A stretch of DNA of 64,000 nucleotides from Mediterraneibacter gnavus ATCC 29149 (GTDB taxonomy: Bacteria; Bacillota; Clostridia; Lachnospirales; Lachnospiraceae): the NCBI RefSeq assembly GCF_008121495.1, contig NZ_CP043051.1, positions 2,313,001-2,377,000 on the forward strand, in the 5' to 3' direction. Position 1 is the stretch's first letter; every line of letters starts with the position of its first letter. A program made the position numbers and the translations under genes. This document shows positions 1-64,000 of the stretch, in pieces. The notes under the pieces are model-generated. The model was not told where the DNA came from. It worked only from the letters and a program-made list of their open reading frames with translations, and searched no databases.

Positions 1-416
1 ACGTGACTGCGGATCCAAAATTGCAGGAAGTCCTTTATGATGTACTGGATACGCCGGTCAGCCCTGAACTGCTTCCTCCAAAAGACGGGGATATCGCACA
101 AAAGACTGAGGATCTGGTGGGACCATATGAGCTGCATGATTTTTATCTGTATTTCATGCTGCGGTTCGGATATGAGCCGGGTAAGATCTATCGGCTTGCA
201 ATGCAGACATTTGAAGGGGTATATGAGAAAGAAACAATTTTAAAATGGCTGACAACATTCTGCAGACGATTTTTCAACCAACAGTTTAAGCGCTCCTGTC
301 TGCCGGACGGACCGAAGATCGGGACAGTGGCACTCTCACCAAGAGGAGACTGGAGAATGCCAAGCGATGCGTGTGCCCAAGTGTGGATGCGTGATCTGGA
401 GAAAATTTCCTTATAA
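1..416 (+). CDS. nadE: Glutamine-dependent NAD+ synthetase, C-terminal part (5' truncated by window)
   Basis: The reading frame is open from the first bases, so this is the end of a longer gene; the GTG at position 3 is internal, not a start. The last ~137 residues carry the C-terminal signature of glutamine-dependent NAD+ synthetase: a LPPKDGD stretch, a QKTEDLVGPYELHDFYLY motif, a FCRRFFNQQFKRSCLPDGPKIG stretch (split here by residues typical of the family) and a terminal SPRGDWRMPSDA. The enzyme amidates nicotinate adenine dinucleotide to NAD+ in the cytosol, with glutamine as ammonia donor. It ends 27 bases before the next start. It is probably unrelated in function to the purine genes that follow. 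Confidence 0.93.
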   Translation, partial: VTADPKLQEVLYDVLDTPVSPELLPPKDGDIAQKTEDLVGPYELHDFYLYFMLRFGYEPGKIYRLAMQTFEGVYEKETILKWLTTFCRRFFNQQFKRSCLPDGPKIGTVALSPRGDWRMPSDACAQVWMRDLEKISL

Positions 417-443
417 GCATTGAAAAGAGAGGTGTTTAGAAGT

Positions 444-1463
444 ATGAAACTGATCAAGACCGAGGATGCAGTGGGCTGTATGCTTTGCCATGATATTACG
501 CAGATCATCCCGGGGGTAGTAAAAGATGCGGTTTTTAGAAAAGGACATGTAGTGACAAGGGAGGATATTCCGGTTCTCCTTTCCGTTGGAAAAGAGCATC
601 TGTATGTGTGGGAAAAACAAGAAGGGATGCTTCATGAAGATGAGGCGGCAGAGATCCTGCGCAGCGTGTGCCAGAATGCACAGATGGATGCGTCAAAGCC
701 AAAAGAAGGAAAAATCGAGCTGACGGCACAGTGTGACGGGGTTCTGAAAGTGGACAAGGAGAAACTGTGTAGGATCAATGCCATGGGACAGATGTGTATT
801 TCTTCCCGACACGGAAATTTTCCGGTGAAAAATGGCGATAAGATCGCAGGAATGCGTGTGATCCCTCTGGTGATCGAAGAAGAAAAAATGAAACAGGTAA
901 AGGAGATAGCAGGAGAGACTCCTGTTTTTGCGCTCCTTCCGTTTCAGAAGAAAAAAGCAGCGATCGTGACAACCGGAAGTGAAGTATATCACGGAAGGAT
1001 TCAGGATAAATTTACTCCGGTGGTCCGGCAGAAGCTGGAAGAATATGGAGTAGAAGTGCTTGGAAATACAATCTGCAATGATGAACCGGATATGGTGACA
1101 GAGGCAGTCAATGACTGGATCAAAAAAGGTGCGCAGATGGTTGTGTGTACCGGAGGAATGAGTGTCGATCCGGATGATAAGACACCGCTGGCAATCCGCA
1201 ATGCTTCCGATGAAGTGATCACATATGGCGCCCCGGTTTTGCCTGGTGCGATGTTTATGCTGGCCTATAAAGGTGAGATTCCGATCATGGGCCTGCCGGG
1301 CTGCGTGATGTATGCAAGGCGTACAATCTTCGATCTGGTACTGCCAAGACTGGTGGCAGGAGAACGGCTGCAGGATCAGGATTTTTACAGACTCGGAGAA
1401 GGAGGACTGTGTCTGTCCTGCGAGGTGTGTACGTTTCCAAATTGCGGGTTCGGGAAAGGGTAA
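444..1463 (+). CDS. Molybdopterin-binding protein (MoeA/MogA-type domain)
   Basis: About 339 residues. The C-terminal half (from the AAIVTTGSEVYHGRIQD stretch through TGGMSVDPDD and GLPGCVMYARRTIFD) is a MoCF-biosynthesis/molybdopterin-binding fold. The N-terminal half is of the type found beside clostridial molybdenum hydroxylases. It likely handles molybdenum cofactor for the xanthine dehydrogenase encoded downstream; this is inference from context. I choose ATG 444 over the in-frame TTG at 420 because a GAGAGG purine run lies about 10 bases before 444. The stop TAA at 1461-1463 touches the next in-frame ATG (TAATG), so the next gene is probably translationally coupled. Confidence 0.82.
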   Translation: MKLIKTEDAVGCMLCHDITQIIPGVVKDAVFRKGHVVTREDIPVLLSVGKEHLYVWEKQEGMLHEDEAAEILRSVCQNAQMDASKPKEGKIELTAQCDGVLKVDKEKLCRINAMGQMCISSRHGNFPVKNGDKIAGMRVIPLVIEEEKMKQVKEIAGETPVFALLPFQKKKAAIVTTGSEVYHGRIQDKFTPVVRQKLEEYGVEVLGNTICNDEPDMVTEAVNDWIKKGAQMVVCTGGMSVDPDDKTPLAIRNASDEVITYGAPVLPGAMFMLAYKGEIPIMGLPGCVMYARRTIFDLVLPRLVAGERLQDQDFYRLGEGGLCLSCEVCTFPNCGFGKG

Positions 1464-1483
1464 TGAAAAAGGAGCGTGAAAGG

Positions 1484-2434
1484 ATGAGTGAATTTTATAA
1501 TTCTCTCGCAGAAAAAATGCAGAGTGGTTCCTGTGTTGTTATGACAGTATTAGAGGGAGAATCGGCAGGAAAGAAATTACTTGTGACAGAGCCGGTGGAG
1601 CAATATGAGGGACATGCAGTGTTTTGTGAGCGTGCAGGTTCTCAGCCCAGGCTGGTGATCTGCGGAGGCGGTCATGTGTCCATACCTATGATCCGGATGG
1701 GGAAAATGCTGGGATTTCAGGTGACGGTTCTTGAGGATCGTCCCAAATTTGCGGACAATGCAAGAGTGGCAGGCGCGGATGTGGTGATCTGCGATTCTTT
1801 TGAGCATGGACTTGAACGCATATCAGGAGGAGAAGATACATATTTTATTATTTTGACAAGAGGACACCGGTATGATGAAGTGTGTCTGGGAGCAATCGTA
1901 GAGAAGCCAAATGCTTATATTGGAATGATGGGCAGCCGCCGCAGAGTGGCGATCGTCAAAGAAGAGCTTTTTGAGCAGGGACATGAACGTGAGAAGCTGG
2001 ATGAGGTGTACACACCGATTGGTCTGAAGATCGGCGCTGAGACACCGGAAGAAATTGCGGTGTCTGTTATGGCAGAAATCATTCAGGTGAAACATGAAAA
2101 AGCAGAAGGATGCGGATATTCCAAAGAATTGTTGGAGGCGCTGTGTGATGAGGACTGTAAAAAGCAGAAAAAAGTACTTGCAACGATCATTTCCAGAAAA
2201 GGATCTGCACCGAGAGGCGTGGGAACAAAAATGCTGATCCTGGAGGATGGAACACTGATCGACACGATCGGAGGCGGATGCGCGGAAAGTGATGTGATCA
2301 CAAAAGCACTGCTGATGATGCGGGAAGAAAAAGTGCGGTTTCAGATTTGTATGGTGGATATGACAAGGGAAGCTGCAGAAGAGGAAGGGATGGTCTGCGG
2401 TGGACGGATTGAAGTAATGCTGGAACGAGTTTAG
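1484..2434 (+). CDS. XdhC/CoxI family molybdenum-hydroxylase maturation factor
   Basis: About 316 residues. The Rossmann-like XdhC C-domain comes first (RLVICGGGHVS near residues 50-65, MMGSRRR near 145). The CoxI-like domain comes last, with the diagnostic SRKGSAPRGVGTKM and TIGGGCAE motifs. This domain order is reversed relative to classical XdhC. Family members assist insertion of sulfurated cofactor into xanthine dehydrogenase-type enzymes. I prefer ATG 1484, preceded by AAAGGAG at 1468-1474; ATG 1463, overlapping the previous stop, is an alternative. It is followed by 257 bases that hold the purine riboswitch, so it is probably not in the same transcript as the guanine deaminase. Confidence 0.85.
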   Translation: MSEFYNSLAEKMQSGSCVVMTVLEGESAGKKLLVTEPVEQYEGHAVFCERAGSQPRLVICGGGHVSIPMIRMGKMLGFQVTVLEDRPKFADNARVAGADVVICDSFEHGLERISGGEDTYFIILTRGHRYDEVCLGAIVEKPNAYIGMMGSRRRVAIVKEELFEQGHEREKLDEVYTPIGLKIGAETPEEIAVSVMAEIIQVKHEKAEGCGYSKELLEALCDEDCKKQKKVLATIISRKGSAPRGVGTKMLILEDGTLIDTIGGGCAESDVITKALLMMREEKVRFQICMVDMTREAAEEEGMVCGGRIEVMLERV

Positions 2435-2569
2435 TATCCGTTACTGTTCACAGTAACTTCGTATACCGGATTCATTTTTCATGGAAGAGCTGTTGACATT
2501 CAAAATAGGGAATGTTAATATAAATTTAACATAGTGAAAGCAATAATTGTGCGAATTGCATAAAATGGT

Positions 2570-2633
2570 GCTTATATAGGTTCATAATTGGTTGGACGTA
2601 TCTACCAGCTGCCGCAAACAGCTGACTATAAGC
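2570..2633 (+). promoter_or_regulatory. Purine riboswitch aptamer, guanine type (C74)
   Basis: All three helices can be drawn. P1 is GCTTATA 2570-2576 with TATAAGC 2627-2633. P2 is GTTCA 2580-2584 with TGGAC 2593-2597. P3 is AGCTG 2607-2611 with CAGCT 2619-2623. The conserved core is present: TATCTACC in J2/3 (2599-2606), loop 3 CCGCAAA and a GG in loop 2 for the kissing contact. The discriminating base just before P1' (position 74 of xpt numbering) is C2626, so the expected ligand is guanine/hypoxanthine rather than adenine. The gene 58 bases downstream is guanine deaminase. GACTAT 2624-2629 can instead pair with GTAGTC 2660-2665, a plausible switch element. No T-tailed terminator is visible, so the control mechanism is open. 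Confidence 0.88.
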
Positions 2634-2691
2634 AGAGTGGGATGGGAAAGTCCCGGTCTGTAGTCGGGCGGAAAGAGTAGGAGGTCAGTCA

Positions 2692-3978
2692 ATGAATGAA
2701 CCTGTTTTTATATTAAAAGGGAATGTTGTATACAGCAAAAATAAAGATGAACTAAGGATCTTAAAGGATCACTATCTGATCAGCGAAAGCGGTCTGGTCA
2801 AGGGGGTTTTTGAGAAAGTGCCTCCAGAATATGCACAGGTATCGGTATCTGATTATGGGGAGTGTCTGATTATTCCGGGACTGACAGATCTGCATGTGCA
2901 TGCTCCGCAGTATACATTCCGGGCAATGGGAATGGATATGGAGCTTTTGGAATGGCTGGAGACGAATACGTTTCCGGAGGAGGCAAAATATCAGGATCTG
3001 GAGTATGCCCGGCGTGCATATCGTATCTTTACTGACAATCTAAAGAGAAGTGTAACGACAAGAGCATGTATTTTTGGAACGATCCACAGAGACGCCACAC
3101 TGCTTTTAATGGATCAGCTGGAACAAAGCGGACTGGTGACGTATGTGGGAAAAGTGAATATGGATCGCAACTGTCCGGATTATCTCAGAGAGGAATCGGC
3201 AGAAGAATCAGGGATTCAGACAGTGGAATGGATCAAGGATGTATTGCATAAAAAATATCAGAATACCATGCCGATTCTGACGCCAAGGTTTACACCGAGC
3301 TGCAGTGATGAACTGATGGAGAATTTAAAGAAAATTCAGATGTATTACCAGATTCCGGTACAGTCACACTTATCAGAAAATCCGGGAGAGATTGCCTGGG
3401 TGAAGGAGCTTTGCCCATGGTCGGAGTTTTACGGGGATGCTTATGACAGATTTGGATTGTTTGGGGCAGACTGCAAAACCGTAATGGCGCACTGTGTGTA
3501 TTCCGGAAAAGAAGAGCGGCAGCGAATGAAAGAAAACGGAGTATTTATCGCCCATTGTCCGGAATCCAATATGAACTTGTCATCGGGGGTGGCGCCGGTT
3601 CGGACATTCCTGGAGGAAGGAATGCATGTGGGAATTGGAAGTGATGTGGCAGGGGGCTCCACAGAAAATCTGTTCAAAGCAATGGCGCTTGCAATTCAGG
3701 CTTCCAAGCTGCGCTGGAGGATGCAGGATGACAGTTTAAAACCACTGACATTGGAGGAAGTATTTTACATTGCCACAAAAGGCGGCGGTGAATTCTTTGG
3801 AAATGTGGGAAGCTTTGAACCGGGATTTGAACTGGATGCAGTTGTCCTGGATGACACAAGAATTGTGCATTCGCAAAATCTGGATGTGAGAGCACGTCTG
3901 GAGAGAATGATTTATCTGGCAGATGAGAGAGAAGTACGTGCGAAATACGTGCGAGGCAGAGAAATCTGTCTGCAATAA
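2692..3978 (+). CDS. guaD: Guanine deaminase
   Basis: 428 residues, full family length. It hydrolyses guanine to xanthine and ammonia in the cytosol. Zn-binding and catalytic residues of the amidohydrolase fold are visible: HxH at 68/70 in TDLHVHAPQY, His226 in QSHLSEN, His267 in MAHCVY and Asp318 in GIGSDVAGG. The segment after HVH (RAMGMDMELLEWLETNTFP) is typical of guanine deaminases. AGGAGG at 2679-2684 is 7 bases before ATG 2692. It sits directly under the purine riboswitch and upstream of xanthine dehydrogenase, so its product feeds the next enzyme. Confidence 0.95.
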   Translation: MNEPVFILKGNVVYSKNKDELRILKDHYLISESGLVKGVFEKVPPEYAQVSVSDYGECLIIPGLTDLHVHAPQYTFRAMGMDMELLEWLETNTFPEEAKYQDLEYARRAYRIFTDNLKRSVTTRACIFGTIHRDATLLLMDQLEQSGLVTYVGKVNMDRNCPDYLREESAEESGIQTVEWIKDVLHKKYQNTMPILTPRFTPSCSDELMENLKKIQMYYQIPVQSHLSENPGEIAWVKELCPWSEFYGDAYDRFGLFGADCKTVMAHCVYSGKEERQRMKENGVFIAHCPESNMNLSSGVAPVRTFLEEGMHVGIGSDVAGGSTENLFKAMALAIQASKLRWRMQDDSLKPLTLEEVFYIATKGGGEFFGNVGSFEPGFELDAVVLDDTRIVHSQNLDVRARLERMIYLADEREVRAKYVRGREICLQ

Positions 3979-4018
3979 AAATTGGGAATGTCAAAATAAA
4001 TTGCGGAGGTGACGTATC

Positions 4019-6316
4019 ATGGAGGAAAGAGAACATGTGGTCGGCAAGAGTGTAACGAGAGTGGATGCTTTGGAAAAAGTGACCGGACGGGCAAAATATA
4101 CGGAGGATCTGTGTGATAAAAGCGCTTATATTGCGCGGGTACTGCATGCGGATATCGCTCATGGAATCGTAAGATCAGTGGATACCAGTGAGGCGCAAAA
4201 ACTTCCCGGGGTTGTAAAGATCGTGACTTGCTTTGATGTGCCGAAATATTATTTCCCGACCGCGGGACATCCGTGGTCTACGGATCCTGCACATCAGGAT
4301 GTCAAAGACCGCCTGCTTTTAACGGAGCATGTGCGGTTTTACGGGGATGATGTGGCAGCAGTTGTTGCGGAGAATGAAGTGGCAGCAGCTCAGGCGCTGC
4401 GGCTGATCAAGGTGGAGTATGATCCCCTTCCGTTTGTGCTGGATGTACAAAAGGCAATGGAAGAGGACGCTCCGCAGCTTCATGAAAACTATCCGGGAAA
4501 TGTATTGAAACACACTTCGCTCCACAAAGGGGATTTTGAAAAAGCAAAAGAAGAGCCGGGGCTGATCAAAGTGGAGGGCTGGTATCAGACACCGACCGTG
4601 CAGCATTGTCATATCGAGAATTTTATCTGTTATGCGTATATGGAACAGGGCAGGTACGTGATCGTCTCTTCTACGCAGATTCCTCATATCTGCAGGCGGG
4701 TTGTCGGGCAGGCGCTTGGAATCCCATGGGGAAATGTGCGAGTGATCAAGCCATACATAGGAGGCGGTTTTGGAAACAAGCAGGACATTCTATATGAACC
4801 ATTGTGTGCATATCTGTCACAGACAGTCGGCGGGCGGCTTGTAAAGCTGGATGTGTCACGGGAAGAAACGTTTGTATGTAACCGGGTACGCCATGCTATC
4901 AGGACACATCTGATCTCTTATGTGCGTCCAAATGGTGAGATCGCTGCAAGAAAAGCGGAGTGCTTTTCCGATCAGGGGGCGTATGCATCTCATGGACACA
5001 GCATTGGAGCAAAGGCTCTTGGATCTTTCCCGCAGCTGTATCCGTGTGAGAACTTTGAGGGAGATGTGTACACGGTATTTACCAACAAACCGGTATCCGG
5101 AGCTATGCGCGGCTATGGAATTCCGCAGGCGATGTTTGCGATGGAAAGCCATACGGATGACATTGCGGTGAAACTTGGGATTCCACCGTATGAATATCGC
5201 TGGAAATATCTGATGCCAAAAGGATATACGGATGGATTTTCAAAAAATGTCAATTATTATGATACCTTCAGGGAATGCATGGAAAAAGGCAGTGTCAGTG
5301 TAGATTATGAGCGAAAACGTAGAGAATATGCACAACAAACCGGGGATATCCGCAAAGGAATCGGAATGGCGGCATTCTGGTACAATACCGGTGTCTGGCC
5401 GATTTCTCTGGAGACATCCTCCTGCCGTATGGTCATGAATCAGGACGGTTCGATTCAGGTGCAGGTAGGGGAGACGGAGATTGGACAGGGCGCAGATACT
5501 GCATTTGCGCAGATGGCGGCAGAGACACTGGGGATTCCGTTTGATATGGTTCATGTGATGACCATGCAGGATACGGATATCACACCGTTTGGTCTTGGAG
5601 CCTATGCGTCCAGGCAGACCTATATGGCTGGATTTTCCATTCGGCAGACAGCAGAGCTGTTAAAAAGTCATGTTTTGGATACGGCAGTGGAGATGACGCG
5701 GCAGATGAAAGAAAATCTGGATATTATAGATGGAAACATTGTGCGTACGACAGACGGCAGTGTTCTGATGTCATTGGGTGAGCTGGCAACAGAAAAACTC
5801 TACAGCCTGACTAACTGCGGACATCTCACGGCAGAGAGTACCTATCAGATCAAAAATAATGCCTACTCTTTCGGCTGTACCTTTGCGGAAGTAGAGGTAG
5901 ATATTCCGGGATGCCGGGCCACACTGACGAATATCGTCAATGTACATGACTGCGGAAGGCTGATCAATCCGGCGCTGGCGGAAGCGCAGGTGCATGGAGG
6001 CATGAGTATGGGAATTGGATTCGGACTTTCCGAAGAGCTGAAATTTGATGAGAAAACGGGAAAACCTTTGGACAATAATCTTCTGGACTATAAGATGGCG
6101 ACATTTGAAGATCATCCCGATCTGCACGGGGAGTTTGTGGAAAATTATGAGCCCACCAGTGCTTACGGAACGAAAGCTCTCGGAGAACCGCCGGTATGTT
6201 CGGTTGCGCCGGCAATCCGCAATGCGATTTTAAATGCAACCGGATCCGGGCTCAATGAGCTTCCGCTGAATCCGCACAGGCTGTTTGCAAAATTCCGGGA
6301 AGACGGATTGATTTAA
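4019..6316 (+). CDS. xdhA: Xanthine dehydrogenase, molybdenum-binding subunit
   Basis: 765 residues, the usual size of the large subunit. It starts with GKSVTRVDALEKVTGRAKYTEDL, characteristic of the xanthine dehydrogenase/aldehyde oxidase large chain (read as separate short motifs). It contains the cofactor-contact regions IGGGFGNKQ, AMRGYGIPQA and GETEIGQGADT, and the GEPPV motif whose Glu is the catalytic base. The subunit hydroxylates xanthine (or hypoxanthine) at the molybdopterin centre. GGAGGT at 4004-4009 places the start at ATG 4019. It follows guaD by 40 bases and precedes the FAD subunit by 22, so guaD-xdhA-xdhB-xdhC is one operon. Confidence 0.94.
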   Translation: MEEREHVVGKSVTRVDALEKVTGRAKYTEDLCDKSAYIARVLHADIAHGIVRSVDTSEAQKLPGVVKIVTCFDVPKYYFPTAGHPWSTDPAHQDVKDRLLLTEHVRFYGDDVAAVVAENEVAAAQALRLIKVEYDPLPFVLDVQKAMEEDAPQLHENYPGNVLKHTSLHKGDFEKAKEEPGLIKVEGWYQTPTVQHCHIENFICYAYMEQGRYVIVSSTQIPHICRRVVGQALGIPWGNVRVIKPYIGGGFGNKQDILYEPLCAYLSQTVGGRLVKLDVSREETFVCNRVRHAIRTHLISYVRPNGEIAARKAECFSDQGAYASHGHSIGAKALGSFPQLYPCENFEGDVYTVFTNKPVSGAMRGYGIPQAMFAMESHTDDIAVKLGIPPYEYRWKYLMPKGYTDGFSKNVNYYDTFRECMEKGSVSVDYERKRREYAQQTGDIRKGIGMAAFWYNTGVWPISLETSSCRMVMNQDGSIQVQVGETEIGQGADTAFAQMAAETLGIPFDMVHVMTMQDTDITPFGLGAYASRQTYMAGFSIRQTAELLKSHVLDTAVEMTRQMKENLDIIDGNIVRTTDGSVLMSLGELATEKLYSLTNCGHLTAESTYQIKNNAYSFGCTFAEVEVDIPGCRATLTNIVNVHDCGRLINPALAEAQVHGGMSMGIGFGLSEELKFDEKTGKPLDNNLLDYKMATFEDHPDLHGEFVENYEPTSAYGTKALGEPPVCSVAPAIRNAILNATGSGLNELPLNPHRLFAKFREDGLI

Positions 6317-6338
6317 TGGGGAAAGGTCGTGAACGAAT

Positions 6339-7226
6339 ATGTATGATATCAAAGCGCTCTATGAAGCAGAAAATGTACAGGATGCCATCCGCCTTCTGAC
6401 AGAGCATCCGCAGGCACAGATCATTGCAGGGGGAAGTGATGTGCTGGTCCAGATCCGTGAGGGAAAGCGGGCAGGAGTGGAACTTGTCAGTATTTATGGG
6501 CTGGATGAATTAAGAGGAGTGAGTCTGGAAGAAGATGAGACGCTCAGAATCGGATCACTCACCAGTTTTTCCCATATCACAAAAAATGAACTCATCCAGA
6601 AATATATTCCCGTCCTTGGGGAAGCGGTGGATATGGTGGGAGGTCCTCAGATCCGCAATATCGGGACTATCGGAGGAAACACATGTAATGGTGTGACTTC
6701 CGCAGATTCGGCATCTACGCTGTTTGCGTTGGATGCGATCATAGAACTGACAGGCCCGGAAGGCATCAGAAGACTTCCCATCCGAGAGTTTTATATCAAA
6801 GCCGGAAAAGTGGATATAAGACAGGGAGAGCTTCAGACCGGGATTTTGATTCCAAAACAATCATATCAGGGATACCGGGGACATTATATTAAATATGCCA
6901 TGAGAAACGCCATGGATATCGCAACCCTCGGATGTTCTGCCAATGTAAAGCTTTCAGAAGATAAGACGGTGATAGAGGATGTCAGGATTGCGTATGGTGT
7001 GGCGGGACCGATCCCGATGCGTGCAGTCCATGCAGAAGAGGCAGGACGAGGAAAAGAAGTATCTGCACGGATACTGGAGGAGATTGCAGAGCAGGTGCTT
7101 TTTGATATCCATCCAAGAGACAGTTGGAGAGCCAGCAAGGCATTTCGGGAGCATATCGCAAGAGTTTTATGTCAGCGCGCTTTAAAAGAGGCGATTGTCA
7201 GGACAGGAGGTGTCATCCATGAGTGA
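6339..7226 (+). CDS. xdhB: Xanthine dehydrogenase, FAD-binding subunit
   Basis: 295 residues. The FAD-binding motifs of the CO dehydrogenase flavoprotein family are clear: IIAGGSDVLVQIREGK near residues 30-45 and GGPQIRNIGTIGGNTCNG near 100-117. The C-terminal CODH-FAD domain follows. The subunit transfers electrons from the iron-sulfur subunit to NAD+ or another acceptor. A GGAAAGG ribosome site precedes ATG 6339. The end overlaps the next gene by 8 bases (ATGAGTGA at 7219-7226), which supports coupled translation. Confidence 0.94.
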   Translation: MYDIKALYEAENVQDAIRLLTEHPQAQIIAGGSDVLVQIREGKRAGVELVSIYGLDELRGVSLEEDETLRIGSLTSFSHITKNELIQKYIPVLGEAVDMVGGPQIRNIGTIGGNTCNGVTSADSASTLFALDAIIELTGPEGIRRLPIREFYIKAGKVDIRQGELQTGILIPKQSYQGYRGHYIKYAMRNAMDIATLGCSANVKLSEDKTVIEDVRIAYGVAGPIPMRAVHAEEAGRGKEVSARILEEIAEQVLFDIHPRDSWRASKAFREHIARVLCQRALKEAIVRTGGVIHE

Positions 7227-7716
7227 GAAGCAGTATAAATTGGTAAAATGCACCATCAACGGAGAATACAGGGAGACCATGGTGGATGTCCGCGCATCAC
7301 TGACGGATATGCTGAGAAATGATTATCGGCTGACCAGTGTAAAAAAAGGCTGTGAAGTCGGAGAATGCGGAGCCTGTAATGTGATCATTGACGGCGAGTG
7401 TTTTAACTCCTGTATTTATCTGGCAGTATGGGCAGACGGGAAAAATATCCGGACACTGGAGAGCCTTCTGGGACCGAATGGAGAGTTGTCAGATATCCAG
7501 CAGGCGTTTATTGATGAGACTGCGGTACAATGCGGATTCTGCACACCGGGAGTGATCATGAGTGCAGTGGAGATTTTAGAGTCAGGCAAAGAATATACAA
7601 GAGAAGAATTACGGAAACTTTTATCCGGACACCTGTGCCGCTGTACCGGATATGAAAACATTTTGAATGCGGTACAAAAGACCATGTACAAACGACTGGG
7701 AAAAACTGAAAATTAG
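7219..7716 (+). CDS. xdhC: Xanthine dehydrogenase, [2Fe-2S] subunit
   Basis: 165 residues. Two [2Fe-2S] clusters can be assigned: the plant-ferredoxin type at Cys45, Cys50, Cys53 (CEVGECGAC) and Cys65, and the second at Cys105, Cys108 (CGFC), Cys140 and Cys142 (CRC). It relays electrons from molybdenum to FAD. AGGAGG at 7205-7210 fixes ATG 7219; an upstream in-frame GTG at 7195 has no such site. It is the last gene of the guaD-xdh operon. A 71-base gap without a clear terminator follows. Confidence 0.94.
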   Translation: MSEKQYKLVKCTINGEYRETMVDVRASLTDMLRNDYRLTSVKKGCEVGECGACNVIIDGECFNSCIYLAVWADGKNIRTLESLLGPNGELSDIQQAFIDETAVQCGFCTPGVIMSAVEILESGKEYTREELRKLLSGHLCRCTGYENILNAVQKTMYKRLGKTEN

Positions 7717-7787
7717 GATTTAGGTGCTGTCGCATAAGTTCTTTTTGGAAATCTGGACACAATATCTGTAAAAAGAAAGGACAGATT

Positions 7788-8549
7788 ATGAAAAAGAATA
7801 TGGCTGGATTGATTCTGGTACTATTTGCGATAGCACTTTTTATGACCGGATGTGAGAAAAAAGCGCAGGAAAAAGAAGAAGCGCAGGAGGCGTCTGCCAG
7901 ACAGCTGGTGATCCAGAAACAGACGCAGACAGAAATCGCAGAAAAAAAGATCGAAGAAAAAAGACGAGAGCTGCCCAAGCAGGCACAGATCGAAATGGAA
8001 GTGATCCTGCAGAAGCCGGAACTACCGACCGGGTGTGAAAGTGTTGCGCTGACCATGGTTTTGAAACAGAAAGGATATCCAATCGAAAAAACCACGATTG
8101 CAGAAGAATATCTGATCTACAATCGGGACAACTATGCATCCGGGTATGTGGGAGATCCCTCTACGTATGGAGGAGTGGGCATCTATCCGCCAGGACTTGT
8201 AAATACGGCAAACCGCTTTTTGAAACAGCGATATCAGCAGCATACAGCGTATGATGTCAGCAAGCTGAGTCTGGAGGAGCTGTTTCCGTATGTGGCAGCT
8301 GGAAATCCGGTGCTTTTGTGGCTGACATCAGATCTGGAAGATCCCTATTTTTCGAGCCAGAGTGTAGAGTATGGAGGGGATTCATATCGATGGTACTGGA
8401 ATGAACACTGTGTGGTGCTTGGTGGATACAATCTGGAAAAGCAAAGCGTGACGTTGTTTGATCCCCTGAAGGGGAAAGTAGAGGAATCTCTTGAGCGGGT
8501 AGAGGAAATTTATGATCAGACAGGGAAATATGCAATGACGGTATACTAA
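7788..8549 (+). CDS. Lipoprotein with C39-like (papain-fold) peptidase domain
   Basis: 253 residues. It begins with a lipoprotein signal (MKKN..., hydrophobic core, FMTGC lipobox with Cys22-23), then a charged, helical linker rich in Glu, Lys and Gln (about residues 25-70). The C-terminal domain resembles Peptidase_C39_2: a PTGCESVALTMVL motif carries the candidate catalytic Cys, and NEHCVVLGGYN carries the His. It is expected on the outer face of the membrane. Substrate is unknown. It ends 3 bases before a strong bidirectional hairpin and shares no operon signal with xdhC beyond proximity. Confidence 0.82.
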   Translation: MKKNMAGLILVLFAIALFMTGCEKKAQEKEEAQEASARQLVIQKQTQTEIAEKKIEEKRRELPKQAQIEMEVILQKPELPTGCESVALTMVLKQKGYPIEKTTIAEEYLIYNRDNYASGYVGDPSTYGGVGIYPPGLVNTANRFLKQRYQQHTAYDVSKLSLEELFPYVAAGNPVLLWLTSDLEDPYFSSQSVEYGGDSYRWYWNEHCVVLGGYNLEKQSVTLFDPLKGKVEESLERVEEIYDQTGKYAMTVY

Positions 8550-8551
8550 AA

Positions 8552-8598
8552 AACATCTGTGGAGAACAAAAAATAAAGTTCTTCACAGATGTTTTTTT
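8552..8598. terminator. Bidirectional terminator between lipoprotein and DtxR-type genes
   Basis: AACATCTGTG and GTTCTTCACAGATGTT form a long stem (8552-8567 with 8578-8593) around an A-rich loop. T7 follows on the plus strand and A-runs precede it, so it can serve both converging genes. Confidence 0.88.
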
Positions 8599-8971
8599 AT
8601 GGTCTGCTGTGTGATTCAATATGATTTTTGATCGCTTCAAAACTTTCTTTGCTGATGATGTGTTCCATGCGGCAGGCATCTTCTGCGGCAATAGCTTCAT
8701 CTACCCCAAGTTGTGTCAGCCATGCAGTCAGAAGCTTGTGACGCTCATAAATCATATCGGCAATGGCTTTTCCTGATTCGGTAAGATAGATAAATCCTTC
8801 CTTCGTAACCGTGATATGTTCTTTCTCACGAAGATTCTTCATGGCAACACTGACGCTGGATTTTTTGAATCCCAGTTCTTCAGCGATATCAACAGAGCGT
8901 ACAACCGGACGTTTCTGACTTAAGATCAGAATCGTTTCCAGATAATTTTCTGCAGATTCGTTTGTCTTCAA
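8597..8971 (-). CDS. DtxR/MntR-family metal-dependent transcriptional regulator
   Basis: About 124 residues. The N-terminal winged helix reads SAENYLETILILSQ, VRSVDIAEELGFKKSSVSVAMKNLREKEHI and LTESGKAIA, the standard DtxR/MntR DNA-binding domain. The dimerisation helix with HIISKESFEAIKNHI follows. It ends without an SH3 domain, like MntR. Metal specificity cannot be read with confidence. I choose TTG at 8971 because GAGG lies 8 bases before it; GTG 8980 would overlap that ribosome site. It is divergent from a Fur-like gene and close to feo, so a role in iron or manganese control is likely. Confidence 0.85.
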   Translation of the reverse strand: MKTNESAENYLETILILSQKRPVVRSVDIAEELGFKKSSVSVAMKNLREKEHITVTKEGFIYLTESGKAIADMIYERHKLLTAWLTQLGVDEAIAAEDACRMEHIISKESFEAIKNHIESHSRP

Positions 8972-9004
8972 TGTATGCACCTCGTTTCTCGTTAAATTGT
9001 CTTT

Positions 9005-9033
9005 AGTATATCATATTTTAGAAGAGACGGCAA
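9005..9033 (-). promoter_or_regulatory. Candidate promoter of the DtxR-family gene
   Basis: On the minus strand TTGCCG (9028-9033) and TATACT (9005-9010) are separated by 17 bases, 34 bases upstream of the chosen start. An imperfect AT-rich palindrome covers the -10. It does not match the GTTAG-N6-CTAAC operator. Confidence 0.5.
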
Positions 9034-9047
9034 ACACTATAATGTTA

Positions 9048-9076
9048 TTGACAACTTATGAATGTTAGAATATACT
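9048..9076 (+). promoter_or_regulatory. Promoter of the Fur-like gene
   Basis: TTGACA 9048-9053 and TATACT 9071-9076 with a 17-base spacer. The -10 lies inside the GTTAG-N6-CTAAC palindrome, so a bound repressor would block RNA polymerase directly. Confidence 0.8.
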
Positions 9077-9079
9077 AAC
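9064..9079. promoter_or_regulatory. Operator copy 1: GTTAG-N6-CTAAC
   Basis: GTTAGAATATACTAAC, a 5-bp inverted repeat with 6-base spacer over the -10 of the Fur-like gene. The same palindrome with the same spacing is found before feoA (9622-9637) and before the DUF2325-type gene (26454-26469). Confidence 0.75.
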
Positions 9080-9130
9080 TAATGAGAAAAAATAGTCAGT
9101 AACAGATTCAAAAGGAAAGGGGAGCGGACT

Positions 9131-9565
9131 GTGAATGATGTGAAAATGCAAAGAGAGATGATTTTGCAGAGATTGAAAGAGCAGGGATGCAGGATTACAA
9201 AGCAAAGATTGGCGCTCATTGACATCATTTTAGAAAATGAGTGCTCCAGCTGTAAAGAAATTTATTATAAAGCTGTCAGAATGGATGAGAAGATTGGGAT
9301 TGCCACGGTATACAGAATAATAAATATGCTGGAAGAAATCGGAGCGATCAGCAGAAGAAACATGTATAAAGTAGAATGTCCCGGAGCTTGTCCGAAAGAA
9401 GATGCCTGCGTTGTTGTGTTGGATGATGAAAGCGTGTGCCGGATTTCTCCCCAGAAATGGAAAGCTATCGTAGAAGAGGGGCTGCAGGCATGCGGATATC
9501 TTCATGACCGGAAAGTGGTATCTATTTCTTTTAATCCGGAACAGTGCATGAAGGGCATGATCTGA
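9131..9565 (+). CDS. Cys-rich, aberrant Fur-family regulator
   Basis: 144 residues, GTG start supported by GGGGAGC upstream. The winged helix of Fur is intact: LKEQGCRITKQRLALIDIIL, then IYYKAV and IGIATVYRIINMLEEIGAI. The usual His-rich metal sites of Fur (the HHHH-type run and HxH) are absent. Instead there are nine Cys (20, 38, 41, 83, 87, 93, 103, 121, 139), including CSSC at 38-41 and the ECPGACPKEDAC stretch at 82-93. It probably senses a different signal (Fe-S cluster, thiol or redox), which is inference. It sits upstream of feoA and has its own palindromic operator. Confidence 0.8.
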   Translation: MNDVKMQREMILQRLKEQGCRITKQRLALIDIILENECSSCKEIYYKAVRMDEKIGIATVYRIINMLEEIGAISRRNMYKVECPGACPKEDACVVVLDDESVCRISPQKWKAIVEEGLQACGYLHDRKVVSISFNPEQCMKGMI

Positions 9566-9585
9566 GAGAAAACATAAAAAAGAGA

Positions 9586-9614
9586 TTGACAAATGAAAGG
9601 GATAAGAGTAAACT
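9586..9614 (+). promoter_or_regulatory. Promoter of the feo operon
   Basis: TTGACA 9586-9591 and TAAACT 9609-9614 with a 17-base spacer. A perfect TATAAT at 9639-9644 exists but has no matching -35. The operator at 9622-9637 lies just downstream, near the expected transcription start. Confidence 0.7.
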
Positions 9615-9621
9615 GAATATT

Positions 9622-9637
9622 GTTAGAAATGCCTAAC
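9622..9637. promoter_or_regulatory. Operator copy 2: GTTAG-N6-CTAAC
   Basis: GTTAGAAATGCCTAAC upstream of feoA, overlapping the likely transcription start. It resembles the arms of DtxR/IdeR-type sites (TTAG...CTAA). Confidence 0.75.
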
Positions 9638-9688
9638 GTATAATAGTTTTAAAATATAAAAGTTAGTAGTGATTGGAAAGGAGAGATT

Positions 9689-9901
9689 ATGATGCCTTTG
9701 ACGATGGCAGCAGCAAACGAAATCAATTATATTAAGAAAGTCGGAGGAAACAGTGAAGTGAAACGTCACCTGGAAACTCTTGGATTTGTAGCCGGAGGAG
9801 AAGTGCGGGTGATTTCTCAGTTAAATGGAAATCTGATCGTAAGCATCAAAGATTCCAGAGTCGCGATCAGCAAAGAGATGGCAAACAAGATCATGGTCTA
9901 A
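9689..9901 (+). CDS. feoA: FeoA-domain protein (first copy)
   Basis: 70 residues, SH3-like FeoA fold: VKRHLETLGFVAGGEVRVIS and LIVSIKDSRVAISKEMANKIMV. FeoA proteins are small cytosolic partners needed for Fe2+ uptake by FeoB. GGAAAGGAGA precedes ATG 9689. It is followed by a second FeoA 16 bases on, an arrangement common in Clostridia. Confidence 0.9.
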   Translation: MMPLTMAAANEINYIKKVGGNSEVKRHLETLGFVAGGEVRVISQLNGNLIVSIKDSRVAISKEMANKIMV

Positions 9902-9917
9902 AGGAGGAAGAGGGAAA

Positions 9918-10139
9918 ATGAAGACATTGCGAAATATTGCCGTGGGTGAGACTGCAAAAGTGAAACGACTTCATGGCGAGGGGGCCTTAAAACGCCGTAT
10001 CATGGATATGGGAATTACAAAAGGCAGCCAGGTTTATGTACGCAAGGTGGCTCCACTTGGTGATCCGGTCGAGATCACGATCCGCGGATATGAATTGTCT
10101 TTGCGAAAAGACGATGCGGACTGTATTGAGATGGAGTAA
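9918..10139 (+). CDS. feoA: FeoA-domain protein (second copy)
   Basis: 73 residues, more canonical than the first copy: GETAKVKRLHGEGALKRRIMDMGITKGSQVYVRKVAPLGDP (read in parts) and ITIRGYELSLRKDDADCIEM. AAGGAGGA precedes ATG 9918. It leads directly into feoB (21 bases). Confidence 0.92.
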   Translation: MKTLRNIAVGETAKVKRLHGEGALKRRIMDMGITKGSQVYVRKVAPLGDPVEITIRGYELSLRKDDADCIEME

Positions 10140-10160
10140 AGAAAGGAAAGGGAGAGAGTG

Positions 10161-12332
10161 ATGGCGATTAAAATTGCTTTGGCAGGAAATCCAAACTGCG
10201 GAAAAACGACGATGTTCAATGCTCTGACAGGTGCCAATCAGTATGTTGGAAACTGGCCGGGAGTTACGGTGGAAAAGAAAGAAGGAAAATGTAAGGAAAA
10301 TAAGGATGTAATTGTAACAGACCTTCCGGGAATTTACTCTTTGTCTCCATATACACTGGAGGAAGTGGTAAGCCGTGACTATTTATTAAAAGAAAAGCCG
10401 GAAGCGATCATCAATCTGGTGGATGCCACAAACATTGAACGAAATCTGTATCTGACAACACAGCTTTTAGAGCTTGGAATTCCGGTTGTAATTGCGCTGA
10501 ATATGGCGGATCTGCTGGAAAAGAATAAAATCAGCATCGATACAAAAGCGTTGGAAAAAGAACTGGGATGTAAAGTAGTCAAAACTTCAGCCTTAAAGGG
10601 AACCGGAATTCGCGAAGTAGTGAAAGAGGCTGTCACAGCAGCGAAAAAAGAAAGCATTGTTTCAGGAGAAATAAAGTTTTCAAAGGATACCGAAGCGGCT
10701 GTTTCCGAGATGGAAGGACAGTTGCCGTCATCCGTTTTAGAAGAACAGAAAAGATGGTATGCGATCAAGCTGCTGGAGCGCGATGCGAAAGTACTGGAGC
10801 AGTTAAAACTGACTGCATCTGTACAGAATCAAGTAGAAAAAATCGCTGCCAAACTGGAAGAAAGGCTGGATGATGACACAGAATCTATTATTACAAATGA
10901 GCGTTATGAGGCAATCACATATGTAGTAGAAAAATGTGTAAAGAAGCCAAAAGAAAAACTCTCGACTTCAGATAAAATCGACCAGATTGTGACAAACAGG
11001 ATACTGGGACTTCCAATCTTTCTTGGCGTGATGTATGTTGTATATGCGATTGCAGTAATGACCATTGGAACTTATGTGACGGACTGGACCAATGATGTAC
11101 TGGTAGTAGCGATTCAGGACGCGGCGGCATCCGGACTGCAGGCGATCGGTACAGCAGCATTTCTGGAAGATCTGATCGTAAACGGAATTATCGGTGGACT
11201 GGGTGCAGTACTTGGATTCCTTCCGCAGATGGCGATTTTGTTTGTATTGCTCTCTATTCTGGAAGACTGTGGATATATGGTCAGAGTTGCCTTTGTCATG
11301 GACCGTATTTTCCGTAAATTCGGACTTTCAGGAAAGAGTTTTATTCCACTTTTGATTTCATCCGGATGTGGAATTCCTGGAATTATGGCATCCAAGACGA
11401 TTGAGAATGACAATGACAGACGACTGACGATCATGACATCTACATTTGTACCTTGTGGTGCAAAGCTTCCGGTTATCGCTTTGATGGCTGGTGTGATCGG
11501 TTCAGAGGCGACAGGATTTCCGGCAGGATCCCTGACATTTATCATGTACGTGATTGGTGTTGCGACAGTGCTGGTTTCCGCAATTATTCTGAAAAAGACA
11601 AAACCGTTCCACGGAGATGCGGCACCGTTTGTAATGGAGCTTCCGGCATACCACCTTCCACAGGCGAAGACAGTACTGCTCCATACATGGGAAAGACTCA
11701 AAGGATTTATCAGAAAAGCCGGAACGATCCTGCTGCTAGCTTGTATCGTAATGTGGTTCCTTGGAGGATATGGATTTATAGATGGAAGCTTTGGGGCAGT
11801 AGAGGATTCTGCAGACAGTATTCTGGCATCCATCGGAAGTGTGATCGCAGTGATCTTTACACCGCTTGGATTTGGAAGATGGCAGCCGGTGGCAGCTTCT
11901 CTTTCCGGATTCTCAGCAAAAGAAGCAATCGTAACGACAATGGGAGTTCTGGCAAATGTAGCCGGAGATACAGAAGACCCGGCAGTTGTAGCACACGGTG
12001 TCGCAACATGGTTCCCGTCAGCGGCAGCCGGATTCAGTTTCCTACTCTTTAACCTTTTGGATTCACCGTGTCTGGCAGCGATCGCTACCATGGCAAAGGA
12101 ACTCAATGACAGAAAATGGTTCTGGTTTGCAATCCTGTTCCAGAATGTATTTGCATACGTAGTAACATTTATGGTATATCAGATCAGTGGTGTTGCGACA
12201 GGTGCGCTTACATTTGGAGCATCTACAGTAGTTGCAATCCTGCTGCTGGCAGTTGTCTTATATCTGTTATTCAGAAAAGATCCATATAAAGGAAAAGCAG
12301 TGAGTGTAAAACGTTCTGTGGCAGAAGCCTAA
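10161..12332 (+). CDS. feoB: Ferrous iron transporter FeoB
   Basis: About 723 residues. The N-terminal GTPase domain has G1 GNPNCGKT (9-16), DLPGIYSL (G3) and NMAD (G4). The C-terminal half is polytopic with the two inverted Gate/Core repeats: ISSGCGIPGIMASKTI followed by TFVPCGAKLPVIALM, and later GFSAKEAIVTTMGVL. It imports Fe2+ across the cytoplasmic membrane. ATG 10161 is preferred to the adjacent GTG 10158, which is inside the purine-rich ribosome site. It is followed by two small membrane-protein genes in the same operon. Confidence 0.96.
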   Translation: MAIKIALAGNPNCGKTTMFNALTGANQYVGNWPGVTVEKKEGKCKENKDVIVTDLPGIYSLSPYTLEEVVSRDYLLKEKPEAIINLVDATNIERNLYLTTQLLELGIPVVIALNMADLLEKNKISIDTKALEKELGCKVVKTSALKGTGIREVVKEAVTAAKKESIVSGEIKFSKDTEAAVSEMEGQLPSSVLEEQKRWYAIKLLERDAKVLEQLKLTASVQNQVEKIAAKLEERLDDDTESIITNERYEAITYVVEKCVKKPKEKLSTSDKIDQIVTNRILGLPIFLGVMYVVYAIAVMTIGTYVTDWTNDVLVVAIQDAAASGLQAIGTAAFLEDLIVNGIIGGLGAVLGFLPQMAILFVLLSILEDCGYMVRVAFVMDRIFRKFGLSGKSFIPLLISSGCGIPGIMASKTIENDNDRRLTIMTSTFVPCGAKLPVIALMAGVIGSEATGFPAGSLTFIMYVIGVATVLVSAIILKKTKPFHGDAAPFVMELPAYHLPQAKTVLLHTWERLKGFIRKAGTILLLACIVMWFLGGYGFIDGSFGAVEDSADSILASIGSVIAVIFTPLGFGRWQPVAASLSGFSAKEAIVTTMGVLANVAGDTEDPAVVAHGVATWFPSAAAGFSFLLFNLLDSPCLAAIATMAKELNDRKWFWFAILFQNVFAYVVTFMVYQISGVATGALTFGASTVVAILLLAVVLYLLFRKDPYKGKAVSVKRSVAEA

Positions 12333-12342
12333 AGGAGAAAAA

Positions 12343-12465
12343 ATGGGCGGAATAAAATCGGTAGTATCTATGGGATACGCGGTATTGTTTGTAATACTTC
12401 TTTATTTAGTTGGCATTGGAATCTCGAGTCTGATACAATATATAAAAAAGAAATTTAGAAGGTGA
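12343..12465 (+). CDS. 40-residue FeoB-linked membrane peptide
   Basis: The short frame encodes MGGIKSVVSMGYAVLFVILL, then a hydrophobic continuation and a basic tail ending KKKFRR. It has AAAGGAG 6 bases before its ATG and lies 10 bases after feoB. One transmembrane segment with a positively charged end predicts a single-pass protein. It occupies the position where feoC or small accessory subunits occur, but I do not recognise a named family. Confidence 0.65.
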   Translation: MGGIKSVVSMGYAVLFVILLYLVGIGISSLIQYIKKKFRR

Positions 12466-12470
12466 TAATC

Positions 12471-12641
12471 GTGAATGCAGCAACATGTATTATTTTGATC
12501 GTTTTAATTGTAATTGTTTCGTTTTCAATCCGTGCGACGATTCGTGATCGGAAAAAAGGCGGATGTGCAGGGTGCTCCGGATGCGGCGGAAGCTGCAGCG
12601 GATGTCATAGTGAAGTGGAACAGACAAAGAAATCCGAGTAA
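12471..12641 (+). CDS. FeoB-associated Cys-rich membrane protein
   Basis: 56 residues, GTG start preceded by AAGGTGAT. One N-terminal membrane helix (CIILIVLIVIVSFSI) is followed by a basic stretch and a cytosolic Cys cluster GCAGCSGCGGSCSGCH with six Cys in 16 residues. This is the small protein often annotated as FeoB-associated Cys-rich membrane protein in Firmicutes. It may bind iron or an Fe-S cluster at the membrane. Confidence 0.85.
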   Translation: MNAATCIILIVLIVIVSFSIRATIRDRKKGGCAGCSGCGGSCSGCHSEVEQTKKSE

Positions 12642-12655
12642 ATAAGAGCAGAATG

Positions 12656-12718
12656 AAAAGTGTGGTATCAGCAGAGTGTAAAATCTTGAAAAAATGCACT
12701 GTGGTACCACACTTTTTT
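12656..12718 (+). terminator. Terminator of the feo operon
   Basis: GTGTGGTA (12660-12667) pairs with TACCACAC (12705-12712); inner arms CAGAGTG-like and CACTG extend it. Six T follow. Confidence 0.85.
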
Positions 12719-12730
12719 GATAGAAAAATT

Positions 12731-12743
12731 GATAAAATTTATC
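12731..12743. promoter_or_regulatory. AT-rich palindrome upstream of the P-type ATPase operon
   Basis: GATAAAATTTATC is a perfect 6-bp inverted repeat with one central base, followed by CGATAATC. It lies 17 bases before the -35 of the next promoter and resembles half-sites of a Fur box. This is weak evidence alone. Confidence 0.35.
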
Positions 12744-12760
12744 GATAATCGGATTTTTGA

Positions 12761-12789
12761 TTGACGAATGAAAATCAGGGTTCTAGAAT
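12761..12789 (+). promoter_or_regulatory. Promoter of the small-peptide/ATPase operon
   Basis: TTGACG 12761-12766 and TAGAAT 12784-12789 with a 17-base spacer. It lies after the feo terminator and 60 bases before the 26-residue peptide gene, so the ferrosome-like genes have their own promoter. Confidence 0.65.
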
Positions 12790-12848
12790 GAGTGTAATGT
12801 AACCAGAAAGTACAAGTGATCGATGGATTGTAGAAAGAAGGGAAACAG

Positions 12849-12929
12849 ATGAAACAACACCGATTTTGGGCGTGGGCAACAGTATGCTGCGCAGTAATGG
12901 TATTTTATACCGGTTACAAACATAAGTAA
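12849..12929 (+). CDS. 26-residue conserved-looking micropeptide
   Basis: The short frame reads MKQHRFWAWATVCCAVMVFY followed by TGYKHK. GAAGGGAAAC precedes the ATG. It has one short hydrophobic, aromatic-rich membrane segment between basic ends. I recall very similar tiny proteins beside clostridial metal ATPases (a DUF6219-type annotation), but this is from memory and should be treated as tentative. It lies upstream of the GxxxG protein and the ATPase and is likely co-transcribed with them. Confidence 0.55.
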   Translation: MKQHRFWAWATVCCAVMVFYTGYKHK

Positions 12930-12967
12930 GATAGAAAAAGAGAATCAGTTTACAGGAGGAAGAAAAG

Positions 12968-13282
12968 ATGTTAGATGTATTTAAAATGAAAAAATTAGGG
13001 ATTTTTGCAGGTGGTGTTTTATTCGGGACAGCAGGAGTGAAGCTGTTGTCAAGCAAAGATGCAAAAAAAGTGTATACAAATTGTACAGCTGCAGTGCTTC
13101 GTGCAAAAGATTCTGTTATGAAGACAGCATCCACTGTACAGGAAAATGCAGAAGATATTCTGGCGGAAGCAAAACAGATCAATGAAGAGAGAGCAGCAAA
13201 AGAAGCAGCTCTGGAGCAGGAAGCAGAAGAAGTAACAGAAGAGACAGTGGCAGACAACACAGATTTTGCAGAAGAGGCATAA
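12968..13282 (+). CDS. 104-residue GxxxG-helix protein (DUF6110-like, FezA-like candidate)
   Basis: The N-terminus has a hydrophobic glycine-rich helix, KLGIFAGGVLFGTAGVKLLSS (residues about 9-29), followed by an amphipathic middle (KKVYTNCTAAVLRAKDSVMKTASTVQENAE, in parts) and a very acidic tail rich in Glu and Ala. GGAGGAAGAAAAG precedes ATG 12968. It sits 19 bases before the P-type ATPase gene. Small proteins of this kind precede P1B-6 ATPases in ferrosome (fez) clusters, so a membrane-associated role in iron storage compartments is a hypothesis, not a demonstrated function. Confidence 0.6.
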   Translation: MLDVFKMKKLGIFAGGVLFGTAGVKLLSSKDAKKVYTNCTAAVLRAKDSVMKTASTVQENAEDILAEAKQINEERAAKEAALEQEAEEVTEETVADNTDFAEEA

Positions 13283-13301
13283 GATAAAAAGAGGGATTTG
13301 A

Positions 13302-14456
13302 TTGAAGTTTATAATTAAGCATGAAATACCGGGAAGAATACGGGTGCATATGGTGCAGCCGAAAATGACGTTTGAAGAGGCGGATATTCTGCTGTATTAT
13401 CTCGTAAACCTGGAAAATGTGACAAAAGCAAAAGTATATGAAAGAACACAGGATGCGGTGATCTATTATGAAAAGGACCGGCGGGAAATCATCAAGGCAC
13501 TGCAGAAGTTTGGGTATGATCGGGTGACAGTGCCGGAGGGGCTGACTGAGCATTCCGGAAGGCAGATGAACGCAGAATATCAGGAAAAACTGCTCATGAA
13601 AGTCGTGATGCGTTTTGGTGGGAAGCTTCTGATACCGGCACCGGTACGGGCGGTCTGGACAGGTGTCCGTTCTCTGAAATATCTGCAGCAGGGGATCGCG
13701 AGTCTGAAAAAAGGCAGACTGGAAGTGGCGGCTCTGGATGCCACTGCGATCGGTGTTTCCATCCTGCGCAGAGATATGAATACCGCAAGTTCGATCATGT
13801 TCCTGCTCGGCATCGGAGAATTGCTGGAGGAATGGACACATAAAAAATCTGTCGGAGATCTGGCACGCGACATGTCCCTGAATGTGGGGAAAGTCTGGCT
13901 TTTAAGAGAGGAACAGGAGATTCTTGTTCCCGCAAAACAGATTGAACCGGAAGATCTTGTAGTAGTCTGCATGGGAAATGTGATTCCATTTGATGGAGTC
14001 GTATCCCGTGGTGAGGCAATGGTCAATCAGGCCTCTATGACAGGAGAAGCAGTTCCGGTGAAAAAGACAGCGGAAAGCTATGTATATGCAGGAACTGTTG
14101 TAGAAGAAGGAGAACTGATCATCTGCGTGAAAGCGGTGAGCAAAGCAACCCGTTTTGAAAAAATCGTGACCATGATCGAAGAGTCTGAAAAATTGAAATC
14201 AAATCTGGAAAGTCATGCAGAACATCTGGCAGATCAACTGGTTCCGTATACACTGGCAGGAACGATTCTGACCTGGCTGCTGACAAGAGATGTGACCAAG
14301 GCACTGGCAGTACTGATGGTAGATTTTTCGTGTGCACTCAAGCTGGCGATTCCAATTTCGGTACTGTCTGCGATCCGGGAGGCGGGCGCACATAATATTA
14401 CCGTAAAAGGCGGAAAATATATGGAAGCTGCTGCAAATGCCACAACGATCGTGTTC
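13302..14456 (+). pseudogene. P1B-type ATPase, N-terminal part (gene split by 11-kb element)
   Basis: TTG start at 13302 with GAGGGA 5 bases upstream. 385 host residues remain. They hold an N-terminal HMA-like domain without CxxC, the membrane region, the actuator motif ASMTGEAVP, and the membrane metal motif SCA (Ser343-Cys344-Ala345, SCALKLAIP). The SCA motif marks the P1B-6 subgroup, linked to iron in ferrosome work. Host sequence stops after TTC (Phe385) at the TC core. In the present arrangement the frame runs on into the element for 56 foreign residues to 14627. The missing catalytic domain starts at 25460. Without excision the product has no phosphorylation site and should be inactive. 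Confidence 0.9.
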
Positions 14457-16311
14457 AGTCGGTCATTTTTTGCGGACAGTTCATACATGCTATCCTTTTC
14501 TGTTCTCTGCTCCTGCGTTTGCTCTCGTTTGATTTCTCCCTCCGTATCTTCTTGGCACAAGCAGGACAATACCTTGATGCACCAGAGCCCGGGACATATT
14601 CAACGCCGCACACCGTACAATTTTTAGCGGGCATTGCTGCCCACCGTTTTGTAGGTATGATATGTAATTCATCGACAAAGCCGATGAATTTATAGTAAAT
14701 CTTGATTTCCTGCTTCACTGTTCCGTCTGCCATCTTCTCACGCTCCGAAACAAGTATCTTGTCTATGAGTGCGTTTATAACTGTTGCATCCAGTTCTTTT
14801 AAGCCTTGATAATTTCGGATAAGGGCGAGGAAGTCACGGATTCCCCGTGATTTCTCGTAGCTTTCATTAAGAGTTTCCGTCACCTCTTTCAGCCTTGCTT
14901 CAATTTCAAGCTGCTCTTTCTGGTATTTCCCCGACATCATCTCAAAATTCCGCTCGGTAATACGCTCCATGACCTTATCCTCGTAGAGAGAGGAAAACAG
15001 CCTGTCCAGTTCCGCAAGGCGTTTGTTCAGCTTCTTACGTTCTTTCTCTAATGCTTTCGCCCTGCTCTGGTCTGTTTCCGTGAGCCGCTTTTCTATGGCC
15101 CTGACCGCCTTTTCATCATTCACTGCCATATCCGCAAAACAGTTGATGTCGGCAAGAACGGCATTGAATAAATCCCTTGCTTCTATATTGTGGGCACTAC
15201 ACTCGCTTCTTCCGTTTCTTGCATAATTATTACATGAATACTGTACACAGTCGATAATCTCTGGGCGTTTCCTCCTGTGTACGTTCATTGCCCGCAGAGC
15301 ACATCCGCAGTCCACACACTTGATAACGCCTGCAAAAATATTTACAAATCCTCCCTTGTTCTGTGGAAGCCTACGACTTGTAATAAGCTGTTGGACAATA
15401 TCAAATTCCTCCTGCGTGACTATTCCCTCATGGGTATTGGGTATCACTTCCCATTCTTCGGGCAGCTTAGAGGGGCGTTTCTTGATTTTCATATTGGCGG
15501 CAATCCGTTTGTAGCCTACAAGATTTCCCGCATATATCGGGCTTCTTAAAATGCTCCTCACGCTGTTCCCACTCCAAATATAGCGTTTGTCCTCGTTCCC
15601 CTCAAAATGACGTTCAAAGCCTGTTTCGCCACGCTCCGCCGCATAAGCGGCAGGGCGTAGGATATGCTGTTTATTAAGATGTCTGCAAATTTTGGCAACT
15701 CCATTCCCTTTTAATGCAAGGTCGAATATCTCTTTTACAACATGTGCCACTTTATCATCTATCAGCAGATGGTTGTGGTCGGCAGGGTCTTTGATATAGC
15801 CATAAGGGGCGGTAGTTCCCATGAATTTCCCCTGTTGAAACCTCGCCCGATATGCCGATTTTATCTTAACAGATATGTCAGCGGCATACATTTCGTTTAA
15901 AATGTTGCGGAAAGGCGTGATGTCCATAGCAGATTTATTCAAGGTATCTACGCCGTCATTGACCGCTATATACCTCACGTTATGCTCTGGGAAGAAAACT
16001 TCCAGATATAACCCACAATCAAGATAGTTTCTCCCCAGACGGGATAAATCTTTCGTAATCACGCAGTTTATCAGACCGCTTTCAATGTCTTTTATCATAT
16101 TCTGGAAACTTGGTCTTTGGAAATTTGTACCAGAATAACCATCGTCCACATACGTTTTTGCTATGTGCCATCCCTGCTTTTTCACATAATCCGTGAGGAT
16201 GGATTTCTGTGTCGCAATGCTCGCACTCTCGTTATCCGTACCATCGTCTTTAGATAAGCGGCAATAAATGCCGACTAAATAGATTTTCTTTTCTTCTTTG
16301 ATTCCTGCCAT
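14455..16311 (-). CDS. Large serine recombinase (TnpX-type)
   Basis: 618 residues. The N-terminal resolvase domain has catalytic Ser20 in YCRLSKDD, and DLSRLGRN. The recombinase domain and zinc ribbon (CVDCGCALR and later paired Cys) follow, then a coiled coil rich in Glu/Lys (about 425-500). A second Cys-rich segment (CTVCGVEY, CPACAKK) precedes the end. It catalyses excision and insertion of the element at a TC/GA core. Its stop codon TGA occupies 14455-14457, i.e. two of the three bases are the crossover core itself. The stop therefore survives every recombination event. Confidence 0.94.
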   Translation of the reverse strand: MAGIKEEKKIYLVGIYCRLSKDDGTDNESASIATQKSILTDYVKKQGWHIAKTYVDDGYSGTNFQRPSFQNMIKDIESGLINCVITKDLSRLGRNYLDCGLYLEVFFPEHNVRYIAVNDGVDTLNKSAMDITPFRNILNEMYAADISVKIKSAYRARFQQGKFMGTTAPYGYIKDPADHNHLLIDDKVAHVVKEIFDLALKGNGVAKICRHLNKQHILRPAAYAAERGETGFERHFEGNEDKRYIWSGNSVRSILRSPIYAGNLVGYKRIAANMKIKKRPSKLPEEWEVIPNTHEGIVTQEEFDIVQQLITSRRLPQNKGGFVNIFAGVIKCVDCGCALRAMNVHRRKRPEIIDCVQYSCNNYARNGRSECSAHNIEARDLFNAVLADINCFADMAVNDEKAVRAIEKRLTETDQSRAKALEKERKKLNKRLAELDRLFSSLYEDKVMERITERNFEMMSGKYQKEQLEIEARLKEVTETLNESYEKSRGIRDFLALIRNYQGLKELDATVINALIDKILVSEREKMADGTVKQEIKIYYKFIGFVDELHIIPTKRWAAMPAKNCTVCGVEYVPGSGASRYCPACAKKIRREKSNESKRRSREQKRIACMNCPQKMTD

Positions 16312-16365
16312 ACTGTAAAACCTCCGTATCTGTCCTATCTGTTTTCATGTCCCATTGCGTACATT

Positions 16366-16629
16366 CTAAGCGGACAGCCCCTCATTGTCGAAGGTGTCGC
16401 CCTCGGCAATCTTCTTCCGAATATCCTCGGAGATAATCGGGACAAACGCTTCTGTAACGGTCTGTGTGCCGACATATTCACGGCTGATTATCATCTGCAC
16501 TGGTGCTTTTGGCACGATACGCTTTCTCTTTTTATCTGCTTTCTTATCCTCGCCCATACTTAAATCTTCCTTTCCAGACAGGGCAGGGAAGAGTTTGGAA
16601 ATGTCCCCGCCCTGCCAATCAGATACCAT
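16366..16629 (-). CDS. Small hypothetical protein of the element
   Basis: 87 residues, basic in the centre (KKADKKRKRIVPK) with a C-terminal part VTEAFVPIISEDIRKKIAEG. Its ATG overlaps the stop of the upstream gene (TAATG on the minus strand), pointing to coupled translation. I do not recognise a functional family. Its place, directly ahead of the recombinase gene, suggests an accessory role in the element. Confidence 0.65.
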   Translation of the reverse strand: MVSDWQGGDISKLFPALSGKEDLSMGEDKKADKKRKRIVPKAPVQMIISREYVGTQTVTEAFVPIISEDIRKKIAEGDTFDNEGLSA

Positions 16630-16859
16630 TAATCCTCGCTGTTTAATTCTTTCTGTAATGCTTTAAGGAGTGCCGCCGCTTCATCAGCGTTCAGCGTGAT
16701 TCCCTTGCCGCACTTTTCACGGTTCGGGGAAAAGCTGCGGATGTCATACTTCGGCTCTTTCCCATTCCATGAAATGAGATTGATTTCCTTTGTGTAGCCA
16801 CTGTCGCCCGTAGACAATACTGCGATTTCCTTTACGATTTCATACTGGATTTCTCTCAT
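16629..16859 (-). CDS. YdbC/PC4-like single-strand DNA-binding protein
   Basis: 76 residues. The segment from LISWNGKEPKYDIRSFSPN through KGITLNADEAAALLKAL matches the YdbC branch of the PC4/p15 coactivator family, which bind single-stranded DNA or RNA. It ends in coupled overlap with the next gene. Such proteins are common in clostridial mobile elements and could act in mobilization or replication. Confidence 0.75.
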   Translation of the reverse strand: MREIQYEIVKEIAVLSTGDSGYTKEINLISWNGKEPKYDIRSFSPNREKCGKGITLNADEAAALLKALQKELNSED

Positions 16860-16904
16860 TCTCCATACCTCAACTCTCTGTATTTACTTCCCGAAAAAAG
16901 AAGA

Positions 16905-17759
16905 TTAGCGGCTGTCACGGTTGCGTTTCCTCTGCAACTCACGCTCCAAAAGTTTGATGATGGTTTCCTCCATCTGCTTCGGCGTTGTGTTCTTCGGAAA
17001 GTATTTTTTCAGCTTGCTTGTGTTGATTTTCAAGGTTTCTTTCTGGTTGCCCTTTTCCTCCGTCATAATCGCAAATATCGTATCCATGTCAAGCCGCCCG
17101 CTCTGGCTTAACTGTTTCATCCGCTGTGCCTGTGAGAGTGAGGGCGTTGCTTCTTCGCTCTCCATCGTGGCAAAGAGGTTTTCCTGCTCGTCTTTCTTCA
17201 AGAAGGACAGTTCCACCGCAGGCGTGAGGGCGATTTTCCCCTCGTCCACCATCTGCAAAATCGGCGGTATCAGTTCCGTCAGGCGGATAAAACGCTGCAC
17301 GGTCATCCTGCCCACGCCGAAGCCCTGTGCCACCTTGTCGTCCGTCCGCAACTTCGTCACAACTTGTGACGAGGTTAAGTCTGTGCGGAAACCCTGCCGC
17401 TTCATGGCTTCGGATTTCATCTTGTAAGCAAACGCCCGCTCCGATGGCAGGATATTCTCACGCTGCAAATTGCTGTCTACAAGGGTGATGATGGCTCGGT
17501 CACGGTCTAAGGGCAGGACAAACGCAGGCACGGTATTTATCCCTGCAAGTTCAGAAGCACGGACACGCCGCTGTCCTGCAATCACTTCATAACCGTCCCC
17601 GTCCTCTTTCGGGCGTGTGATTATCGGCGTGACAATGCCAAATTCCTTGATGCTTTCCGCTAACTCTGACAGTGTTTCATCTTCTGCCACATGAAACGGA
17701 TTGTCGGGGAACGGGTACAAGTCTTTGGTCTTTAACACCTTAAAATCCTGTTTCTTCAT
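16905..17759 (-). CDS. ParB/Spo0J-family partition protein
   Basis: 284 residues. ParB N-domain motifs are visible: LSELAESIKEFGIVTPIITRP, YEVIAGQRRVRASELAGI (the GERR-like box) and a central helix-turn-helix (QGFGVGRMTVQRFIRLTELIPPI, in parts). The C-terminus is short and basic. No ParA is encoded beside it, so it may be a regulator or CTP-switch clamp on its own. It starts 8 bases after the relaxase stop. Confidence 0.88.
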   Translation of the reverse strand: MKKQDFKVLKTKDLYPFPDNPFHVAEDETLSELAESIKEFGIVTPIITRPKEDGDGYEVIAGQRRVRASELAGINTVPAFVLPLDRDRAIITLVDSNLQRENILPSERAFAYKMKSEAMKRQGFRTDLTSSQVVTKLRTDDKVAQGFGVGRMTVQRFIRLTELIPPILQMVDEGKIALTPAVELSFLKKDEQENLFATMESEEATPSLSQAQRMKQLSQSGRLDMDTIFAIMTEEKGNQKETLKINTSKLKKYFPKNTTPKQMEETIIKLLERELQRKRNRDSR

Positions 17760-17767
17760 TCACATAT

Positions 17768-18733
17768 CTACCTTTCTTTCGCTCTGCTTCTATGATTTTT
17801 CTGCAATTCTTCCAACACTTCGGGCGGTATTTTTGACAGCAGCCGCCCCATCTGCTCGTTGGTTCTCTGCAATTCAAATATCTTCTGATTCGCTTTCTGC
17901 ACCTTTAGTTCCTGCTCGTACTTTTCATCACGCATACGCCCCGCATAGTCTGATTCCTGCCCAATTCTCTCTTTCAAACTGTCGATATACGCCTGCTGTT
18001 TCCCGATTTCCTTAGAGAATTTCTCCACGTCTGGCAGCCATGCAGAGAGTAAATCTAACGCTTTATCCCTTTTCTTCCCTGCGTTAAAGGCGTTGATGTC
18101 GGATAGGGCAGACACGATTTCTTCATACTGTTTATCAAGCCTGCCGCCTAATTTATAGAGCCATGTGGGGACGTGTTTCCGCTTGGTTTCCATTGAGGAC
18201 TGCCCCCGTTCAAGCTGATTCCACCGTGAGGACATCCGCTCATGGTAGGCGGTCTGCCACTCGGATAATGATTTCTGGTTGCCTAAGATAGCTTTCGCTG
18301 ACAGCTTATTGTCTGGCGTAATCGGCACAAAGCAGAGGTGCATATGGGGCGTTCTCTCGTCCATATGGACGACAGCGGAGAGGATATTCTGCTTTCCAAC
18401 ACGCTCCGAAATGAAGTCAAGAGCCGTCTGGAAATACGCTTTTTGTTCTTCGGGCGGTAACTGGTTCATAAATTCTGGTGAAGCTGTGATGAGCGTTTCC
18501 ACCATCATCACGCTGTCTTTCCTTGTCCTGCACCCCGCTTCGGCTACCATGCGGTTAATCTCTTTCTTGTAGGTGTACTTTGGTGGTGCTATGAGATGGT
18601 AATTGTTTTTAGAGCGTTCCATATCTATATCTGGGTTGCTTTTGTAGGCTTCTTTCTTCCGCTCGTTGTGGCGTTCACAAGCCGCAACGCCGCCCGCTTT
18701 TCGTTTCTGGAAACGCAGGATTGCATAAGGCAT
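17768..18733 (-). CDS. MobV-family relaxase (Pre/Mob; TnpZ-like)
   Basis: 321 residues. The start MPYAILRFQKRK and NNYHL are typical of the Pre/Mob (MobV) family. The metal-binding triad is visible as His123, His130 and His132 in VVHMDERTPHMHL. A long coiled coil makes up the C-terminal third. It nicks the element at oriT and pilots the strand during mobilization by a helper. The frame is open for 57 further codons upstream, but GGAGGA lies 8 bases before ATG 18733 and the upstream part is made of DNA repeats, so 18733 is the start. A nic site of its family lies at 19029-19038. Confidence 0.92.
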   Translation of the reverse strand: MPYAILRFQKRKAGGVAACERHNERKKEAYKSNPDIDMERSKNNYHLIAPPKYTYKKEINRMVAEAGCRTRKDSVMMVETLITASPEFMNQLPPEEQKAYFQTALDFISERVGKQNILSAVVHMDERTPHMHLCFVPITPDNKLSAKAILGNQKSLSEWQTAYHERMSSRWNQLERGQSSMETKRKHVPTWLYKLGGRLDKQYEEIVSALSDINAFNAGKKRDKALDLLSAWLPDVEKFSKEIGKQQAYIDSLKERIGQESDYAGRMRDEKYEQELKVQKANQKIFELQRTNEQMGRLLSKIPPEVLEELQKNHRSRAKER

Positions 18734-18773
18734 AGGCGGATTCCTCCTTTCTTTCGGCGGGTGACCGTCCTTT

Positions 18774-18899
18774 GGGGTGACAGCGGTGACGGTGGTGACA
18801 GCAGTTTTGGGATACCCCCTGCCGACTGCCGCAACTGTCACCCTCACCCCCTGCATGACGGTCATGTCGATGATGACGGTGTTTTTGGGATACCCCCCT
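18774..18899 (+). repeat. Iteron-like repeats A and B (direct orientation)
   Basis: Copy A spans 18774-18820: units of GGTGACRGY, then TTTTGGGATACCCCCT. Copy B spans about 18853-18899: ATGACGG-type units, then TTTTTGGGATACCCCCCT. Both point towards the relaxase-distal side. They match repeats C and D (19178-19319) in opposite orientation. Confidence 0.8.
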
Positions 18900-19014
18900 C
18901 GCAAGAGCCGTCACCGTCATGCCGCCATTCTTTTATCCGAAGCCGTAAGGCGTAGGATAGCAGGGCACAGCCCTGCCTTAAGGGAGTCCAGAGGGAACGT
19001 CTGGCACACGACTT

Positions 19015-19084
19015 TGCAGGGCAAAGTGTAGTGTGTTACACCCTGTAAACGCAGTCGGAAAAATCGGAATGATTTTTCTGACCG
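19015..19084 (+). other. Putative origin of transfer with MobV nic site
   Basis: TAGTGTGTTA at 19029-19038 equals the nick region of the pMV158 MobM oriT (TAGTGTG/TTA). It sits in the loop of an inverted repeat GTGTA (19026-19030) and TACAC (19037-19041). The predicted nick is between 19035 and 19036. A second hairpin follows: GTCGGAAAAATC 19054-19065 with GATTTTTCTGAC 19071-19082. The MobV relaxase gene is 282 bases away. Confidence 0.82.
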
Positions 19085-19177
19085 CAGGGGTGGTTTTACA
19101 CGACCGAAAAGGGCGAGTAAATCTCACGCCTGCATTTTGCGTTTACGGGGTGTTCTCCCGTAGGGATGACAGCGGCA

Positions 19178-19319
19178 GGGTATCCTAAAATCACTGTCAC
19201 CACCGTCACTGCTGTCACCCGCAGGGCAGAGCCGCCAGCTTTACATGGCTTTAAGCGTCAATGACAGTAACAGGGGGGTATCCTAATATCGCTGTCACCA
19301 CCATCACCGCTGTCACCCG
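19178..19319 (-). repeat. Iteron-like repeats C and D (inverted relative to A and B)
   Basis: Copy C spans 19178-19222 and copy D 19273-19319. On the minus strand D reads GGGTGACAGCGGTGATGGTG, then a TGACAG unit and GGATACCCCCC, almost identical to copy A. D lies inside the 3' end of the RepA-like gene and encodes its GDSGDGGDS tail. Confidence 0.8.
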
Positions 19320-20283
19320 CCCTCCTTGCAAGGGCAATCCGCCTGCCGTCTTTCCTGCGGCTGTACTGGTAGCAGATACGGTTCTCGCTTAAAAATGTGG
19401 TGCGGTATTCATTCAGCCATTTCGTAATCACCGTGGGTATGGTTTCCGTTTCCCCCATAGCGGCTAACAGTTCCGTTGCCGTGCCTATCCATTCTTCCTT
19501 ATCCCTCATAAAATCCACCAACCGAAAAAGGACATCTGGTATCGTTTCTTTCGCAAGCTGCTCCTGCGTTTTCCGCTCCACAAGCTCCCAACGGCAATCA
19601 CGGAAACGCAGCGTGTATTCCTGATAAGGCGTGTCCCTGCCCGTCACATACAGCTTGGCGGTGTCAGACGCACGTTTCTCCTTTTCCAGAACAAAGGTAG
19701 CGTCCGCACTCCCCGTTAATCCTGTCGTCCCAGACACCTTGTTGAACACGTCGCTGTCATTCTGCTTTCGGATGTGGTGTACGACAATGACCGCCAGAGA
19801 GTGCCTGTCGGCAAAGTCTTTGATGAGGGAGATGTCCCCATAGTCGCTTGCATAGGCATTGTCTTTTGAAGCTGTACGGACTTTCTGCAAGGTATCAATG
19901 ACAATGAGCCTGCTGTCTGGGTAATCTTTCAGATAATCTTCAAGCTGCACGATAAGACCGTCTGACAGCTTGCAGCTTGCCACGGCAAAGTGGAGCCGCC
20001 CGCTTGCTTCGTCCGTCAAACGAAATAACCTGTCCTGTATGCGGCAGAACGTGTCCTCAAGGCAGAGGTAAAGCACATCGCCCTCCATTGTCGGCATATC
20101 CCATAAAGGGATTCCCTGCGACACGCATAAGCATAGCTTCAGCATGAGCCAGCTTTTGCCTATCTTCTGTGAGCCGCAGAACAGCGATAAGCCTGTCGGG
20201 ATAAGGCTGTCCACCACAAAGGATGGTTTCTCAAGCGGTTCATAAAGGAGCGTTTCGGCGTTGACTGTCTGTAACTTCTGCAT
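19258..20283 (-). CDS. RepA-like AAA/RecA-fold ATPase
   Basis: 341 residues. Walker A is GSQKIGKSW near residues 37-45, Walker B is RLIVIDTL near 125, and a VVHHIRKQ sensor segment follows, as in RepA/DnaB-type helicases of mobile elements (AAA_25). The C-terminal part contains a winged-helix-like region. The last ~15 residues are encoded by iteron repeat D, so the coding sequence and origin-like DNA overlap. It probably unwinds or replicates the excised circle. Confidence 0.83.
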   Translation of the reverse strand: MQKLQTVNAETLLYEPLEKPSFVVDSLIPTGLSLFCGSQKIGKSWLMLKLCLCVSQGIPLWDMPTMEGDVLYLCLEDTFCRIQDRLFRLTDEASGRLHFAVASCKLSDGLIVQLEDYLKDYPDSRLIVIDTLQKVRTASKDNAYASDYGDISLIKDFADRHSLAVIVVHHIRKQNDSDVFNKVSGTTGLTGSADATFVLEKEKRASDTAKLYVTGRDTPYQEYTLRFRDCRWELVERKTQEQLAKETIPDVLFRLVDFMRDKEEWIGTATELLAAMGETETIPTVITKWLNEYRTTFLSENRICYQYSRRKDGRRIALARRAGDSGDGGDSDIRIPPCYCH

Positions 20284-20912
20284 GGCTTTCCTCCTTTCGG
20301 GCGGTGTCTTTGTTTTCGTTGCACATAGGCGTTGACCTCCTTAAAAATAGATTTACTCCCACGGAAAAAAGTGAGAGTATGTAATGCCGCCAATCCCACA
20401 CAAATAAAAAACAGATTTCTATTTCGGGCGGTGTCGGTCACGGTTGGAGATATTTCTTCAATTTCCGCCTTTACTTTCTCCTTTGCAATCGCAACAGATT
20501 TCTGTATTGCCGAAGCGGTGCAATGCTCCATAGCGGCGATTTGGTAAAAATTGAACTCATACTCGTAGTAGAGCAGGAAACGCCGCCTTTGTATCTCTGG
20601 AAGGCTCCCAACCGCCTTATAGAGCGTTTCATTCCGTTCTTCCTCAACCATGCGTTCATCAAGGCTCTTAGGCACACGCAACGCCCGTCTGTAAAGGGTT
20701 TCGTCCCATACCTCGTTAAACTCCCTGTGCCGCTCGTCCCATTAGAAAAGATTCCTGTTCCTGCGCTCCATCTGCCGAAACTCCATAAAGAACTGTTCCG
20801 ACACTTCCAACTCGTGGGATTTGCCCTGCCCGTCCTTAAAGCTGATAAAATACCTTGTGCCGCTTTCCGTGGATTCCTCCCGAAGCGTGTATGCCTTAAC
20901 CCTGTATGCCAT
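20160..20912 (-). pseudogene. Sigma-70-like regulator gene with an in-frame stop
   Basis: ATG 20912 is preceded by AGGAGGACAACAGG. The frame reads MAYRVKAYTLREES... to RRNRNLF, then TAA at 20742-20744, then continues in the same frame with WDERHREFNEVWDETLYRRA and a sigma region 4-like part (SLPEIQRRRFLLYYEYEFNFYQIAAME, in parts; AIQKSVAIAKEKVKAEI). A single substitution (CAA to TAA would fit) explains the break. The frame runs on to 20160, overlapping the RepA-like start by 124 bases. The tail after KAEIEE looks atypical, so the 3' end may also be altered. Confidence 0.7.
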
Positions 20913-20995
20913 CCTGTTGTCCTCCTGCAAAAAATGAGTGAGGGGATTTCCATCCCTCACCCAGTAGCCCGCAGGATGGCAGGCTGTTTTAGAAG

Positions 20996-21421
20996 CTATA
21001 AAATTTTCCGCAGCTTCTTCCGCAGATGGTCTAACCTCGCATAGATGGCACCAGTCGTCAAATGCACAAGCGGGGCAATCTCCTTTGTGGAATACCCCTG
21101 CATTTTCAGCAGGACGATTTTCAAGGTACGCCCGTCCACCGTGACTAATACTTGATAGAGATTTTCGCTCTCAATCTCTTCCAGTAACTCCGCAACCGTA
21201 CCCACTTCCGCCTGCCGCTCCCTGCCTGCCATGTCCTCAAGATATTCCGCAACGTCATTCGTCCATCGGTAAAACCGCCTGTTGGAATTGAAGTCTGCCC
21301 TGTCCGCCATGCGTATCTGCTCAATGGTCGCTTCATCAACGCCGCACTCACGCAGCAGCTTTTCCTCCGCTTCTTTCCAGATACGCCATTTCCTGTCCTC
21401 CCGTCCGTGGTTGTATGCCAT
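20996..21421 (-). CDS. Sigma-70 region 4-like regulator of the element
   Basis: About 141 residues from ATG 21421, which has GGAGGAAG 6-8 bases upstream (a further upstream GTG/ATG would overlap that site). The N-terminal part is charged and helical. The C-terminal helix-turn-helix reads VLLKMQGYSTKEIAPLVHLTTGAIYARLDHLRKKLRKIL in parts, like sigma region 4. It probably controls expression of the element's transfer or excision genes. Confidence 0.75.
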   Translation of the reverse strand: MAYNHGREDRKWRIWKEAEEKLLRECGVDEATIEQIRMADRADFNSNRRFYRWTNDVAEYLEDMAGRERQAEVGTVAELLEEIESENLYQVLVTVDGRTLKIVLLKMQGYSTKEIAPLVHLTTGAIYARLDHLRKKLRKIL

Positions 21422-21463
21422 TCTTACTTCCTCCAATCAGAATTGATTGAGAGGGCAGAGAAA

Positions 21464-21501
21464 AGCCCCCTCATCTTCCCAAAGGAAAAAACAAGGGGGC
21501 T
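21464..21501 (-). terminator. Terminator after the minus-strand sigma-like gene
   Basis: On the minus strand AGCCCCC (plus 21495-21501) pairs with GGGGGCT (plus 21464-21470), followed by TTTTCT. It separates the 170-residue regulator from the 141-residue one. Confidence 0.65.
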
Positions 21502-21515
21502 GAACGCCTTAAATT

Positions 21516-22028
21516 TTAATTTTCTATTATCTTTCTTAGTTTTATTAGGATTCTGGCTTTGCGTTTGTTTACAACGCTCTGGGTTATGCCCAACCTCGCC
21601 CCGACTTCACGCTCGGAAAGTCCGTCAAAAAAGATTGCCTGTATCAGCTCCTGTTCACTATCCGACAGCAAAGGCAGGGCGGCTTTCAGCCTGTCCACCA
21701 TGACCGCATTGACAACGGTTTCTGCAATGTCCACCGCTTCATCAGTGATAAAGTCCAGAGGATTCCCCTCGCTGTCCGTAAATCCGTCGAGAGATAGCAG
21801 TCTATTCTTTGTATCTAATTTTTGCAGATAACGCCACCGTTCCTTGTCACGGTAGAAGTCTGTGTATTGCTCCCTCACGACTTCAAGCAGACAGCCTTGA
21901 ATGGGGATAAACAGCTTGTCCATATAGGTCTGGTCGGATTCCCTGCAACGGCAGAACTCCGTGTAGGATAATTCCACATAGCCGCCACTTTCTCTGATAT
22001 ATACCTTTCTTGGTGCATATTTCACCAT
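21516..22028 (-). CDS. Sigma-70 family-like regulator of the element
   Basis: About 170 residues from ATG 22028, preceded by GGGAGGTATTT. N-terminal VKYAPRKVYIRESGGYVELSY, a CRCRESDQTYMDK segment, and a C-terminal region 4 helix-turn-helix (LSDSEQELIQAIFFDGLSEREVGARLGITQSVVNKRKARILIKL, in parts). Similar regulators accompany clostridial Tn4451/ICE backbones. No region 2 is complete enough to call a classic sigma factor. Confidence 0.78.
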   Translation of the reverse strand: MVKYAPRKVYIRESGGYVELSYTEFCRCRESDQTYMDKLFIPIQGCLLEVVREQYTDFYRDKERWRYLQKLDTKNRLLSLDGFTDSEGNPLDFITDEAVDIAETVVNAVMVDRLKAALPLLSDSEQELIQAIFFDGLSEREVGARLGITQSVVNKRKARILIKLRKIIEN

Positions 22029-22467
22029 AAATACCTCCCATCTGAATTTTTGAAATGTAAAAAATCCAGATGGAGAGGCGGAGAACGACACCGCATATCA
22101 GAAACAGCCCTACGGCACTTTCCAACAAAAATCGACAAAAGAAAAACCGCAAAGGCTCTGTGACCTTTACGGTTATAGGAAATAGTAATTCTATTGTATG
22201 GAGATTGTACTTCTACTTTCAAGGTGAGAAGTACCGTTGCACTGGCAGAAATTTTTTTAACTGGTTTCCTGCCGTTCTCTGATATGCTATGTATTGATAA
22301 ATTTTGCTTCGTATGAGCAGATAGATAACTGCCCGAAAAAAGGACATAAAAAAATCCCTCCAAATTTAAAAACAAATTCAGAGGGTAATTTAGGGTATAA
22401 CAAAATAACCCACCCGAATATCGTTTTTTTTATTTGGTGAGTTTGTTCTTTCAAATACGAAACAAAA
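22029..22467. other. Non-coding stretch between sigma-like gene and KTR gene
   Basis: No gene seen. It holds a minus-strand terminator-like hairpin at 22356-22385 (CCCTC-AAATTT with AAATTC-GAGGG, followed on the minus strand by T7) and an inverted repeat GTACTTCT/AGAAGTAC at about 22207-22233 that may be a regulator site before the sigma-like gene. Confidence 0.55.
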
Positions 22468-22510
22468 AGAGCCGATGATTCGTGAATTGTTCCACAATTT
22501 CATCGGCTCT
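22468..22510 (-). terminator. Terminator of the tet(O)-KTR transcript
   Basis: AGAGCCGATGA (22468-22478) and TCATCGGCTCT (22500-22510) form a perfect 11-bp stem. On the minus strand it is followed by TTTTTG, six bases after the KTR stop codon. Confidence 0.88.
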
Positions 22511-22515
22511 GCGTC

Positions 22516-22689
22516 TTAAGCGTCTGGCTCTTTGATGACAGTTATCTTCAAGTTGTCAACTTTAATCAATCTTTCTTGTCTGCATTTTGGACAATAAAGG
22601 GGATAATTCTCCAAAACAGTGTCCTTCCTAATTTTATTACGGGTTTTGCTCCCACAAACAGGACACAATATCCATTCGCATTTCATCAT
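22516..22689 (-). CDS. Cysteine-rich KTR-domain small protein
   Basis: 57 residues from ATG 22689: MMKCEWILCPVCGSKTR, NKIRKDTVLENYPLYCPKC, and a basic end. CPVCG and CPKC form a zinc-ribbon-like pair. The KTR protein regularly accompanies tet genes in Firmicute elements. Its function is unknown to me. It lies 52 bases after tet(O) and shares its terminator. Confidence 0.85.
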   Translation of the reverse strand: MMKCEWILCPVCGSKTRNKIRKDTVLENYPLYCPKCRQERLIKVDNLKITVIKEPDA

Positions 22690-22740
22690 AATTAGTCTCT
22701 AATCCTTTCAAATCTCATTTTATATGACTTTTGCAAGCTG

Positions 22741-24660
22741 TTAAGCTAACTTGTGGAACATATGCCGAACCTTATCTATACGGCTATTCGGGCGGCGGGG
22801 TTGGCAAATAAATTTACCAATAGCTGGCTGGTATCCTTTTAACTCTGTCAAGCAGACTCCCTGCCCATTTGTGAAATAAGTTAAATCGTTCCTGTATTCT
22901 TGAATACATCTAGCAGGGATTTCTCCTTTCAGAATGACCTCGTCATTCTTTATCTGAGTACTTACAATATCTGCACAATACCTTGGAGCATCATGATACG
23001 CCCGTGAGAGATATTCCTGCGGTGCATAAATTTCAAAGTGGAGATATGGCTCTAATAGTTCTGTCCCTGCTTTTTTTAAAGCCTGCTCCAATACGATAGG
23101 GGAAAGCAGCCGAAAGTCTGCGGGGGTACTTACAGGACTATAATACAATCCATATTCAAAACAGATTTTACAGTCTGTCACTTTCCATCCATACAGCCCC
23201 TGCTCGCAGCCATAAAGAACCCCCTCCATAACCGCATTTTGGAACGATTGATTTAAATATCCAAGTGAAACTCTGCTTTCATACTGCACTCCGCTTCCAA
23301 TAGGGAGCGGCTCTATGGACAACCCGACAGAAGCCCAGAAAGGATTTGGCGGGACTTCTATGTGGATGGTATATTCTGCTTTTCTAAGCGGTCTTTCCAT
23401 ATATATAACAGTAGGCTCTTTTATTTCTGCCTCCACATGATATTTTTCCTCAAGGATGGCACAAATGACTTCCATCTGCACATTCCCCAAAAAAGAAAGT
23501 ATAATCTCATGCGTTGTAGTATCCACATAATATTTTAAAAGAGGGTCGCCATCTGAAATTTCTGTAAGTGCCCCAAGCAATATTTCCCGCTGTTCAGATT
23601 TCTTTACTGCAATCGTTGTTTGGAGCATAGGGAGAGGATTTTCAATAAATTTTCTCTGCGGCAACAGTATTTCGTTCCCCAAAATACTGTTTAGCTGCAA
23701 AACATCATTTGGTAAAATTACAATATCACCAGAGCAGGCTGTATCGGATGAATATAATTCACCGTTTGTCGGAACACACATCTCTGTGATTTTTATTTTC
23801 TCTTTTTCAGATATTCTAATAACATCCCTCAAATGCAATGTTCCGCTATATATACGCACATAAACAAAACGCCGCCTTTTCTCTGAATATTCAATCTTAA
23901 AAACCTGCCCGCATAGTTCAGATTGACCTTCAGGCGTTGATGAATAAAATTTACTGGCAATTACTTCTATAAGCTGCCGAATCCCCAGATTGTTTTTAGC
24001 GCTTCCGTGATAAACGGGAAATAACGTTCCGTTTTGGAATCTCCTGTTTTCTTCCTGTTCCAGTTCTGACATTTTAAACGGTTTCCCTGACATATATTTC
24101 TCTAATAGTTCATCGTTTCCCATAATTACCGCATCCCACTGTTCCATATCGTCATTGTCCGTTACATTTATATGGGGATGCTGCCCAACCTTTTGCTTCA
24201 CTATAATTTCCGAAGAAAGCTTTGCTTTCATTTCCCGATATACCATTGGCAAATCAATCCCCTCTTGGTCAATTTTATTGATGAAAAAAATTGTCGGAAT
24301 CTTCATTATCTGTAGTGCATGAAACAGTATACGGGTCTGTGCCTGTATGCCATCCTTTGCAGAAACTAATAATACTGCTCCGTCTAATACGGATAAAGAA
24401 CGGTATACTTCCGCCAAAAAATCCATATGGCCTGGCGTATCTATAATGTTGACTTTTACATCCTCCCACTGAAAAGATGTCACTGCTGTCTGGATAGTGA
24501 TTCCCCTTTGACGCTCCAAATTCATTGTATCTGTCCTTGTTGTGCCTTCATCTACGCTCCCTAGTTCTGCAATTGCACCACTGGTATACAATAAACTTTC
24601 CGTTAATGTTGTCTTTCCTGCGTCAACGTGAGCCAGAATGCCTAAGTTAATTATTTTCAT
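22741..24660 (-). CDS. tet(O): Tetracycline resistance ribosomal protection protein Tet(O)
   Basis: 639 residues, the exact Tet(O) length. It starts [20 protein letters not shown] with G1 AHVDAGKT (10-17), then DTPGH (G3) and NKID (G4). The whole sequence matches Tet(O) as I remember it, with only scattered differences, and differs clearly from Tet(W) and Tet(M). It is an EF-G-like GTPase that removes tetracycline from the 30S subunit. AGGAGGAAAATCAC precedes the ATG. Expression is governed by the leader peptide and attenuator upstream. Which Tet(O) variant, or whether it is mosaic, needs an alignment. Confidence 0.96.
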
Positions 24661-24701
24661 GTGATTTTCCTCCTATCAACACCCAAAAAAGGGCATAAAA
24701 A

Positions 24702-24733
24702 TACCCAGTGATAAATACTCCTATCACTGGGTA
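24702..24733 (-). terminator. tet(O) leader attenuator hairpin
   Basis: TACCCAGTGATA (24702-24713) and TATCACTGGGTA (24722-24733) form a perfect 12-bp stem with an 8-base loop. On the minus strand TTTTTATGCCCTTTTTTGGG follows. This is the conserved terminator of the tet(M)/tet(O) leader, at which transcription stops unless drug-slowed translation of the leader alters folding. Confidence 0.88.
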
Positions 24734-24884
24734 AATAACTCCAATAGCCCCAAAACACTTATATGTTTTCGGGCATATAAAATTACATGATAAAAGTATT
24801 CTTAAACTGGGTACAAAAAACTAAGCCCCATATTAAAAGTGAAACGGGACTGCTACTTTTTGTTCCCACTATCAAATTGACAGT

Positions 24885-24908
24885 TTATTTAAGAATACCT
24901 TGCCGCAT
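24885..24908 (-). CDS. tet(O) leader peptide, 7 residues
   Basis: The minus strand reads MRQGILK and a TAA stop, preceded by AAGGAGTTAATAAAT. Bases around its end (CTTAAATAAACTG) can pair with CAGTTTAAG about 75 bases downstream, as expected of an attenuation leader. Confidence 0.7.
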   Translation of the reverse strand: MRQGILK

Positions 24909-24940
24909 ATTTATTAACTCCTTGTATAATACTGAATCTA

Positions 24941-24969
24941 ATTATATTCCTTAACCCTTTATTTGTCAA
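24941..24969 (-). promoter_or_regulatory. Promoter of tet(O)
   Basis: On the minus strand TTGACA (24964-24969) and TATAAT (24941-24946) are consensus and separated by 17 bases. The transcript then has a leader of roughly 270 bases before tet(O). Confidence 0.9.
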
Positions 24970-25026
24970 GCTGACAAACTAAAGCAGAAAAAGCGGCAGG
25001 ATTTCCCCCTGCCACTAATCATCTGT

Positions 25027-25401
25027 TTATGCAAAAATAATTTCCTTTTCCACAATCTCCCTCGCACAAGCCCTTATGTTATTGAGGCATCCTGTCCATT
25101 CTAAGGCGTTTTCTGCCTTTAGCTGTTCCGTTATGCCCTGTGCCTGTTTCATACCCTCTATGAGCCTTTCAAAGCGTTCCTGTGCCTGTCTGTTGATGTC
25201 GGCAAGGTAGGCGTTTAGCCTGCCGCTTGTAAGAAGATTGGTGTATGTAACTTTACGGTACTGTTTTAGATAATCTAAATGCCGTTGCCCCCAGATGCCT
25301 ATTGCCTGTTCTTCTTCGGCGGGTACAGTTAAGCACGGTATCAAATAATCCCCTTGCCTTTCGTATTTGCCGCCCAGTTCCTCAAATAATGATTTTGCCA
25401 T
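25027..25401 (-). CDS. tnpV: TnpV transposon protein
   Basis: 124 residues: SLFEELGGKYERQGDYLIPCL, IGIWGQRHLDYLKQYRKVTYTNLLTSGRLNAYLADINRQAQER (in parts) and a terminal AREIVEKEIIFA. This is the TnpV family, named from Tn4451. Its function is not established. GGAGGTAACAGACA precedes the ATG. It lies at the right end of the element, 56 bases from the core. Confidence 0.88.
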   Translation of the reverse strand: MAKSLFEELGGKYERQGDYLIPCLTVPAEEEQAIGIWGQRHLDYLKQYRKVTYTNLLTSGRLNAYLADINRQAQERFERLIEGMKQAQGITEQLKAENALEWTGCLNNIRACAREIVEKEIIFA

Positions 25402-25459
25402 TGTCTGTTACCTCCACATTCTTTTTTATTTTGAATGTCCGCAAAATCCGTCCTACATC

Positions 25460-26386
25460 GATAAGACGGGGACACTCACAGAGGCGCGACCGACGGTACG
25501 AAAGGTGGTTTCTTTCTGTGAGCAGAGTGAGGATGAGCTGCTGAGAATGGCGGCCTGTCTGGAGGAACATTTTCCACATTCCATGGCAAAGGCTGTTGTG
25601 GAAGCCGCCAGAAAAAGAGGGCTGGAGCATGAAGAGATGCACAGCAAGGTCAATTATATTGTTGCACATGGAATTTCCTCCACGATCGAAGGAAAACGCG
25701 TGGTGATCGGAAGTCATCATTTTGTATTCGAAGATGAAAAATGCTCGGTCAGAGAACCGTGGATCCGACAGTTTGAAACACTTCCGGAAGAATGTTCTCT
25801 GCTCTATCTTGCCATTGAGCATGAGCTTGCTGCAGTTGTATGTATTGAAGATCCGCTGCGCAAAGAAGCGGCAGATGTAGTGCGTGCTTTGAAGGCAACA
25901 GGGCTTGAGAAAGTCGTGATGATGACAGGAGACAGTGAAAAAACAGCTGCTTCTGTGGCGAGAAGAGTTGGTGTGGATGCATATTATTCAGAAGTGCTGC
26001 CTGAGGATAAGGCAAAATTTGTGGAACAGGAGCGCGCATCCGGCCGTACGGTGATTATGATCGGCGACGGGATCAACGATTCTCCGGCATTGTCGGCAGC
26101 AAATGTGGGAATTGCAATTCGTGACGGTGCGCAGATCGCACAGGAAATTGCGGATATCACAATCTCGGCAGAAAACTTGTGGGAAATCGTAATGTTGAGA
26201 AGATTAAGCGAGGCGCTGATGCGGCGTATCCAGAAAAATTACAGAAGCATTGTCGGGATCAATGCTACTTTGATACTGCTTGGAGTCACAGGAATCCTGC
26301 AGCCTACGACGTCTGCACTGCTTCATAATATGTCTACGCTGACGATCAGCCTGACCAATATGAAAAACTTACTGGATGAAAACTAG
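25460..26386 (+). pseudogene. P1B-type ATPase, C-terminal catalytic part (gene split by element)
   Basis: 308 host residues starting exactly at the phosphorylation motif DKTGTLTEARPTV (Asp386 of the intact 693-residue protein). The nucleotide-binding domain (HFPHSMAKAVVEAA, GISS), the TGDSEKTA motif, and GDGINDSPALSAANVGIAI of the P domain are intact, as are the last membrane helices. No substitutions that break the frame are seen. It has no ribosome site of its own; an upstream frame enters it from the element. Clean excision would restore the gene. Confidence 0.9.
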
Positions 26387-26453
26387 TTATTGAGAAAAAA
26401 TCGATAATAACCCTCTTGATTTTTTGAAATAGTTCCTATAGAATAAAACTAAG

Positions 26454-26469
26454 GTTAGTTACAACTAAC
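26454..26469. promoter_or_regulatory. Operator copy 3: GTTAG-N6-CTAAC
   Basis: GTTAGTTACAACTAAC, same arms and spacing as copies 1 and 2. It lies between a TATAGAAT-like -10 and the ribosome site of the next gene. Confidence 0.75.
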
Positions 26470-26504
26470 AAACGGGAACACACAGGAAAATTCAGGAGGT
26501 GCGT

Positions 26505-26792
26505 ATGAGTATTGTTATTATCGGAGGACATGACCGAATGGTCTGTCAGTATAAAAAAGTATGTCAGAAATATCAGTGTAAAGCAAAAGTGTTCACACAG
26601 ATGTCAGGAAATCTGTCCAAAAAGATAGGAACTCCGGATCTGGTCGTTTTATTCACAAACACTGTTTCGCACAAAATGGTGCGGTGTGCAGTGGAAGAAG
26701 CAGGCCGCTGCAATGCAGAGATCATCCGCTGCCATACAAGCAGCAAAAACGCACTGGAAGATATCCTGGAAACTGCCTGTGCAGCAGTGTAA
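26505..26792 (+). CDS. DUF2325-type small protein, probably metal-regulated
   Basis: 95 residues: MSIVIIGGHDRMVCQYKKVC, a TPDLVVLFTNTVSHKMVRCAVEEA segment and IIRCHTSSKNALEDILE. The IVIIGGHDR start and VSHKMV match DUF2325. AGGAGG at 26494-26499 selects ATG 26505. Five Cys and conserved His suggest metal or redox binding. Its promoter carries the third copy of the operator found at the feo genes, so it belongs to the same iron-responsive regulon. Confidence 0.75.
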   Translation: MSIVIIGGHDRMVCQYKKVCQKYQCKAKVFTQMSGNLSKKIGTPDLVVLFTNTVSHKMVRCAVEEAGRCNAEIIRCHTSSKNALEDILETACAAV

Positions 26793-26846
26793 AAACGATC
26801 AGCTTCAAAAGAGCAAGATAGAAGAGAAATATAGAAAAATGTACAA

Positions 26847-26891
26847 AAAAGAGAGTATACGATACGAAATATGTATGGTATACTCTCTTTT
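26847..26891. terminator. Bidirectional terminator
   Basis: GAGAGTATAC (26851-26860) and GTATACTCTC (26878-26887) form a 10-bp stem flanked by A6 and TTTT. Confidence 0.82.
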
Positions 26892-26918
26892 GATATGAAA
26901 AAATGAGGGATGAGGGAC

Positions 26919-28118
26919 ATGAACATCAGAAAAAACTATAATCATACATTGAATGCCTGTTACCTTGGCTATATTACCCAGGCAATCGTGAACAATTTTG
27001 CACCGCTTCTGTTTCTGACATTTCAGAGTACATATGAGATTTCGCTGGATAAGATCGCACTTTTGGTATCCTTTAATTTTGGGGTGCAGTTGATCGTGGA
27101 TCTGCTGGCCGCAAAATATGTGGACAAGATCGGATACCGCAACAGTGTGGTGGCAGCACATATTTTCGGAGCAGTTGGCCTGGTGGGACTGGCAGTGTTT
27201 CCGTCCGTTTTTCCGGATGCGTATGCAGGACTGCTTTTGGCAGTATTTTGTTATGCAATTGGAGGCGGATTGATCGAGGTGCTGATCAGTCCGATTGTAG
27301 AATCTTGTCCGACAGAGCGAAAGGCTGCTGCGATGAGTCTTCTGCATTCTTTTTACTGTTGGGGGCATGTAGGCGTGATTCTGATCTCGACTGCATTTTT
27401 TGCCATTGCGGGGATTGAGAACTGGAGGATACTGGCTGTGATCTGGGCAATCCTTCCGGCGTTGAATGCAGTATATTTTGGAATGGTACCGATTCAGGCA
27501 GAAGAGGAAGACGTTGAGGGAATTCCTGTGCGAGAATTATTTAAAATGAAAATTTTCTGGGTGTTGGTACTGCTGATGATCTGTGCAGGGGCATCTGAAC
27601 AGGGAATGTCCCAGTGGGCGTCAGCATTTGCAGAATCAGGGCTGCATGTAGAAAAGGCAGTCGGGGACCTGGCGGGACCATGTCTTTTTGCACTGTTGAT
27701 GGGAAGTTCAAGACTGCTCTATGCGAAGATGAGTGAGCGGATCTCATTGCCAAAAATGATGCTCTCAAGCGGGATTTTGTGCATTGTGAGTTATCTGCTT
27801 GCCGCATTGTCTCCAAATCCGGTGCTGGCGCTGCTGGGATGTGGGCTTTGTGGATTTTCTGTGGGCGTATTCTGGCCGGGAACCTTTAGTATGGCTGCAG
27901 CATCCTGTCCGAAAGGAGGGACTGCATTGTTTGCACTTCTGGCACTTGCGGGAGATCTTGGGTGTTCTTCCGGTCCGGGAGTGGTAGGCGTTGTATCAGG
28001 AGCATTTTCAGAGAATCTGAAGGCAGGACTTTTGGCAGCAATCGTATTTCCGGTTCTGCTGATCATTGGACTGCAATTGTTGAAAGAAGGAAGTCGAGAG
28101 AGAGGGGAAGTAAGATGA
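26919..28118 (+). CDS. Major facilitator superfamily transporter
   Basis: About 399 residues with about 12 hydrophobic segments. The loop after TM2 reads VDKIGYRNSVV, the MFS motif A position, and a mid-protein hydrophilic loop (VPIQAEEEDVEGIPVRELFKMK) separates the halves. Substrate cannot be predicted. ATG 26919 is chosen because GAGGG lies 9 bases before it; ATG 26910 has no spaced site. Its stop overlaps the next start (ATGA), so it is coupled with the MATE gene. Confidence 0.85.
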   Translation: MNIRKNYNHTLNACYLGYITQAIVNNFAPLLFLTFQSTYEISLDKIALLVSFNFGVQLIVDLLAAKYVDKIGYRNSVVAAHIFGAVGLVGLAVFPSVFPDAYAGLLLAVFCYAIGGGLIEVLISPIVESCPTERKAAAMSLLHSFYCWGHVGVILISTAFFAIAGIENWRILAVIWAILPALNAVYFGMVPIQAEEEDVEGIPVRELFKMKIFWVLVLLMICAGASEQGMSQWASAFAESGLHVEKAVGDLAGPCLFALLMGSSRLLYAKMSERISLPKMMLSSGILCIVSYLLAALSPNPVLALLGCGLCGFSVGVFWPGTFSMAAASCPKGGTALFALLALAGDLGCSSGPGVVGVVSGAFSENLKAGLLAAIVFPVLLIIGLQLLKEGSRERGEVR

Positions 28119-29473
28119 AAAAAGAGATGACAAATGATATGACTGTCGGAAGTCCGACAAAGCTGATCATTCAGTTTATGATTCCGATGTGTCTGGGAAA
28201 TGTGTTCCAGCAGTTTTACAATATTGCGGATTCCATCATTGCAGGGCAGTTTTTGGGTGTCAATGCTCTGGCAGCGATCGGAAGTACCGGTTCATTGATG
28301 TTTTTTGTGACAGGATGGCTGCAGGGACTGACCAGTGGATTTGCAATTCTGGTATCGCAGTGGTTTGGAGCAAAAGATATGAAACGGATGCGCCATTATG
28401 TGGCAATGTCCATTTACCTGACGATTGCGTTTGCTGTGGTGATGACGATCGGATTTGAATTTGCCAATGAGCCGATTTTAAGGCTGATGAATTCTCCGGA
28501 AAATCTGATGGCAGATATCAAAGGATATATGGCAGTCATCTATGGCGGGCTGATCGTAACTGCGGCATACAATGCACTTGCGGCAGTGCTGCGGGCTTTG
28601 GGCGATTCCAAATCACCATTATACTTTCTGATCATTTCCGCGATTATCAATGTGGTTCTGGATATTGTATTTATCGTGAATTTTGGAATGGGCGTGGAAG
28701 GCTGCGGATATGCGACCGTGATCGCACAGGCTGTTTCTGCATTGTTGTGTCTGATTTATATTGTAAAAAAATTTCCGATCCTGCGGCTTTCGGAAGAAGA
28801 TTTTCGGATTTCCTTTCAGAGCATGGGACGGCTTCTGGCATTGGGAATTCCCATGGGACTGCAGTTTTCTATTACGGCGATCGGAACGATCATTGTGCAG
28901 GGAGCGGTCAATATTTACGGAGCGGTATATATGGCAGGATTTTCAGCTGCAGGAAAACTGCAGAATATTATTGTGACAGTATTTACTGCGTTTGGCGCCA
29001 CAGTTGCCACATATGTGGGTCAGAACCGCGGAGCCGGGAAAATGGATCGTGTACATAAGGGAGTACGATACACGCAGATCATGGTATTTGTCTGGAGTGC
29101 GGTCACAATGGTTTTGGTGTACTTCTTTGGAGAAGAGATGACATTGTTGTTTGTGAGCAAAACGGAGACAGAGGTACTTCATGCAGCGGAAGTTTATTTC
29201 CGGACGGTGTTCTGGGCATACCCGTTTTTAGGAAGTATTTTTATCTATCGAAATGCGCTGCAGGGAATGGGCTACGGTCTTGTTCCGATGCTTGGTGGTG
29301 TGTTTGAACTGGCGGCAAGAGCGCTGATCGTACTTTTGGTGGCAGGAAAGACGAGCTTTTTCGGTGTTTGCCTTGCAGATCCGGCGGCATGGATTTCGGC
29401 ATTGATTCCATTGATTCCGTATTACATTTATGTGATGAAAAAATATGAAAAGCAGAAACAGCTGGAGGGATAG
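28115..29473 (+). CDS. MATE family multidrug/Na+ efflux transporter
   Basis: 452 residues, about 12 transmembrane helices in two MatE halves: PMCLGNVFQQFYNIADSIIAGQFLG near the N-terminus and GIPMGLQFSITAIGTIIVQGAVN at the start of the second half. This is the clostridial NorM/DinF-like branch. It exports cationic compounds by Na+ or H+ exchange. It overlaps the MFS gene by 4 bases. Both transporters are probably expressed together. Confidence 0.9.
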   Translation: MKKEMTNDMTVGSPTKLIIQFMIPMCLGNVFQQFYNIADSIIAGQFLGVNALAAIGSTGSLMFFVTGWLQGLTSGFAILVSQWFGAKDMKRMRHYVAMSIYLTIAFAVVMTIGFEFANEPILRLMNSPENLMADIKGYMAVIYGGLIVTAAYNALAAVLRALGDSKSPLYFLIISAIINVVLDIVFIVNFGMGVEGCGYATVIAQAVSALLCLIYIVKKFPILRLSEEDFRISFQSMGRLLALGIPMGLQFSITAIGTIIVQGAVNIYGAVYMAGFSAAGKLQNIIVTVFTAFGATVATYVGQNRGAGKMDRVHKGVRYTQIMVFVWSAVTMVLVYFFGEEMTLLFVSKTETEVLHAAEVYFRTVFWAYPFLGSIFIYRNALQGMGYGLVPMLGGVFELAARALIVLLVAGKTSFFGVCLADPAAWISALIPLIPYYIYVMKKYEKQKQLEG

Positions 29474-29485
29474 TGCATAAGAGAG

Positions 29486-29526
29486 GAGACAACAGGTGGA
29501 GAACATTCATCTGTTGTCTCTTTTTT
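29486..29526 (+). terminator. Terminator after MATE gene
   Basis: GAGACAACAG (29486-29495) pairs with CTGTTGTCTC (29511-29520), followed by T6. Confidence 0.88.
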
Positions 29527-29652
29527 GTCAGTTGTGTTGTGAAATGTGCAAGTTGTGCAAAAAAACTCAAAAAGAGAAGGACATGTGGTAAAGTATGAAC
29601 ATAGAAAGCCGGCCGGCACTATAGAGAATATGAGAATACGGGAGGAAGAAAA

Positions 29653-32544
29653 ATGTTAGCGATTAACATGGCGGATGTGGTAAATGTATTGAATACATGT
29701 AAACCTTATCTGATTGGATTTGGTATTGTGCTTGCAATTGCACTGATTGTTCTGATTGCGGCATTTAAACTGAAAAAGACAAAAAGAAAACTGGTACGTT
29801 CACAGGCTGGAATTGCAATTCTGTTAGCATTGGTGATCGTAGTAAATATGATTTGCTGGGGACCGATGTCAAGCATGATCTCTCTTGCAACCGGAAACGG
29901 AACAATTTCAGAAGAGACATCAAATGAGGCAACCAAACTGGTAGAGAAGATTGCGGAAGAAGGAATTGTGCTTTTAAAGAATGAAGACAATATGCTTCCG
30001 ATGGAAAATAATAAAAAGTTAAATGTATTTGGATGGGCATCGACAAATCCATGTTATGGTGGAACAGGTTCCGGTTCTTTATCTGATGCATATGAGACAG
30101 TATCTTTACTTCAGGGACTGGAAAATGCAGGATTTGAACTGAACTCAGAGCTTTCTGATTTCTACAAAGACTACCGTGCAGAGCGTCCGGAAGTCGGAAT
30201 GTGGGAGCAGGACTGGACACTTCCAGAACCTACAGTAGATTCTTACAGTGAAGATTTGATCAAGAATGCACAGGATTTTTCTGATACAGCACTGGTTGTG
30301 ATTACACGTGTAGGTGGAGAAGGTGCAGATCTTCCGACAGATGTAAGCAAAGTGACTTATACAGATAACTCAAAAGACTACAAAGACTTTGAGCCGGGAG
30401 AGCATTATCTGCAGCTGAGCCAGACAGAGAAAAATATGCTGGATATGGTATGCTCTGATTTTGACAATGTTGTAGTTGTATACAATGGTGCAAATGCAAT
30501 GGAGCTTGGATTCTTAAATGATTATGAGCAAATCAAAGGTGCAGTATGGTGTCCGGGAACAGGACAGGCAGGATTCAATGGTCTTGGCGTGATTTTAAGC
30601 GGAGAAGTGAATCCGTCGGCAAAAACAAGTGATACATTTGTAAGAGATCTGACTGCAACACCGACAGCACAGAACTTTGGAAACTTTACATATGACAATA
30701 TGGATGAGTATAAAGTAACACAGACAGGCTTTACAGGAAAAGAAGAGACAACAACTCCTTCTTTCATAAATTATGTAGAAGGAATTTATGTCGGATATCG
30801 TTTCTACGAGACAGCTGCCAGTGAAGGGCTCATCGATTATGATAAAACAGTACTGTATCCGTTTGGATATGGATTATCTTACACAACATTTACACAGGAA
30901 ATGGGCAAGATTACAGAAAATGACGGAACAATTTCCTTTGATGTTACAGTTACAAACACAGGCGACACAGCAGGAAAAGATGTTGTAGAAGTATACTATA
31001 ACCCGCCGTACACAAACGGAGGAATTGAAAAAGCATCTGCGAATCTGATCGCTTATGACAAAACAAAAAGCTTAGAGCCGGGTGAATCCCAGACACTGAC
31101 AATTTCCTTTAAAGCAGAAGATATGGCATCATATGACTATCAGAAAGAAAAAGGATACGTTCTGGAAGCCGGTGATTATGAGATCAGCATCAACACGGAT
31201 TCACATCACATCATTGAATCTGAAACTTATACAGTGGATGAAACAGTGAAGTATACAGGAGACAATAAACGTTCGACTGACCAGACAACTGTGGAAAATC
31301 AGTTTGACTATGCGGCAGGAGATGTTACATACTTATCCCGTGCAAACGGATTTGCAAATTATAAAGAAGCAACAGCAGCACCAGAGAGTCTTTCCATGTC
31401 AAAAGAGGCAAAGAAAGAATTTATCAACAACAGCAACTATAATCCGGAAGATTATAACAATGAAGAAGATAAAATGCCGGAAACAGGTGCAAAAAATGAT
31501 ATTGAACTGGCAGATTTAAGAGGTGTCGACTATGATGACGCAAAATGGGATGAACTGCTTGACAATATGACAATCAGTGATATGGATACTGTGATCGCTC
31601 TGGGCGGATATCAGACAGCAGCAGCTTCCAGCGTAGGAAAAATACAGACGATTGACTGTGACGGACCGGCATCTATCAATAACAACTTTACAGGAACAGG
31701 TTCCATCGGATTCCCGTCAGCGGTTATGATCGCATGTACATGGAATGATGAGATTGCAATGGAATTCGGAGAAAGCATCGGTAAAATGGCAGATGAAATG
31801 GGGGTATCCGGATGGTATGCTCCGGCAATGAATATTCACCGTTCTGCATTTGCAGGCCGTAACTTTGAATACTATTCAGAAGATGGACTGTTATCCGGAA
31901 AAATTGCTGCAAATGCAGTAGTAGGTGCAGAAAAATACGGCGTGTATGCATATTTGAAACACTTTGCCCTGAACGATCAGGAGACAAACCGTACAAGTAT
32001 GCTCTGTACATGGTCAAATGAGCAGGCAATCCGTGAGATTTATCTGAAACCATTTGAAATCTGCGTGAAAGAAGGAAAAGCAAAAGCAGTGATGTCTTCT
32101 TTCAACTATATCGGTACAAGATGGGCAGGAGGCTCAGAAGAACTGTGCAATACCGTACTCCGTGACGAATGGGGATTCCAGGGATTTGTTCTGACAGATT
32201 ACTTTGGTGTATATGGATACATGAACTCTGACCAGGGTATCAGAAATGGTACAGATGCAATGCTTGTTGCATATGATACAGAAACAAACCATGTAAAAGA
32301 TCAGAAGAGCGCAACTGGTGTTGAAGCAATGCGTCAGGCTTGTAAAAATATTATGTACACTGTAGTAAACAGTCGTGCATATGATGCGGAAAATCTGGAA
32401 ACAGGTCTGATGACATGGCAGATTGCAGCAATTGCAGCAGATGTTGTACTGGGTGTGGGAATTCTTGCACTTGAAATCGTGGCAATCAAACGCTTCCGCA
32501 AACGCCTTGCAGAAGAGAAGGCAGCTGTAGCAGTTGAGAACTAA
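29653..32544 (+). CDS. Membrane-anchored, circularly permuted glycoside hydrolase family 3 protein
   Basis: 963 residues. Order of parts: two N-terminal membrane helices (about 17-38 and 50-72), the GH3 C-terminal alpha/beta domain (VVVYNGANAMELG, AVWCPGTGQAG; about 85-380), a fibronectin III-like domain (VLYPFGYGLSYTTF onwards), then the TIM-barrel N-domain (YAPAMNIHRSAFAGRNFEYYSEDGLLSGK, in parts; LKHFALNDQE) and a final membrane helix. The nucleophile is Asp849 in VLTDYFG. In ordinary GH3 the barrel comes first. The enzyme probably cleaves beta-glucosides or xylosides outside the cell. The next gene encodes a GtrA-like protein 20 bases on. Confidence 0.9.
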   Translation: MLAINMADVVNVLNTCKPYLIGFGIVLAIALIVLIAAFKLKKTKRKLVRSQAGIAILLALVIVVNMICWGPMSSMISLATGNGTISEETSNEATKLVEKIAEEGIVLLKNEDNMLPMENNKKLNVFGWASTNPCYGGTGSGSLSDAYETVSLLQGLENAGFELNSELSDFYKDYRAERPEVGMWEQDWTLPEPTVDSYSEDLIKNAQDFSDTALVVITRVGGEGADLPTDVSKVTYTDNSKDYKDFEPGEHYLQLSQTEKNMLDMVCSDFDNVVVVYNGANAMELGFLNDYEQIKGAVWCPGTGQAGFNGLGVILSGEVNPSAKTSDTFVRDLTATPTAQNFGNFTYDNMDEYKVTQTGFTGKEETTTPSFINYVEGIYVGYRFYETAASEGLIDYDKTVLYPFGYGLSYTTFTQEMGKITENDGTISFDVTVTNTGDTAGKDVVEVYYNPPYTNGGIEKASANLIAYDKTKSLEPGESQTLTISFKAEDMASYDYQKEKGYVLEAGDYEISINTDSHHIIESETYTVDETVKYTGDNKRSTDQTTVENQFDYAAGDVTYLSRANGFANYKEATAAPESLSMSKEAKKEFINNSNYNPEDYNNEEDKMPETGAKNDIELADLRGVDYDDAKWDELLDNMTISDMDTVIALGGYQTAAASSVGKIQTIDCDGPASINNNFTGTGSIGFPSAVMIACTWNDEIAMEFGESIGKMADEMGVSGWYAPAMNIHRSAFAGRNFEYYSEDGLLSGKIAANAVVGAEKYGVYAYLKHFALNDQETNRTSMLCTWSNEQAIREIYLKPFEICVKEGKAKAVMSSFNYIGTRWAGGSEELCNTVLRDEWGFQGFVLTDYFGVYGYMNSDQGIRNGTDAMLVAYDTETNHVKDQKSATGVEAMRQACKNIMYTVVNSRAYDAENLETGLMTWQIAAIAADVVLGVGILALEIVAIKRFRKRLAEEKAAVAVEN

Positions 32545-32564
32545 GCAATAGCGAGGAGATAGAA

Positions 32565-33158
32565 ATGGAAAACACGGCAAAGAAAGGCTTCTGGGGGACT
32601 TTTAAAGAAAAACACCCGGCAGTTGCACAGTTTATCGTATTCTTTATTATCAGCAATGGAGTGACAGTACTTCAGATGATCATGATGCCGGCAATTAAAT
32701 ATGCGTTTGGTTTTACATCCCTTGTCAATACGAATTTTCAGATTCTGCCAATCGGACATAATCTGGACGGCAGCGTCTACTATGTATTTGATTATGCTTC
32801 CGGAGCAATCAGCTCCGGAGGCGGCGGAGGACTTGCATATTTCCTTGCAGTGGAGATCACACTTTTTCTGGCGCAGGTTATCAATTTTTTCCTGCAGCGG
32901 AACGTGACTTTCAAATCCAATGCAAGTGTAGTCAAAGCGGCAGTATGGTATTTCATTGCCTGGGTATTGATCTCTGTAGGCGCAGCGGCACTGCAGGGAC
33001 TGTATAAAACACCAATCTATGATTTCTTTATGGGAATGATGGGAGAAGGTGCGGGAATGACAGTAGCTGATATTATCACAATGCTGATCAACTGTGTGAT
33101 TTCGTTCTGGGTATTCTTCCCGATTATGAAGATCATATTTAAAGAGAAAGAAGCATAA
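32565..33158 (+). CDS. GtrA-like four-helix membrane protein
   Basis: 197 residues with four hydrophobic segments, at about 20-45, 85-108, 122-145 and 165-188. Motifs AQFIVFFIISNGVTVLQ and FFLQRNVTFKSNAS match the GtrA family (TM1, and the FxxNRxFTF-like box before TM3). GtrA proteins assist transfer of lipid-linked sugars across the membrane. GCGAGGAGATAG precedes ATG 32565. It is co-transcribed with the permuted GH3, so cell-surface glycan work is a reasonable inference. Confidence 0.82.
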   Translation: MENTAKKGFWGTFKEKHPAVAQFIVFFIISNGVTVLQMIMMPAIKYAFGFTSLVNTNFQILPIGHNLDGSVYYVFDYASGAISSGGGGGLAYFLAVEITLFLAQVINFFLQRNVTFKSNASVVKAAVWYFIAWVLISVGAAALQGLYKTPIYDFFMGMMGEGAGMTVADIITMLINCVISFWVFFPIMKIIFKEKEA

Positions 33159-33164
33159 AAACAG

Positions 33165-33199
33165 AGAGTTATTGCAATCGGGCAATAACTCTTTTTTTA
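33165..33199 (+). terminator. Terminator of the GH3-GtrA operon
   Basis: AGAGTTATTGC (33165-33175) and GCAATAACTCT (33182-33192) form a perfect 11-bp stem, followed by T7. Confidence 0.9.
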
Positions 33200-33405
33200 G
33201 AAAAAATTTTTATTTTATTTATAGATTCACCAGAAATTCTATGTTAGACTATAGCTATATCGGATGCCAAACACGCTGATATCACAGCAGTCGAAAAATC
33301 TTTCAGGCGTATTGCCTTATCTTAAGCATCCAGATTCAAATCAGTATTCTGATTCAGGAGCAGTTTCAAAAAAATCAATCAATCAACAAAAGGAGAAGTA
33401 TGTGT

Positions 33406-34545
33406 ATGTCAGAAACATTAAAACAATTATTTCCGAATATTCGGACCGAAGAAGCAATTATAGGAGAGATCAAGAGTGATGAGAATCTGCTCGCAGAATA
33501 TGAGAGCTGGACAGAACTACAGCAGAGAGATTTTCTGAAGTTCTGTTCAGGGATGCGGGGAGTCAAGGTGTTGTATGACGGGTTTGGAAAGGAGATATTA
33601 AGCCCGATCTATCATCCGGAGCGACTGGAGGAGCTGTTGTCCTGTATCCTGGAGACAGAAGTGAAGATCCGTCAGGTTATACCAAGTGACGGAACGAGAA
33701 TTGCAGATGAGCAGAGTCTTGTTATTATGGATATTGTGGTAGAGCTCATGGATGGAAGTCTGGCGAATGTAGAGATTCAGCGTATCGGATATCTTTTTCC
33801 GGGAGAGCGGTGTGCGTGCTATTCCGCCGATCTGCTTCTTCGGCAGTATAAGAGTGTCAAGAGCAGAAAAAAGAGAAATTTTACATATCGTGATGTGAAA
33901 AATGTATATACAATCGTATTTATCGAAAAAAGTACAAAAGAATTTCAGGAATTTCCGAATACCTATATCCATCGGGCAAAGCAGCAGTTTGATACCGGAC
34001 TTTCTGTGAATCTGCTGCAGGAATACGTTTTGGTGCCGCTTGACATTTTCCGGAAAACCACGCACAATAAAATTATCGAAAACAAGCTTGATGCATGGCT
34101 TACCTTTTTAAGTAATGATACTTCGGAAAAAGTAAAAGAGCTGGTCGAAAAGTATCCCGAATTTAGAGACATGTATCAGGAAATTTATGACATTTGTGAG
34201 AATGTAGAAGAGGTGGTACGTATGTTTTCAAAAGAATTGCAGGAACTGGACCGTAATACGGTGAAGTTTATGATTGAAGAGCAGGAGAGAGAAATTAAGG
34301 CGCAGAAGGAGCAGCTAAGGCAGAGTGAAGAAGAGTTGCAGAAGAATCAGGAGCAGCTGAAGAAGAATGAAGAAGAGTTGCAGAGGAGTCAGGAGCAGCT
34401 GAAGCACAGTGAAGAAGAGTTGCAGAGGAGTCAGGAGCAGCTGAAACACAGTGAAGAAGAGTTACAGAAGAATCAGGAGCAGTTAGCACAAAAGGATGCA
34501 CAGATTGCCAGACTTCTGGCTCAGATTGAAGAGAAAGATACGTAG
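33406..34545 (+). CDS. Rpn/PD-(D/E)XK nuclease-family protein with repeat tail
   Basis: 379 residues. The N-terminal ~260 residues match the Rpn/PDDEXK-transposase-like family: VLYDGFGKEILSPIYHP, then IMDIVVELMDGSLANVEIQ (catalytic D...ExQ), and YIHRAKQQFDTG. The C-terminus (about 290-379) is a coiled coil made of 14-residue repeats EQLKxxEEELQxxQ. ATG 33406 is 10 bases after AGGAG; ATG 33400 is an alternative. Family members act as recombination-promoting nucleases. The gene stands alone between terminators and its sequence does not suggest a mobile unit with ends. Confidence 0.82.
   Translation: MSETLKQLFPNIRTEEAIIGEIKSDENLLAEYESWTELQQRDFLKFCSGMRGVKVLYDGFGKEILSPIYHPERLEELLSCILETEVKIRQVIPSDGTRIADEQSLVIMDIVVELMDGSLANVEIQRIGYLFPGERCACYSADLLLRQYKSVKSRKKRNFTYRDVKNVYTIVFIEKSTKEFQEFPNTYIHRAKQQFDTGLSVNLLQEYVLVPLDIFRKTTHNKIIENKLDAWLTFLSNDTSEKVKELVEKYPEFRDMYQEIYDICENVEEVVRMFSKELQELDRNTVKFMIEEQEREIKAQKEQLRQSEEELQKNQEQLKKNEEELQRSQEQLKHSEEELQRSQEQLKHSEEELQKNQEQLAQKDAQIARLLAQIEEKDT
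34309..34476 (+). repeat. 42-bp tandem repeat inside the nuclease gene, four units
   Basis: Units at 34309-34350, 34351-34392, 34393-34434 and 34435-34476, plus a partial fifth. Each starts GAGCAGCT and contains GTGAAGAAGAGTT or a close variant. Unit length is a multiple of three, so copy-number change keeps the frame. Confidence 0.92.
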
Positions 34546-34665
34546 TTGTTGGTCCATTTATGATGATAGAACAACCAGTTGTGCAGAAATCTCCCCGTTT
34601 CTACGGATTTGTGATAGAGTAGTCTTCAGAAAAATGAAGAGATAAAGAAGTGAAAGGTGAGAGAT

Positions 34666-37101
34666 ATGAAACACGCAGAAATCATTGCGAAAATGACAGT
34701 TGAAGAGAAAGCAGCGATATTGAGTGGAGCGTCCGAGTGGGAGTCAAGAGAGATCAAACGACTTGGAATTCCGGCGGCGTTTTTTTCAGATGGTCCTCAT
34801 GGAGTGAGGAAACAGGAAGGAGAAGGAGACCATCTCGGATTGAATGCATCTGTTCCGGCTACCTGTTTTCCGACGGCAGCTACGATTGCGAACAGTTGGG
34901 ACGAATCGTTGGGTGAAGAGATTGGAAAGGCTCTTGGAGAAGAAGCATCAGCATTAGGCGTAGATGTACTTTTGGGACCGGGACTGAACATTAAGCGCAG
35001 CCCTCTGTGTGGAAGGAATTTTGAATATTTTTCTGAAGATCCTTATCTGGCGGGAAAGATGGCTGCATCTTATGTAAGAGGAATCCAGAGTCAGGGAATC
35101 TATGCATGTCCGAAGCATTTTGCGGTTAACAGCCAGGAGCTTCGCAGGATGGCAATGAATTCGGTATTGGATGAACGGACACTGAGGGAGATTTATCTGA
35201 CTGGGTTTGAAATTGCGATTAAAGAAGGAAAAGCAAAATCCATCATGACCAGTTATAACGAGGTCAATGGAGTCTATGCAAATGAAAATGAGCATTTGTT
35301 AAAAGAAATTTTAAGAGAAGAGTGGGGATTTGACGGACTTGTAGTCACTGACTGGGGGGCTTCGAACGACCATGTAAAAGGAGTTGCCTGTCGATCTAAT
35401 CTTGAGATGCCGGCGCCGGGACTGGATGCGGCACGAGAAGTTCTGGCAGCGTTAGAAGAGGGAAGCCTTTCCATGGAAGAACTGGATCAGTGTACGGACG
35501 ATCTTCTGGATGCAGTACTGACACTGGCAAAGAACAGAGAAAAGCGTGTGCGTGAATTTGACAGAGAAGCTCACCATACGCTTGCGAAAAAAGCTGCAAG
35601 AGAGAGTATTGTGATGCTCAAGAATGAAGAAAAACCGTTCCAGCTGCTTCCTCTCAAAGAAAATACAAGAGTGGCACTGATCGGAGACTTTGCATCTGTT
35701 CCTCGTTACCAGGGGGCAGGTTCTTCTCTGGTGAATCCAACGAAAGTAGAAACAATGGAGCAGATGATCAGCAGCTATCCGATTCAGTGTATCGGTACAG
35801 CGAAAGGATATCAGAGAACAGGAGAAGCAGATGAAGTACTGAAAAAGGAAGCAGTGAATCTTGCAAAGATGGCAGATGTGGTTATTTACTGCTTCGGTCT
35901 GGATGAATTGAGCGAATCAGAAGGTCTGGATCGTACGCATATGCGGATTCCGCAGAATCAGGTGGAGCTTCTGGAAGCAATGGCAAAAGTAAACTCCAAT
36001 ATTGTAGGTGTATTAAGTGCGGGATCTGCAGTTGAGATGCCGTGGCATTCCTGCTGTAAGGCATTGCTGCACGGATACCTTGGCGGACAGGCTTCTGCAG
36101 GAGCCATGCTGGATGTGCTGACCGGAAAAGCCAATCCGTCCGGAAGACTCAGTGAGACATATCCGGTTCGCTATGAAGATACTCCGGCATTTAAATATTT
36201 TCCAAGTACAGAGCGTAATTCGGAATATCGGGAGAGTCTGTTTGTTGGATATCGTTACTATGATACAAGTAAAGTGAGAGTGCAGTATCCGTTTGGATAT
36301 GGTCTGTCGTATACATCGTTTGAATACTCAGACTTGAGAGTAACGGCGGATGGAGTTGAATTTGTACTGACCAATACCGGAAAGATGGATGGTGCGGAAG
36401 TAGCTCAGATGTACGTATGTGCACCGAAAGGAAAGATCTTCCGTCCGGATAAAGAATTAAAAGGATTCGCAAAAGTATTCCTGAAAGCAGGAGAAAGCAG
36501 AAAAGTACAGATTTTGTTTGATGATAAGACATTCCGTTACTGGAATGTAGAGACAGACAGCTGGGAAAAGGAAGCAGGAAGATATGAAATCTGTATTGGC
36601 GCATGTGCATTGGATATCCGATTGAGAGAGACACTGGAAATAGAAGGAACAACTGACACAATGCCATATGATGCTGAAAAGATGCTGTCATATTTTTCGG
36701 GAATTATCAGAGATGTACCGGATGCAGAATTTGAAGCACTTCTGAAGCAACCGATCCCGGATGGAAAGTGGAGCGGTGAACTGGGAATGAATGACGCGAT
36801 CTGCCAGATGTATTATGCAAAGAGCAGACTGGCAAGAATGATCTACAAGATTCTCACAAACCTGAAAAAGAAAAGTGAGGATAAGGGAAAACCGGATCTG
36901 AATATCCTGTTTATTTATAATATGCCGTTCCGAGGGATTGCAAAGATGACGCATGGGGCGGTCAGCATGAAAATGGCAGAGGGTATGGCGGAAGTGGTCA
37001 ACGGACATTTCATGAAAGGTATGAAAAAAGTACTCGGCGGTTTCTTTGAGAACCGAAAAGCAAATAAAGAATATGAGAAAAAGCTGGGAACCGGAAAATA
37101 A
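34666..37101 (+). CDS. Glycoside hydrolase family 3, conventional domain order
   Basis: 811 residues. Barrel first (PAAFFSDGPHGVR, CGRNFEYFSEDPYLAGKMA, CPKHFAVNSQE), nucleophile Asp229 in LVVTDWG, then the alpha/beta sandwich (VALIGDFASVPRYQGAGSS; KANPSGRLSETYP), the fibronectin III-like domain (FGYGLSYTSFEY) and a ~140-residue extension. No signal peptide is seen, so it is probably cytosolic; beta-glucosidase-type activity is likely. AAAGGTGAGAG precedes ATG 34666; GTG 34657 overlaps that site. Confidence 0.93.
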   Translation: MKHAEIIAKMTVEEKAAILSGASEWESREIKRLGIPAAFFSDGPHGVRKQEGEGDHLGLNASVPATCFPTAATIANSWDESLGEEIGKALGEEASALGVDVLLGPGLNIKRSPLCGRNFEYFSEDPYLAGKMAASYVRGIQSQGIYACPKHFAVNSQELRRMAMNSVLDERTLREIYLTGFEIAIKEGKAKSIMTSYNEVNGVYANENEHLLKEILREEWGFDGLVVTDWGASNDHVKGVACRSNLEMPAPGLDAAREVLAALEEGSLSMEELDQCTDDLLDAVLTLAKNREKRVREFDREAHHTLAKKAARESIVMLKNEEKPFQLLPLKENTRVALIGDFASVPRYQGAGSSLVNPTKVETMEQMISSYPIQCIGTAKGYQRTGEADEVLKKEAVNLAKMADVVIYCFGLDELSESEGLDRTHMRIPQNQVELLEAMAKVNSNIVGVLSAGSAVEMPWHSCCKALLHGYLGGQASAGAMLDVLTGKANPSGRLSETYPVRYEDTPAFKYFPSTERNSEYRESLFVGYRYYDTSKVRVQYPFGYGLSYTSFEYSDLRVTADGVEFVLTNTGKMDGAEVAQMYVCAPKGKIFRPDKELKGFAKVFLKAGESRKVQILFDDKTFRYWNVETDSWEKEAGRYEICIGACALDIRLRETLEIEGTTDTMPYDAEKMLSYFSGIIRDVPDAEFEALLKQPIPDGKWSGELGMNDAICQMYYAKSRLARMIYKILTNLKKKSEDKGKPDLNILFIYNMPFRGIAKMTHGAVSMKMAEGMAEVVNGHFMKGMKKVLGGFFENRKANKEYEKKLGTGK

Positions 37102-37118
37102 GGAACTTGCGAATAAGC

Positions 37119-37153
37119 AAAAGGAGAAAGCCAAATCAGGACTTTCTCCTTTT
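37119..37153. terminator. Bidirectional terminator between GH3 and histidine kinase
   Basis: AAAAGGAGAAAG (37119-37130) and CTTTCTCCTTTT (37142-37153) form a 12-bp stem with A- and T-flanks for both converging genes. Confidence 0.88.
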
Positions 37154-37157
37154 GTGT

Positions 37158-38471
37158 TTAAGATTCTACAGGAATCAGCACCTGCAGGGTAAACCAGTTG
37201 TCTTCTGCGTGAAGTGTCATAGAGCCGCCATATTTGCGGGCTGCCTGCTGAATGCTTTTCAGTCCGTATCCGTGATAACCTGCGTTTTGCTTTGTTGTAG
37301 TCGGAAGTTGATCCGGTTTTAAAGAAAGCGAAGTTTCCGTATAGTTTTCACATTGAATCATCAATAATTGATTTTTCTGATACATAGACAGTGTGATCAG
37401 ACGCTTTTCAGGGTCATCAAACTGGGAAACACATTCAATTGCATTGTCCAGTGCATTTCCAAAGATAGAGCAAATATCTTTGACATGCATAAAAGAAATC
37501 AGTTTTCCGTCAGCCATGCAGGTGAATGTAATATGCTTCTGCATACAGTAAGTGCTTTTGGTAGTCAGAACGACGTCCAGTACGCTGTTTCCTGTATTTG
37601 TGAGCGCTTCCTGTGTGTGGATCGCCTCCTCCATTTCCAGAAGATACTGTTCTTTTTTCTTGGGATCCTGTTCAGAACGGATCGCGATCATATAATGTTT
37701 CAGATCATGAAATTCTCTTCGTAAAAGTTCAATATTATCGATGGAAAGCCGATACTGGTCATACTGGCGCTGGAGAACAATATTCATGGCCTGATTTTCA
37801 CTTCTCATACGAAGTTCTTCCCGTTTTTCCTGCATGGAAAAAAGCATGACAAGTCCCCCGAAATCTACCAGTGTCCGCACATACAGGATGGAACTTGTGG
37901 CACTGGAAAACGGCGTATTTGGTATGACGAAGCTGATGTTGCTGATGGCAAATGCTCCAAGTGCAATGAGAATTGCGCTTAGGAGTTCTTTTCCATTGAC
38001 CAGCAGGCGCTCGTCAGTCGGAAAATGTCCTCTTTCCAGAAAGTAATATCCGATATAAATGCCTGTGTATAAGAGCAGCATGGTCAAAGTCGAGAATAAC
38101 CGACTGTTTTTGGCGTAATTCAACGCCCACCAGACATAAAGCTGCCAGTGAAAGGACGCGGTAAATTCTGCCAGAACCAGTGCCTGTGCGCAGCAGAATC
38201 CGGCATCCAGCCAGGTAGTATCGCAGAGCAGATGCAGAAGGAGGCACATCAGAAATGCGGCTCCGATCATGCAGGGAATCCAAAAATAAATAGGAAGAGT
38301 TCCTGCAAATTCCTGATAAGCGATAAATACGAGCAAGCTTCCGGCAAGGGAAACCGGCAGTTTCCACCCGGTTACCTTTCGCCGTAAGAGAAGGACGTAC
38401 AGGATGCAGGCACCCCATTCAGCAAGGGCGGTATAAATCCGGGGAGTGTCCATCAGTGCGTCTAAATTCAT
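37158..38471 (-). CDS. GHKL-type sensor histidine kinase
   Basis: 437 residues. About six N-terminal membrane helices (to ~residue 215) form the sensor. A dimerisation helix with phosphoacceptor His in LRREFHDLKHYM follows, then the GHKL ATPase (SIFGNALDNAIECV, GYHGYGLKSIQQAARKYGG in parts). This is the AgrC/NatK type that pairs with LytTR regulators. Its ATG overlaps the regulator stop (ATGA), so both form one operon, regulator first. The signal is unknown. Confidence 0.9.
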   Translation of the reverse strand: MNLDALMDTPRIYTALAEWGACILYVLLLRRKVTGWKLPVSLAGSLLVFIAYQEFAGTLPIYFWIPCMIGAAFLMCLLLHLLCDTTWLDAGFCCAQALVLAEFTASFHWQLYVWWALNYAKNSRLFSTLTMLLLYTGIYIGYYFLERGHFPTDERLLVNGKELLSAILIALGAFAISNISFVIPNTPFSSATSSILYVRTLVDFGGLVMLFSMQEKREELRMRSENQAMNIVLQRQYDQYRLSIDNIELLRREFHDLKHYMIAIRSEQDPKKKEQYLLEMEEAIHTQEALTNTGNSVLDVVLTTKSTYCMQKHITFTCMADGKLISFMHVKDICSIFGNALDNAIECVSQFDDPEKRLITLSMYQKNQLLMIQCENYTETSLSLKPDQLPTTTKQNAGYHGYGLKSIQQAARKYGGSMTLHAEDNWFTLQVLIPVES

Positions 38472-39184
38472 CGGTGTACACCTCCTATATAATCAGTCAA
38501 AGCTTCCAGAAACACTTTCTTTTTTGCACGGCTGACAGGAAGTGTCGTGGAATCAGATAACAGGACATTGTTTTGTACAATACCGGTCACATGCATCAGG
38601 TGGATAAGATATGCGTTATGGCATTTGGAAAATCCTTTGTCTTTTAAAAGCGCTTCCACCTTTTTCATTGGACCGGCAGTGAGAAAATCCCCTTTTTCGG
38701 TATGGAACAGAATGTTGTGGCGCTGGCTTTCGATGTAATAAATCTGACTGATATCCAGGCGCATCTGTCCGCCTTCCACTTCGATCGTCATATAATCTTT
38801 TTGCTGTTTTTGCTTCACCTTTTTGACAGCTTTTCCGAGAATCTGAGAAAATGCAAGATAGGCGACCGGTTTTACAACATATCCCAGGGCGTCTACCAGA
38901 TATCCCTGAACTGCGAACTGGATCGTAGAGGTAATAAAGATAAAAGATACATCTTCATCCAGTTCCCGGATTTTTTCAGCAGTCTTCATGCCGTCCAGAT
39001 GTTTCATCTGGATATCGAGAAGAATGATATCGTAGTCTGCTTTATATTCACTTACAATGTCCAGACCATCGTGAAAGACGGAAATCTGGAAGGAAAGGGA
39101 ATGTTCGGTTTCATATTGTTTCAGATACCCGGTGAGTACCTGTACATAAGAATCTTCATCTTCAACAATTGCAATTCGGATCAT
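38468..39184 (-). CDS. LytTR-family response regulator
   Basis: 238 residues. Receiver domain: acidic pocket IVEDEDS, phosphoacceptor Asp57 in ILLDIQM, FITST and KPVAY. C-terminal LytTR DNA-binding domain: MTIEVEGGQMRLDISQIYYIESQRHNILFHTE (in parts), FSKCHNAYLIHLMHV. AAAGGAGAGACT precedes ATG 39184; an upstream in-frame start has no such site. It is divergent from the BMC shell genes (211 bases between), which are candidate targets only by position. Confidence 0.93.
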   Translation of the reverse strand: MIRIAIVEDEDSYVQVLTGYLKQYETEHSLSFQISVFHDGLDIVSEYKADYDIILLDIQMKHLDGMKTAEKIRELDEDVSFIFITSTIQFAVQGYLVDALGYVVKPVAYLAFSQILGKAVKKVKQKQQKDYMTIEVEGGQMRLDISQIYYIESQRHNILFHTEKGDFLTAGPMKKVEALLKDKGFSKCHNAYLIHLMHVTGIVQNNVLLSDSTTLPVSRAKKKVFLEALTDYIGGVHR

Positions 39185-39316
39185 AGTCTCTCCTTTTTGT
39201 TTTTTATCATTTATTGGAATCAGTACTATTTTATCGGAATCCGGCAAAAAAAGCAATTCTTGTTACGATTGCGTATGGATAGGCGGGGGATTGGTGTGAA
39301 CAGGAAAGAAAGCAGG

Positions 39317-39345
39317 TTGAAATTCCTAAAAAAGCCAAGTATAAT
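39317..39345 (+). promoter_or_regulatory. Promoter of the BMC shell genes
   Basis: TTGAAA 39317-39322 and TATAAT 39340-39345 with a 17-base spacer. The first start codon is 51 bases downstream. No clear LytTR-type direct repeats were found in this gap. Confidence 0.75.
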
Positions 39346-39395
39346 AAAAATGCTGAAAAACAAAGAAGAGAGGTTTTTGAGTGAAGGAGGTAAGT

Positions 39396-39695
39396 ATGGC
39401 CGAACAATATCATGGTATGGCAATTGGAATATTTGAACTGGACAGTGAGTGCGCATGTTTTGTGGCACTGGATGCGGCGGCAAAGGCAGCAGCAGTACAG
39501 ATTCAGGGAGTGGAGAGAAACCGTCTGGGAGCAGGTGCCTGTGTAAAGATGCGGGGAAGTATTTCGGATGTGAAAGCTGCGATGGAAGTGGCGATCCGGA
39601 CGGCAGAGCCAATCGCAAAGGTTGTTTCACACACGGTGATTGCATCCCCGTCAGAGGAGACAGAAACGGCGATTGCAATGACGATTACAAAATAA
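39396..39695 (+). CDS. Bacterial microcompartment shell protein (BMC domain), first of pair
   Basis: 99 residues, one BMC (PF00936-like) domain: GMAIGIFELDSECACFVALDAAAKAAAVQI, GACVKMRGSISDVKAAMEVAIRTAEPIAKVVSHTVIASPSEE (in parts). GGAGGTAAGT precedes ATG 39396. The predicted hexamer would be a shell tile. Unusual for a shell tile, there is no enzyme, pentamer (BMC-P) or scaffold gene nearby. It may add to a shell encoded elsewhere or act alone. Confidence 0.85.
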   Translation: MAEQYHGMAIGIFELDSECACFVALDAAAKAAAVQIQGVERNRLGAGACVKMRGSISDVKAAMEVAIRTAEPIAKVVSHTVIASPSEETETAIAMTITK

Positions 39696-39707
39696 GGAGA
39701 GATTAAT

Positions 39708-39995
39708 ATGACATACGGAGCATTTGGACTGGTAGAAGTCCTTGGGGAGGCAAATGCGGTTCTGGTACTGGATCGGATGTTAAAGACTGCAGAAGTTTTT
39801 TATGAAACACAGGATACAAAGTGCGGCGGACATGCCCTGATTTTTGTAAGCGGAAGCGTATCAGCTGTTACAGCGGCAGTGGAGAGTGTAAAGTTGGCAC
39901 CACCGTGTAAAGTATTTCAGACGGCGGTGATCTCCAATCCATCCCAGGAGATGGTTCAGATTGTAGAAGGTTTCAAAGCCAGAAATAAAAAGTAA
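39708..39995 (+). CDS. Bacterial microcompartment shell protein (BMC domain), second of pair
   Basis: 95 residues, one BMC domain: FGLVEVLGEANAVLVLDRMLKTAEVFYETQDTKCGGHALIFVSGSVSAV in parts, then VISNPSQEM. Sequence is clearly different from the first copy (for example in the pore-loop region CGGHAL), so the two would form distinct tiles or a mixed oligomer. AAGGAGAGATT precedes ATG 39708, 12 bases after the first gene. A terminator follows directly. Confidence 0.87.
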   Translation: MTYGAFGLVEVLGEANAVLVLDRMLKTAEVFYETQDTKCGGHALIFVSGSVSAVTAAVESVKLAPPCKVFQTAVISNPSQEMVQIVEGFKARNKK

Positions 39996-40006
39996 AAGAG
40001 CGTATG

Positions 40007-40043
40007 AAAAAGGACAGCAGCCGTATGGGAAGCTGTCCTTTTT
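40007..40043. terminator. Bidirectional terminator after BMC pair
   Basis: AAAAAGGACAGC (40007-40018) pairs with GCTGTCCTTTTT (40032-40043). Confidence 0.9.
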
Positions 40044-40048
40044 CGATT

Positions 40049-40888
40049 TTATGCTGCTTTGGTAAGGTCGGACAACGGACGGAAGGTATATCCCATTTCC
40101 TCCCATTTTGAGAGGAGCTCCTCCATAATTTCTCCGTTGGTCTTTGATGTATTGTGAAGCAGTACAACCGCTCCGGGATGAACGCGGGAAAGCAGTTTGT
40201 CAAAGGCTTCTTCATGAGTAGGCTGATCATCCTGCTGCCAGTCTACATAGGCAAGGCTCCAGAAAAATGTCTGGTATCCCAGCTGTTGTGCCATTTTCAG
40301 ATTTTCAGTACTGTAGATACCTTGTGGGGGACGGTAATATTTGATCATGTCAGTGCCGGTGATTTCTTTATAGAGAGATTCTACGCCGGAAAGTTCTTTT
40401 TGAAAATTTTCGACAGAGGAAATCTTAGACATATCCGGATGACTGAGCGTATGATTGGCCACTGTATGCCCTTCTTCTGTCATGCGGCGGATCAAATCCG
40501 GATTATCCCGGACAAAGTTTCCCACAACAAAGAAAGCAGCAGGAGCCTGATGTTTTTTCAGCGCATCTAAAATAGCTGGCGTAGCGCCGTTTTCATACCC
40601 GCAGTCAAAGGTCAAATATAAAATTTTTTCATCCGTATCCTGCGCGTAGTAAGCATCATATTGCTTCAGCTCTTCAATCGAAGCGTTGGCAGTGGGGAGT
40701 GTTCCTTCCTCTGGAAAACTAAGGCCCCAGTTTTCAGAGGACGAGAGGACCGGGCCGGATACCGGATGAATGCCAAGGGAAAGTTCGGCTTTTCCGGCGA
40801 GAGAACCGAGTAAAAAGGCAAGTGTAAGAAATAAAAGACGACGAAAACAGACAAACAGGATTTTTTTGTCATGCGTGCTAATGTTCAT
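40049..40888 (-). CDS. PdaA-like polysaccharide deacetylase
   Basis: 279 residues with an N-terminal membrane anchor/signal (LLFLTLAFLLGSLAG). NodB domain: motif 1 YLTFDCGYE (Asp95, Cys96), motif 2 HTVANHTLSHPD (His146, His150), motif 3 RPPQGIYS, and later LLHNTSK. The pattern matches PdaA (N-acetylmuramic acid deacetylase for spore-cortex delta-lactam), where motif 1 is TFDNGYE; here Cys replaces Asn/Asp. It would act on peptidoglycan outside the membrane. Confidence 0.87.
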   Translation of the reverse strand: MNISTHDKKILFVCFRRLLFLTLAFLLGSLAGKAELSLGIHPVSGPVLSSSENWGLSFPEEGTLPTANASIEELKQYDAYYAQDTDEKILYLTFDCGYENGATPAILDALKKHQAPAAFFVVGNFVRDNPDLIRRMTEEGHTVANHTLSHPDMSKISSVENFQKELSGVESLYKEITGTDMIKYYRPPQGIYSTENLKMAQQLGYQTFFWSLAYVDWQQDDQPTHEEAFDKLLSRVHPGAVVLLHNTSKTNGEIMEELLSKWEEMGYTFRPLSDLTKAA

Positions 40889-41016
40889 AGAAAAGCTCCG
40901 GAACGTTGTTTTTGCTACTATATTCGAGAAAACAGGGAAATATGCTTACAGTAGACTTTTGGAGAAAAGAGTGATACAGTTAATGCAGAAAATGAATGGA
41001 AAATCAGAGGTGACAT

Positions 41017-41808
41017 ATGAAAAAAGCGGCATTATTTTTTGATATTGACGGAACGATATTAAGTGAAAAAACAAAAGAGATTCCAAAGAGCGCGATCGAG
41101 GCACTTTTGGCGGCGCAGAAAAAAGGACATCTTTTATTTATCAATACAGGGAGAACTATGTGCTCGATTCCGGCACAGTTAAAGCAGTTCATGTTTGACG
41201 GATATTTGTGCGGATGCGGAACATATCTGACGTATCATGATGAGGTATTGTTCACAAGAAATATTGACAAAAAACGGGGAAGAGAAATTTTAAATAAAAT
41301 GGCGGAATGCAATTTGGACGGGATTGCAGAAGGAACGGAAGATATTTATATTCCAGAGAGGATTACCAGGTTTGAACGTCTGGAGACATCCAGAAGATAT
41401 TTTCAGTCCAATGGTCTTGGATTGGAATGTTATCTCGAAAAAGATGATTTCATTTATGACAAGGTGTTCATTTATGCAGATGAGAAAAGCAATCTTCAGG
41501 AATTTTTTACGTTTATCGAGGAAGATATGGAAGCAATTGACCGCGGAGGCAATACCTATGAAATTGTGCAGAAAGGCTACAGTAAAGGGACTGCCTGCGA
41601 TGTAATCCTGAAAAAATTCGGGATGGAACTGGATCGGGCATATGTATTTGGAGACAGTATGAATGATCTTTCCATGTTTCAGTATGCGAAGCATACGATT
41701 GCCATGGGAAATCATGCAAAAGGACTGGATCCTTTTACAGAGTATGTAACAGCAGAAGTAGAGAAAGATGGGATTGCTCAGGCAATCCGTCATTACGGTT
41801 TAGATTAA
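41017..41808 (+). CDS. HAD-superfamily (Cof-type) phosphatase
   Basis: 263 residues. Motif I FFDIDGTI (nucleophile Asp9), motif II NTGRT, motif III Lys in KGTACD, motif IV FGDSMNDLSMF. Cap domain type IIB between motifs II and III. Members dephosphorylate sugar phosphates, flavins or nucleotides; the substrate is not evident. AGAGGTGACAT precedes ATG 41017. It lies 13 bases before a dehydrogenase, probably one operon. Confidence 0.9.
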   Translation: MKKAALFFDIDGTILSEKTKEIPKSAIEALLAAQKKGHLLFINTGRTMCSIPAQLKQFMFDGYLCGCGTYLTYHDEVLFTRNIDKKRGREILNKMAECNLDGIAEGTEDIYIPERITRFERLETSRRYFQSNGLGLECYLEKDDFIYDKVFIYADEKSNLQEFFTFIEEDMEAIDRGGNTYEIVQKGYSKGTACDVILKKFGMELDRAYVFGDSMNDLSMFQYAKHTIAMGNHAKGLDPFTEYVTAEVEKDGIAQAIRHYGLD

Positions 41809-41821
41809 AAAGGAGCGGCTT

Positions 41822-42808
41822 ATGAAATTATTTGTATACAGTTACAGGACATTTGATGAGGATGTGTATTTCCGGGAATTTTCAAAGGAATATGGGGTAG
41901 AACTGGGAATCTGTCATCAGGGACCATCTATGGAAAATGCACATCTGGCAGAAGGATATGACTATATCAGTATTCTTACCAGCAAAATTAACGCAGCACT
42001 GGTAAGACGATTCCGGGAACTGGGAGTCAAAATGATCTCTACCCGGACGATCGGTTATGACCATATCGATCTGGATGCAGCGAGAGCGTGTGGGATGAAG
42101 GTCAGCAATGTGACATACTCACCGGAATGTGTGGCAGATTATACGATGCTTTTAATCCTGATGTCCATTCGAAAAATGAAACGGATTCTGCAGCGGGCAG
42201 AGCTCAACGACTTTTCACTGCCGGGAATCCAGGGAGGAGAACTGCATAATTTTACAGTGGGCGTCATCGGAACCGGCAAAATCGGGCAGGCTGTCATCCG
42301 GGATCTGAGTGGATTTGGCTGTAAGATCTATGCGTATGATGTCTATCGTTCAGAGAGTGTAAAAGAATATGCAGACTATGTGGAAAACGTGCAGGAAATT
42401 TATCAGAAGTGTGATCTGATCACACTGCATATGCCATTATTTGAGTCCAATTTCCATATGATCGATGAAAAGGCAATGGCGCAGATGAAAGATGGTGTAG
42501 TTCTGATCAACACGGCAAGAGGCGGTCTGATCGATACCAAAGCGCTGATCAAAGGTCTGGAAACAGGAAAAGTCGGTGCAGCAGGTCTGGATGTGATCGA
42601 GGATGAATTTGGATTGTATTATAAGGATCTGAAATCGAAGTGCTTAAGTAAGCATGATCTGTGTATCCTGAGAAGTTTTCCTAATGTAGTTGTGACACCA
42701 CATATGGCATTTTATACCGACCAGGCAGTCAGTGATATGGTGAAAAATTCGATTTTGAGCTGTTGTCTGAATGAGCGGGGAGAGGAAAATCCCTGGGAAG
42801 TAAAATAA
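41822..42808 (+). CDS. D-2-hydroxyacid dehydrogenase (D-lactate dehydrogenase-like)
   Basis: 328 residues. Substrate part ISTRTIGYDHIDLDAARA; NAD-binding GVIGTGKIGQAVIRDL (about 141-156); catalytic Arg in INTARGGLID, Glu in LDVIEDE and His in VVTPHMAFYT. This matches the D-lactate/VanH-like branch. The likely reaction is NADH-dependent reduction of pyruvate or another 2-oxoacid. AAAAAGGAGCGGCTT precedes ATG 41822. Confidence 0.88.
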   Translation: MKLFVYSYRTFDEDVYFREFSKEYGVELGICHQGPSMENAHLAEGYDYISILTSKINAALVRRFRELGVKMISTRTIGYDHIDLDAARACGMKVSNVTYSPECVADYTMLLILMSIRKMKRILQRAELNDFSLPGIQGGELHNFTVGVIGTGKIGQAVIRDLSGFGCKIYAYDVYRSESVKEYADYVENVQEIYQKCDLITLHMPLFESNFHMIDEKAMAQMKDGVVLINTARGGLIDTKALIKGLETGKVGAAGLDVIEDEFGLYYKDLKSKCLSKHDLCILRSFPNVVVTPHMAFYTDQAVSDMVKNSILSCCLNERGEENPWEVK

Positions 42809-42813
42809 TAAAA

Positions 42814-42853
42814 ACGGACCGTGCATGAAAAAAGGTTCGTGTACGGTCCATTT
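42814..42853. terminator. Terminator between dehydrogenase and aroE (convergent)
   Basis: GGACCGTGCA (42816-42825) pairs with TGTACGGTCC (42840-42849), one mismatch, with A-rich and TTTG flanks. Confidence 0.75.
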
Positions 42854-42857
42854 GAGT

Positions 42858-43721
42858 TTAAGAAAAATAGAGCTCTTTAATCTTCTCCACAGGCATCTCC
42901 TGCCCGGTCCACAGCTTGAATGCCTCCGCCCCCTGGTACAGCAGCATATAGAGTCCGTTGAAAGTCGGACATCCGGCTTCTCTGGCAAGGCGCAGCAGTT
43001 TTGTCTCTTTCGGATTGTAGATCACATCGGAAACGATCAGGTCTTTATGGAAAAAGGACGGATCGTTGATGATGGAAGCGTCTGTATTCGGAGCCATGCC
43101 CACAGAAGTTCCGTTGGTCAGGATATAGCTGTCTGCAATCTCTCTTCGAAGGATGGAATCATCTTCAAAATCAAACAGTTGTACCTTACAATTTGTTCGC
43201 TCATTTAATGTCTGAACAATCTGCTCGGCGCGCACATAAAACTGGTCATGGATACTGAATACGGAAATCTCTGACAATCCGTCCAGTGCTGCCTGAACCA
43301 GAATGGAGGTGGCAGCTCCGCCTGCGCCGAGAAGTGTCATCTTTTTTCCAATCAGATCGTATCCGGCATCCTTTGCTGCGAGCAGGTATCCGGTACCATC
43401 CGTTGTATGTCCAGTCAGAATTCCGTTGTCATTCACGACGGTATTGACAGCCTGAGAGATTTCCGCAGCCGGAGAGAGTCGGTCACAGAGCTCACACATT
43501 TTATTTTTATCCGGCATGGTTAGGTTGAAGCCACGTACGTTCATGGCGCGAAGTCCATCCACGGCAGCGGCCAGTTTGTCGGTTCCGACATCGAATGCAA
43601 GGTAGACATAATCAAGTCCCAGATGTTCAAAAGAAGCGTTGTGCATCATGGGAGAGATGCTGTGTGCAACAGGGCTTCCGAACAGTCCTGTCAGTCCGGT
43701 GTGTCCGGTAATCTGTTTCAT
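42858..43721 (-). CDS. aroE: Shikimate dehydrogenase
   Basis: 287 residues. TGLFGSPVAHSISPMMHN (shikimate site), NLTMPDKNKM (catalytic Lys), TDGTGYLL, GAGGAATSI (NADP loop), and the terminal GLYMLLYQGAEAFKLWTG. It reduces 3-dehydroshikimate to shikimate. It is the last gene of the aroF-aroB-aroE operon. The gap to aroB is 18 bases, with AGGAGGAACCCACTT as ribosome site. Confidence 0.95.
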   Translation of the reverse strand: MKQITGHTGLTGLFGSPVAHSISPMMHNASFEHLGLDYVYLAFDVGTDKLAAAVDGLRAMNVRGFNLTMPDKNKMCELCDRLSPAAEISQAVNTVVNDNGILTGHTTDGTGYLLAAKDAGYDLIGKKMTLLGAGGAATSILVQAALDGLSEISVFSIHDQFYVRAEQIVQTLNERTNCKVQLFDFEDDSILRREIADSYILTNGTSVGMAPNTDASIINDPSFFHKDLIVSDVIYNPKETKLLRLAREAGCPTFNGLYMLLYQGAEAFKLWTGQEMPVEKIKELYFS

Positions 43722-43739
43722 AAGTGGGTTCCTCCTGTT

Positions 43740-44795
43740 TTAAATTTCGTCTGCCTGGTCAAAGAATGTAAGATCGGCAGGGTATACATAACTGTCACCG
43801 ATCTGGTGAAGGAGCACCAGATTTAAGTGATTGTTCAGATTTTTCTTATCCAGTGAGATGGCGTCCATAAGATCACTCATCGGCAGATGGCAGGTATCCG
43901 GAAGACCGTAGGCATTCAAAATCAGCCGGATCTTTTGGGCAGTACCTGGCTGGCACAAGTTTTTTTCTTCGGCGAGCTTACTGATCTGATACATACCGAT
44001 GCCGACGGCTTCCCCATGGCTTTCCCGCTCATAGTGGAAATACTGTTCGATCGTGTGTGCAAGCGTGTGACCGAAATTTAAAAGCATCCGCTCCCCGGTA
44101 TCGAACTGATCGTTTTCCACAACCTGACGTTTGATGTCCACACAGCGGAAAATGATTTCAGGAAGAATGTCCTGCAGGTTTTCAAAAGAACCACGTTCTT
44201 TTAATGTCTCAAACAGGGCAGCGTCTCTGATACAGCCGTATTTGATGACCTCGCCCATTCCATCCATAATAAAGTGTTCAGGAAGAGTGCGAAGAACCTG
44301 AGGATCGATCAGTACCAGTTTTGGGTGATAAAAAGCTCCTACCAGGTTTTTTCCCTGCGGGAGATCTACCGCAACCTTTCCGCCAACGGAAGAATCCACC
44401 TGTGCAAGCAGGGAAGTCGGAATCTGCACGAAACGGATCCCTCTTAAATAACTGGATGCGGCAAAACCCGCGAGATCTCCGATCACACCTCCGCCCAGAG
44501 CAATCACCAGATCACTGCGGGAAAACTTCTGCTTTAGCAGTGCATTGTAAAGCGCGGGGAGTGTCTCAAAGGCTTTGGTAGGTTCTCCGTGTGGAAGGAC
44601 CAGCTCGTGTACCTCATAGTCACCGAGGGAAGTTTTCAACTTCTCTCCGTAAAGTGGGAATACATTGTCATCAGAGATGATCATAATCTTTTTTCCGGAA
44701 AAGCAGGAGGAAATATAAGAACTTGCCTTGTCCAGAATGTTGTTTTCAATATAAATCGGATAGCTGTTTTTTCCTAAATTTACTGTCAGTTTCAA
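43740..44795 (-). CDS. aroB: 3-Dehydroquinate synthase
   Basis: 351 residues. LPHGEPTKAFET, ALGGGVIGDLAGFAASSYLRGI (NAD site, in parts), PTSLLAQVDSSVGGKVAVDLPQGKNLVGAFYHPK (in parts), and the metal ligands in FGHTLAHTIE and HGEAVGIGM. It converts DAHP to 3-dehydroquinate. It sits 23 bases after aroF and before aroE, giving the first, second and fourth steps of the shikimate pathway in one transcript. Confidence 0.96.
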   Translation of the reverse strand: MKLTVNLGKNSYPIYIENNILDKASSYISSCFSGKKIMIISDDNVFPLYGEKLKTSLGDYEVHELVLPHGEPTKAFETLPALYNALLKQKFSRSDLVIALGGGVIGDLAGFAASSYLRGIRFVQIPTSLLAQVDSSVGGKVAVDLPQGKNLVGAFYHPKLVLIDPQVLRTLPEHFIMDGMGEVIKYGCIRDAALFETLKERGSFENLQDILPEIIFRCVDIKRQVVENDQFDTGERMLLNFGHTLAHTIEQYFHYERESHGEAVGIGMYQISKLAEEKNLCQPGTAQKIRLILNAYGLPDTCHLPMSDLMDAISLDKKNLNNHLNLVLLHQIGDSYVYPADLTFFDQADEI

Positions 44796-44818
44796 AAATA
44801 TCCCTCCCGTATATCAAG

Positions 44819-45832
44819 TTAAACCTGTTTTCCGACAACCTGGGCGATCTGTCCGATCTGTGCCAGAAGAGCCGCATATTTTTCCGGTTTCAGAGACTGG
44901 GCGCCGTCACAGAGTGCGCACTCCGGATCGTTGTGGACTTCGATCATCAGTCCGTCAGCGCCTGCTGCTACAGATGCTTTTGCCATTGGTTCTACCAGCC
45001 ACCATTTTCCGCCGGCATGGCTTGGGTCGATGATGACCGGAAGGTGTGTTTTCTTCTTCAGAACAGGGATGCTCTGCAGATCCAGTGTGTTTCTGGTATA
45101 AGTTTCAAAAGTACGGATTCCGCGTTCGCAGAGGATGACATTCTCGTTTCCGGCTGCCATGATGTACTCTGCGGACATGATCCACTCTTCATAGGTCGCG
45201 TTCAGGCCTCGTTTTAAAAGAATTGGACGATCCAGCTGTCCAAGCTGTTTGAGCAGGTCAAAGTTCTGCATATTGCGGGCTCCGATCTGGATCAGGTCGA
45301 CTTTTTCGTTGAAGACATCCAGGTGATCCGGAGACATCAGTTCTGTTACGATCGGAAGTCCGGTCTCCTCTTTGACTGCACAGAGAATGTCAAGTCCTTC
45401 CAGTCCGAGTCCCTGGAAAGAATACGGGCTTGTTCTCGGTTTGAAAGCGCCGCCGCGCAGCATATTGGCTCCGGCAGCTTTGACAGATTTTGCGATTCCA
45501 AGAACCTGCTCGTAGGATTCTACAGAACACGGACCTGCAATCAGTGCCAGATTGTCTCCGCCGACTTTGACACCGGATACATCAATAATAGAATCCTCCG
45601 GATGAAAGGCGCGGTTGGAAAGCTTATAAGGTTCCTGTACATGCATGACTTTGTCAACGGAAGCGTCTACTTCAAAAAGACGTGCATCCAGGCGGGTCGT
45701 ATCTCCGATACACCCGATGATAGTCATCTCCTGTCCACGGACAATGTGAGTATCCAGACCGTTTCGTTTAATCTGATGTTCAACTCTGGCAATATCTTTG
45801 TCAGAGGTATTTGGCTTTAATACGATAATCAT
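44819..45832 (-). CDS. aroF: 3-Deoxy-7-phosphoheptulonate (DAHP) synthase, type I-beta
   Basis: 337 residues. An N-terminal ~70-residue ferredoxin-like domain (MIIVLKPNTSDKDIARVEHQ) precedes the barrel: LIAGPCSVES, MLRGGAFKPRTSPYSFQG, ILLKRGL, and DPSHAGGK. The N-terminal domain is the feedback-regulatory extension of type I-beta enzymes (Tyr/Phe control in homologues). It commits erythrose-4-phosphate and PEP to aromatic synthesis. It is first gene of the minus-strand aro operon. Confidence 0.95.
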   Translation of the reverse strand: MIIVLKPNTSDKDIARVEHQIKRNGLDTHIVRGQEMTIIGCIGDTTRLDARLFEVDASVDKVMHVQEPYKLSNRAFHPEDSIIDVSGVKVGGDNLALIAGPCSVESYEQVLGIAKSVKAAGANMLRGGAFKPRTSPYSFQGLGLEGLDILCAVKEETGLPIVTELMSPDHLDVFNEKVDLIQIGARNMQNFDLLKQLGQLDRPILLKRGLNATYEEWIMSAEYIMAAGNENVILCERGIRTFETYTRNTLDLQSIPVLKKKTHLPVIIDPSHAGGKWWLVEPMAKASVAAGADGLMIEVHNDPECALCDGAQSLKPEKYAALLAQIGQIAQVVGKQV

Positions 45833-45901
45833 AAATCGATCCTCCAGTTATTTGAATTAATACTGTAAAATTTTAGTTGTTTAAAGTGTGAAACTAAAAA
45901 T

Positions 45902-45930
45902 ATCATAAAACAATCAGGGTGGATTGTCAA
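45902..45930 (-). promoter_or_regulatory. Promoter of the aroF-aroB-aroE operon
   Basis: On the minus strand TTGACA (45925-45930) and TATGAT (45902-45907) are separated by 17 bases. About 70 bases separate the -10 from the aroF start. Confidence 0.8.
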
Positions 45931-46028
45931 TGTTTTCCGGGGAATTTTCGATTTTATTTTGGGAATGGCAGAAAACGTGGTAGAATAAAAACGTGAATGA
46001 GAAAAAAAAGAATGAGAGAAGGGACGTT

Positions 46029-47339
46029 ATGAAAACGAATGATGTGTGGAAACGCGCACGTAGAATACCTGTTATGCTGATCACAGAAGGGCTCTGCGTC
46101 GGTCTTGTCGGCGGATTTGTCGTGCTGCTTTACCGAGTGGCGCTGACTTTTGCGGGAGACTGGCTTGTAAAGATTCTTTCTTATATGAAAGGAAATCCAT
46201 TTCGATGTGTGGTGTGGTTTTTGATTTTGGCAGCGCTTGCATGGATTGTGGGAAAACTGGTGAAGTGGGAACCGATGATCTCAGGAAGCGGGATCCCTCA
46301 GGTGGAAGGGGAGATAGCAGGGAGGCTTTCCCAAAACTGGAAACGCGTGCTGCCGGCAAAATTTGCAGGAGGCTTTTTGTGTATGCTGGGTGGTCTTTCT
46401 CTTGGAAGAGAAGGTCCGTCGATCCAACTTGGAGCCATGGCAGGACAGGGGATATCCAGAGCTTTGGGACGGGGAAAAAGAGAAGAGAAGTTTTTGATGA
46501 CTTGTGGGGCGAGTGCGGGACTTTCTGCTGCTTTCCATGCACCGCTGGCAGGTATGATGTTTGCGGTAGAAGAGATCCATAAAACATTTTCAATCCCGAT
46601 TCTTCTTCCTGTCATGACAGCTTCGGTGACGGCTGATTATATTGCTTCCCACATTCTTGGCCTAGATCCGGTATTTCGATTTCAGATCACGAAATATCTG
46701 CCGCAAAACTATTACTGGCTTTTGATCCTTTTGGGAATTTTGGTAGGTGTATCCGGTGTGTTTTATAATTGGGGGATGTTAAAGGCCCAGGAATTGTATC
46801 GCAAAATTCCGTTTATGAAAGAAACAGGCCGTCTGTTGATCGCCTTTCTGACTGCGGGAGTATTGGGGATTGTGATGCCGTGGGTATTGGGAAGTGGTTC
46901 GGGCTTGATTGTCAGCCTGACACAGGGTGAAATGGTATTGGGGATGGTTGTGCTGACGCTGGTTATGAAGTTTTTATTTTCCGCAGTCAGCTTTGGCTCC
47001 GGAGCGCCGGGAGGAATTTTCTTTCCGCTTTTGATATTAGGCGCTTTGATCGGAGCAGTATTTGCCATGGCGGGGGTCGAATTTTTTGGCTTGGCTCCGG
47101 TGTATGTCAACAATTTTGTACTGCTTGGGATGACCGGATTCTTTACAGCGATTGTAAGAGCACCGCTGACGGGGATTATCCTGTTATTTGAAATGTCCGG
47201 AAGTATCAGTCAGATGCTTTCCCTGTCGATCGTGTCGGTAACGGCATATATTGTGGCAACGCTGATGCGCTCAGAGCCGATTTATGACAGTCTTTTGAAG
47301 AGAATTCTCAAAGCGGATACTATAGTGCATGACAAATGA
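46029..47339 (+). CDS. ClC-family H+/Cl- exchange transporter
   Basis: 436 residues, full ClC fold. Selectivity motifs GSGIP (86-90), GREGPS (126-131) and GAPGGIFFP are present. Gating Glu128 and the internal proton Glu182 (AVEEIH) are both present, so it should be an antiporter rather than a channel. No CBS domains. ATG 46029 follows GAAGGGACGTT; GTG 45993 lacks a site. Likely role: acid resistance or anion balance. Confidence 0.92.
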   Translation: MKTNDVWKRARRIPVMLITEGLCVGLVGGFVVLLYRVALTFAGDWLVKILSYMKGNPFRCVVWFLILAALAWIVGKLVKWEPMISGSGIPQVEGEIAGRLSQNWKRVLPAKFAGGFLCMLGGLSLGREGPSIQLGAMAGQGISRALGRGKREEKFLMTCGASAGLSAAFHAPLAGMMFAVEEIHKTFSIPILLPVMTASVTADYIASHILGLDPVFRFQITKYLPQNYYWLLILLGILVGVSGVFYNWGMLKAQELYRKIPFMKETGRLLIAFLTAGVLGIVMPWVLGSGSGLIVSLTQGEMVLGMVVLTLVMKFLFSAVSFGSGAPGGIFFPLLILGALIGAVFAMAGVEFFGLAPVYVNNFVLLGMTGFFTAIVRAPLTGIILLFEMSGSISQMLSLSIVSVTAYIVATLMRSEPIYDSLLKRILKADTIVHDK

Positions 47340-47423
47340 AACAACTTATGGTATACTTCATTTTAGAATATGCGTATGTGGCAGAGATGCCGGATACCAA
47401 AGAGATTTGAAGGAGCCAGACAG

Positions 47424-48119
47424 ATGAAAAGAGTATTGTTAAAACTGAGCGGCGAAGCACTTGCCGGAGATAAAAAGACAGGATTTGATGAGGCAACCTG
47501 CATAGGAGTTGCAAATCAGGTGAAGCAGCTTGTAGATCAGGGAATTCAGGTTGCGATCGTGACAGGCGGCGGAAATTTCTGGAGAGGCCGTACCAGTGAG
47601 ACGATCGACCGTACAAAAGCAGATCAGATCGGAATGCTTGCAACGGTGATGAACTGTATTTACGTGTCTGACATTTTCCGCCATGTGGGGATGAAGACAG
47701 AAGTGTTTACTCCATTTGTATGTGGAGCGTTTACATCGTTGTTTTCCAAGGATGCAGCAGTGGAAGCGCTGGAAGAAGGAAAAGTGATCTTTTTTGCAGG
47801 AGGAACCGGACACCCATATTTTTCAACGGATACAGGAGCTGTTCTGCGTGCGATCGAAATCGAGGCAGATGCGATGCTTCTTGCAAAAGCAATTGACGGA
47901 ATTTATGACAGCGATCCGAAAGTAAATCCGGAGGCGAAAAAATATGATGAGATCTCCATTCAGGAAGTGATCAATCAGAAGCTGGCAGCAGTGGATCTGA
48001 CAGCATCCATTCTCTGCCTTGAGAATAAGATGCCGATGCTGGTATTTGGACTGAATGAAGAAAACAGTATTGTAGAGACCATGAGCGGTACATTTACCGG
48101 AACAAAAGTGACAGTATAA
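47424..48119 (+). CDS. pyrH: UMP kinase
   Basis: 231 residues. [60 protein letters not shown] (in parts) and [15 protein letters not shown]. Hexameric, makes UDP from UMP. AAGGAG at 47410-47415 fixes ATG 47424. It begins the conserved translation/isoprenoid/phospholipid cluster pyrH-frr-uppS-cdsA-dxr-rseP. Confidence 0.96.
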
Positions 48120-48132
48120 GGAGGACAAAAAC

Positions 48133-48684
48133 ATGGATGAAAAATTAAAAGTATATGATGACAAGATGACAAAAACAATCAACAATCTGGGAAGTGAGCT
48201 TGCAGCCATCCGCGCAGGACGTGCCAATCCACATGTATTGGATAAGCTGACAGTGGATTACTATGGAGTGCCGACTCCGATCCAGCAGGCAGCGAACATA
48301 TCCGTACCGGAAGCACGCATGATCCAGATACAGCCATGGGAAAAGAGCATGTTAAAAGAAATCGAAAAAGCAATCCTGATGTCTGATATCGGAATCAATC
48401 CTACAAACGATGGAACGGTGGTACGCCTGATGTTCCCGGAACTGACAGAAGAGCGAAGAAAAGAACTGGTAAAAGATGTGAAGAAAAAAGGAGAGGCAGC
48501 AAAAGTTGCAATCCGCAATATCCGTCGTGACGGAAACGATGCATTCAAAAAACTGAAAGGAACAGAGATTTCAGAAGACGGGATCAAAGACTTGGAAGAT
48601 TCACTTCAGAAACTGACAGACAAATACATTGCAGAAGTCGATAAAGCGGTGGAAGCAAAATCCAAAGAAGTACTGACAGTTTAG
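48133..48684 (+). CDS. frr: Ribosome recycling factor
   Basis: 183 residues, typical length 185. [33 protein letters not shown] (in parts), [36 protein letters not shown]. It splits post-termination ribosomes with EF-G. 13 bases after pyrH, with AAGGAGGACAAAAAC as ribosome site. Confidence 0.97.
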
Positions 48685-48796
48685 GATACAGCCTGTGTGA
48701 CAGGCCAATATTACGAAACAGCAGGAGGGGCAGATGTGAAGAAGCCTCTCTTTTCCATCTTCTGGATGGAAAGACCTGCAAGAAGGAGGAAATACA
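48685..48796 (+). promoter_or_regulatory. frr-uppS intercistronic region with two small hairpins
   Basis: GCCTGT-GTG-ACAGGC (48691-48705) and CTTTTCCATC-TTCT-GGATGGAAAG (about 48752-48775) can fold; neither has a T-tail. They may be RNA-processing or partial attenuation sites. No gene is evident here. Confidence 0.4.
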
Positions 48797-49513
48797 ATGA
48801 ACGTACCGCAGCATATTGCCATCATCCTGGACGGAAACGGGAGATGGGCAAAAGCCAAGGGAATGCCGAGAAATTACGGGCATGCACAGGGCAGTAAGAA
48901 TGTAGAGCGGATCTGCGAAGAAGCCTGGAGAATGGGGATTAAATATCTGACCGTGTATGCGTTTTCCACAGAGAATTGGAACCGGCCGGAAAGTGAAGTC
49001 AGCGCGCTGATGAAACTGCTGCGCAATTATATGAAGACCTGTCTGAAGACCGCGGCGAAAAATGATATGAAAGTGCGTGTGCTGGGAGACATTGAGGCGC
49101 TGGATGAGGATATCCGGACCAGAATTTTGGAACTGGAAGAAGCCACAAAGGATAACGGTGGCTTAAACTTTCAGATCGCGCTGAATTATGGAAGCCGGGA
49201 TGAGATGATCCGCGCTGTGCGCCGCCTTGCAAGAGACTGCGCAGATGGAAAGGTTGTGCCGGAAACGATCGATGAGACAGTGTTTGAGTCTTATCTGGAT
49301 ACCCATGGGATACCGGATCCCGATCTTTTGATCCGTACCAGTGGGGAACTGCGGCTTTCCAATTATTTATTGTGGCAGCTGGCATATACGGAATTTTATT
49401 TTACAGAGATTCCATGGCCGGATTTTACAAAAGAGGAATTAGAAAAGGCAATTGCGCAGTATAATAAAAGAGACAGAAGATACGGCGGTGTGAAGGAGGA
49501 AGAAGATGTTTAA
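48797..49513 (+). CDS. uppS: Undecaprenyl diphosphate synthase (isoprenyl transferase)
   Basis: 238 residues. AIILDGNGRWAK (catalytic Asp12), YAFSTENWNRPESEVSALMKL (in parts), RVLGD, NYGSRDEM, and DLLIRTSGELRLSNYLLWQLAYTEFYF (in parts). Cis-prenyltransferase that makes the lipid carrier for wall precursors. GGAGGAAATACA precedes the ATG. Its end overlaps cdsA by 8 bases. Confidence 0.96.
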   Translation: MNVPQHIAIILDGNGRWAKAKGMPRNYGHAQGSKNVERICEEAWRMGIKYLTVYAFSTENWNRPESEVSALMKLLRNYMKTCLKTAAKNDMKVRVLGDIEALDEDIRTRILELEEATKDNGGLNFQIALNYGSRDEMIRAVRRLARDCADGKVVPETIDETVFESYLDTHGIPDPDLLIRTSGELRLSNYLLWQLAYTEFYFTEIPWPDFTKEELEKAIAQYNKRDRRYGGVKEEEDV

Positions 49514-50315
49514 GACACGTCTTTTAAGTGGGATTCTCCTGGTGGTGATCGCTCTGATCACAGTGATCACAGGAGGAAATGTACTGTTTGCAACTTTGTT
49601 TTTGATCAGTATGATCGGAGTCTATGAGTTGTACAGAGTGTTTGAGATTGAAAATAAAGCAGTTGGGATCTGCGGATTTTTGTTTGCAGCAGGATACTAT
49701 GGTCTGTTGTATGCCAAACCGCTGCTTCCAGATACAACGGATTGGTTCATGCTGTTATTTATGGCATTTGTGATCTGTCTGATGGCAGTGTTGGTATTTT
49801 CTTATCCAAAATATCGGACAGAGCAGATGTTGGCAGCGTTTTTCGGAGTATTTTATGTGGCAGTGATGTTGTCTTATATTTATCAGACAAGAATTCTGCC
49901 GGGCGGTGTCTTTCAGGTATGGCTGGTATTTATCTGTGCCTGGGGATGTGATACCTGCGCATATTGTGTGGGGATGCTGATCGGCAAGCATAAAATGGCA
50001 CCGAAGCTGAGTCCGAAGAAGTCTGTGGAAGGCGGAATCGGCGGAATCGCGGGAGCAGCGCTGATCGCAGTTCTCTATGCACTTGCGATCAACCACTGGG
50101 GCAATGCAGGAGTCAGTGTGGCCAGCTTTGCAATAATCGGTGCAGCAGGCGGTGCGATTTCCCAGATCGGAGATCTGGCGGCATCCGCGATCAAGAGAAA
50201 TCATGACATCAAAGATTACGGAAAGTTGATACCGGGACACGGTGGGATTCTGGACAGATTTGACAGTATTATTTTCACGGCACCGATCATTTTTTATCTT
50301 TCCGTGCTTCTCTAA
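49506..50315 (+). CDS. cdsA: Phosphatidate cytidylyltransferase
   Basis: 269 residues with about eight membrane helices. The CdsA signature lies at the C-terminus: SQIGDLAASAIKR, KDYGKLIPGHGGILDRFDS. Forms CDP-diacylglycerol for phospholipid synthesis. Coupled to uppS by overlap and followed by dxr after 18 bases. Confidence 0.95.
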   Translation: MFKTRLLSGILLVVIALITVITGGNVLFATLFLISMIGVYELYRVFEIENKAVGICGFLFAAGYYGLLYAKPLLPDTTDWFMLLFMAFVICLMAVLVFSYPKYRTEQMLAAFFGVFYVAVMLSYIYQTRILPGGVFQVWLVFICAWGCDTCAYCVGMLIGKHKMAPKLSPKKSVEGGIGGIAGAALIAVLYALAINHWGNAGVSVASFAIIGAAGGAISQIGDLAASAIKRNHDIKDYGKLIPGHGGILDRFDSIIFTAPIIFYLSVLL

Positions 50316-50333
50316 GAAAGAAGGAAAACAGAT

Positions 50334-51476
50334 ATGAAAAAAATAGCAATACTTGGTTCGACCGGCTCTATCGGAACCCAGACACTGGAAGTCGTAAGAG
50401 AAAATCGGGATATCGAGGTCACGGCGCTGGCGGCCGGAAGTAATATCGGGCTTCTGGAAGCGCAGATCCGTAAGTTTCATCCGGTGCTGGCAGCGGTGTG
50501 GGACGAGGCAAAAGCCAAAGAACTCAGAGAGAATGTCAAAGATCTGGATGTGAAGGTAGTATCCGGAATGGACGGACTCATAGAAGTGGCAGTACAGCAG
50601 GATGCAGAAATCCTGGTGACAGCGATCGTAGGAATGATCGGAATCCTGCCGACGATCGAGGGAATCAAGGCAGGAAAGGATATCGCACTGGCGAATAAAG
50701 AGACACTGGTGACAGCAGGACACATCATTATGCCGCTGGCAAAGGAGTACGGAGTTTCCATTCTTCCGGTAGACAGTGAGCACAGTGCCATTTTCCAGTC
50801 TTTGCAGGGAGGGCAGCACAAGGCGCTGCATAAGATCCTGCTCACAGCGTCCGGTGGACCGTTCCGCGGGAAAAAGCGGGAAGAGCTTCTTAATATTCAG
50901 GTGGAAGATGCGCTGAAGCATCCAAACTGGGAGATGGGGCGCAAGATCACGATCGATTCCTCCACCATGGTCAATAAAGGACTGGAAGTGATCGAGGCAA
51001 AATGGCTGTTTGATGTGTCTGTGGATCAGATCCAGGTTGTCGTGCAGCCACAGAGTATCATTCATTCCATGGTTGAATATGTGGACGGCGCGGTGATCGC
51101 ACAGCTTGGAACACCGGATATGAAACTTCCGATTCAGTATGCTTTGTATTATCCCAAGAGACGGTATCTTCCGGGAGACAGGCTGGATTTTGAGACACTT
51201 TCCCAGATTACGTTTGAGCGCCCGGATATGGAGACGTTCTATGGATTGAAGCTGGCATATGAAGCCGGAAAAACAGGCGGCTCTCTTCCAACGGTATTCA
51301 ATGCAGCCAACGAGCGTGCGGTTGCTATGTTTTTGAATCGGGAGATTGGCTATCTGCAGATTCCGGAGATCATTGCCGGCTGTATGGAGATGCACAAAGT
51401 GATTGCAGATCCAACCGTAGAAGAGATTCTTCAGACAGAGCAGGAAACTTATGAATATATCAAAAACAGGTGGTAG
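50334..51476 (+). CDS. dxr: 1-Deoxy-D-xylulose 5-phosphate reductoisomerase
   Basis: 380 residues. ILGSTGSIGTQTLEVV (NADPH), ALANKETLVTAG, LPVDSEHSAIFQSL (metal ligands), TASGGPFRGKKREEL, HPNWEMGRKITIDSSTMVNKGLEVIEA (in parts), and NAANERAV. Second step of the MEP isoprenoid pathway, matching the uppS need for isoprenoids. Confidence 0.97.
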   Translation: MKKIAILGSTGSIGTQTLEVVRENRDIEVTALAAGSNIGLLEAQIRKFHPVLAAVWDEAKAKELRENVKDLDVKVVSGMDGLIEVAVQQDAEILVTAIVGMIGILPTIEGIKAGKDIALANKETLVTAGHIIMPLAKEYGVSILPVDSEHSAIFQSLQGGQHKALHKILLTASGGPFRGKKREELLNIQVEDALKHPNWEMGRKITIDSSTMVNKGLEVIEAKWLFDVSVDQIQVVVQPQSIIHSMVEYVDGAVIAQLGTPDMKLPIQYALYYPKRRYLPGDRLDFETLSQITFERPDMETFYGLKLAYEAGKTGGSLPTVFNAANERAVAMFLNREIGYLQIPEIIAGCMEMHKVIADPTVEEILQTEQETYEYIKNRW

Positions 51477-51479
51477 TAT

Positions 51480-52514
51480 ATGGGTATTATTTTAGCAATT
51501 CTTCTGTTCAGTTTGATCATCATCATCCATGAACTGGGACATTTTACACTGGCAAAATTAAACGGGATCCGTGTAGATGAATTTTCATTGGGAATGGGGC
51601 CGACTCTGTTTGGCAAGGAGTTTAAAGGAACCAAATTCAGCTTAAAACTTCTCCCTCTGGGCGGTGCCTGCATGATGGGAGAAGATGATGCAGACGATAC
51701 TTCCGAGGGGAGCTTTAACAGCAAGTCCGTGTGGGCGAGAATTTCAGTGATCGCGGCAGGACCTTTGTTTAACTTTATCCTGGCGCTTCTGATGTCAGCG
51801 ATTCTGGTGGGAGCAGCCGGCTATGCGGTTCCTGTGATACAGGAAGTCGAATCCGGTTCCTCAGGAAGTGAGCAGGGATTGAAAAAAGGGGATGTGATCA
51901 CAGAGATCAATGGAAAGAAAATTCATATTTATGAAGAGTTCCAGCTGTACAATCTGACACACAGTACATCTGACACGGCAGAGCTGACCTTTGAGCGCGA
52001 TGGAAAAGAACATACGATCCAGATGGAAAAACGACAGTTTGGGGATGAGACCACAAAGAGAATGGGATTTACCTATTCTGCAGAGGTGGAGAAACCGGGA
52101 TTTTTCAAAAGTATCCAGTATGGGGCATACACGGCAAAATACTGGGTAGAGTACACGCTGGAGTGCCTGAAGATGCTCCTGACGGGTGAAGTAGGTGTGA
52201 ATCAGTTGTCCGGTCCGGTAGGAATTGTTGAGGTAGTCAATGATACCTATGATGCGGCAGCACCGTCCGGCTGGTCGGCAGTCATCTTAAGTATGATGAA
52301 CCTGGGAATTCTGATCTCAGCCAACTTAGGTGTCATGAACCTGCTTCCAATCCCAGCACTGGATGGAGGGCGTCTGGTATTTCTTCTGATCGAGGCGGTG
52401 AGAAGAAAACGGATCGCTCCGGAGAAAGAAGGTATGGTGCATTTTATTGGATTTGCAGCATTGATGGCACTGATGGTGTTTGTGATGTATAACGATATTA
52501 TGCGGTTGTTTTGA
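51480..52514 (+). CDS. rseP: RIP zinc metalloprotease RseP
   Basis: 344 residues. Membrane-embedded HELGH at 17-21, PDZ domain in the middle (VESGSSGSEQGLKKGDVITEINGKK, in parts), and the second metal site NLLPIPALDGGRL. Site-2 protease for regulated intramembrane proteolysis of anti-sigma factors. It closes the cluster and is followed by a strong terminator. Confidence 0.95.
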   Translation: MGIILAILLFSLIIIIHELGHFTLAKLNGIRVDEFSLGMGPTLFGKEFKGTKFSLKLLPLGGACMMGEDDADDTSEGSFNSKSVWARISVIAAGPLFNFILALLMSAILVGAAGYAVPVIQEVESGSSGSEQGLKKGDVITEINGKKIHIYEEFQLYNLTHSTSDTAELTFERDGKEHTIQMEKRQFGDETTKRMGFTYSAEVEKPGFFKSIQYGAYTAKYWVEYTLECLKMLLTGEVGVNQLSGPVGIVEVVNDTYDAAAPSGWSAVILSMMNLGILISANLGVMNLLPIPALDGGRLVFLLIEAVRRKRIAPEKEGMVHFIGFAALMALMVFVMYNDIMRLF

Positions 52515-52538
52515 TCAAAAAGAATACAGTATAAAAAA

Positions 52539-52569
52539 ACGTTTCTGCGAAAGCAGGAGCGTTTTTTTT
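52539..52569 (+). terminator. Terminator of the pyrH-rseP cluster
   Basis: ACGTTTCTGC (52539-52548), GAAA loop, GCAGGAGCGT (52553-52562), T8 tail. Confidence 0.92.
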
Positions 52570-52645
52570 CGATCATCCAGTGTCCGTTATTTTTTATGAA
52601 TACTTTGCATATAGTTAGAAGAAACTGTGAAAAAGGAAAATGGAT

Positions 52646-53938
52646 ATGGATTACAGTAAAAATCAAAGGAGGAACTCACAGGCCATCCGAATGCAGCAGG
52701 AGCACATAGACAAGGGAAAACTCCAGATCCAGATTACATCACAAGTGACGGCTTTTCCCATCCAGAATGCGCAGGTTTCCATTTCTTATACCGGAGTTCC
52801 GGAAAATACTCTGGAAAAGCTGCAGACAGATTCATCCGGGCAGACAGAAGAAATCGAACTGGCGGCACCGCCCATCGAGTACAGCCTGAACCCGGAATCG
52901 GATCAGCAGCCCTATTCCGAATATACACTGAATGTGGAGGCGGAAGGATTTGAACCGGTGAGTATCTCAGGGGCGGAGATTCTGGCAGATGTGACGGCAA
53001 TTCAAAATATTTCTATGCGTCCTCAGGTTACACAGGAAGAGTCGGGAGAAGTGTTCGTGATTCCTGCACATACGCTCTACGGGGAATATCCGGCGAAAAT
53101 TGCGGAGGATGAGATCAAGCCGGTCACAGAGTCCGGAGAGATCGTGCTCAGCCGGGTAGTGATTCCGGAATTTGTGGTTGTCCACGATGGTTCTCCGAGG
53201 GACTCCACGGCAAAAAATTACTATGTGAGATATCGGGATTACATCAAAAATGTGGCGTCCAGTGAGATTTATGCAACCTGGCCGGACAGTACGATCCGCG
53301 CAAATGTGCTGGCGATTATGTCATTTACATTGAACAGGGTATACACAGAATGGTATCGGAATAAAGGGTATGATTTTACGATCACATCGTCTACAGCATT
53401 TGATCACAAGTGGATTCCGGAACGAAATGTGTACGATACGATTTCGGCGGTAGTGGATGAGATTTTTGCAAACTATCTGTCCCGTCCGAATGTACGGCAG
53501 CCGATTCTGACGCAGTATTGTGATGGTACCAGGGTGAGCTGTCCCAACTGGATGACACAATGGGGGTCAAAGGAGCTGGGAGATCAGGGATATACTCCGA
53601 TTGAGATTCTGCGTTATTTTTACGGAAGTGATATGTATATCAATACAGCGGAAGAAATTTCCGGAATCCCGTCTTCCTGGCCGGGATATACACTGGAAAA
53701 TGGATCCAGCGGAGCAAAGGTACGTCAGCTTCAGGAACAGCTCAATGTGATCGCGGGGGCGTATCCGGCGCTGCCAAAGATTCAGACAGACGGAGTGTAT
53801 GGACCGGCAACTGCGGAGGCGGTCAGAAAGTTTCAGGAAATTTTTGGTCTGCCGCAGACAGGAACCGTGGATTACCGGACCTGGTATAAGATTTCACAAA
53901 TTTATGTGGGAGTTTCCAGAATTGCAGAATTGAATTAA
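52646..53938 (+). CDS. Peptidoglycan-binding protein with SpoIID-like domain
   Basis: About 430 residues, no signal peptide. The N-terminal third has beta-rich regions (Cna-B/carboxypeptidase-regulatory-like; QITSQVTAFPIQNAQVSISYTG). The middle resembles SpoIID/LytB (YIKNVASSEIYATWPDSTIRANVLAIMSFTLNRVY, in parts; the usual catalytic-type Glu in SSE). The C-terminal ~75 residues are a PG_binding_1 repeat (SSGAKVRQLQEQLN, GVYGPATAEAVRKFQ). The pattern is known in clostridia, possibly for spore cortex or wall work. ATG 52646 is 9 bases after AAGG; ATG 52640 is only 3. Confidence 0.78.
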   Translation: MDYSKNQRRNSQAIRMQQEHIDKGKLQIQITSQVTAFPIQNAQVSISYTGVPENTLEKLQTDSSGQTEEIELAAPPIEYSLNPESDQQPYSEYTLNVEAEGFEPVSISGAEILADVTAIQNISMRPQVTQEESGEVFVIPAHTLYGEYPAKIAEDEIKPVTESGEIVLSRVVIPEFVVVHDGSPRDSTAKNYYVRYRDYIKNVASSEIYATWPDSTIRANVLAIMSFTLNRVYTEWYRNKGYDFTITSSTAFDHKWIPERNVYDTISAVVDEIFANYLSRPNVRQPILTQYCDGTRVSCPNWMTQWGSKELGDQGYTPIEILRYFYGSDMYINTAEEISGIPSSWPGYTLENGSSGAKVRQLQEQLNVIAGAYPALPKIQTDGVYGPATAEAVRKFQEIFGLPQTGTVDYRTWYKISQIYVGVSRIAELN

Positions 53939-53961
53939 AGTGGATACAATGTGAAAAATTC

Positions 53962-53990
53962 TTGACAGAGGAAAAAGTCTTTTTTATAAT
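53962..53990 (+). promoter_or_regulatory. Promoter of the lrgAB operon
   Basis: TTGACA 53962-53967 and TATAAT 53985-53990, both consensus, 17-base spacer. Confidence 0.9.
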
Positions 53991-53991
53991 C

Positions 53992-54008
53992 AACTGGTAC
54001 TACCAGTT
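53992..54008. promoter_or_regulatory. FadR-subfamily operator
   Basis: AACTGGTACTACCAGTT is a perfect 8-bp palindrome with one central base, starting two bases after the -10. Its TGGT...ACCA core is the FadR/GntR-type half-site pattern. The operon's last gene encodes a FadR-type GntR protein, so autoregulation is likely. Confidence 0.82.
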
Positions 54009-54030
54009 GGTTATAAGGGAGAATGAGAAA

Positions 54031-54414
54031 ATGAAAATATTGAGACAATTTGTAATCATCCTGCTGATTTCTTTTTTAGGAGAACTGTTAAAAGCTGCGC
54101 TGCCATTGCCTGTTCCGGCAAGCGTGTGGGGGCTTATCCTTATGCTGGCGGCATTGAAAACAGGGGTGCTCAAGCTGAGTCAGGTTTCTGATGCGGCAGT
54201 CTTTTTGATTGAGATCATGCCGGTCATGTTTATTCCTGCAGGAGTCGGTCTTTTGAATGCATGGGGAGTGCTGAAGCCCGTGTGGATCCCGATCAGTGTG
54301 ATCACGGTCGTGACTACGGTTCTGGTAATGGCAGTGACTGCAAAAGTGACACAGACTGTCATACACAATAGTAAAAAGAAGAAAGAGAAAGCAGAACAGG
54401 AGACAGTAAGATGA
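54031..54414 (+). CDS. lrgA: LrgA/CidA family membrane protein
   Basis: 127 residues with four membrane helices; LPLPVPASVWGLILMLAAL and LIEIMPVMFIPAGVGL are the family signatures. Holin-like proteins, now also seen as pyruvate or related metabolite transport partners of LrgB. AAGGGAG lies ~9 bases before ATG 54031; an upstream GTG at 53962 falls in the promoter and is not the start. Overlaps lrgB (ATGA). Confidence 0.9.
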   Translation: MKILRQFVIILLISFLGELLKAALPLPVPASVWGLILMLAALKTGVLKLSQVSDAAVFLIEIMPVMFIPAGVGLLNAWGVLKPVWIPISVITVVTTVLVMAVTAKVTQTVIHNSKKKKEKAEQETVR

Positions 54415-55103
54415 AAGAGTTTTTAGTACATTCCGTATTTTTCGGTGCAGCAGTCAGTCTGATCGGTTACGAGGCAGGGCTGCTTTTAAAACGAAAGTTC
54501 AAGATGGCAATTTTTAATCCGCTTTTGATCGCCATTTTGTGTGTTATGGCGATTCTGACAGTAGGGGATATTTCCTATGATGATTACAATCAGGGTGCAC
54601 AGTATTTGAGTTACCTGCTCACGCCGGCAACCGTTTGTCTGGCAGTTCCGTTATATCAGCAGTTAAATCTGCTGAAAAAGAATTTAAAAGCAGTAGCGGC
54701 GGGAATCTTATCCGGAGTTTTGACAAGTATACTCAGTGTTCTTGGCCTGTCTTATTTATTCGGACTTTCTCATGATATGTATGTGACACTGCTTCCGAAA
54801 TCAATTACAACAGCAATCGGAATGGGAGTGTCGGAAGAACTAGGGGGAATTGTTACGATTACCGTTGCAGTGATCATCATTACCGGAGTACTGGGAAATA
54901 TGATCGCAGACGTGGTGTACCGGGTATTTCGGATCAAAGAACCAGTAGCGAAGGGGCTGGCCCTGGGAACAGCATCCCATGCGATCGGAACAGCAAAAGC
55001 AATGGAGATGGGACCGGTAGAAGGCGCCATGAGCAGTCTGGCGATTGCGGTAGCCGGACTTTTGACCGTAATTTTCGCATCTGTTTTTGCAGGATGTTTA
55101 TAA
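54411..55103 (+). CDS. lrgB: LrgB family membrane protein
   Basis: 230 residues, about 7-8 membrane helices. LLTPATVCLAVPLYQQ, LLPKSITTAIGMGVSEELGG and LALGTASHAIGTAKAMEMGPVEGAMSSLAIAVAG (in parts) are diagnostic. Works with LrgA. Followed 14 bases on by a kinase-like gene in the same transcript. Confidence 0.93.
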   Translation: MKEFLVHSVFFGAAVSLIGYEAGLLLKRKFKMAIFNPLLIAILCVMAILTVGDISYDDYNQGAQYLSYLLTPATVCLAVPLYQQLNLLKKNLKAVAAGILSGVLTSILSVLGLSYLFGLSHDMYVTLLPKSITTAIGMGVSEELGGIVTITVAVIIITGVLGNMIADVVYRVFRIKEPVAKGLALGTASHAIGTAKAMEMGPVEGAMSSLAIAVAGLLTVIFASVFAGCL

Positions 55104-55117
55104 GGGAGGAAGAACAA

Positions 55118-55708
55118 ATGAAGCGTATGATCATTACAATTGGAAGACAGTCCGGAAGCAGCGGAAGAAAAGTCGGGGAATTACTGGCAGAGAGACTTTC
55201 TCTTCCTCTTTATGGAAAGGCAGAACTTCAAAAGATTGCAGAAGGTACGGATGATTATGAAGAGGTGCAGGCATTTTATGAGGAAGAGCCGGTAAACAGT
55301 TTATTATATGCCATTGCTATGAGCCAGTTTGAACAGGAGGTCGGACGGATTCCGTTTCAAAGAATCCGGGAGCTGGCGTCGAAAGAGTCCTGCATTATAA
55401 TAGGAAGATGCGCAGGCCATATTTTCAGAGAAGATCCGGAAGCAGTCCGTGTCTTTATCCATGCAGATCCCAAGATCCGTGTGCAGAGAATCATGGAGCG
55501 GGAAGGACTTTCCGAGACAAAGGCAAAGAAATTTCTGGAGGATACAGACAGCAGACGAGCTTCTTTCCATAAATATTATACAAAGCAGGAGTGGGGACTG
55601 GCACAGGATTACGAACTGTGTCTGGACAGCGGCGTTTTGGGGATCGAAGGTACAGTTGAGGTATTGACAGAATATTTAAGATTCAGAGGTTTTTTAGGGA
55701 ATGAATGA
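55118..55708 (+). CDS. Cytidylate kinase-like family protein
   Basis: 196 residues. ITIGRQSGSSGRKVGELLAERL (P-loop region), IIIGRCAGHIFRE, VFIHADPKIRVQRIMEREGLS and RRASFHKYYTKQEWG are features of the cytidylate kinase-like family (Cytidylate_kin2). It is not the housekeeping Cmk. GGGAGGAAGAACAA precedes ATG 55118. Its role within an lrgAB operon is unknown. Overlaps gntR by 8 bases. Confidence 0.85.
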   Translation: MKRMIITIGRQSGSSGRKVGELLAERLSLPLYGKAELQKIAEGTDDYEEVQAFYEEEPVNSLLYAIAMSQFEQEVGRIPFQRIRELASKESCIIIGRCAGHIFREDPEAVRVFIHADPKIRVQRIMEREGLSETKAKKFLEDTDSRRASFHKYYTKQEWGLAQDYELCLDSGVLGIEGTVEVLTEYLRFRGFLGNE

Positions 55709-56354
55709 GAAAACATATGAGAGAGTGATCGAATATCTGAAACAGCAGATACAAGAAGGAAAACTTTCCTGCGGAAGCAAGATCCCATCTGAGCGGGAGC
55801 TGGCGGCAAGTCTGAATCTGGGACGAAATTCTGTCCGGGAGGCTCTTCGCACAATGGAACATACCGGAATGCTGGAGAGCAGACAGGGCAAAGGAAATTT
55901 TCTGGTGAATATGCCGCAGAAAAGTCTGGGAAATGTGTTTTCCATGATGCTGCTCACCGGACAGAGCAACTACAGGGAAGTCAGCCGAATCCGGCGAATC
56001 CTGGAGCAGGAGGCATTTGTACAGGCAGTGCGGTTGAAAAATCCGGAAGTTTTAAAGAGGCTGAAAGCAGAAATAAAAGAGATGCAGATACCGGAAAAGA
56101 CGGCAGAGCATGACCGAAGATTCCATCAGGAGCTGATCCGTGCAGGAGAGAATCAATTGCTTGTCGCAGTGATGGAATCTTTGTCCGGTCTTTGTGAAGA
56201 AGAAATCGCACATGTACAAAAGGAAGCAAAAAATGAGGACTGGTGTCAGATCCATGAAGAAATCGTAAATGCCCTGGAAGAAGGAAATATGGAAAAAGGG
56301 CTGAAATGGATTCGCAGGCATTACGATAAAATTGATGACACTTTAATTTTCTAA
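55701..56354 (+). CDS. GntR-family regulator, FadR subfamily
   Basis: 217 residues. N-terminal winged helix YLKQQIQEGKLSCGSKIPSERELAASLNLGRNSVREALRTMEHTGMLESRQGKGNF (in parts), C-terminal all-helical FCD ligand domain (EVSRIRRILEQEAF; DRRFHQELIRAGEN; HEEIVNALEEGN). It is the last gene of the lrgA-lrgB-kinase operon and the probable binder of the AACTGGTA-C-TACCAGTT site. FCD proteins usually sense carboxylic acids such as lactate or pyruvate, which fits an LrgAB metabolite system. Confidence 0.93.
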   Translation: MNEKTYERVIEYLKQQIQEGKLSCGSKIPSERELAASLNLGRNSVREALRTMEHTGMLESRQGKGNFLVNMPQKSLGNVFSMMLLTGQSNYREVSRIRRILEQEAFVQAVRLKNPEVLKRLKAEIKEMQIPEKTAEHDRRFHQELIRAGENQLLVAVMESLSGLCEEEIAHVQKEAKNEDWCQIHEEIVNALEEGNMEKGLKWIRRHYDKIDDTLIF

Positions 56355-56361
56355 AAACAGG

Positions 56362-56390
56362 TTGAAATATTCCCGGGTATGTAGTATAAT
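56362..56390 (+). promoter_or_regulatory. Promoter of carAB
   Basis: TTGAAA 56362-56367 and TATAAT 56385-56390 with a 17-base spacer. Only 42 bases lie between the -10 and carA, so a PyrR-type attenuator is absent. Confidence 0.8.
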
Positions 56391-56432
56391 CTTTACAATT
56401 TGAGAAAATTTACGAAGGGATAAGGTGAACAG

Positions 56433-57503
56433 ATGAAGGCATTTCTGATTTTAGAAGATGGAACCGTGTTTACAGGAACAAGCATTGGTTCGACAAGAGA
56501 TATGATTAGTGAAATCGTGTTTAATACCTCCATGACAGGATATTTAGAGGTGTTGACAGACCCTTCTTATGCGGGACAGGCAGTCGTAATGACGTATCCG
56601 TTGATTGGGAATTATGGAATCACACCGGACATGGAATCAAGAAAAGCATGGCCGGATGGTTATATTGTAAGAGAGCTGTCTCGTATGCCAAGCAATTTCA
56701 GATGTGAAGGTACGATTCAGGACTTTTTGAAAGAGCAGGATATTCCTGGAATCGCAGGCGTGGACACACGTGCTCTGACAAAGATTTTACGGGAAAAAGG
56801 TACCATGAATGGTATGATTACTACAAATGAAAATTACAATCTGGAAGAGATTCTTCCAAAGCTGAAGGCCTACACAGTAGGTGATGTTGTTTCTAAAGTA
56901 ACATGCAGCGAGAAATATGTTCTGGAAGGAACAGGAAAGAAAGTAGCACTGCTGGATTTAGGAGCAAAAAATAATATTGCCAAATCTTTAAATCAGCGTG
57001 GTTGCGAAGTGACTGTATACCCGGCCCACACAACTGCAGAAGAGATCATTTCATCGAATCCTGACGGAATCATGTTGTCAAACGGCCCTGGAGACCCGGC
57101 AGACTGCACCTCTATTATTGAAGAAATCAAAAAATTGTACAATACAGATATTCCGATCTTTGCAATTTGCCTTGGACATCAGCTCATGGCTCTTGCTACA
57201 GGTGCGACTACACACAAGTTAAAATACGGACATCGCGGTGGAAATCATCCGGTCAAAGACCTTCAGACAAATCGTGTATATATTTCTTCTCAGAATCACG
57301 GTTATGTGGTAGATGCAGAAAATGTAGATCCAAATGTGGCAGTGCCTGCATTTACGAATGTCAACGATGGAACAAACGAGGGACTTGCCTATGTCGGAAA
57401 GAACATCTTTACCGTACAGTTCCATCCGGAAGCATGCCCGGGACCACAGGATTCCGGTTACCTGTTTGACAGATTCATTGAGATGATGGGAGGAGCGAAA
57501 TAA
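56433..57503 (+). CDS. carA: Carbamoyl phosphate synthase, small (glutaminase) subunit
   Basis: 356 residues. N-terminal small-subunit domain (AFLILEDGTVFTGTSIGS; GYLEVLTDPSYAGQ). C-terminal class I glutaminase with Cys246 in AICLGHQLM and the His-Glu pair in VQFHPEA. It supplies ammonia to CarB for pyrimidine and arginine synthesis. The stop overlaps the carB start (TAATG). Confidence 0.97.
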   Translation: MKAFLILEDGTVFTGTSIGSTRDMISEIVFNTSMTGYLEVLTDPSYAGQAVVMTYPLIGNYGITPDMESRKAWPDGYIVRELSRMPSNFRCEGTIQDFLKEQDIPGIAGVDTRALTKILREKGTMNGMITTNENYNLEEILPKLKAYTVGDVVSKVTCSEKYVLEGTGKKVALLDLGAKNNIAKSLNQRGCEVTVYPAHTTAEEIISSNPDGIMLSNGPGDPADCTSIIEEIKKLYNTDIPIFAICLGHQLMALATGATTHKLKYGHRGGNHPVKDLQTNRVYISSQNHGYVVDAENVDPNVAVPAFTNVNDGTNEGLAYVGKNIFTVQFHPEACPGPQDSGYLFDRFIEMMGGAK

Positions 57504-60500
57504 TGCCAAGAGACAGTCGTATTAAAAAAGTATTAGTAATTGGGTCCGGTCCTATCATTATCGGACAGGCAGCGGAGTTTGACTATGCAGGAACACAGGC
57601 ATGCCGTTCTTTGAAGGAAGAAGGAATCGAAGTTGTTCTGTTGAACTCCAACCCGGCGACGATCATGACAGATAAAGATATCGCAGATAAAGTATATATT
57701 GAGCCATTGACAGTAGAAGTTGTGGAACAGCTGATTTTAAAAGAGCAGCCGGACAGCGTACTTCCGACACTGGGAGGACAGGCTGGTCTGAACCTGGCAA
57801 TGGAACTGGAAGAGGCAGGATTTTTAAGAGAACACAATGTCCGCCTGATCGGTACAACTTCTGAGACAATCAAAAAGGCAGAGGATCGTCTGGAATTTAA
57901 AGCAACGATGGAAAAGATCGGAGAACCGGTCGCAGCTTCTCTGGTCGTAGAAAACGTAGAAGACGGTCTTGCATTTGCAAATAAGATCGGATATCCGGTT
58001 GTACTTCGTCCGGCATACACACTGGGAGGAAGCGGCGGCGGTATCGCACATGATTCTGAACAGCTGGTGGAGATCCTGGAGAACGGACTTCGTCTTTCCC
58101 GTGTAGGACAGGTTCTGGTAGAGCGCTGTATTGCAGGATGGAAAGAGATTGAGTACGAAGTAATGCGTGACGGAAACGGAAACTGCATTACGGTATGTAA
58201 TATGGAAAATATTGACCCGGTTGGTGTGCATACAGGAGACAGTATCGTTGTGGCACCGTCACAGACGCTGGGGGACAAAGAATACCAGATGCTGCGTACT
58301 TCCGCTTTAAATATTATCAGTGAGCTGAATATCACGGGTGGATGTAACGTACAGTATGCTCTGCATCCGGAGACATTTGAATACTGTGTAATCGAGGTAA
58401 ACCCGCGTGTCAGCCGTTCTTCTGCGCTGGCTTCCAAAGCGACAGGATATCCGATCGCGAAGGTTGCAGCAAAGATCGCTCTTGGTTATACACTGGATGA
58501 GATCAAAAATGCGATCACACAGAAGACATATGCAAGCTTTGAACCAATGCTGGACTACTGTGTCGTAAAACTTCCGAGACTTCCGTTTGATAAGTTTATC
58601 AGTGCAAAGAGAACACTGACTACACAGATGAAGGCAACCGGAGAGGTGATGAGTATCTGCGACAACTTTGAAGGTGCGCTGATGAAAGCCATCCGCTCTC
58701 TGGAGCAGCATGTAGACAGCCTCATGTCTTATGATTTCACAGATCTGTCTGTGGAAGAACTGACAGAGCAGCTGGAGATCGTGGATGATATGCGTATGTG
58801 GAGAATCGCAGAAGCAATCCGCCGAGGTGTAAGCTACGAAAAAATTCACGAGATCACACAGATCGATGAGTGGTTTATCGATAAATTTGCAATTATCGTA
58901 GAGATGGAAAACGCACTGAAGTCCGAAGAGCTGACACCGGAACTGTTAAAAGAAGCAAAACGGATGGAGTTCCCGGATAACGTGATCGCACAGCTGACAG
59001 GAAAGACAGAGCGTGAGATCCACGATATGCGTCATGCAAACGGCATTGTTGCAGCATACAAGATCGTAGATACGTGTGCAGCAGAATTTGCGGCAGAGAC
59101 ACCGTACTACTATTCTGTATTTGGAAGTGAGAATGAAGTAGAAGAGACTCGTGACAAGAAAAAAGTTCTGGTACTTGGATCCGGTCCGATCCGTATCGGT
59201 CAGGGAATCGAGTTCGATTTCTGTTCCGTACACTGTACATGGGCATTTGCAAAAGAAGGGTACGAGACGATCATCGTGAACAACAACCCGGAAACAGTTA
59301 GTACAGACTTTGATATTGCAGACAAGCTGTATTTTGAACCACTGACTCCGGAAGATGTAGAGAGTATTGTAGATATCGAAAAGCCAGACGGTGCAGTTGT
59401 ACAGTTTGGTGGACAGACAGCGATCAAGCTGACAGAAGCTCTGATGAAAATGGGTGTTCCGATCCTTGGAACTTCTGCAGAGAATGTAGACAAAGCAGAA
59501 GACCGTGAATTATTCGATGAGATCCTTGAAGAGTGCGAGATTCCACGTCCGACAGGAGGAACGGTGTTTACTGCAGAAGAAGCCAAAGAAGTTGCAAACA
59601 GACTTGGATATCCGGTTCTGGTAAGACCTTCTTACGTATTGGGTGGACAGGGAATGCAGATCGCGATCAATGATAATGATATCGATGAATTTATCGGAAT
59701 CATCAACCGGATCGCACAGGATCATCCGATTCTGGTGGATAAATATTTACAGGGGAAAGAAATCGAGGTCGATGCAGTTTGTGACGGCGAAGACATTCTG
59801 ATTCCTGGAATCATGGAACACATTGAGCGTGCAGGAATCCATTCCGGAGACAGTATCTCTGTATATCCGGCACAGAGCCTGACACAGAAAGCAAAAGACA
59901 AGATTGCAGAGTATACAAGAAGACTTGCAAAATCTCTCCATGTCATCGGTCTGATCAATATTCAGTTCATCGTATGTGGAGAAGATGATGTGTATGTGAT
60001 CGAAGTAAACCCACGTTCCAGCCGTACGGTTCCTTATATCAGTAAAGTAACCGGAATTCCGATCGTACCGCTTGCATCCAAAGTGATCATCGGAAACAAG
60101 ATCAAAGAACTGGGATACACACCGGGACTGCAGCCGGAAGCAGATTACGTGGCAGTGAAGATGCCGGTATTCTCCTTTGAGAAGATCCGTGGTGCAGATA
60201 TCAGCCTTGGACCTGAGATGAAATCTACAGGAGAATGTCTGGGAATTGCCAAGACATTTGACGAGGCACTTTATAAAGCATTCCTGGGTGCAGGAATCAA
60301 GCTGCCGAAGTTCAAAAACATGATCATGACTGTCCGTGATGAGGACAAACCGGAGGCAGTGGAGATCGGACGCAGATTTGAAAAGATCGGATACCGTATC
60401 TTTGCTACAAAGAGCACGGCAGAAGCGCTGAACGCAGCAGGCGTGAAAGCAATTCCGGTCCGCAAGATCGAGCAGGAGTCGCCAAACCTTCTGGATCTCA

Positions 60501-60706
60501 TTTTAGGACACGAGATCGATCTGGTCATCGATATTCCGGCACAGGGGGCAGAGCACTCCAGAGACGGATTTGTCATCCGAAGAAACGCTATTGAGACAGG
60601 TGTCAATGTACTGACAGCGATCGATACCGCTGAGGCGCTGATCACCAGTCTTGAAAATACAGATATTAAAAAACTGACACTGATCGATATTGCGACAGTG
60701 CAGTAA
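57503..60706 (+). CDS. carB: Carbamoyl phosphate synthase, large subunit
   Basis: 1067 residues, full length. Two homologous ATP-grasp halves, each beginning KKVLV(I/L)GSGP: VIGSGPIIIGQAAEFDYAGTQA and VLGSGPIRIGQGIEFDFCS. C-terminal MGS-like regulatory domain from about residue 930. Makes carbamoyl phosphate from bicarbonate, 2 ATP and ammonia delivered by CarA. A perfect T-tailed hairpin follows. Confidence 0.98.
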   Translation: MPRDSRIKKVLVIGSGPIIIGQAAEFDYAGTQACRSLKEEGIEVVLLNSNPATIMTDKDIADKVYIEPLTVEVVEQLILKEQPDSVLPTLGGQAGLNLAMELEEAGFLREHNVRLIGTTSETIKKAEDRLEFKATMEKIGEPVAASLVVENVEDGLAFANKIGYPVVLRPAYTLGGSGGGIAHDSEQLVEILENGLRLSRVGQVLVERCIAGWKEIEYEVMRDGNGNCITVCNMENIDPVGVHTGDSIVVAPSQTLGDKEYQMLRTSALNIISELNITGGCNVQYALHPETFEYCVIEVNPRVSRSSALASKATGYPIAKVAAKIALGYTLDEIKNAITQKTYASFEPMLDYCVVKLPRLPFDKFISAKRTLTTQMKATGEVMSICDNFEGALMKAIRSLEQHVDSLMSYDFTDLSVEELTEQLEIVDDMRMWRIAEAIRRGVSYEKIHEITQIDEWFIDKFAIIVEMENALKSEELTPELLKEAKRMEFPDNVIAQLTGKTEREIHDMRHANGIVAAYKIVDTCAAEFAAETPYYYSVFGSENEVEETRDKKKVLVLGSGPIRIGQGIEFDFCSVHCTWAFAKEGYETIIVNNNPETVSTDFDIADKLYFEPLTPEDVESIVDIEKPDGAVVQFGGQTAIKLTEALMKMGVPILGTSAENVDKAEDRELFDEILEECEIPRPTGGTVFTAEEAKEVANRLGYPVLVRPSYVLGGQGMQIAINDNDIDEFIGIINRIAQDHPILVDKYLQGKEIEVDAVCDGEDILIPGIMEHIERAGIHSGDSISVYPAQSLTQKAKDKIAEYTRRLAKSLHVIGLINIQFIVCGEDDVYVIEVNPRSSRTVPYISKVTGIPIVPLASKVIIGNKIKELGYTPGLQPEADYVAVKMPVFSFEKIRGADISLGPEMKSTGECLGIAKTFDEALYKAFLGAGIKLPKFKNMIMTVRDEDKPEAVEIGRRFEKIGYRIFATKSTAEALNAAGVKAIPVRKIEQESPNLLDLILGHEIDLVIDIPAQGAEHSRDGFVIRRNAIETGVNVLTAIDTAEALITSLENTDIKKLTLIDIATVQ

Positions 60707-60715
60707 ATAAGGAAG

Positions 60716-60742
60716 CCCGGGAGAATGATCTCCCGGGTTTTT
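60716..60742 (+). terminator. Terminator of carAB
   Basis: CCCGGGAGA (60716-60724), loop ATGA, TCTCCCGGG (60729-60737), T5. Confidence 0.92.
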
Positions 60743-60746
60743 GATG

Positions 60747-61592
60747 TTATGTCCTGTGATTCTGACGCCAGATTCTTGGCGATTCCCCATATACATTTTT
60801 GAAAGCACGCGAAAAATGCAGTGGATTGGCATACCCAACAGCGTTTGAAATCTCACTGATGGAGAGTTGAGTAAGTTTTAAAAGTTCCGTAGCTTTTACC
60901 ATACGGTAATTCATTAAAAATTCCTGAGGTGAACGCCCCAGAGTCTCTTTGAAAATCTTTCCAAAGTAGCTGCGGTTCAGACCGCATACCTCAGCAATAT
61001 CTTCTACGGATATATCATTTTGAAAATTCTGTTCAATAAATGCAATTGCCTCATGGATATAGAAATCCCGCAGTCTGCCGGCAGAGTTTGTCTGTTCACG
61101 TGTGCAGGAGCGGGTGAGCGCATCCATAAAAAGGTAGAGATGGCCGATCAGATGAAAAGGCGGCTGTTCGGGATTACGTGCAATATAGAGCATTTCTTCT
61201 TTCAGAACTTCCCGCATTTCTTTGGAATGTGCATGATAGATTGGTGCAGATTTAGTCAGTCCTGCCAGTTCCAGAATTTCTTTTACGCGAAGTCCGTCAA
61301 ATTCGATCCACACATATTCCCAGGGAAGCTTCTGGTCGGCGATGTAGGTGGTGATCTGCTGCGGGAAGATCATAAATCCCTGTCCGCTTTTGACAGAATA
61401 GGTCTGTGTTATTCCGGAAGTATCATCGGCCATCAGTGTACCGGTTCCGGAGATCACATAATGGAACAGATAATGATTTCTGGCAGCCGGACCGTAGGAG
61501 TGGGAAGGCTGACACTGTTCCCAGCCGAACTGGTACAGGCTCATATCAATAAAATTTTCGTTTGGAAAAACAGAAAAGAGTATATTACTCAT
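60747..61592 (-). CDS. AraC-family regulator of the adjacent sugar transporter
   Basis: 281 residues. N-terminal cupin-like sensor (YLFHYVISGTGTL, GQGFMIFPQQITTYIAD). C-terminal double helix-turn-helix: DISVEDIAEVCGLNRSYFGKIFKETLG (in parts), SISEISNAVGYANPLHFSRAFKNVYG. ATG 61592 follows AAAGGAGACTTTT. Divergent from the sugar ABC genes, which it probably activates on oligosaccharide. Confidence 0.92.
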   Translation of the reverse strand: MSNILFSVFPNENFIDMSLYQFGWEQCQPSHSYGPAARNHYLFHYVISGTGTLMADDTSGITQTYSVKSGQGFMIFPQQITTYIADQKLPWEYVWIEFDGLRVKEILELAGLTKSAPIYHAHSKEMREVLKEEMLYIARNPEQPPFHLIGHLYLFMDALTRSCTREQTNSAGRLRDFYIHEAIAFIEQNFQNDISVEDIAEVCGLNRSYFGKIFKETLGRSPQEFLMNYRMVKATELLKLTQLSISEISNAVGYANPLHFSRAFKNVYGESPRIWRQNHRT

Positions 61593-61799
61593 AAAAGTCT
61601 CCTTTCCTGACTTGTTGTAAAAGTGAGGTGTATTTTCATTATATACCAAAATGCTAGATTATTTCAAATATAGAATATAAAACAAGCATTAAGATATAAA
61701 AGTGCAAAAATTATGGTATTCATAGTCGCAAAATGGAATGTTATAATACTAATAAAGAAAAACATGTACATGAAAAAAGAAAAAGGAGCGGAAATATTG

Positions 61800-63092
61800 A
61801 TGAAAAAAAGAAGAAATATATCAATAAGCGTTTTACTGATTTTTGGAATGTTTGTATGTATGTTGACAGGCTGCAGTGGAAAAAGCGGGAAAGAGGAGAA
61901 AGTCACAGAAATTGAAATCCTGCAGTATAAACAAGAGGCTGCGGCTTATTTTGAAAAAGTGGAAGAAAAGTTTAATGCTACGCACAAAAATATCCGCCTG
62001 AAGATTGAATCACCGAATGATGCTTCCACGATCATGAGAACTCGTTTTATCCGGGAAGATTATCCGGATATTATCGGGATCGGCGGCGATATCAATTATT
62101 CCTACTTTTTGGATGCCGAGATCCTGATGAATATTTCAGATTACAAAGGACTCGATGAGATTAAAGAGTCTTATAAAGAAATTGACAAAAATCTGGAATT
62201 TGTGCCGACAGACGGTGTTTATGCAGTACCGTATGCCGGAAATGCCGCAGGAATTCTTTATAATAAAAAGATTTTTGAAGAACACGGATGGAAGATACCA
62301 CAGACATGGAGTGAACTTATGAACCTGTGTGACGAAATCCAGGCCGCAGGACTGCAGCCCTTCACTATGGGATTTAAGGACACATGGACCTGTCTTGCAC
62401 CATGGAATGGCCTGGCAGTAGATCTGGCACCGTCGGATGTATGCCGCCAGGTAAATCAGGGCAAGACAACTTTTACGGAGAATTATCGCGAAGTGGCGGA
62501 AAAAATGCTGCAGCTGCTTTCATACGGACCGAAGGATCCGTTTGCTTATAACTACAACGATGCCTGTACAGCGTTTGCAAGAGGAGAGGCAGTCATGTAT
62601 CCGATCGGAAGCTATGCGGTACCTCAGATTCAGTCAGTGAATCCTGACATGGAAATTGACTCCTTTGTATTTCCGGGAAGTGACAAAAAAGAAGAGAATA
62701 CATTAAATTCGGGAATCGATCTTCAATTCTGTGTGACAAAAGAATGTAAGAATAAAGAAGCAGCATATGAAGTGTTAGATTTTCTTTTGGAAGATGAAAA
62801 TGTGCAGGACTATCTGAATGAGCAGAACAGTGTACCGTGCAAAGAGGGAGAGTTTGAACTCTCACCGATGCTGGACGGTGTCAGACAATATATCGAAGAA
62901 GAAAATATGGCAGATTATCAGGATCACTATTATCCGTCAGAAATGGCAGTCGATGCGCAGATACAGACACTTCTGATCGACAAAGATGTAGATGCATTTC
63001 TGAAGAAATTTGACAAAGACTGGCAGAGATATAATCGGGATATCATACAGAAGGTGCAGAAATATGAAGCAGAACAGACACACAGTAAATAG
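61800..63092 (+). CDS. Sugar ABC transporter substrate-binding lipoprotein
   Basis: 430 residues. Lipoprotein signal with lipobox LTGC (Cys23-24) after ISISVLLIFGMFVCM. Family 1 solute-binding fold: EIEILQYKQEAAAYFEKVEEKFNA, YPDIIGIGGDINY, VYAVPYAGNAAGILYNKKIFEEHGWKIP (in parts), ARGEAVMYPIGSYAVPQI. AAAGGAGCGG precedes ATG 61800; a TATAAT sits at about 61741. It binds an oligosaccharide outside the cell for the permease that follows. Confidence 0.93.
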   Translation: MKKRRNISISVLLIFGMFVCMLTGCSGKSGKEEKVTEIEILQYKQEAAAYFEKVEEKFNATHKNIRLKIESPNDASTIMRTRFIREDYPDIIGIGGDINYSYFLDAEILMNISDYKGLDEIKESYKEIDKNLEFVPTDGVYAVPYAGNAAGILYNKKIFEEHGWKIPQTWSELMNLCDEIQAAGLQPFTMGFKDTWTCLAPWNGLAVDLAPSDVCRQVNQGKTTFTENYREVAEKMLQLLSYGPKDPFAYNYNDACTAFARGEAVMYPIGSYAVPQIQSVNPDMEIDSFVFPGSDKKEENTLNSGIDLQFCVTKECKNKEAAYEVLDFLLEDENVQDYLNEQNSVPCKEGEFELSPMLDGVRQYIEEENMADYQDHYYPSEMAVDAQIQTLLIDKDVDAFLKKFDKDWQRYNRDIIQKVQKYEAEQTHSK

Positions 63093-63103
63093 GGAGAGGT
63101 GAA

Positions 63104-63970
63104 ATGAGCATGAAAAAGATGAATGAGAGAAAACGGACATTTTTGTTGATGACAATACCGGTCGTGGCACTGTTTTTCTGTTTTAATACATTGCCGTTAC
63201 TCAAAGGCGTGATGTACAGTTTTACGAATTTCAAAGGATTTGGTTCTTATGACTGGGTGGGAGTTCGGAACTATATGGATCTGTTTCAGGATGTAAGAGT
63301 GGGAAATTCTTACTGGTTCACCTTTAAGCTGGCAATCGTAACGACAATTGTAGTCAATGTGATCAGTCTGCTGCTGGCAATGGCTCTGAACAGTAAGATC
63401 CGTGCCAAGAGCTTTTTCAGGGGAGCTTATTTCCTGCCGAATATTCTGGGAGCGCTGGTAGTCGGTTATATTTTCAACTATTTCTTTACATACATCCTTC
63501 CGGCAGTGGGAGAGATGATCGGATGGGAAACGCTTTCTTCGAGTCTGCTTTCCAGTAAGAACCTGGCATGGATCGCTATTGTGATCGTTTGTGCATGGCA
63601 GGCGATCGCGATGAATACAATCATCTATATTTCCGGCCTGCAGACCGTACCGGAGGATGTGTATGAAGCAGGCGCAATAGATGGAGCTACCGGATGGAAT
63701 AAGTTCAAAAACCTGACATTTCCTCTGATTCTTCCGTTTTTTACGATCAATATGGTGCTTTGTGTGAAAAACTTTCTGATGGTCTTTGATCAGATCATGG
63801 CACTGACAAAAGGCGGACCTGCACAGAGCACAGAATCCATTTCCTATCTGATCTATCAGAATGGTATGGCAGGAGGACAGTTCGGATTTCAGAGTGCCAA
63901 TGCGGTTATTTTCTTCCTTGTGATCGTTGCAATTTCAGTGACGCAGATGACAGTATTAGGCCACTTATAA
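63104..63970 (+). CDS. Sugar ABC transporter permease (MalF-type), unusual C-terminus
   Basis: 288 residues, six membrane helices. The EAA loop reads VYEAGAIDGATGWNKFKNLTFPLI, contacting the ATPase. Homologues usually end with a short charged tail after SVTQMTVLG; here the protein stops two residues later (HL). The end may be natural or may mark a sequence junction close to 63958. The partner permease (MalG-type) is not seen within the 30 bases that remain. Confidence 0.88.
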   Translation: MSMKKMNERKRTFLLMTIPVVALFFCFNTLPLLKGVMYSFTNFKGFGSYDWVGVRNYMDLFQDVRVGNSYWFTFKLAIVTTIVVNVISLLLAMALNSKIRAKSFFRGAYFLPNILGALVVGYIFNYFFTYILPAVGEMIGWETLSSSLLSSKNLAWIAIVIVCAWQAIAMNTIIYISGLQTVPEDVYEAGAIDGATGWNKFKNLTFPLILPFFTINMVLCVKNFLMVFDQIMALTKGGPAQSTESISYLIYQNGMAGGQFGFQSANAVIFFLVIVAISVTQMTVLGHL

Positions 63971-64000
63971 ATGATTTTCTACGCAAAATGGCAAAATTTC

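What the first reader, a model, noticed from the sequence alone, without database searches (positions are those of the whole stretch)
12849..26386. Candidate ferrosome (fez) locus, disrupted by a resistance element
A tiny aromatic peptide, a 104-residue protein with a GxxxG-rich membrane helix and acidic tail, and an ATPase with TM motif SCA (P1B-6 subgroup) lie together, under their own promoter, next to feo. P1B-6 ATPases with small membrane-associated proteins form iron-storage ferrosomes in Desulfovibrio and Clostridioides difficile. If correct, this strain has lost ferrosome formation unless the element excises, giving a reversible, tet(O)-linked switch of iron storage.
Basis: inference. 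Interest (0 to 1): 0.82.

Follow-up and report, generated by a model that had tools for sequence, protein, structure and literature searches.

The report
Iron-organelle genes split by resistance element
A gut bacterium carries relatives of the gene pair that builds iron-storing compartments in Clostridioides difficile, plus a conserved 26-residue membrane peptide, but its iron-pump gene is cut in two by a tetracycline-resistance element.

Summary
The 104-aa protein is DUF6110 (Pfam E 1.5e-39). The split ATPase has SCA-K and HN motifs, an N-terminal Arg motif and no CPC; each half, treed apart, groups with intact DUF6110-linked ATPases and with the Clostridioides pair, away from seven CPC-type pumps. 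In three Clostridioides genomes the ATPase beside DUF6110 is the only SCA-K one among 29 P-type ATPase places, so DUF6110 is very probably FezA. The 26-aa ORF is a real gene (69 of the 80 closest relatives; pN/pS 0.17) but accessory: 8 of 20 loci in a wider sample, where the ATPase follows DUF6110 in 20 of 20. A Fur-box-like palindrome and a promoter-like pair precede it. The insert is an 11,005-bp tet(O) element with a large serine recombinase, the same but for 2 bases on two E. faecalis plasmids and found in other genes of other genomes: a generic insertion that severs the pump just before its catalytic Asp. Predicted: no ferrosomes in this strain. New: a conserved micro-peptide in the fez operon, and a link between ferrosome FezA and the 'PacL-like' DUF6110 proteins.

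The parts
9689..12332 (+). feoA, feoA, feoB (neighbouring ferrous iron uptake genes; context)
   Evidence: ORFs; FeoB TIGR00437 E 4e-167. FeoB lies upstream on the same strand in 46 of 73 relatives that hold at least 3 kb of upstream DNA
12471..12641 (+). FeoB-associated Cys-rich membrane protein (context)
   Evidence: PF12669 E 3.6e-9
12730..12744 (+). Fur-box-like palindrome, 3 mismatches to the recalled consensus TGATAATNATTATCA
   Evidence: 40 of 79 relatives have a site with 3 or fewer mismatches in the 300 bases upstream, against about 3.1 expected from dinucleotide shuffles
12761..12789 (+). sigma-70-like promoter pair TTGACG-17-TAGAAT
   Evidence: consensus match only
12849..12929 (+). 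26-aa single-helix membrane peptide, like one half of DUF6219
   Evidence: 69 of 80 relatives; pN/pS 0.17; PF19727 E 2.2e-4, under its cut-off
12968..13282 (+). fezA-like protein, DUF6110
   Evidence: PF19605 E 1.5e-39; 63% identity over 73 residues to the Clostridioides DUF6110 protein, E 4e-32
13302..14454 (+). fezB-like P1B-6 ATPase, N part (Arg motif, transmembrane SCA-K motif, actuator domain)
   Evidence: the frame runs on into the element to 14627
14455..25459 (.). mobile element with tet(O), 11,005 bp, bounded by TC at both ends
   Evidence: same stretch with 2 mismatches on E. faecalis plasmids LR962153.1 and LR962508.1
14455..16311 (-). large serine recombinase of the element
   Evidence: Resolvase, Recombinase, Zn ribbon and DUF4368 domains
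17768..18904 (-). mobilisation protein (Mob_Pre) of the element
   Evidence: PF01076 E 1.8e-59
22741..24660 (-). tet(O), tetracycline resistance ribosomal protection gene
   Evidence: elongation-factor domains; plasmid copies annotated tet(O) by AMRFinderPlus
25460..26386 (+). fezB-like P1B-6 ATPase, C part (from DKTGT to the HN motif)
   Evidence: PF00702 E 2.7e-26; 58% identity over 306 residues to the Clostridioides ATPase

Best explanation
This is a fez (ferrosome) operon of a Mediterraneibacter-type gut bacterium: a 26-aa membrane peptide, fezA (DUF6110) and fezB (P1B-6 ATPase), beside feo and probably repressed by Fur when iron is plentiful. In intact relatives FezA would organise the membrane of the iron compartment and FezB would pump ferrous iron into it, as reported for C. 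difficile. Here a tet(O)-bearing element, inserted by its own large serine recombinase, cuts fezB just before the catalytic Asp: one half keeps the metal path without the phosphorylation domain, the other the reverse. The pump, and hence ferrosomes, should be absent in this strain. Shown: gene identities by homology, the break point, the element. Inferred: function, Fur control, loss of ferrosomes.
For: DUF6110 E 1.5e-39. ATPase halves treed apart fall with DUF6110-linked ATPases; seven CPC-type pumps form another group at 100/100. Motifs in 76 intact relatives: SCA-K in at least 75, HN near the C end in 75, Arg motif in 74, CxxC in the first 100 residues in 1. Clostridioides: DUF6110 once in 6 of 8 genomes, an ATPase behind it in the 4 regions read, and in 3 genomes the only SCA-K ATPase among 29 P-type places. 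Papers (passages): C. difficile fezA/fezB = CD630_05920/05910, adjacent hypothetical protein and ATPase, both required for ferrosomes and repressed by Fur; DUF6110 typically goes with P1B6 ATPases, and HN in TM6 is a P1B6 feature. In 20 of 20 further family loci an SCA-K ATPase follows DUF6110. Fur-like box.
Against: No iron, microscopy or expression data. 2 of 8 Clostridioides genomes lack DUF6110. Other work files DUF6110 as PacL-like efflux-platform proteins. The Fur box is a consensus match; in the 20-locus sample only 7 of 20 have a site with 3 or fewer mismatches within 700 bases.
Confidence: 0.78

Rival explanations
1. The operon is a metal-efflux platform: a PacL-like DUF6110 scaffold with a P1B-6 pump that exports excess iron or another metal from the cell, with no storage organelle.
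For: Two papers relate DUF6110 to PacL proteins of mycobacterial efflux platforms and suggest platform assembly with P1B6 ATPases (passages). The FezA model, one membrane helix and a long helix, would suit either role.
Against: The C-terminal metal-binding motif and DUF1490 of PacL are absent (no His in the tail), the CPC motif of CtpC-like pumps is absent, and the nearest studied relatives, in Clostridioides, are by inference FezA and FezB, reported to store iron.
Confidence: 0.15
2. An ordinary Cu or Zn/Cd exporter with a small partner protein.
For: The best curated model is the general heavy-metal P1B subfamily, which names no metal; Cd and Cu models also match.
Against: No CPC and no CxxC; HN motif present; the tree separates it from seven CPC-type pumps at 100/100, though with a long-branch warning.
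Confidence: 0.03
3. The element is a regulated switch that turns iron storage off and on by leaving and entering fezB.
For: Precise ends, no target sequence lost (relative L009 aligns to residues 12-395 in the N part and 397-701 in the C part), intact-looking recombinase.
Against: Of 16 insertion ends read, only this one is in an ATPase gene; the element is practically identical on E. faecalis plasmids, which speaks for recent spread. No second case in fezB was seen.
Confidence: 0.04

Closest known systems
fezAB (fezXAB) of Clostridioides difficile
   Same: Small DUF6110-type membrane protein followed by an SCA-K ATPase of about 700 aa, N-terminal Arg motif, HN motif, Fur-box-like site upstream in 3 of 4 loci read.
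   Different: No 26-aa peptide in the four Clostridioides loci; not next to feo within the stretches read; here fezB is interrupted. FezX could not be compared (paper not held).
PacL (DUF1490) / Ctp efflux platforms of mycobacteria, and 'PacL-like' DUF6110 proteins
   Same: Small membrane protein with a Glu/Ala-rich cytoplasmic part encoded before a P1B ATPase; the papers call DUF6110 related.
   Different: No metal-binding motif in the tail, no CPC in the ATPase, DUF6110 rather than DUF1490.
KdpF and similar single-helix partners of P-type ATPases
   Same: A peptide of about 30 aa with one helix, encoded with a P-type ATPase (PMC3618439, abstract in search listing).
   Different: No sequence relation tested or claimed; interaction with FezB is only proposed.
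IME_Rho_tet, tetracycline-resistance mobilisable elements of gut Bacillota
   Same: About 11 kb with serine recombinase, relaxase and a ribosomal protection gene (PMC12904643, passages).
   Different: That family mostly carries tet(W) or tet(32), with tet(O) very rare; sequence membership was not tested here.
DUF6219 (PF19727)
   Same: The 26-aa peptide resembles one half of it; a full-length member reads as two tandem copies.
   Different: The peptide is under the Pfam cut-off and has one unit only.

Membership tests
ferrosome (fez) system | P1B-6 ATPase: SCA-K motif (label recalled) and HN motif in the last part (PMC9374683, passage) | tested here: met
   FSCALK in the N part, HN in the C part; 75 of 76 intact relatives have HN; tree
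ferrosome (fez) system | small membrane protein FezA encoded next to FezB and homologous to the C. difficile one | tested here: met
   DUF6110, 63% over 73 residues to the Clostridioides protein; that this is FezA is inferred
ferrosome (fez) system | Arg motif in place of a Cys metal-binding domain at the ATPase N terminus (recalled) | tested here: met
   PGRIRVH, no CxxC in the first 100 residues; HMA_2 only weak, E 0.0036
ferrosome (fez) system | repression by Fur and iron | tested here: inconclusive
   Fur-box-like site at 12730-12744, recurring upstream in 40 of 79 relatives against 3.1 expected; no expression data
ferrosome (fez) system | intact FezA and FezB, both needed for ferrosomes | tested here: not met
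   fezB is cut by the element in this strain; intact-looking copies in 76 of 80 relatives
ferrosome (fez) system | membrane-bound iron phosphate granules | not testable with these tools
   needs electron microscopy
PacL/Ctp efflux platform | DUF1490 domain and C-terminal metal-binding motif | tested here: not met
   Pfam finds DUF6110, not DUF1490; the tail has no His
PacL/Ctp efflux platform | ATPase with CPC motif plus HN | tested here: not met
   HN present, SCA-K in place of CPC
Cu or Zn/Cd P1B exporter | CPC or like motif, and grouping with such pumps | tested here: not met
DUF6219 | Pfam gathering score over the 69-position model | tested here: not met
   21.5 against 27 bits, positions 1-25 only

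The most novel reading that the evidence does not exclude
The 26-aa peptide is a lineage-specific micro-subunit of the ferrosome pump: a single helix that packs against FezB or FezA, as KdpF or sarcolipin does with its P-type ATPase, and tunes iron loading or compartment formation. DUF6219 proteins are its tandem-duplicated form, used elsewhere in iron and peroxide control. And the 'PacL-like' efflux-platform proteins and ferrosome FezA are one family, DUF6110, so platforms and organelles may be two outcomes of one assembly principle.
Probability: 0.35. Interest if true: 0.68.

Novelty: new variant of a known kind. Interest (0 to 1): 0.52.

Why it matters
Ferrosomes are known in few organisms, and a 2025 review asks whether other pathogens or commensals have them (PMC12574912, passage). 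DUF6110, very probably FezA, occurs in 164 of 397 sampled genomes of the window's family, so this form of iron storage may be common among gut commensals. The conserved 26-aa peptide gives a handle on how a P1B-6 pump may be regulated, and this strain is a natural fezB-null for comparison with intact relatives.

Tried and rejected
Rejected: ordinary Cu/Zn exporter. A second SCA-K ATPase in the own genome: none among the 10 of 11 P-type ATPases read (and the window); the eleventh, an 887-aa frame, was not read. Another small membrane ORF in place of the peptide in loci that lack it: 26 loci scanned with an RBS and hydropathy filter, four hits in four loci, none alike, one of them FeoA-like by reading. 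A short ORF upstream of the Clostridioides DUF6110 gene is open in two loci and not found in the other two, so it was not taken as a gene. Solved structures: no useful match to the 104-aa protein. Ferritin family in the own genome: 3 weak matches (E 4e-6 to 7e-5), not followed. The GH3 protein downstream gave no strain identity. Print searches in the held library: the peptide's letters, no paper; DUF6219, none of the 16 listed papers; PacL with ferrosome, one unrelated cancer review. Supplements were not searched.

Limits of the counts: the 80 relatives are the best 80 of 496 by likeness to the window's 104-aa protein, so 69 of 80 overstates how common the peptide is; 8 of 20 is fairer. L062 holds 16 bases upstream, so it could not show the peptide. 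In the genus search the peptide hits are weak single matches (E 1e-5 to 7e-3), under the Pfam cut-off.

Full report
What is there. The window lies in a one-contig genome of 3.55 Mb. Three genomes of its genus hold contigs of the same lengths as records titled Mediterraneibacter glycyrrhizinilyticus, Ruminococcus turbiniformis and Clostridium sp. Marseille-P3244, so the host is probably a Mediterraneibacter in the GTDB sense, and its family Lachnospiraceae (inference). After feoA-feoA-feoB and a FeoB-associated Cys-rich protein come a 26-aa ORF (12849-12929), a 104-aa ORF (12968-13282) and an ATPase in two parts, 13302-14454 and 25460-26386.

The 104-aa protein is DUF6110 (E 1.5e-39). Over 82 aligned rows (window, 80 relatives, one Clostridioides) F13, G16, F19, G20, L27, K34, A41, L44, N60, D63, A68 and N72 are conserved at 1.00 after rounding. 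AlphaFold gives helices 4-27 and 30-98 with moderate confidence (pLDDT 72.3, pTM 0.29).

The ATPase. Each part was handled alone. Pfam: E1-E2 ATPase in the N part, HAD hydrolase in the C part; both best match the general heavy-metal P1B model. In trees of 40 and 32 rows both parts fall among DUF6110-linked ATPases of relatives, nearest to L009 (74% and 79% identity), with the Clostridioides ATPases in the wider group, while seven CPC-type pumps of the own genome and of Clostridioides form another group at 100/100. The tree tool warned of long branches. Motifs in 76 intact relatives are given. Of the 11 P-type ATPase places of the own genome, 10 were read and only this one has SCA-K (and the window).

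Is it fez? The two founding papers are not held. Passages of other papers say that C. difficile fezA and fezB are CD630_05920 and CD630_05910, which an iron study lists as a hypothetical protein and an ATPase with positive values, the former marked '+' in a column that I take for Fur boxes, and that both are required for ferrosomes and repressed by Fur. DUF6110 occurs once in 6 of 8 genomes of that genus. Four of the six regions were read, each with an ATPase behind it. In three genomes all 29 listed P-type ATPase places were read; one in each carries SCA-K, and it is the one beside DUF6110. In G451 the gene lies near 0.71 Mb on the minus strand, which fits the locus numbers roughly (inference). 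I take the pair as fezAB. The window's DUF6110 is 63% identical to it over 73 residues, the ATPase parts 56% and 58% over 384 and 306.

Spread. DUF6110 is in 48 of 58 genomes of the genus, own included, 164 of 397 sampled of the family and 29 of 391 sampled of the class, 24 over the cut-off. In 20 hand-picked family loci an SCA-K ATPase frame of at least 600 aa follows in 20 of 20. FeoB lies upstream on the same strand in 46 of 73 relatives with at least 3 kb of upstream DNA.

The 26-aa peptide. It is in 68 of the 80 closest relatives by an upstream scan and in one more by a whole-locus scan. Over 62 unique DNA sequences, window included, encoding 48 proteins, pN/pS is 0.17 and differences by codon position are 9669, 5288 and 23299; an RBS-like string precedes 62 of 68; the gap to fezA is 1-79 bases in 67 of 68 and 267 in one. 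In the genus, 45 of 51 hits of the DUF6219 model lie within 500 bp of DUF6110, and 45 of 49 DUF6110 places have one. In the wider family sample 8 of 20 loci have it. Among the 30 class loci it is in five besides the window's own (L115, L118, L119, L120, L140; four genomes of four other families), and in none of the four Clostridioides loci. It is a real but accessory gene. A full-length DUF6219 protein (L188) reads as two tandem copies of the unit, beside PerR-like and rubrerythrin-like ORFs (by reading).

Control region. A Fur-box-like palindrome (12730-12744) precedes a promoter-like pair (12761-12789). Sites with 3 or fewer mismatches occur in 40 of 79 relatives against about 3.1 expected from shuffles; often near 110 bases before the peptide. 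Three of four Clostridioides loci have one with 2 mismatches, the fourth only 4. In the 20-locus sample 7 of 20 have one, without a shuffle control.

The element. 14455-25459 is 11,005 bp with TC at both ends; the same stretch with 2 mismatches lies on two E. faecalis plasmids, with other flanks, the only 2 of 840 matching plasmid records that hold at least 80% of it in one place. It encodes a large serine recombinase, Mob_Pre, ParB-like, AAA, PC4-like, sigma-like and TnpV proteins and Tet(O). Among 397 family genomes the 1,857-bp recombinase stretch is full length at 100% in nine others and in two large pieces at 100% in two more; six show only end pieces of 53-130 bases at 100%; relatives at 82-88% also occur. 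Of 16 left ends read by eye, only the window's is in an ATPase gene; 7 of the other 15 lie at one helicase-like motif. So the recombinase is not specific for fezB.

Function. The insert parts the metal path from the phosphorylation and nucleotide domains, so the pump should be dead, and since both proteins are required in C. difficile this strain should make no ferrosomes (inference). Intact-looking ATPases are seen in 76 of 80 relatives; of the other four, three end at a contig end and L034 has a 514-aa frame without DKTGT. The main rival is a PacL-like efflux platform: two papers place DUF6110 there, and neither mentions ferrosomes. Microscopy of intact relatives decides.

Noticed in passing
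L188:1468-1707: A full-length DUF6219 protein reads as two tandem copies of the 26-aa unit and lies beside PerR-like, rubredoxin-like and rubrerythrin-like ORFs, which hints at iron or peroxide control.
   Followed up: partly
L034: Faecalicatena contorta ET55: the ATPase frame after DUF6110 is 514 aa, with SCA-K but without DKTGT, perhaps an independent loss.
   Followed up: no
14455-25459: The tet(O) element is the same but for 2 bases on two E. faecalis plasmids, a sign of recent spread between distant hosts.
   Followed up: partly
L209, L212, L215, L218, L219, L221, L222: In 7 of 15 other left ends the element or its relative sits at one helicase-like motif (EQ-x-x-GRI), so its recombinase may have a preferred site (by reading).
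   Followed up: no
26499-26792: A DUF2325 protein follows fezB; in 80 relatives it is found downstream on the same strand in 10 and upstream in 6.
   Followed up: partly
12343-12465: A 40-aa membrane-like ORF between feoB and the FeoB-associated protein, with only a sub-threshold match to DUF6007.
   Followed up: no
8597-8980: A divergent MntR/DtxR-like regulator, beside a Fur-family gene at 9131-9565, opens the iron gene block; a Fur-family relative is found upstream on the same strand in 53 of 80 relatives.
   Followed up: partly
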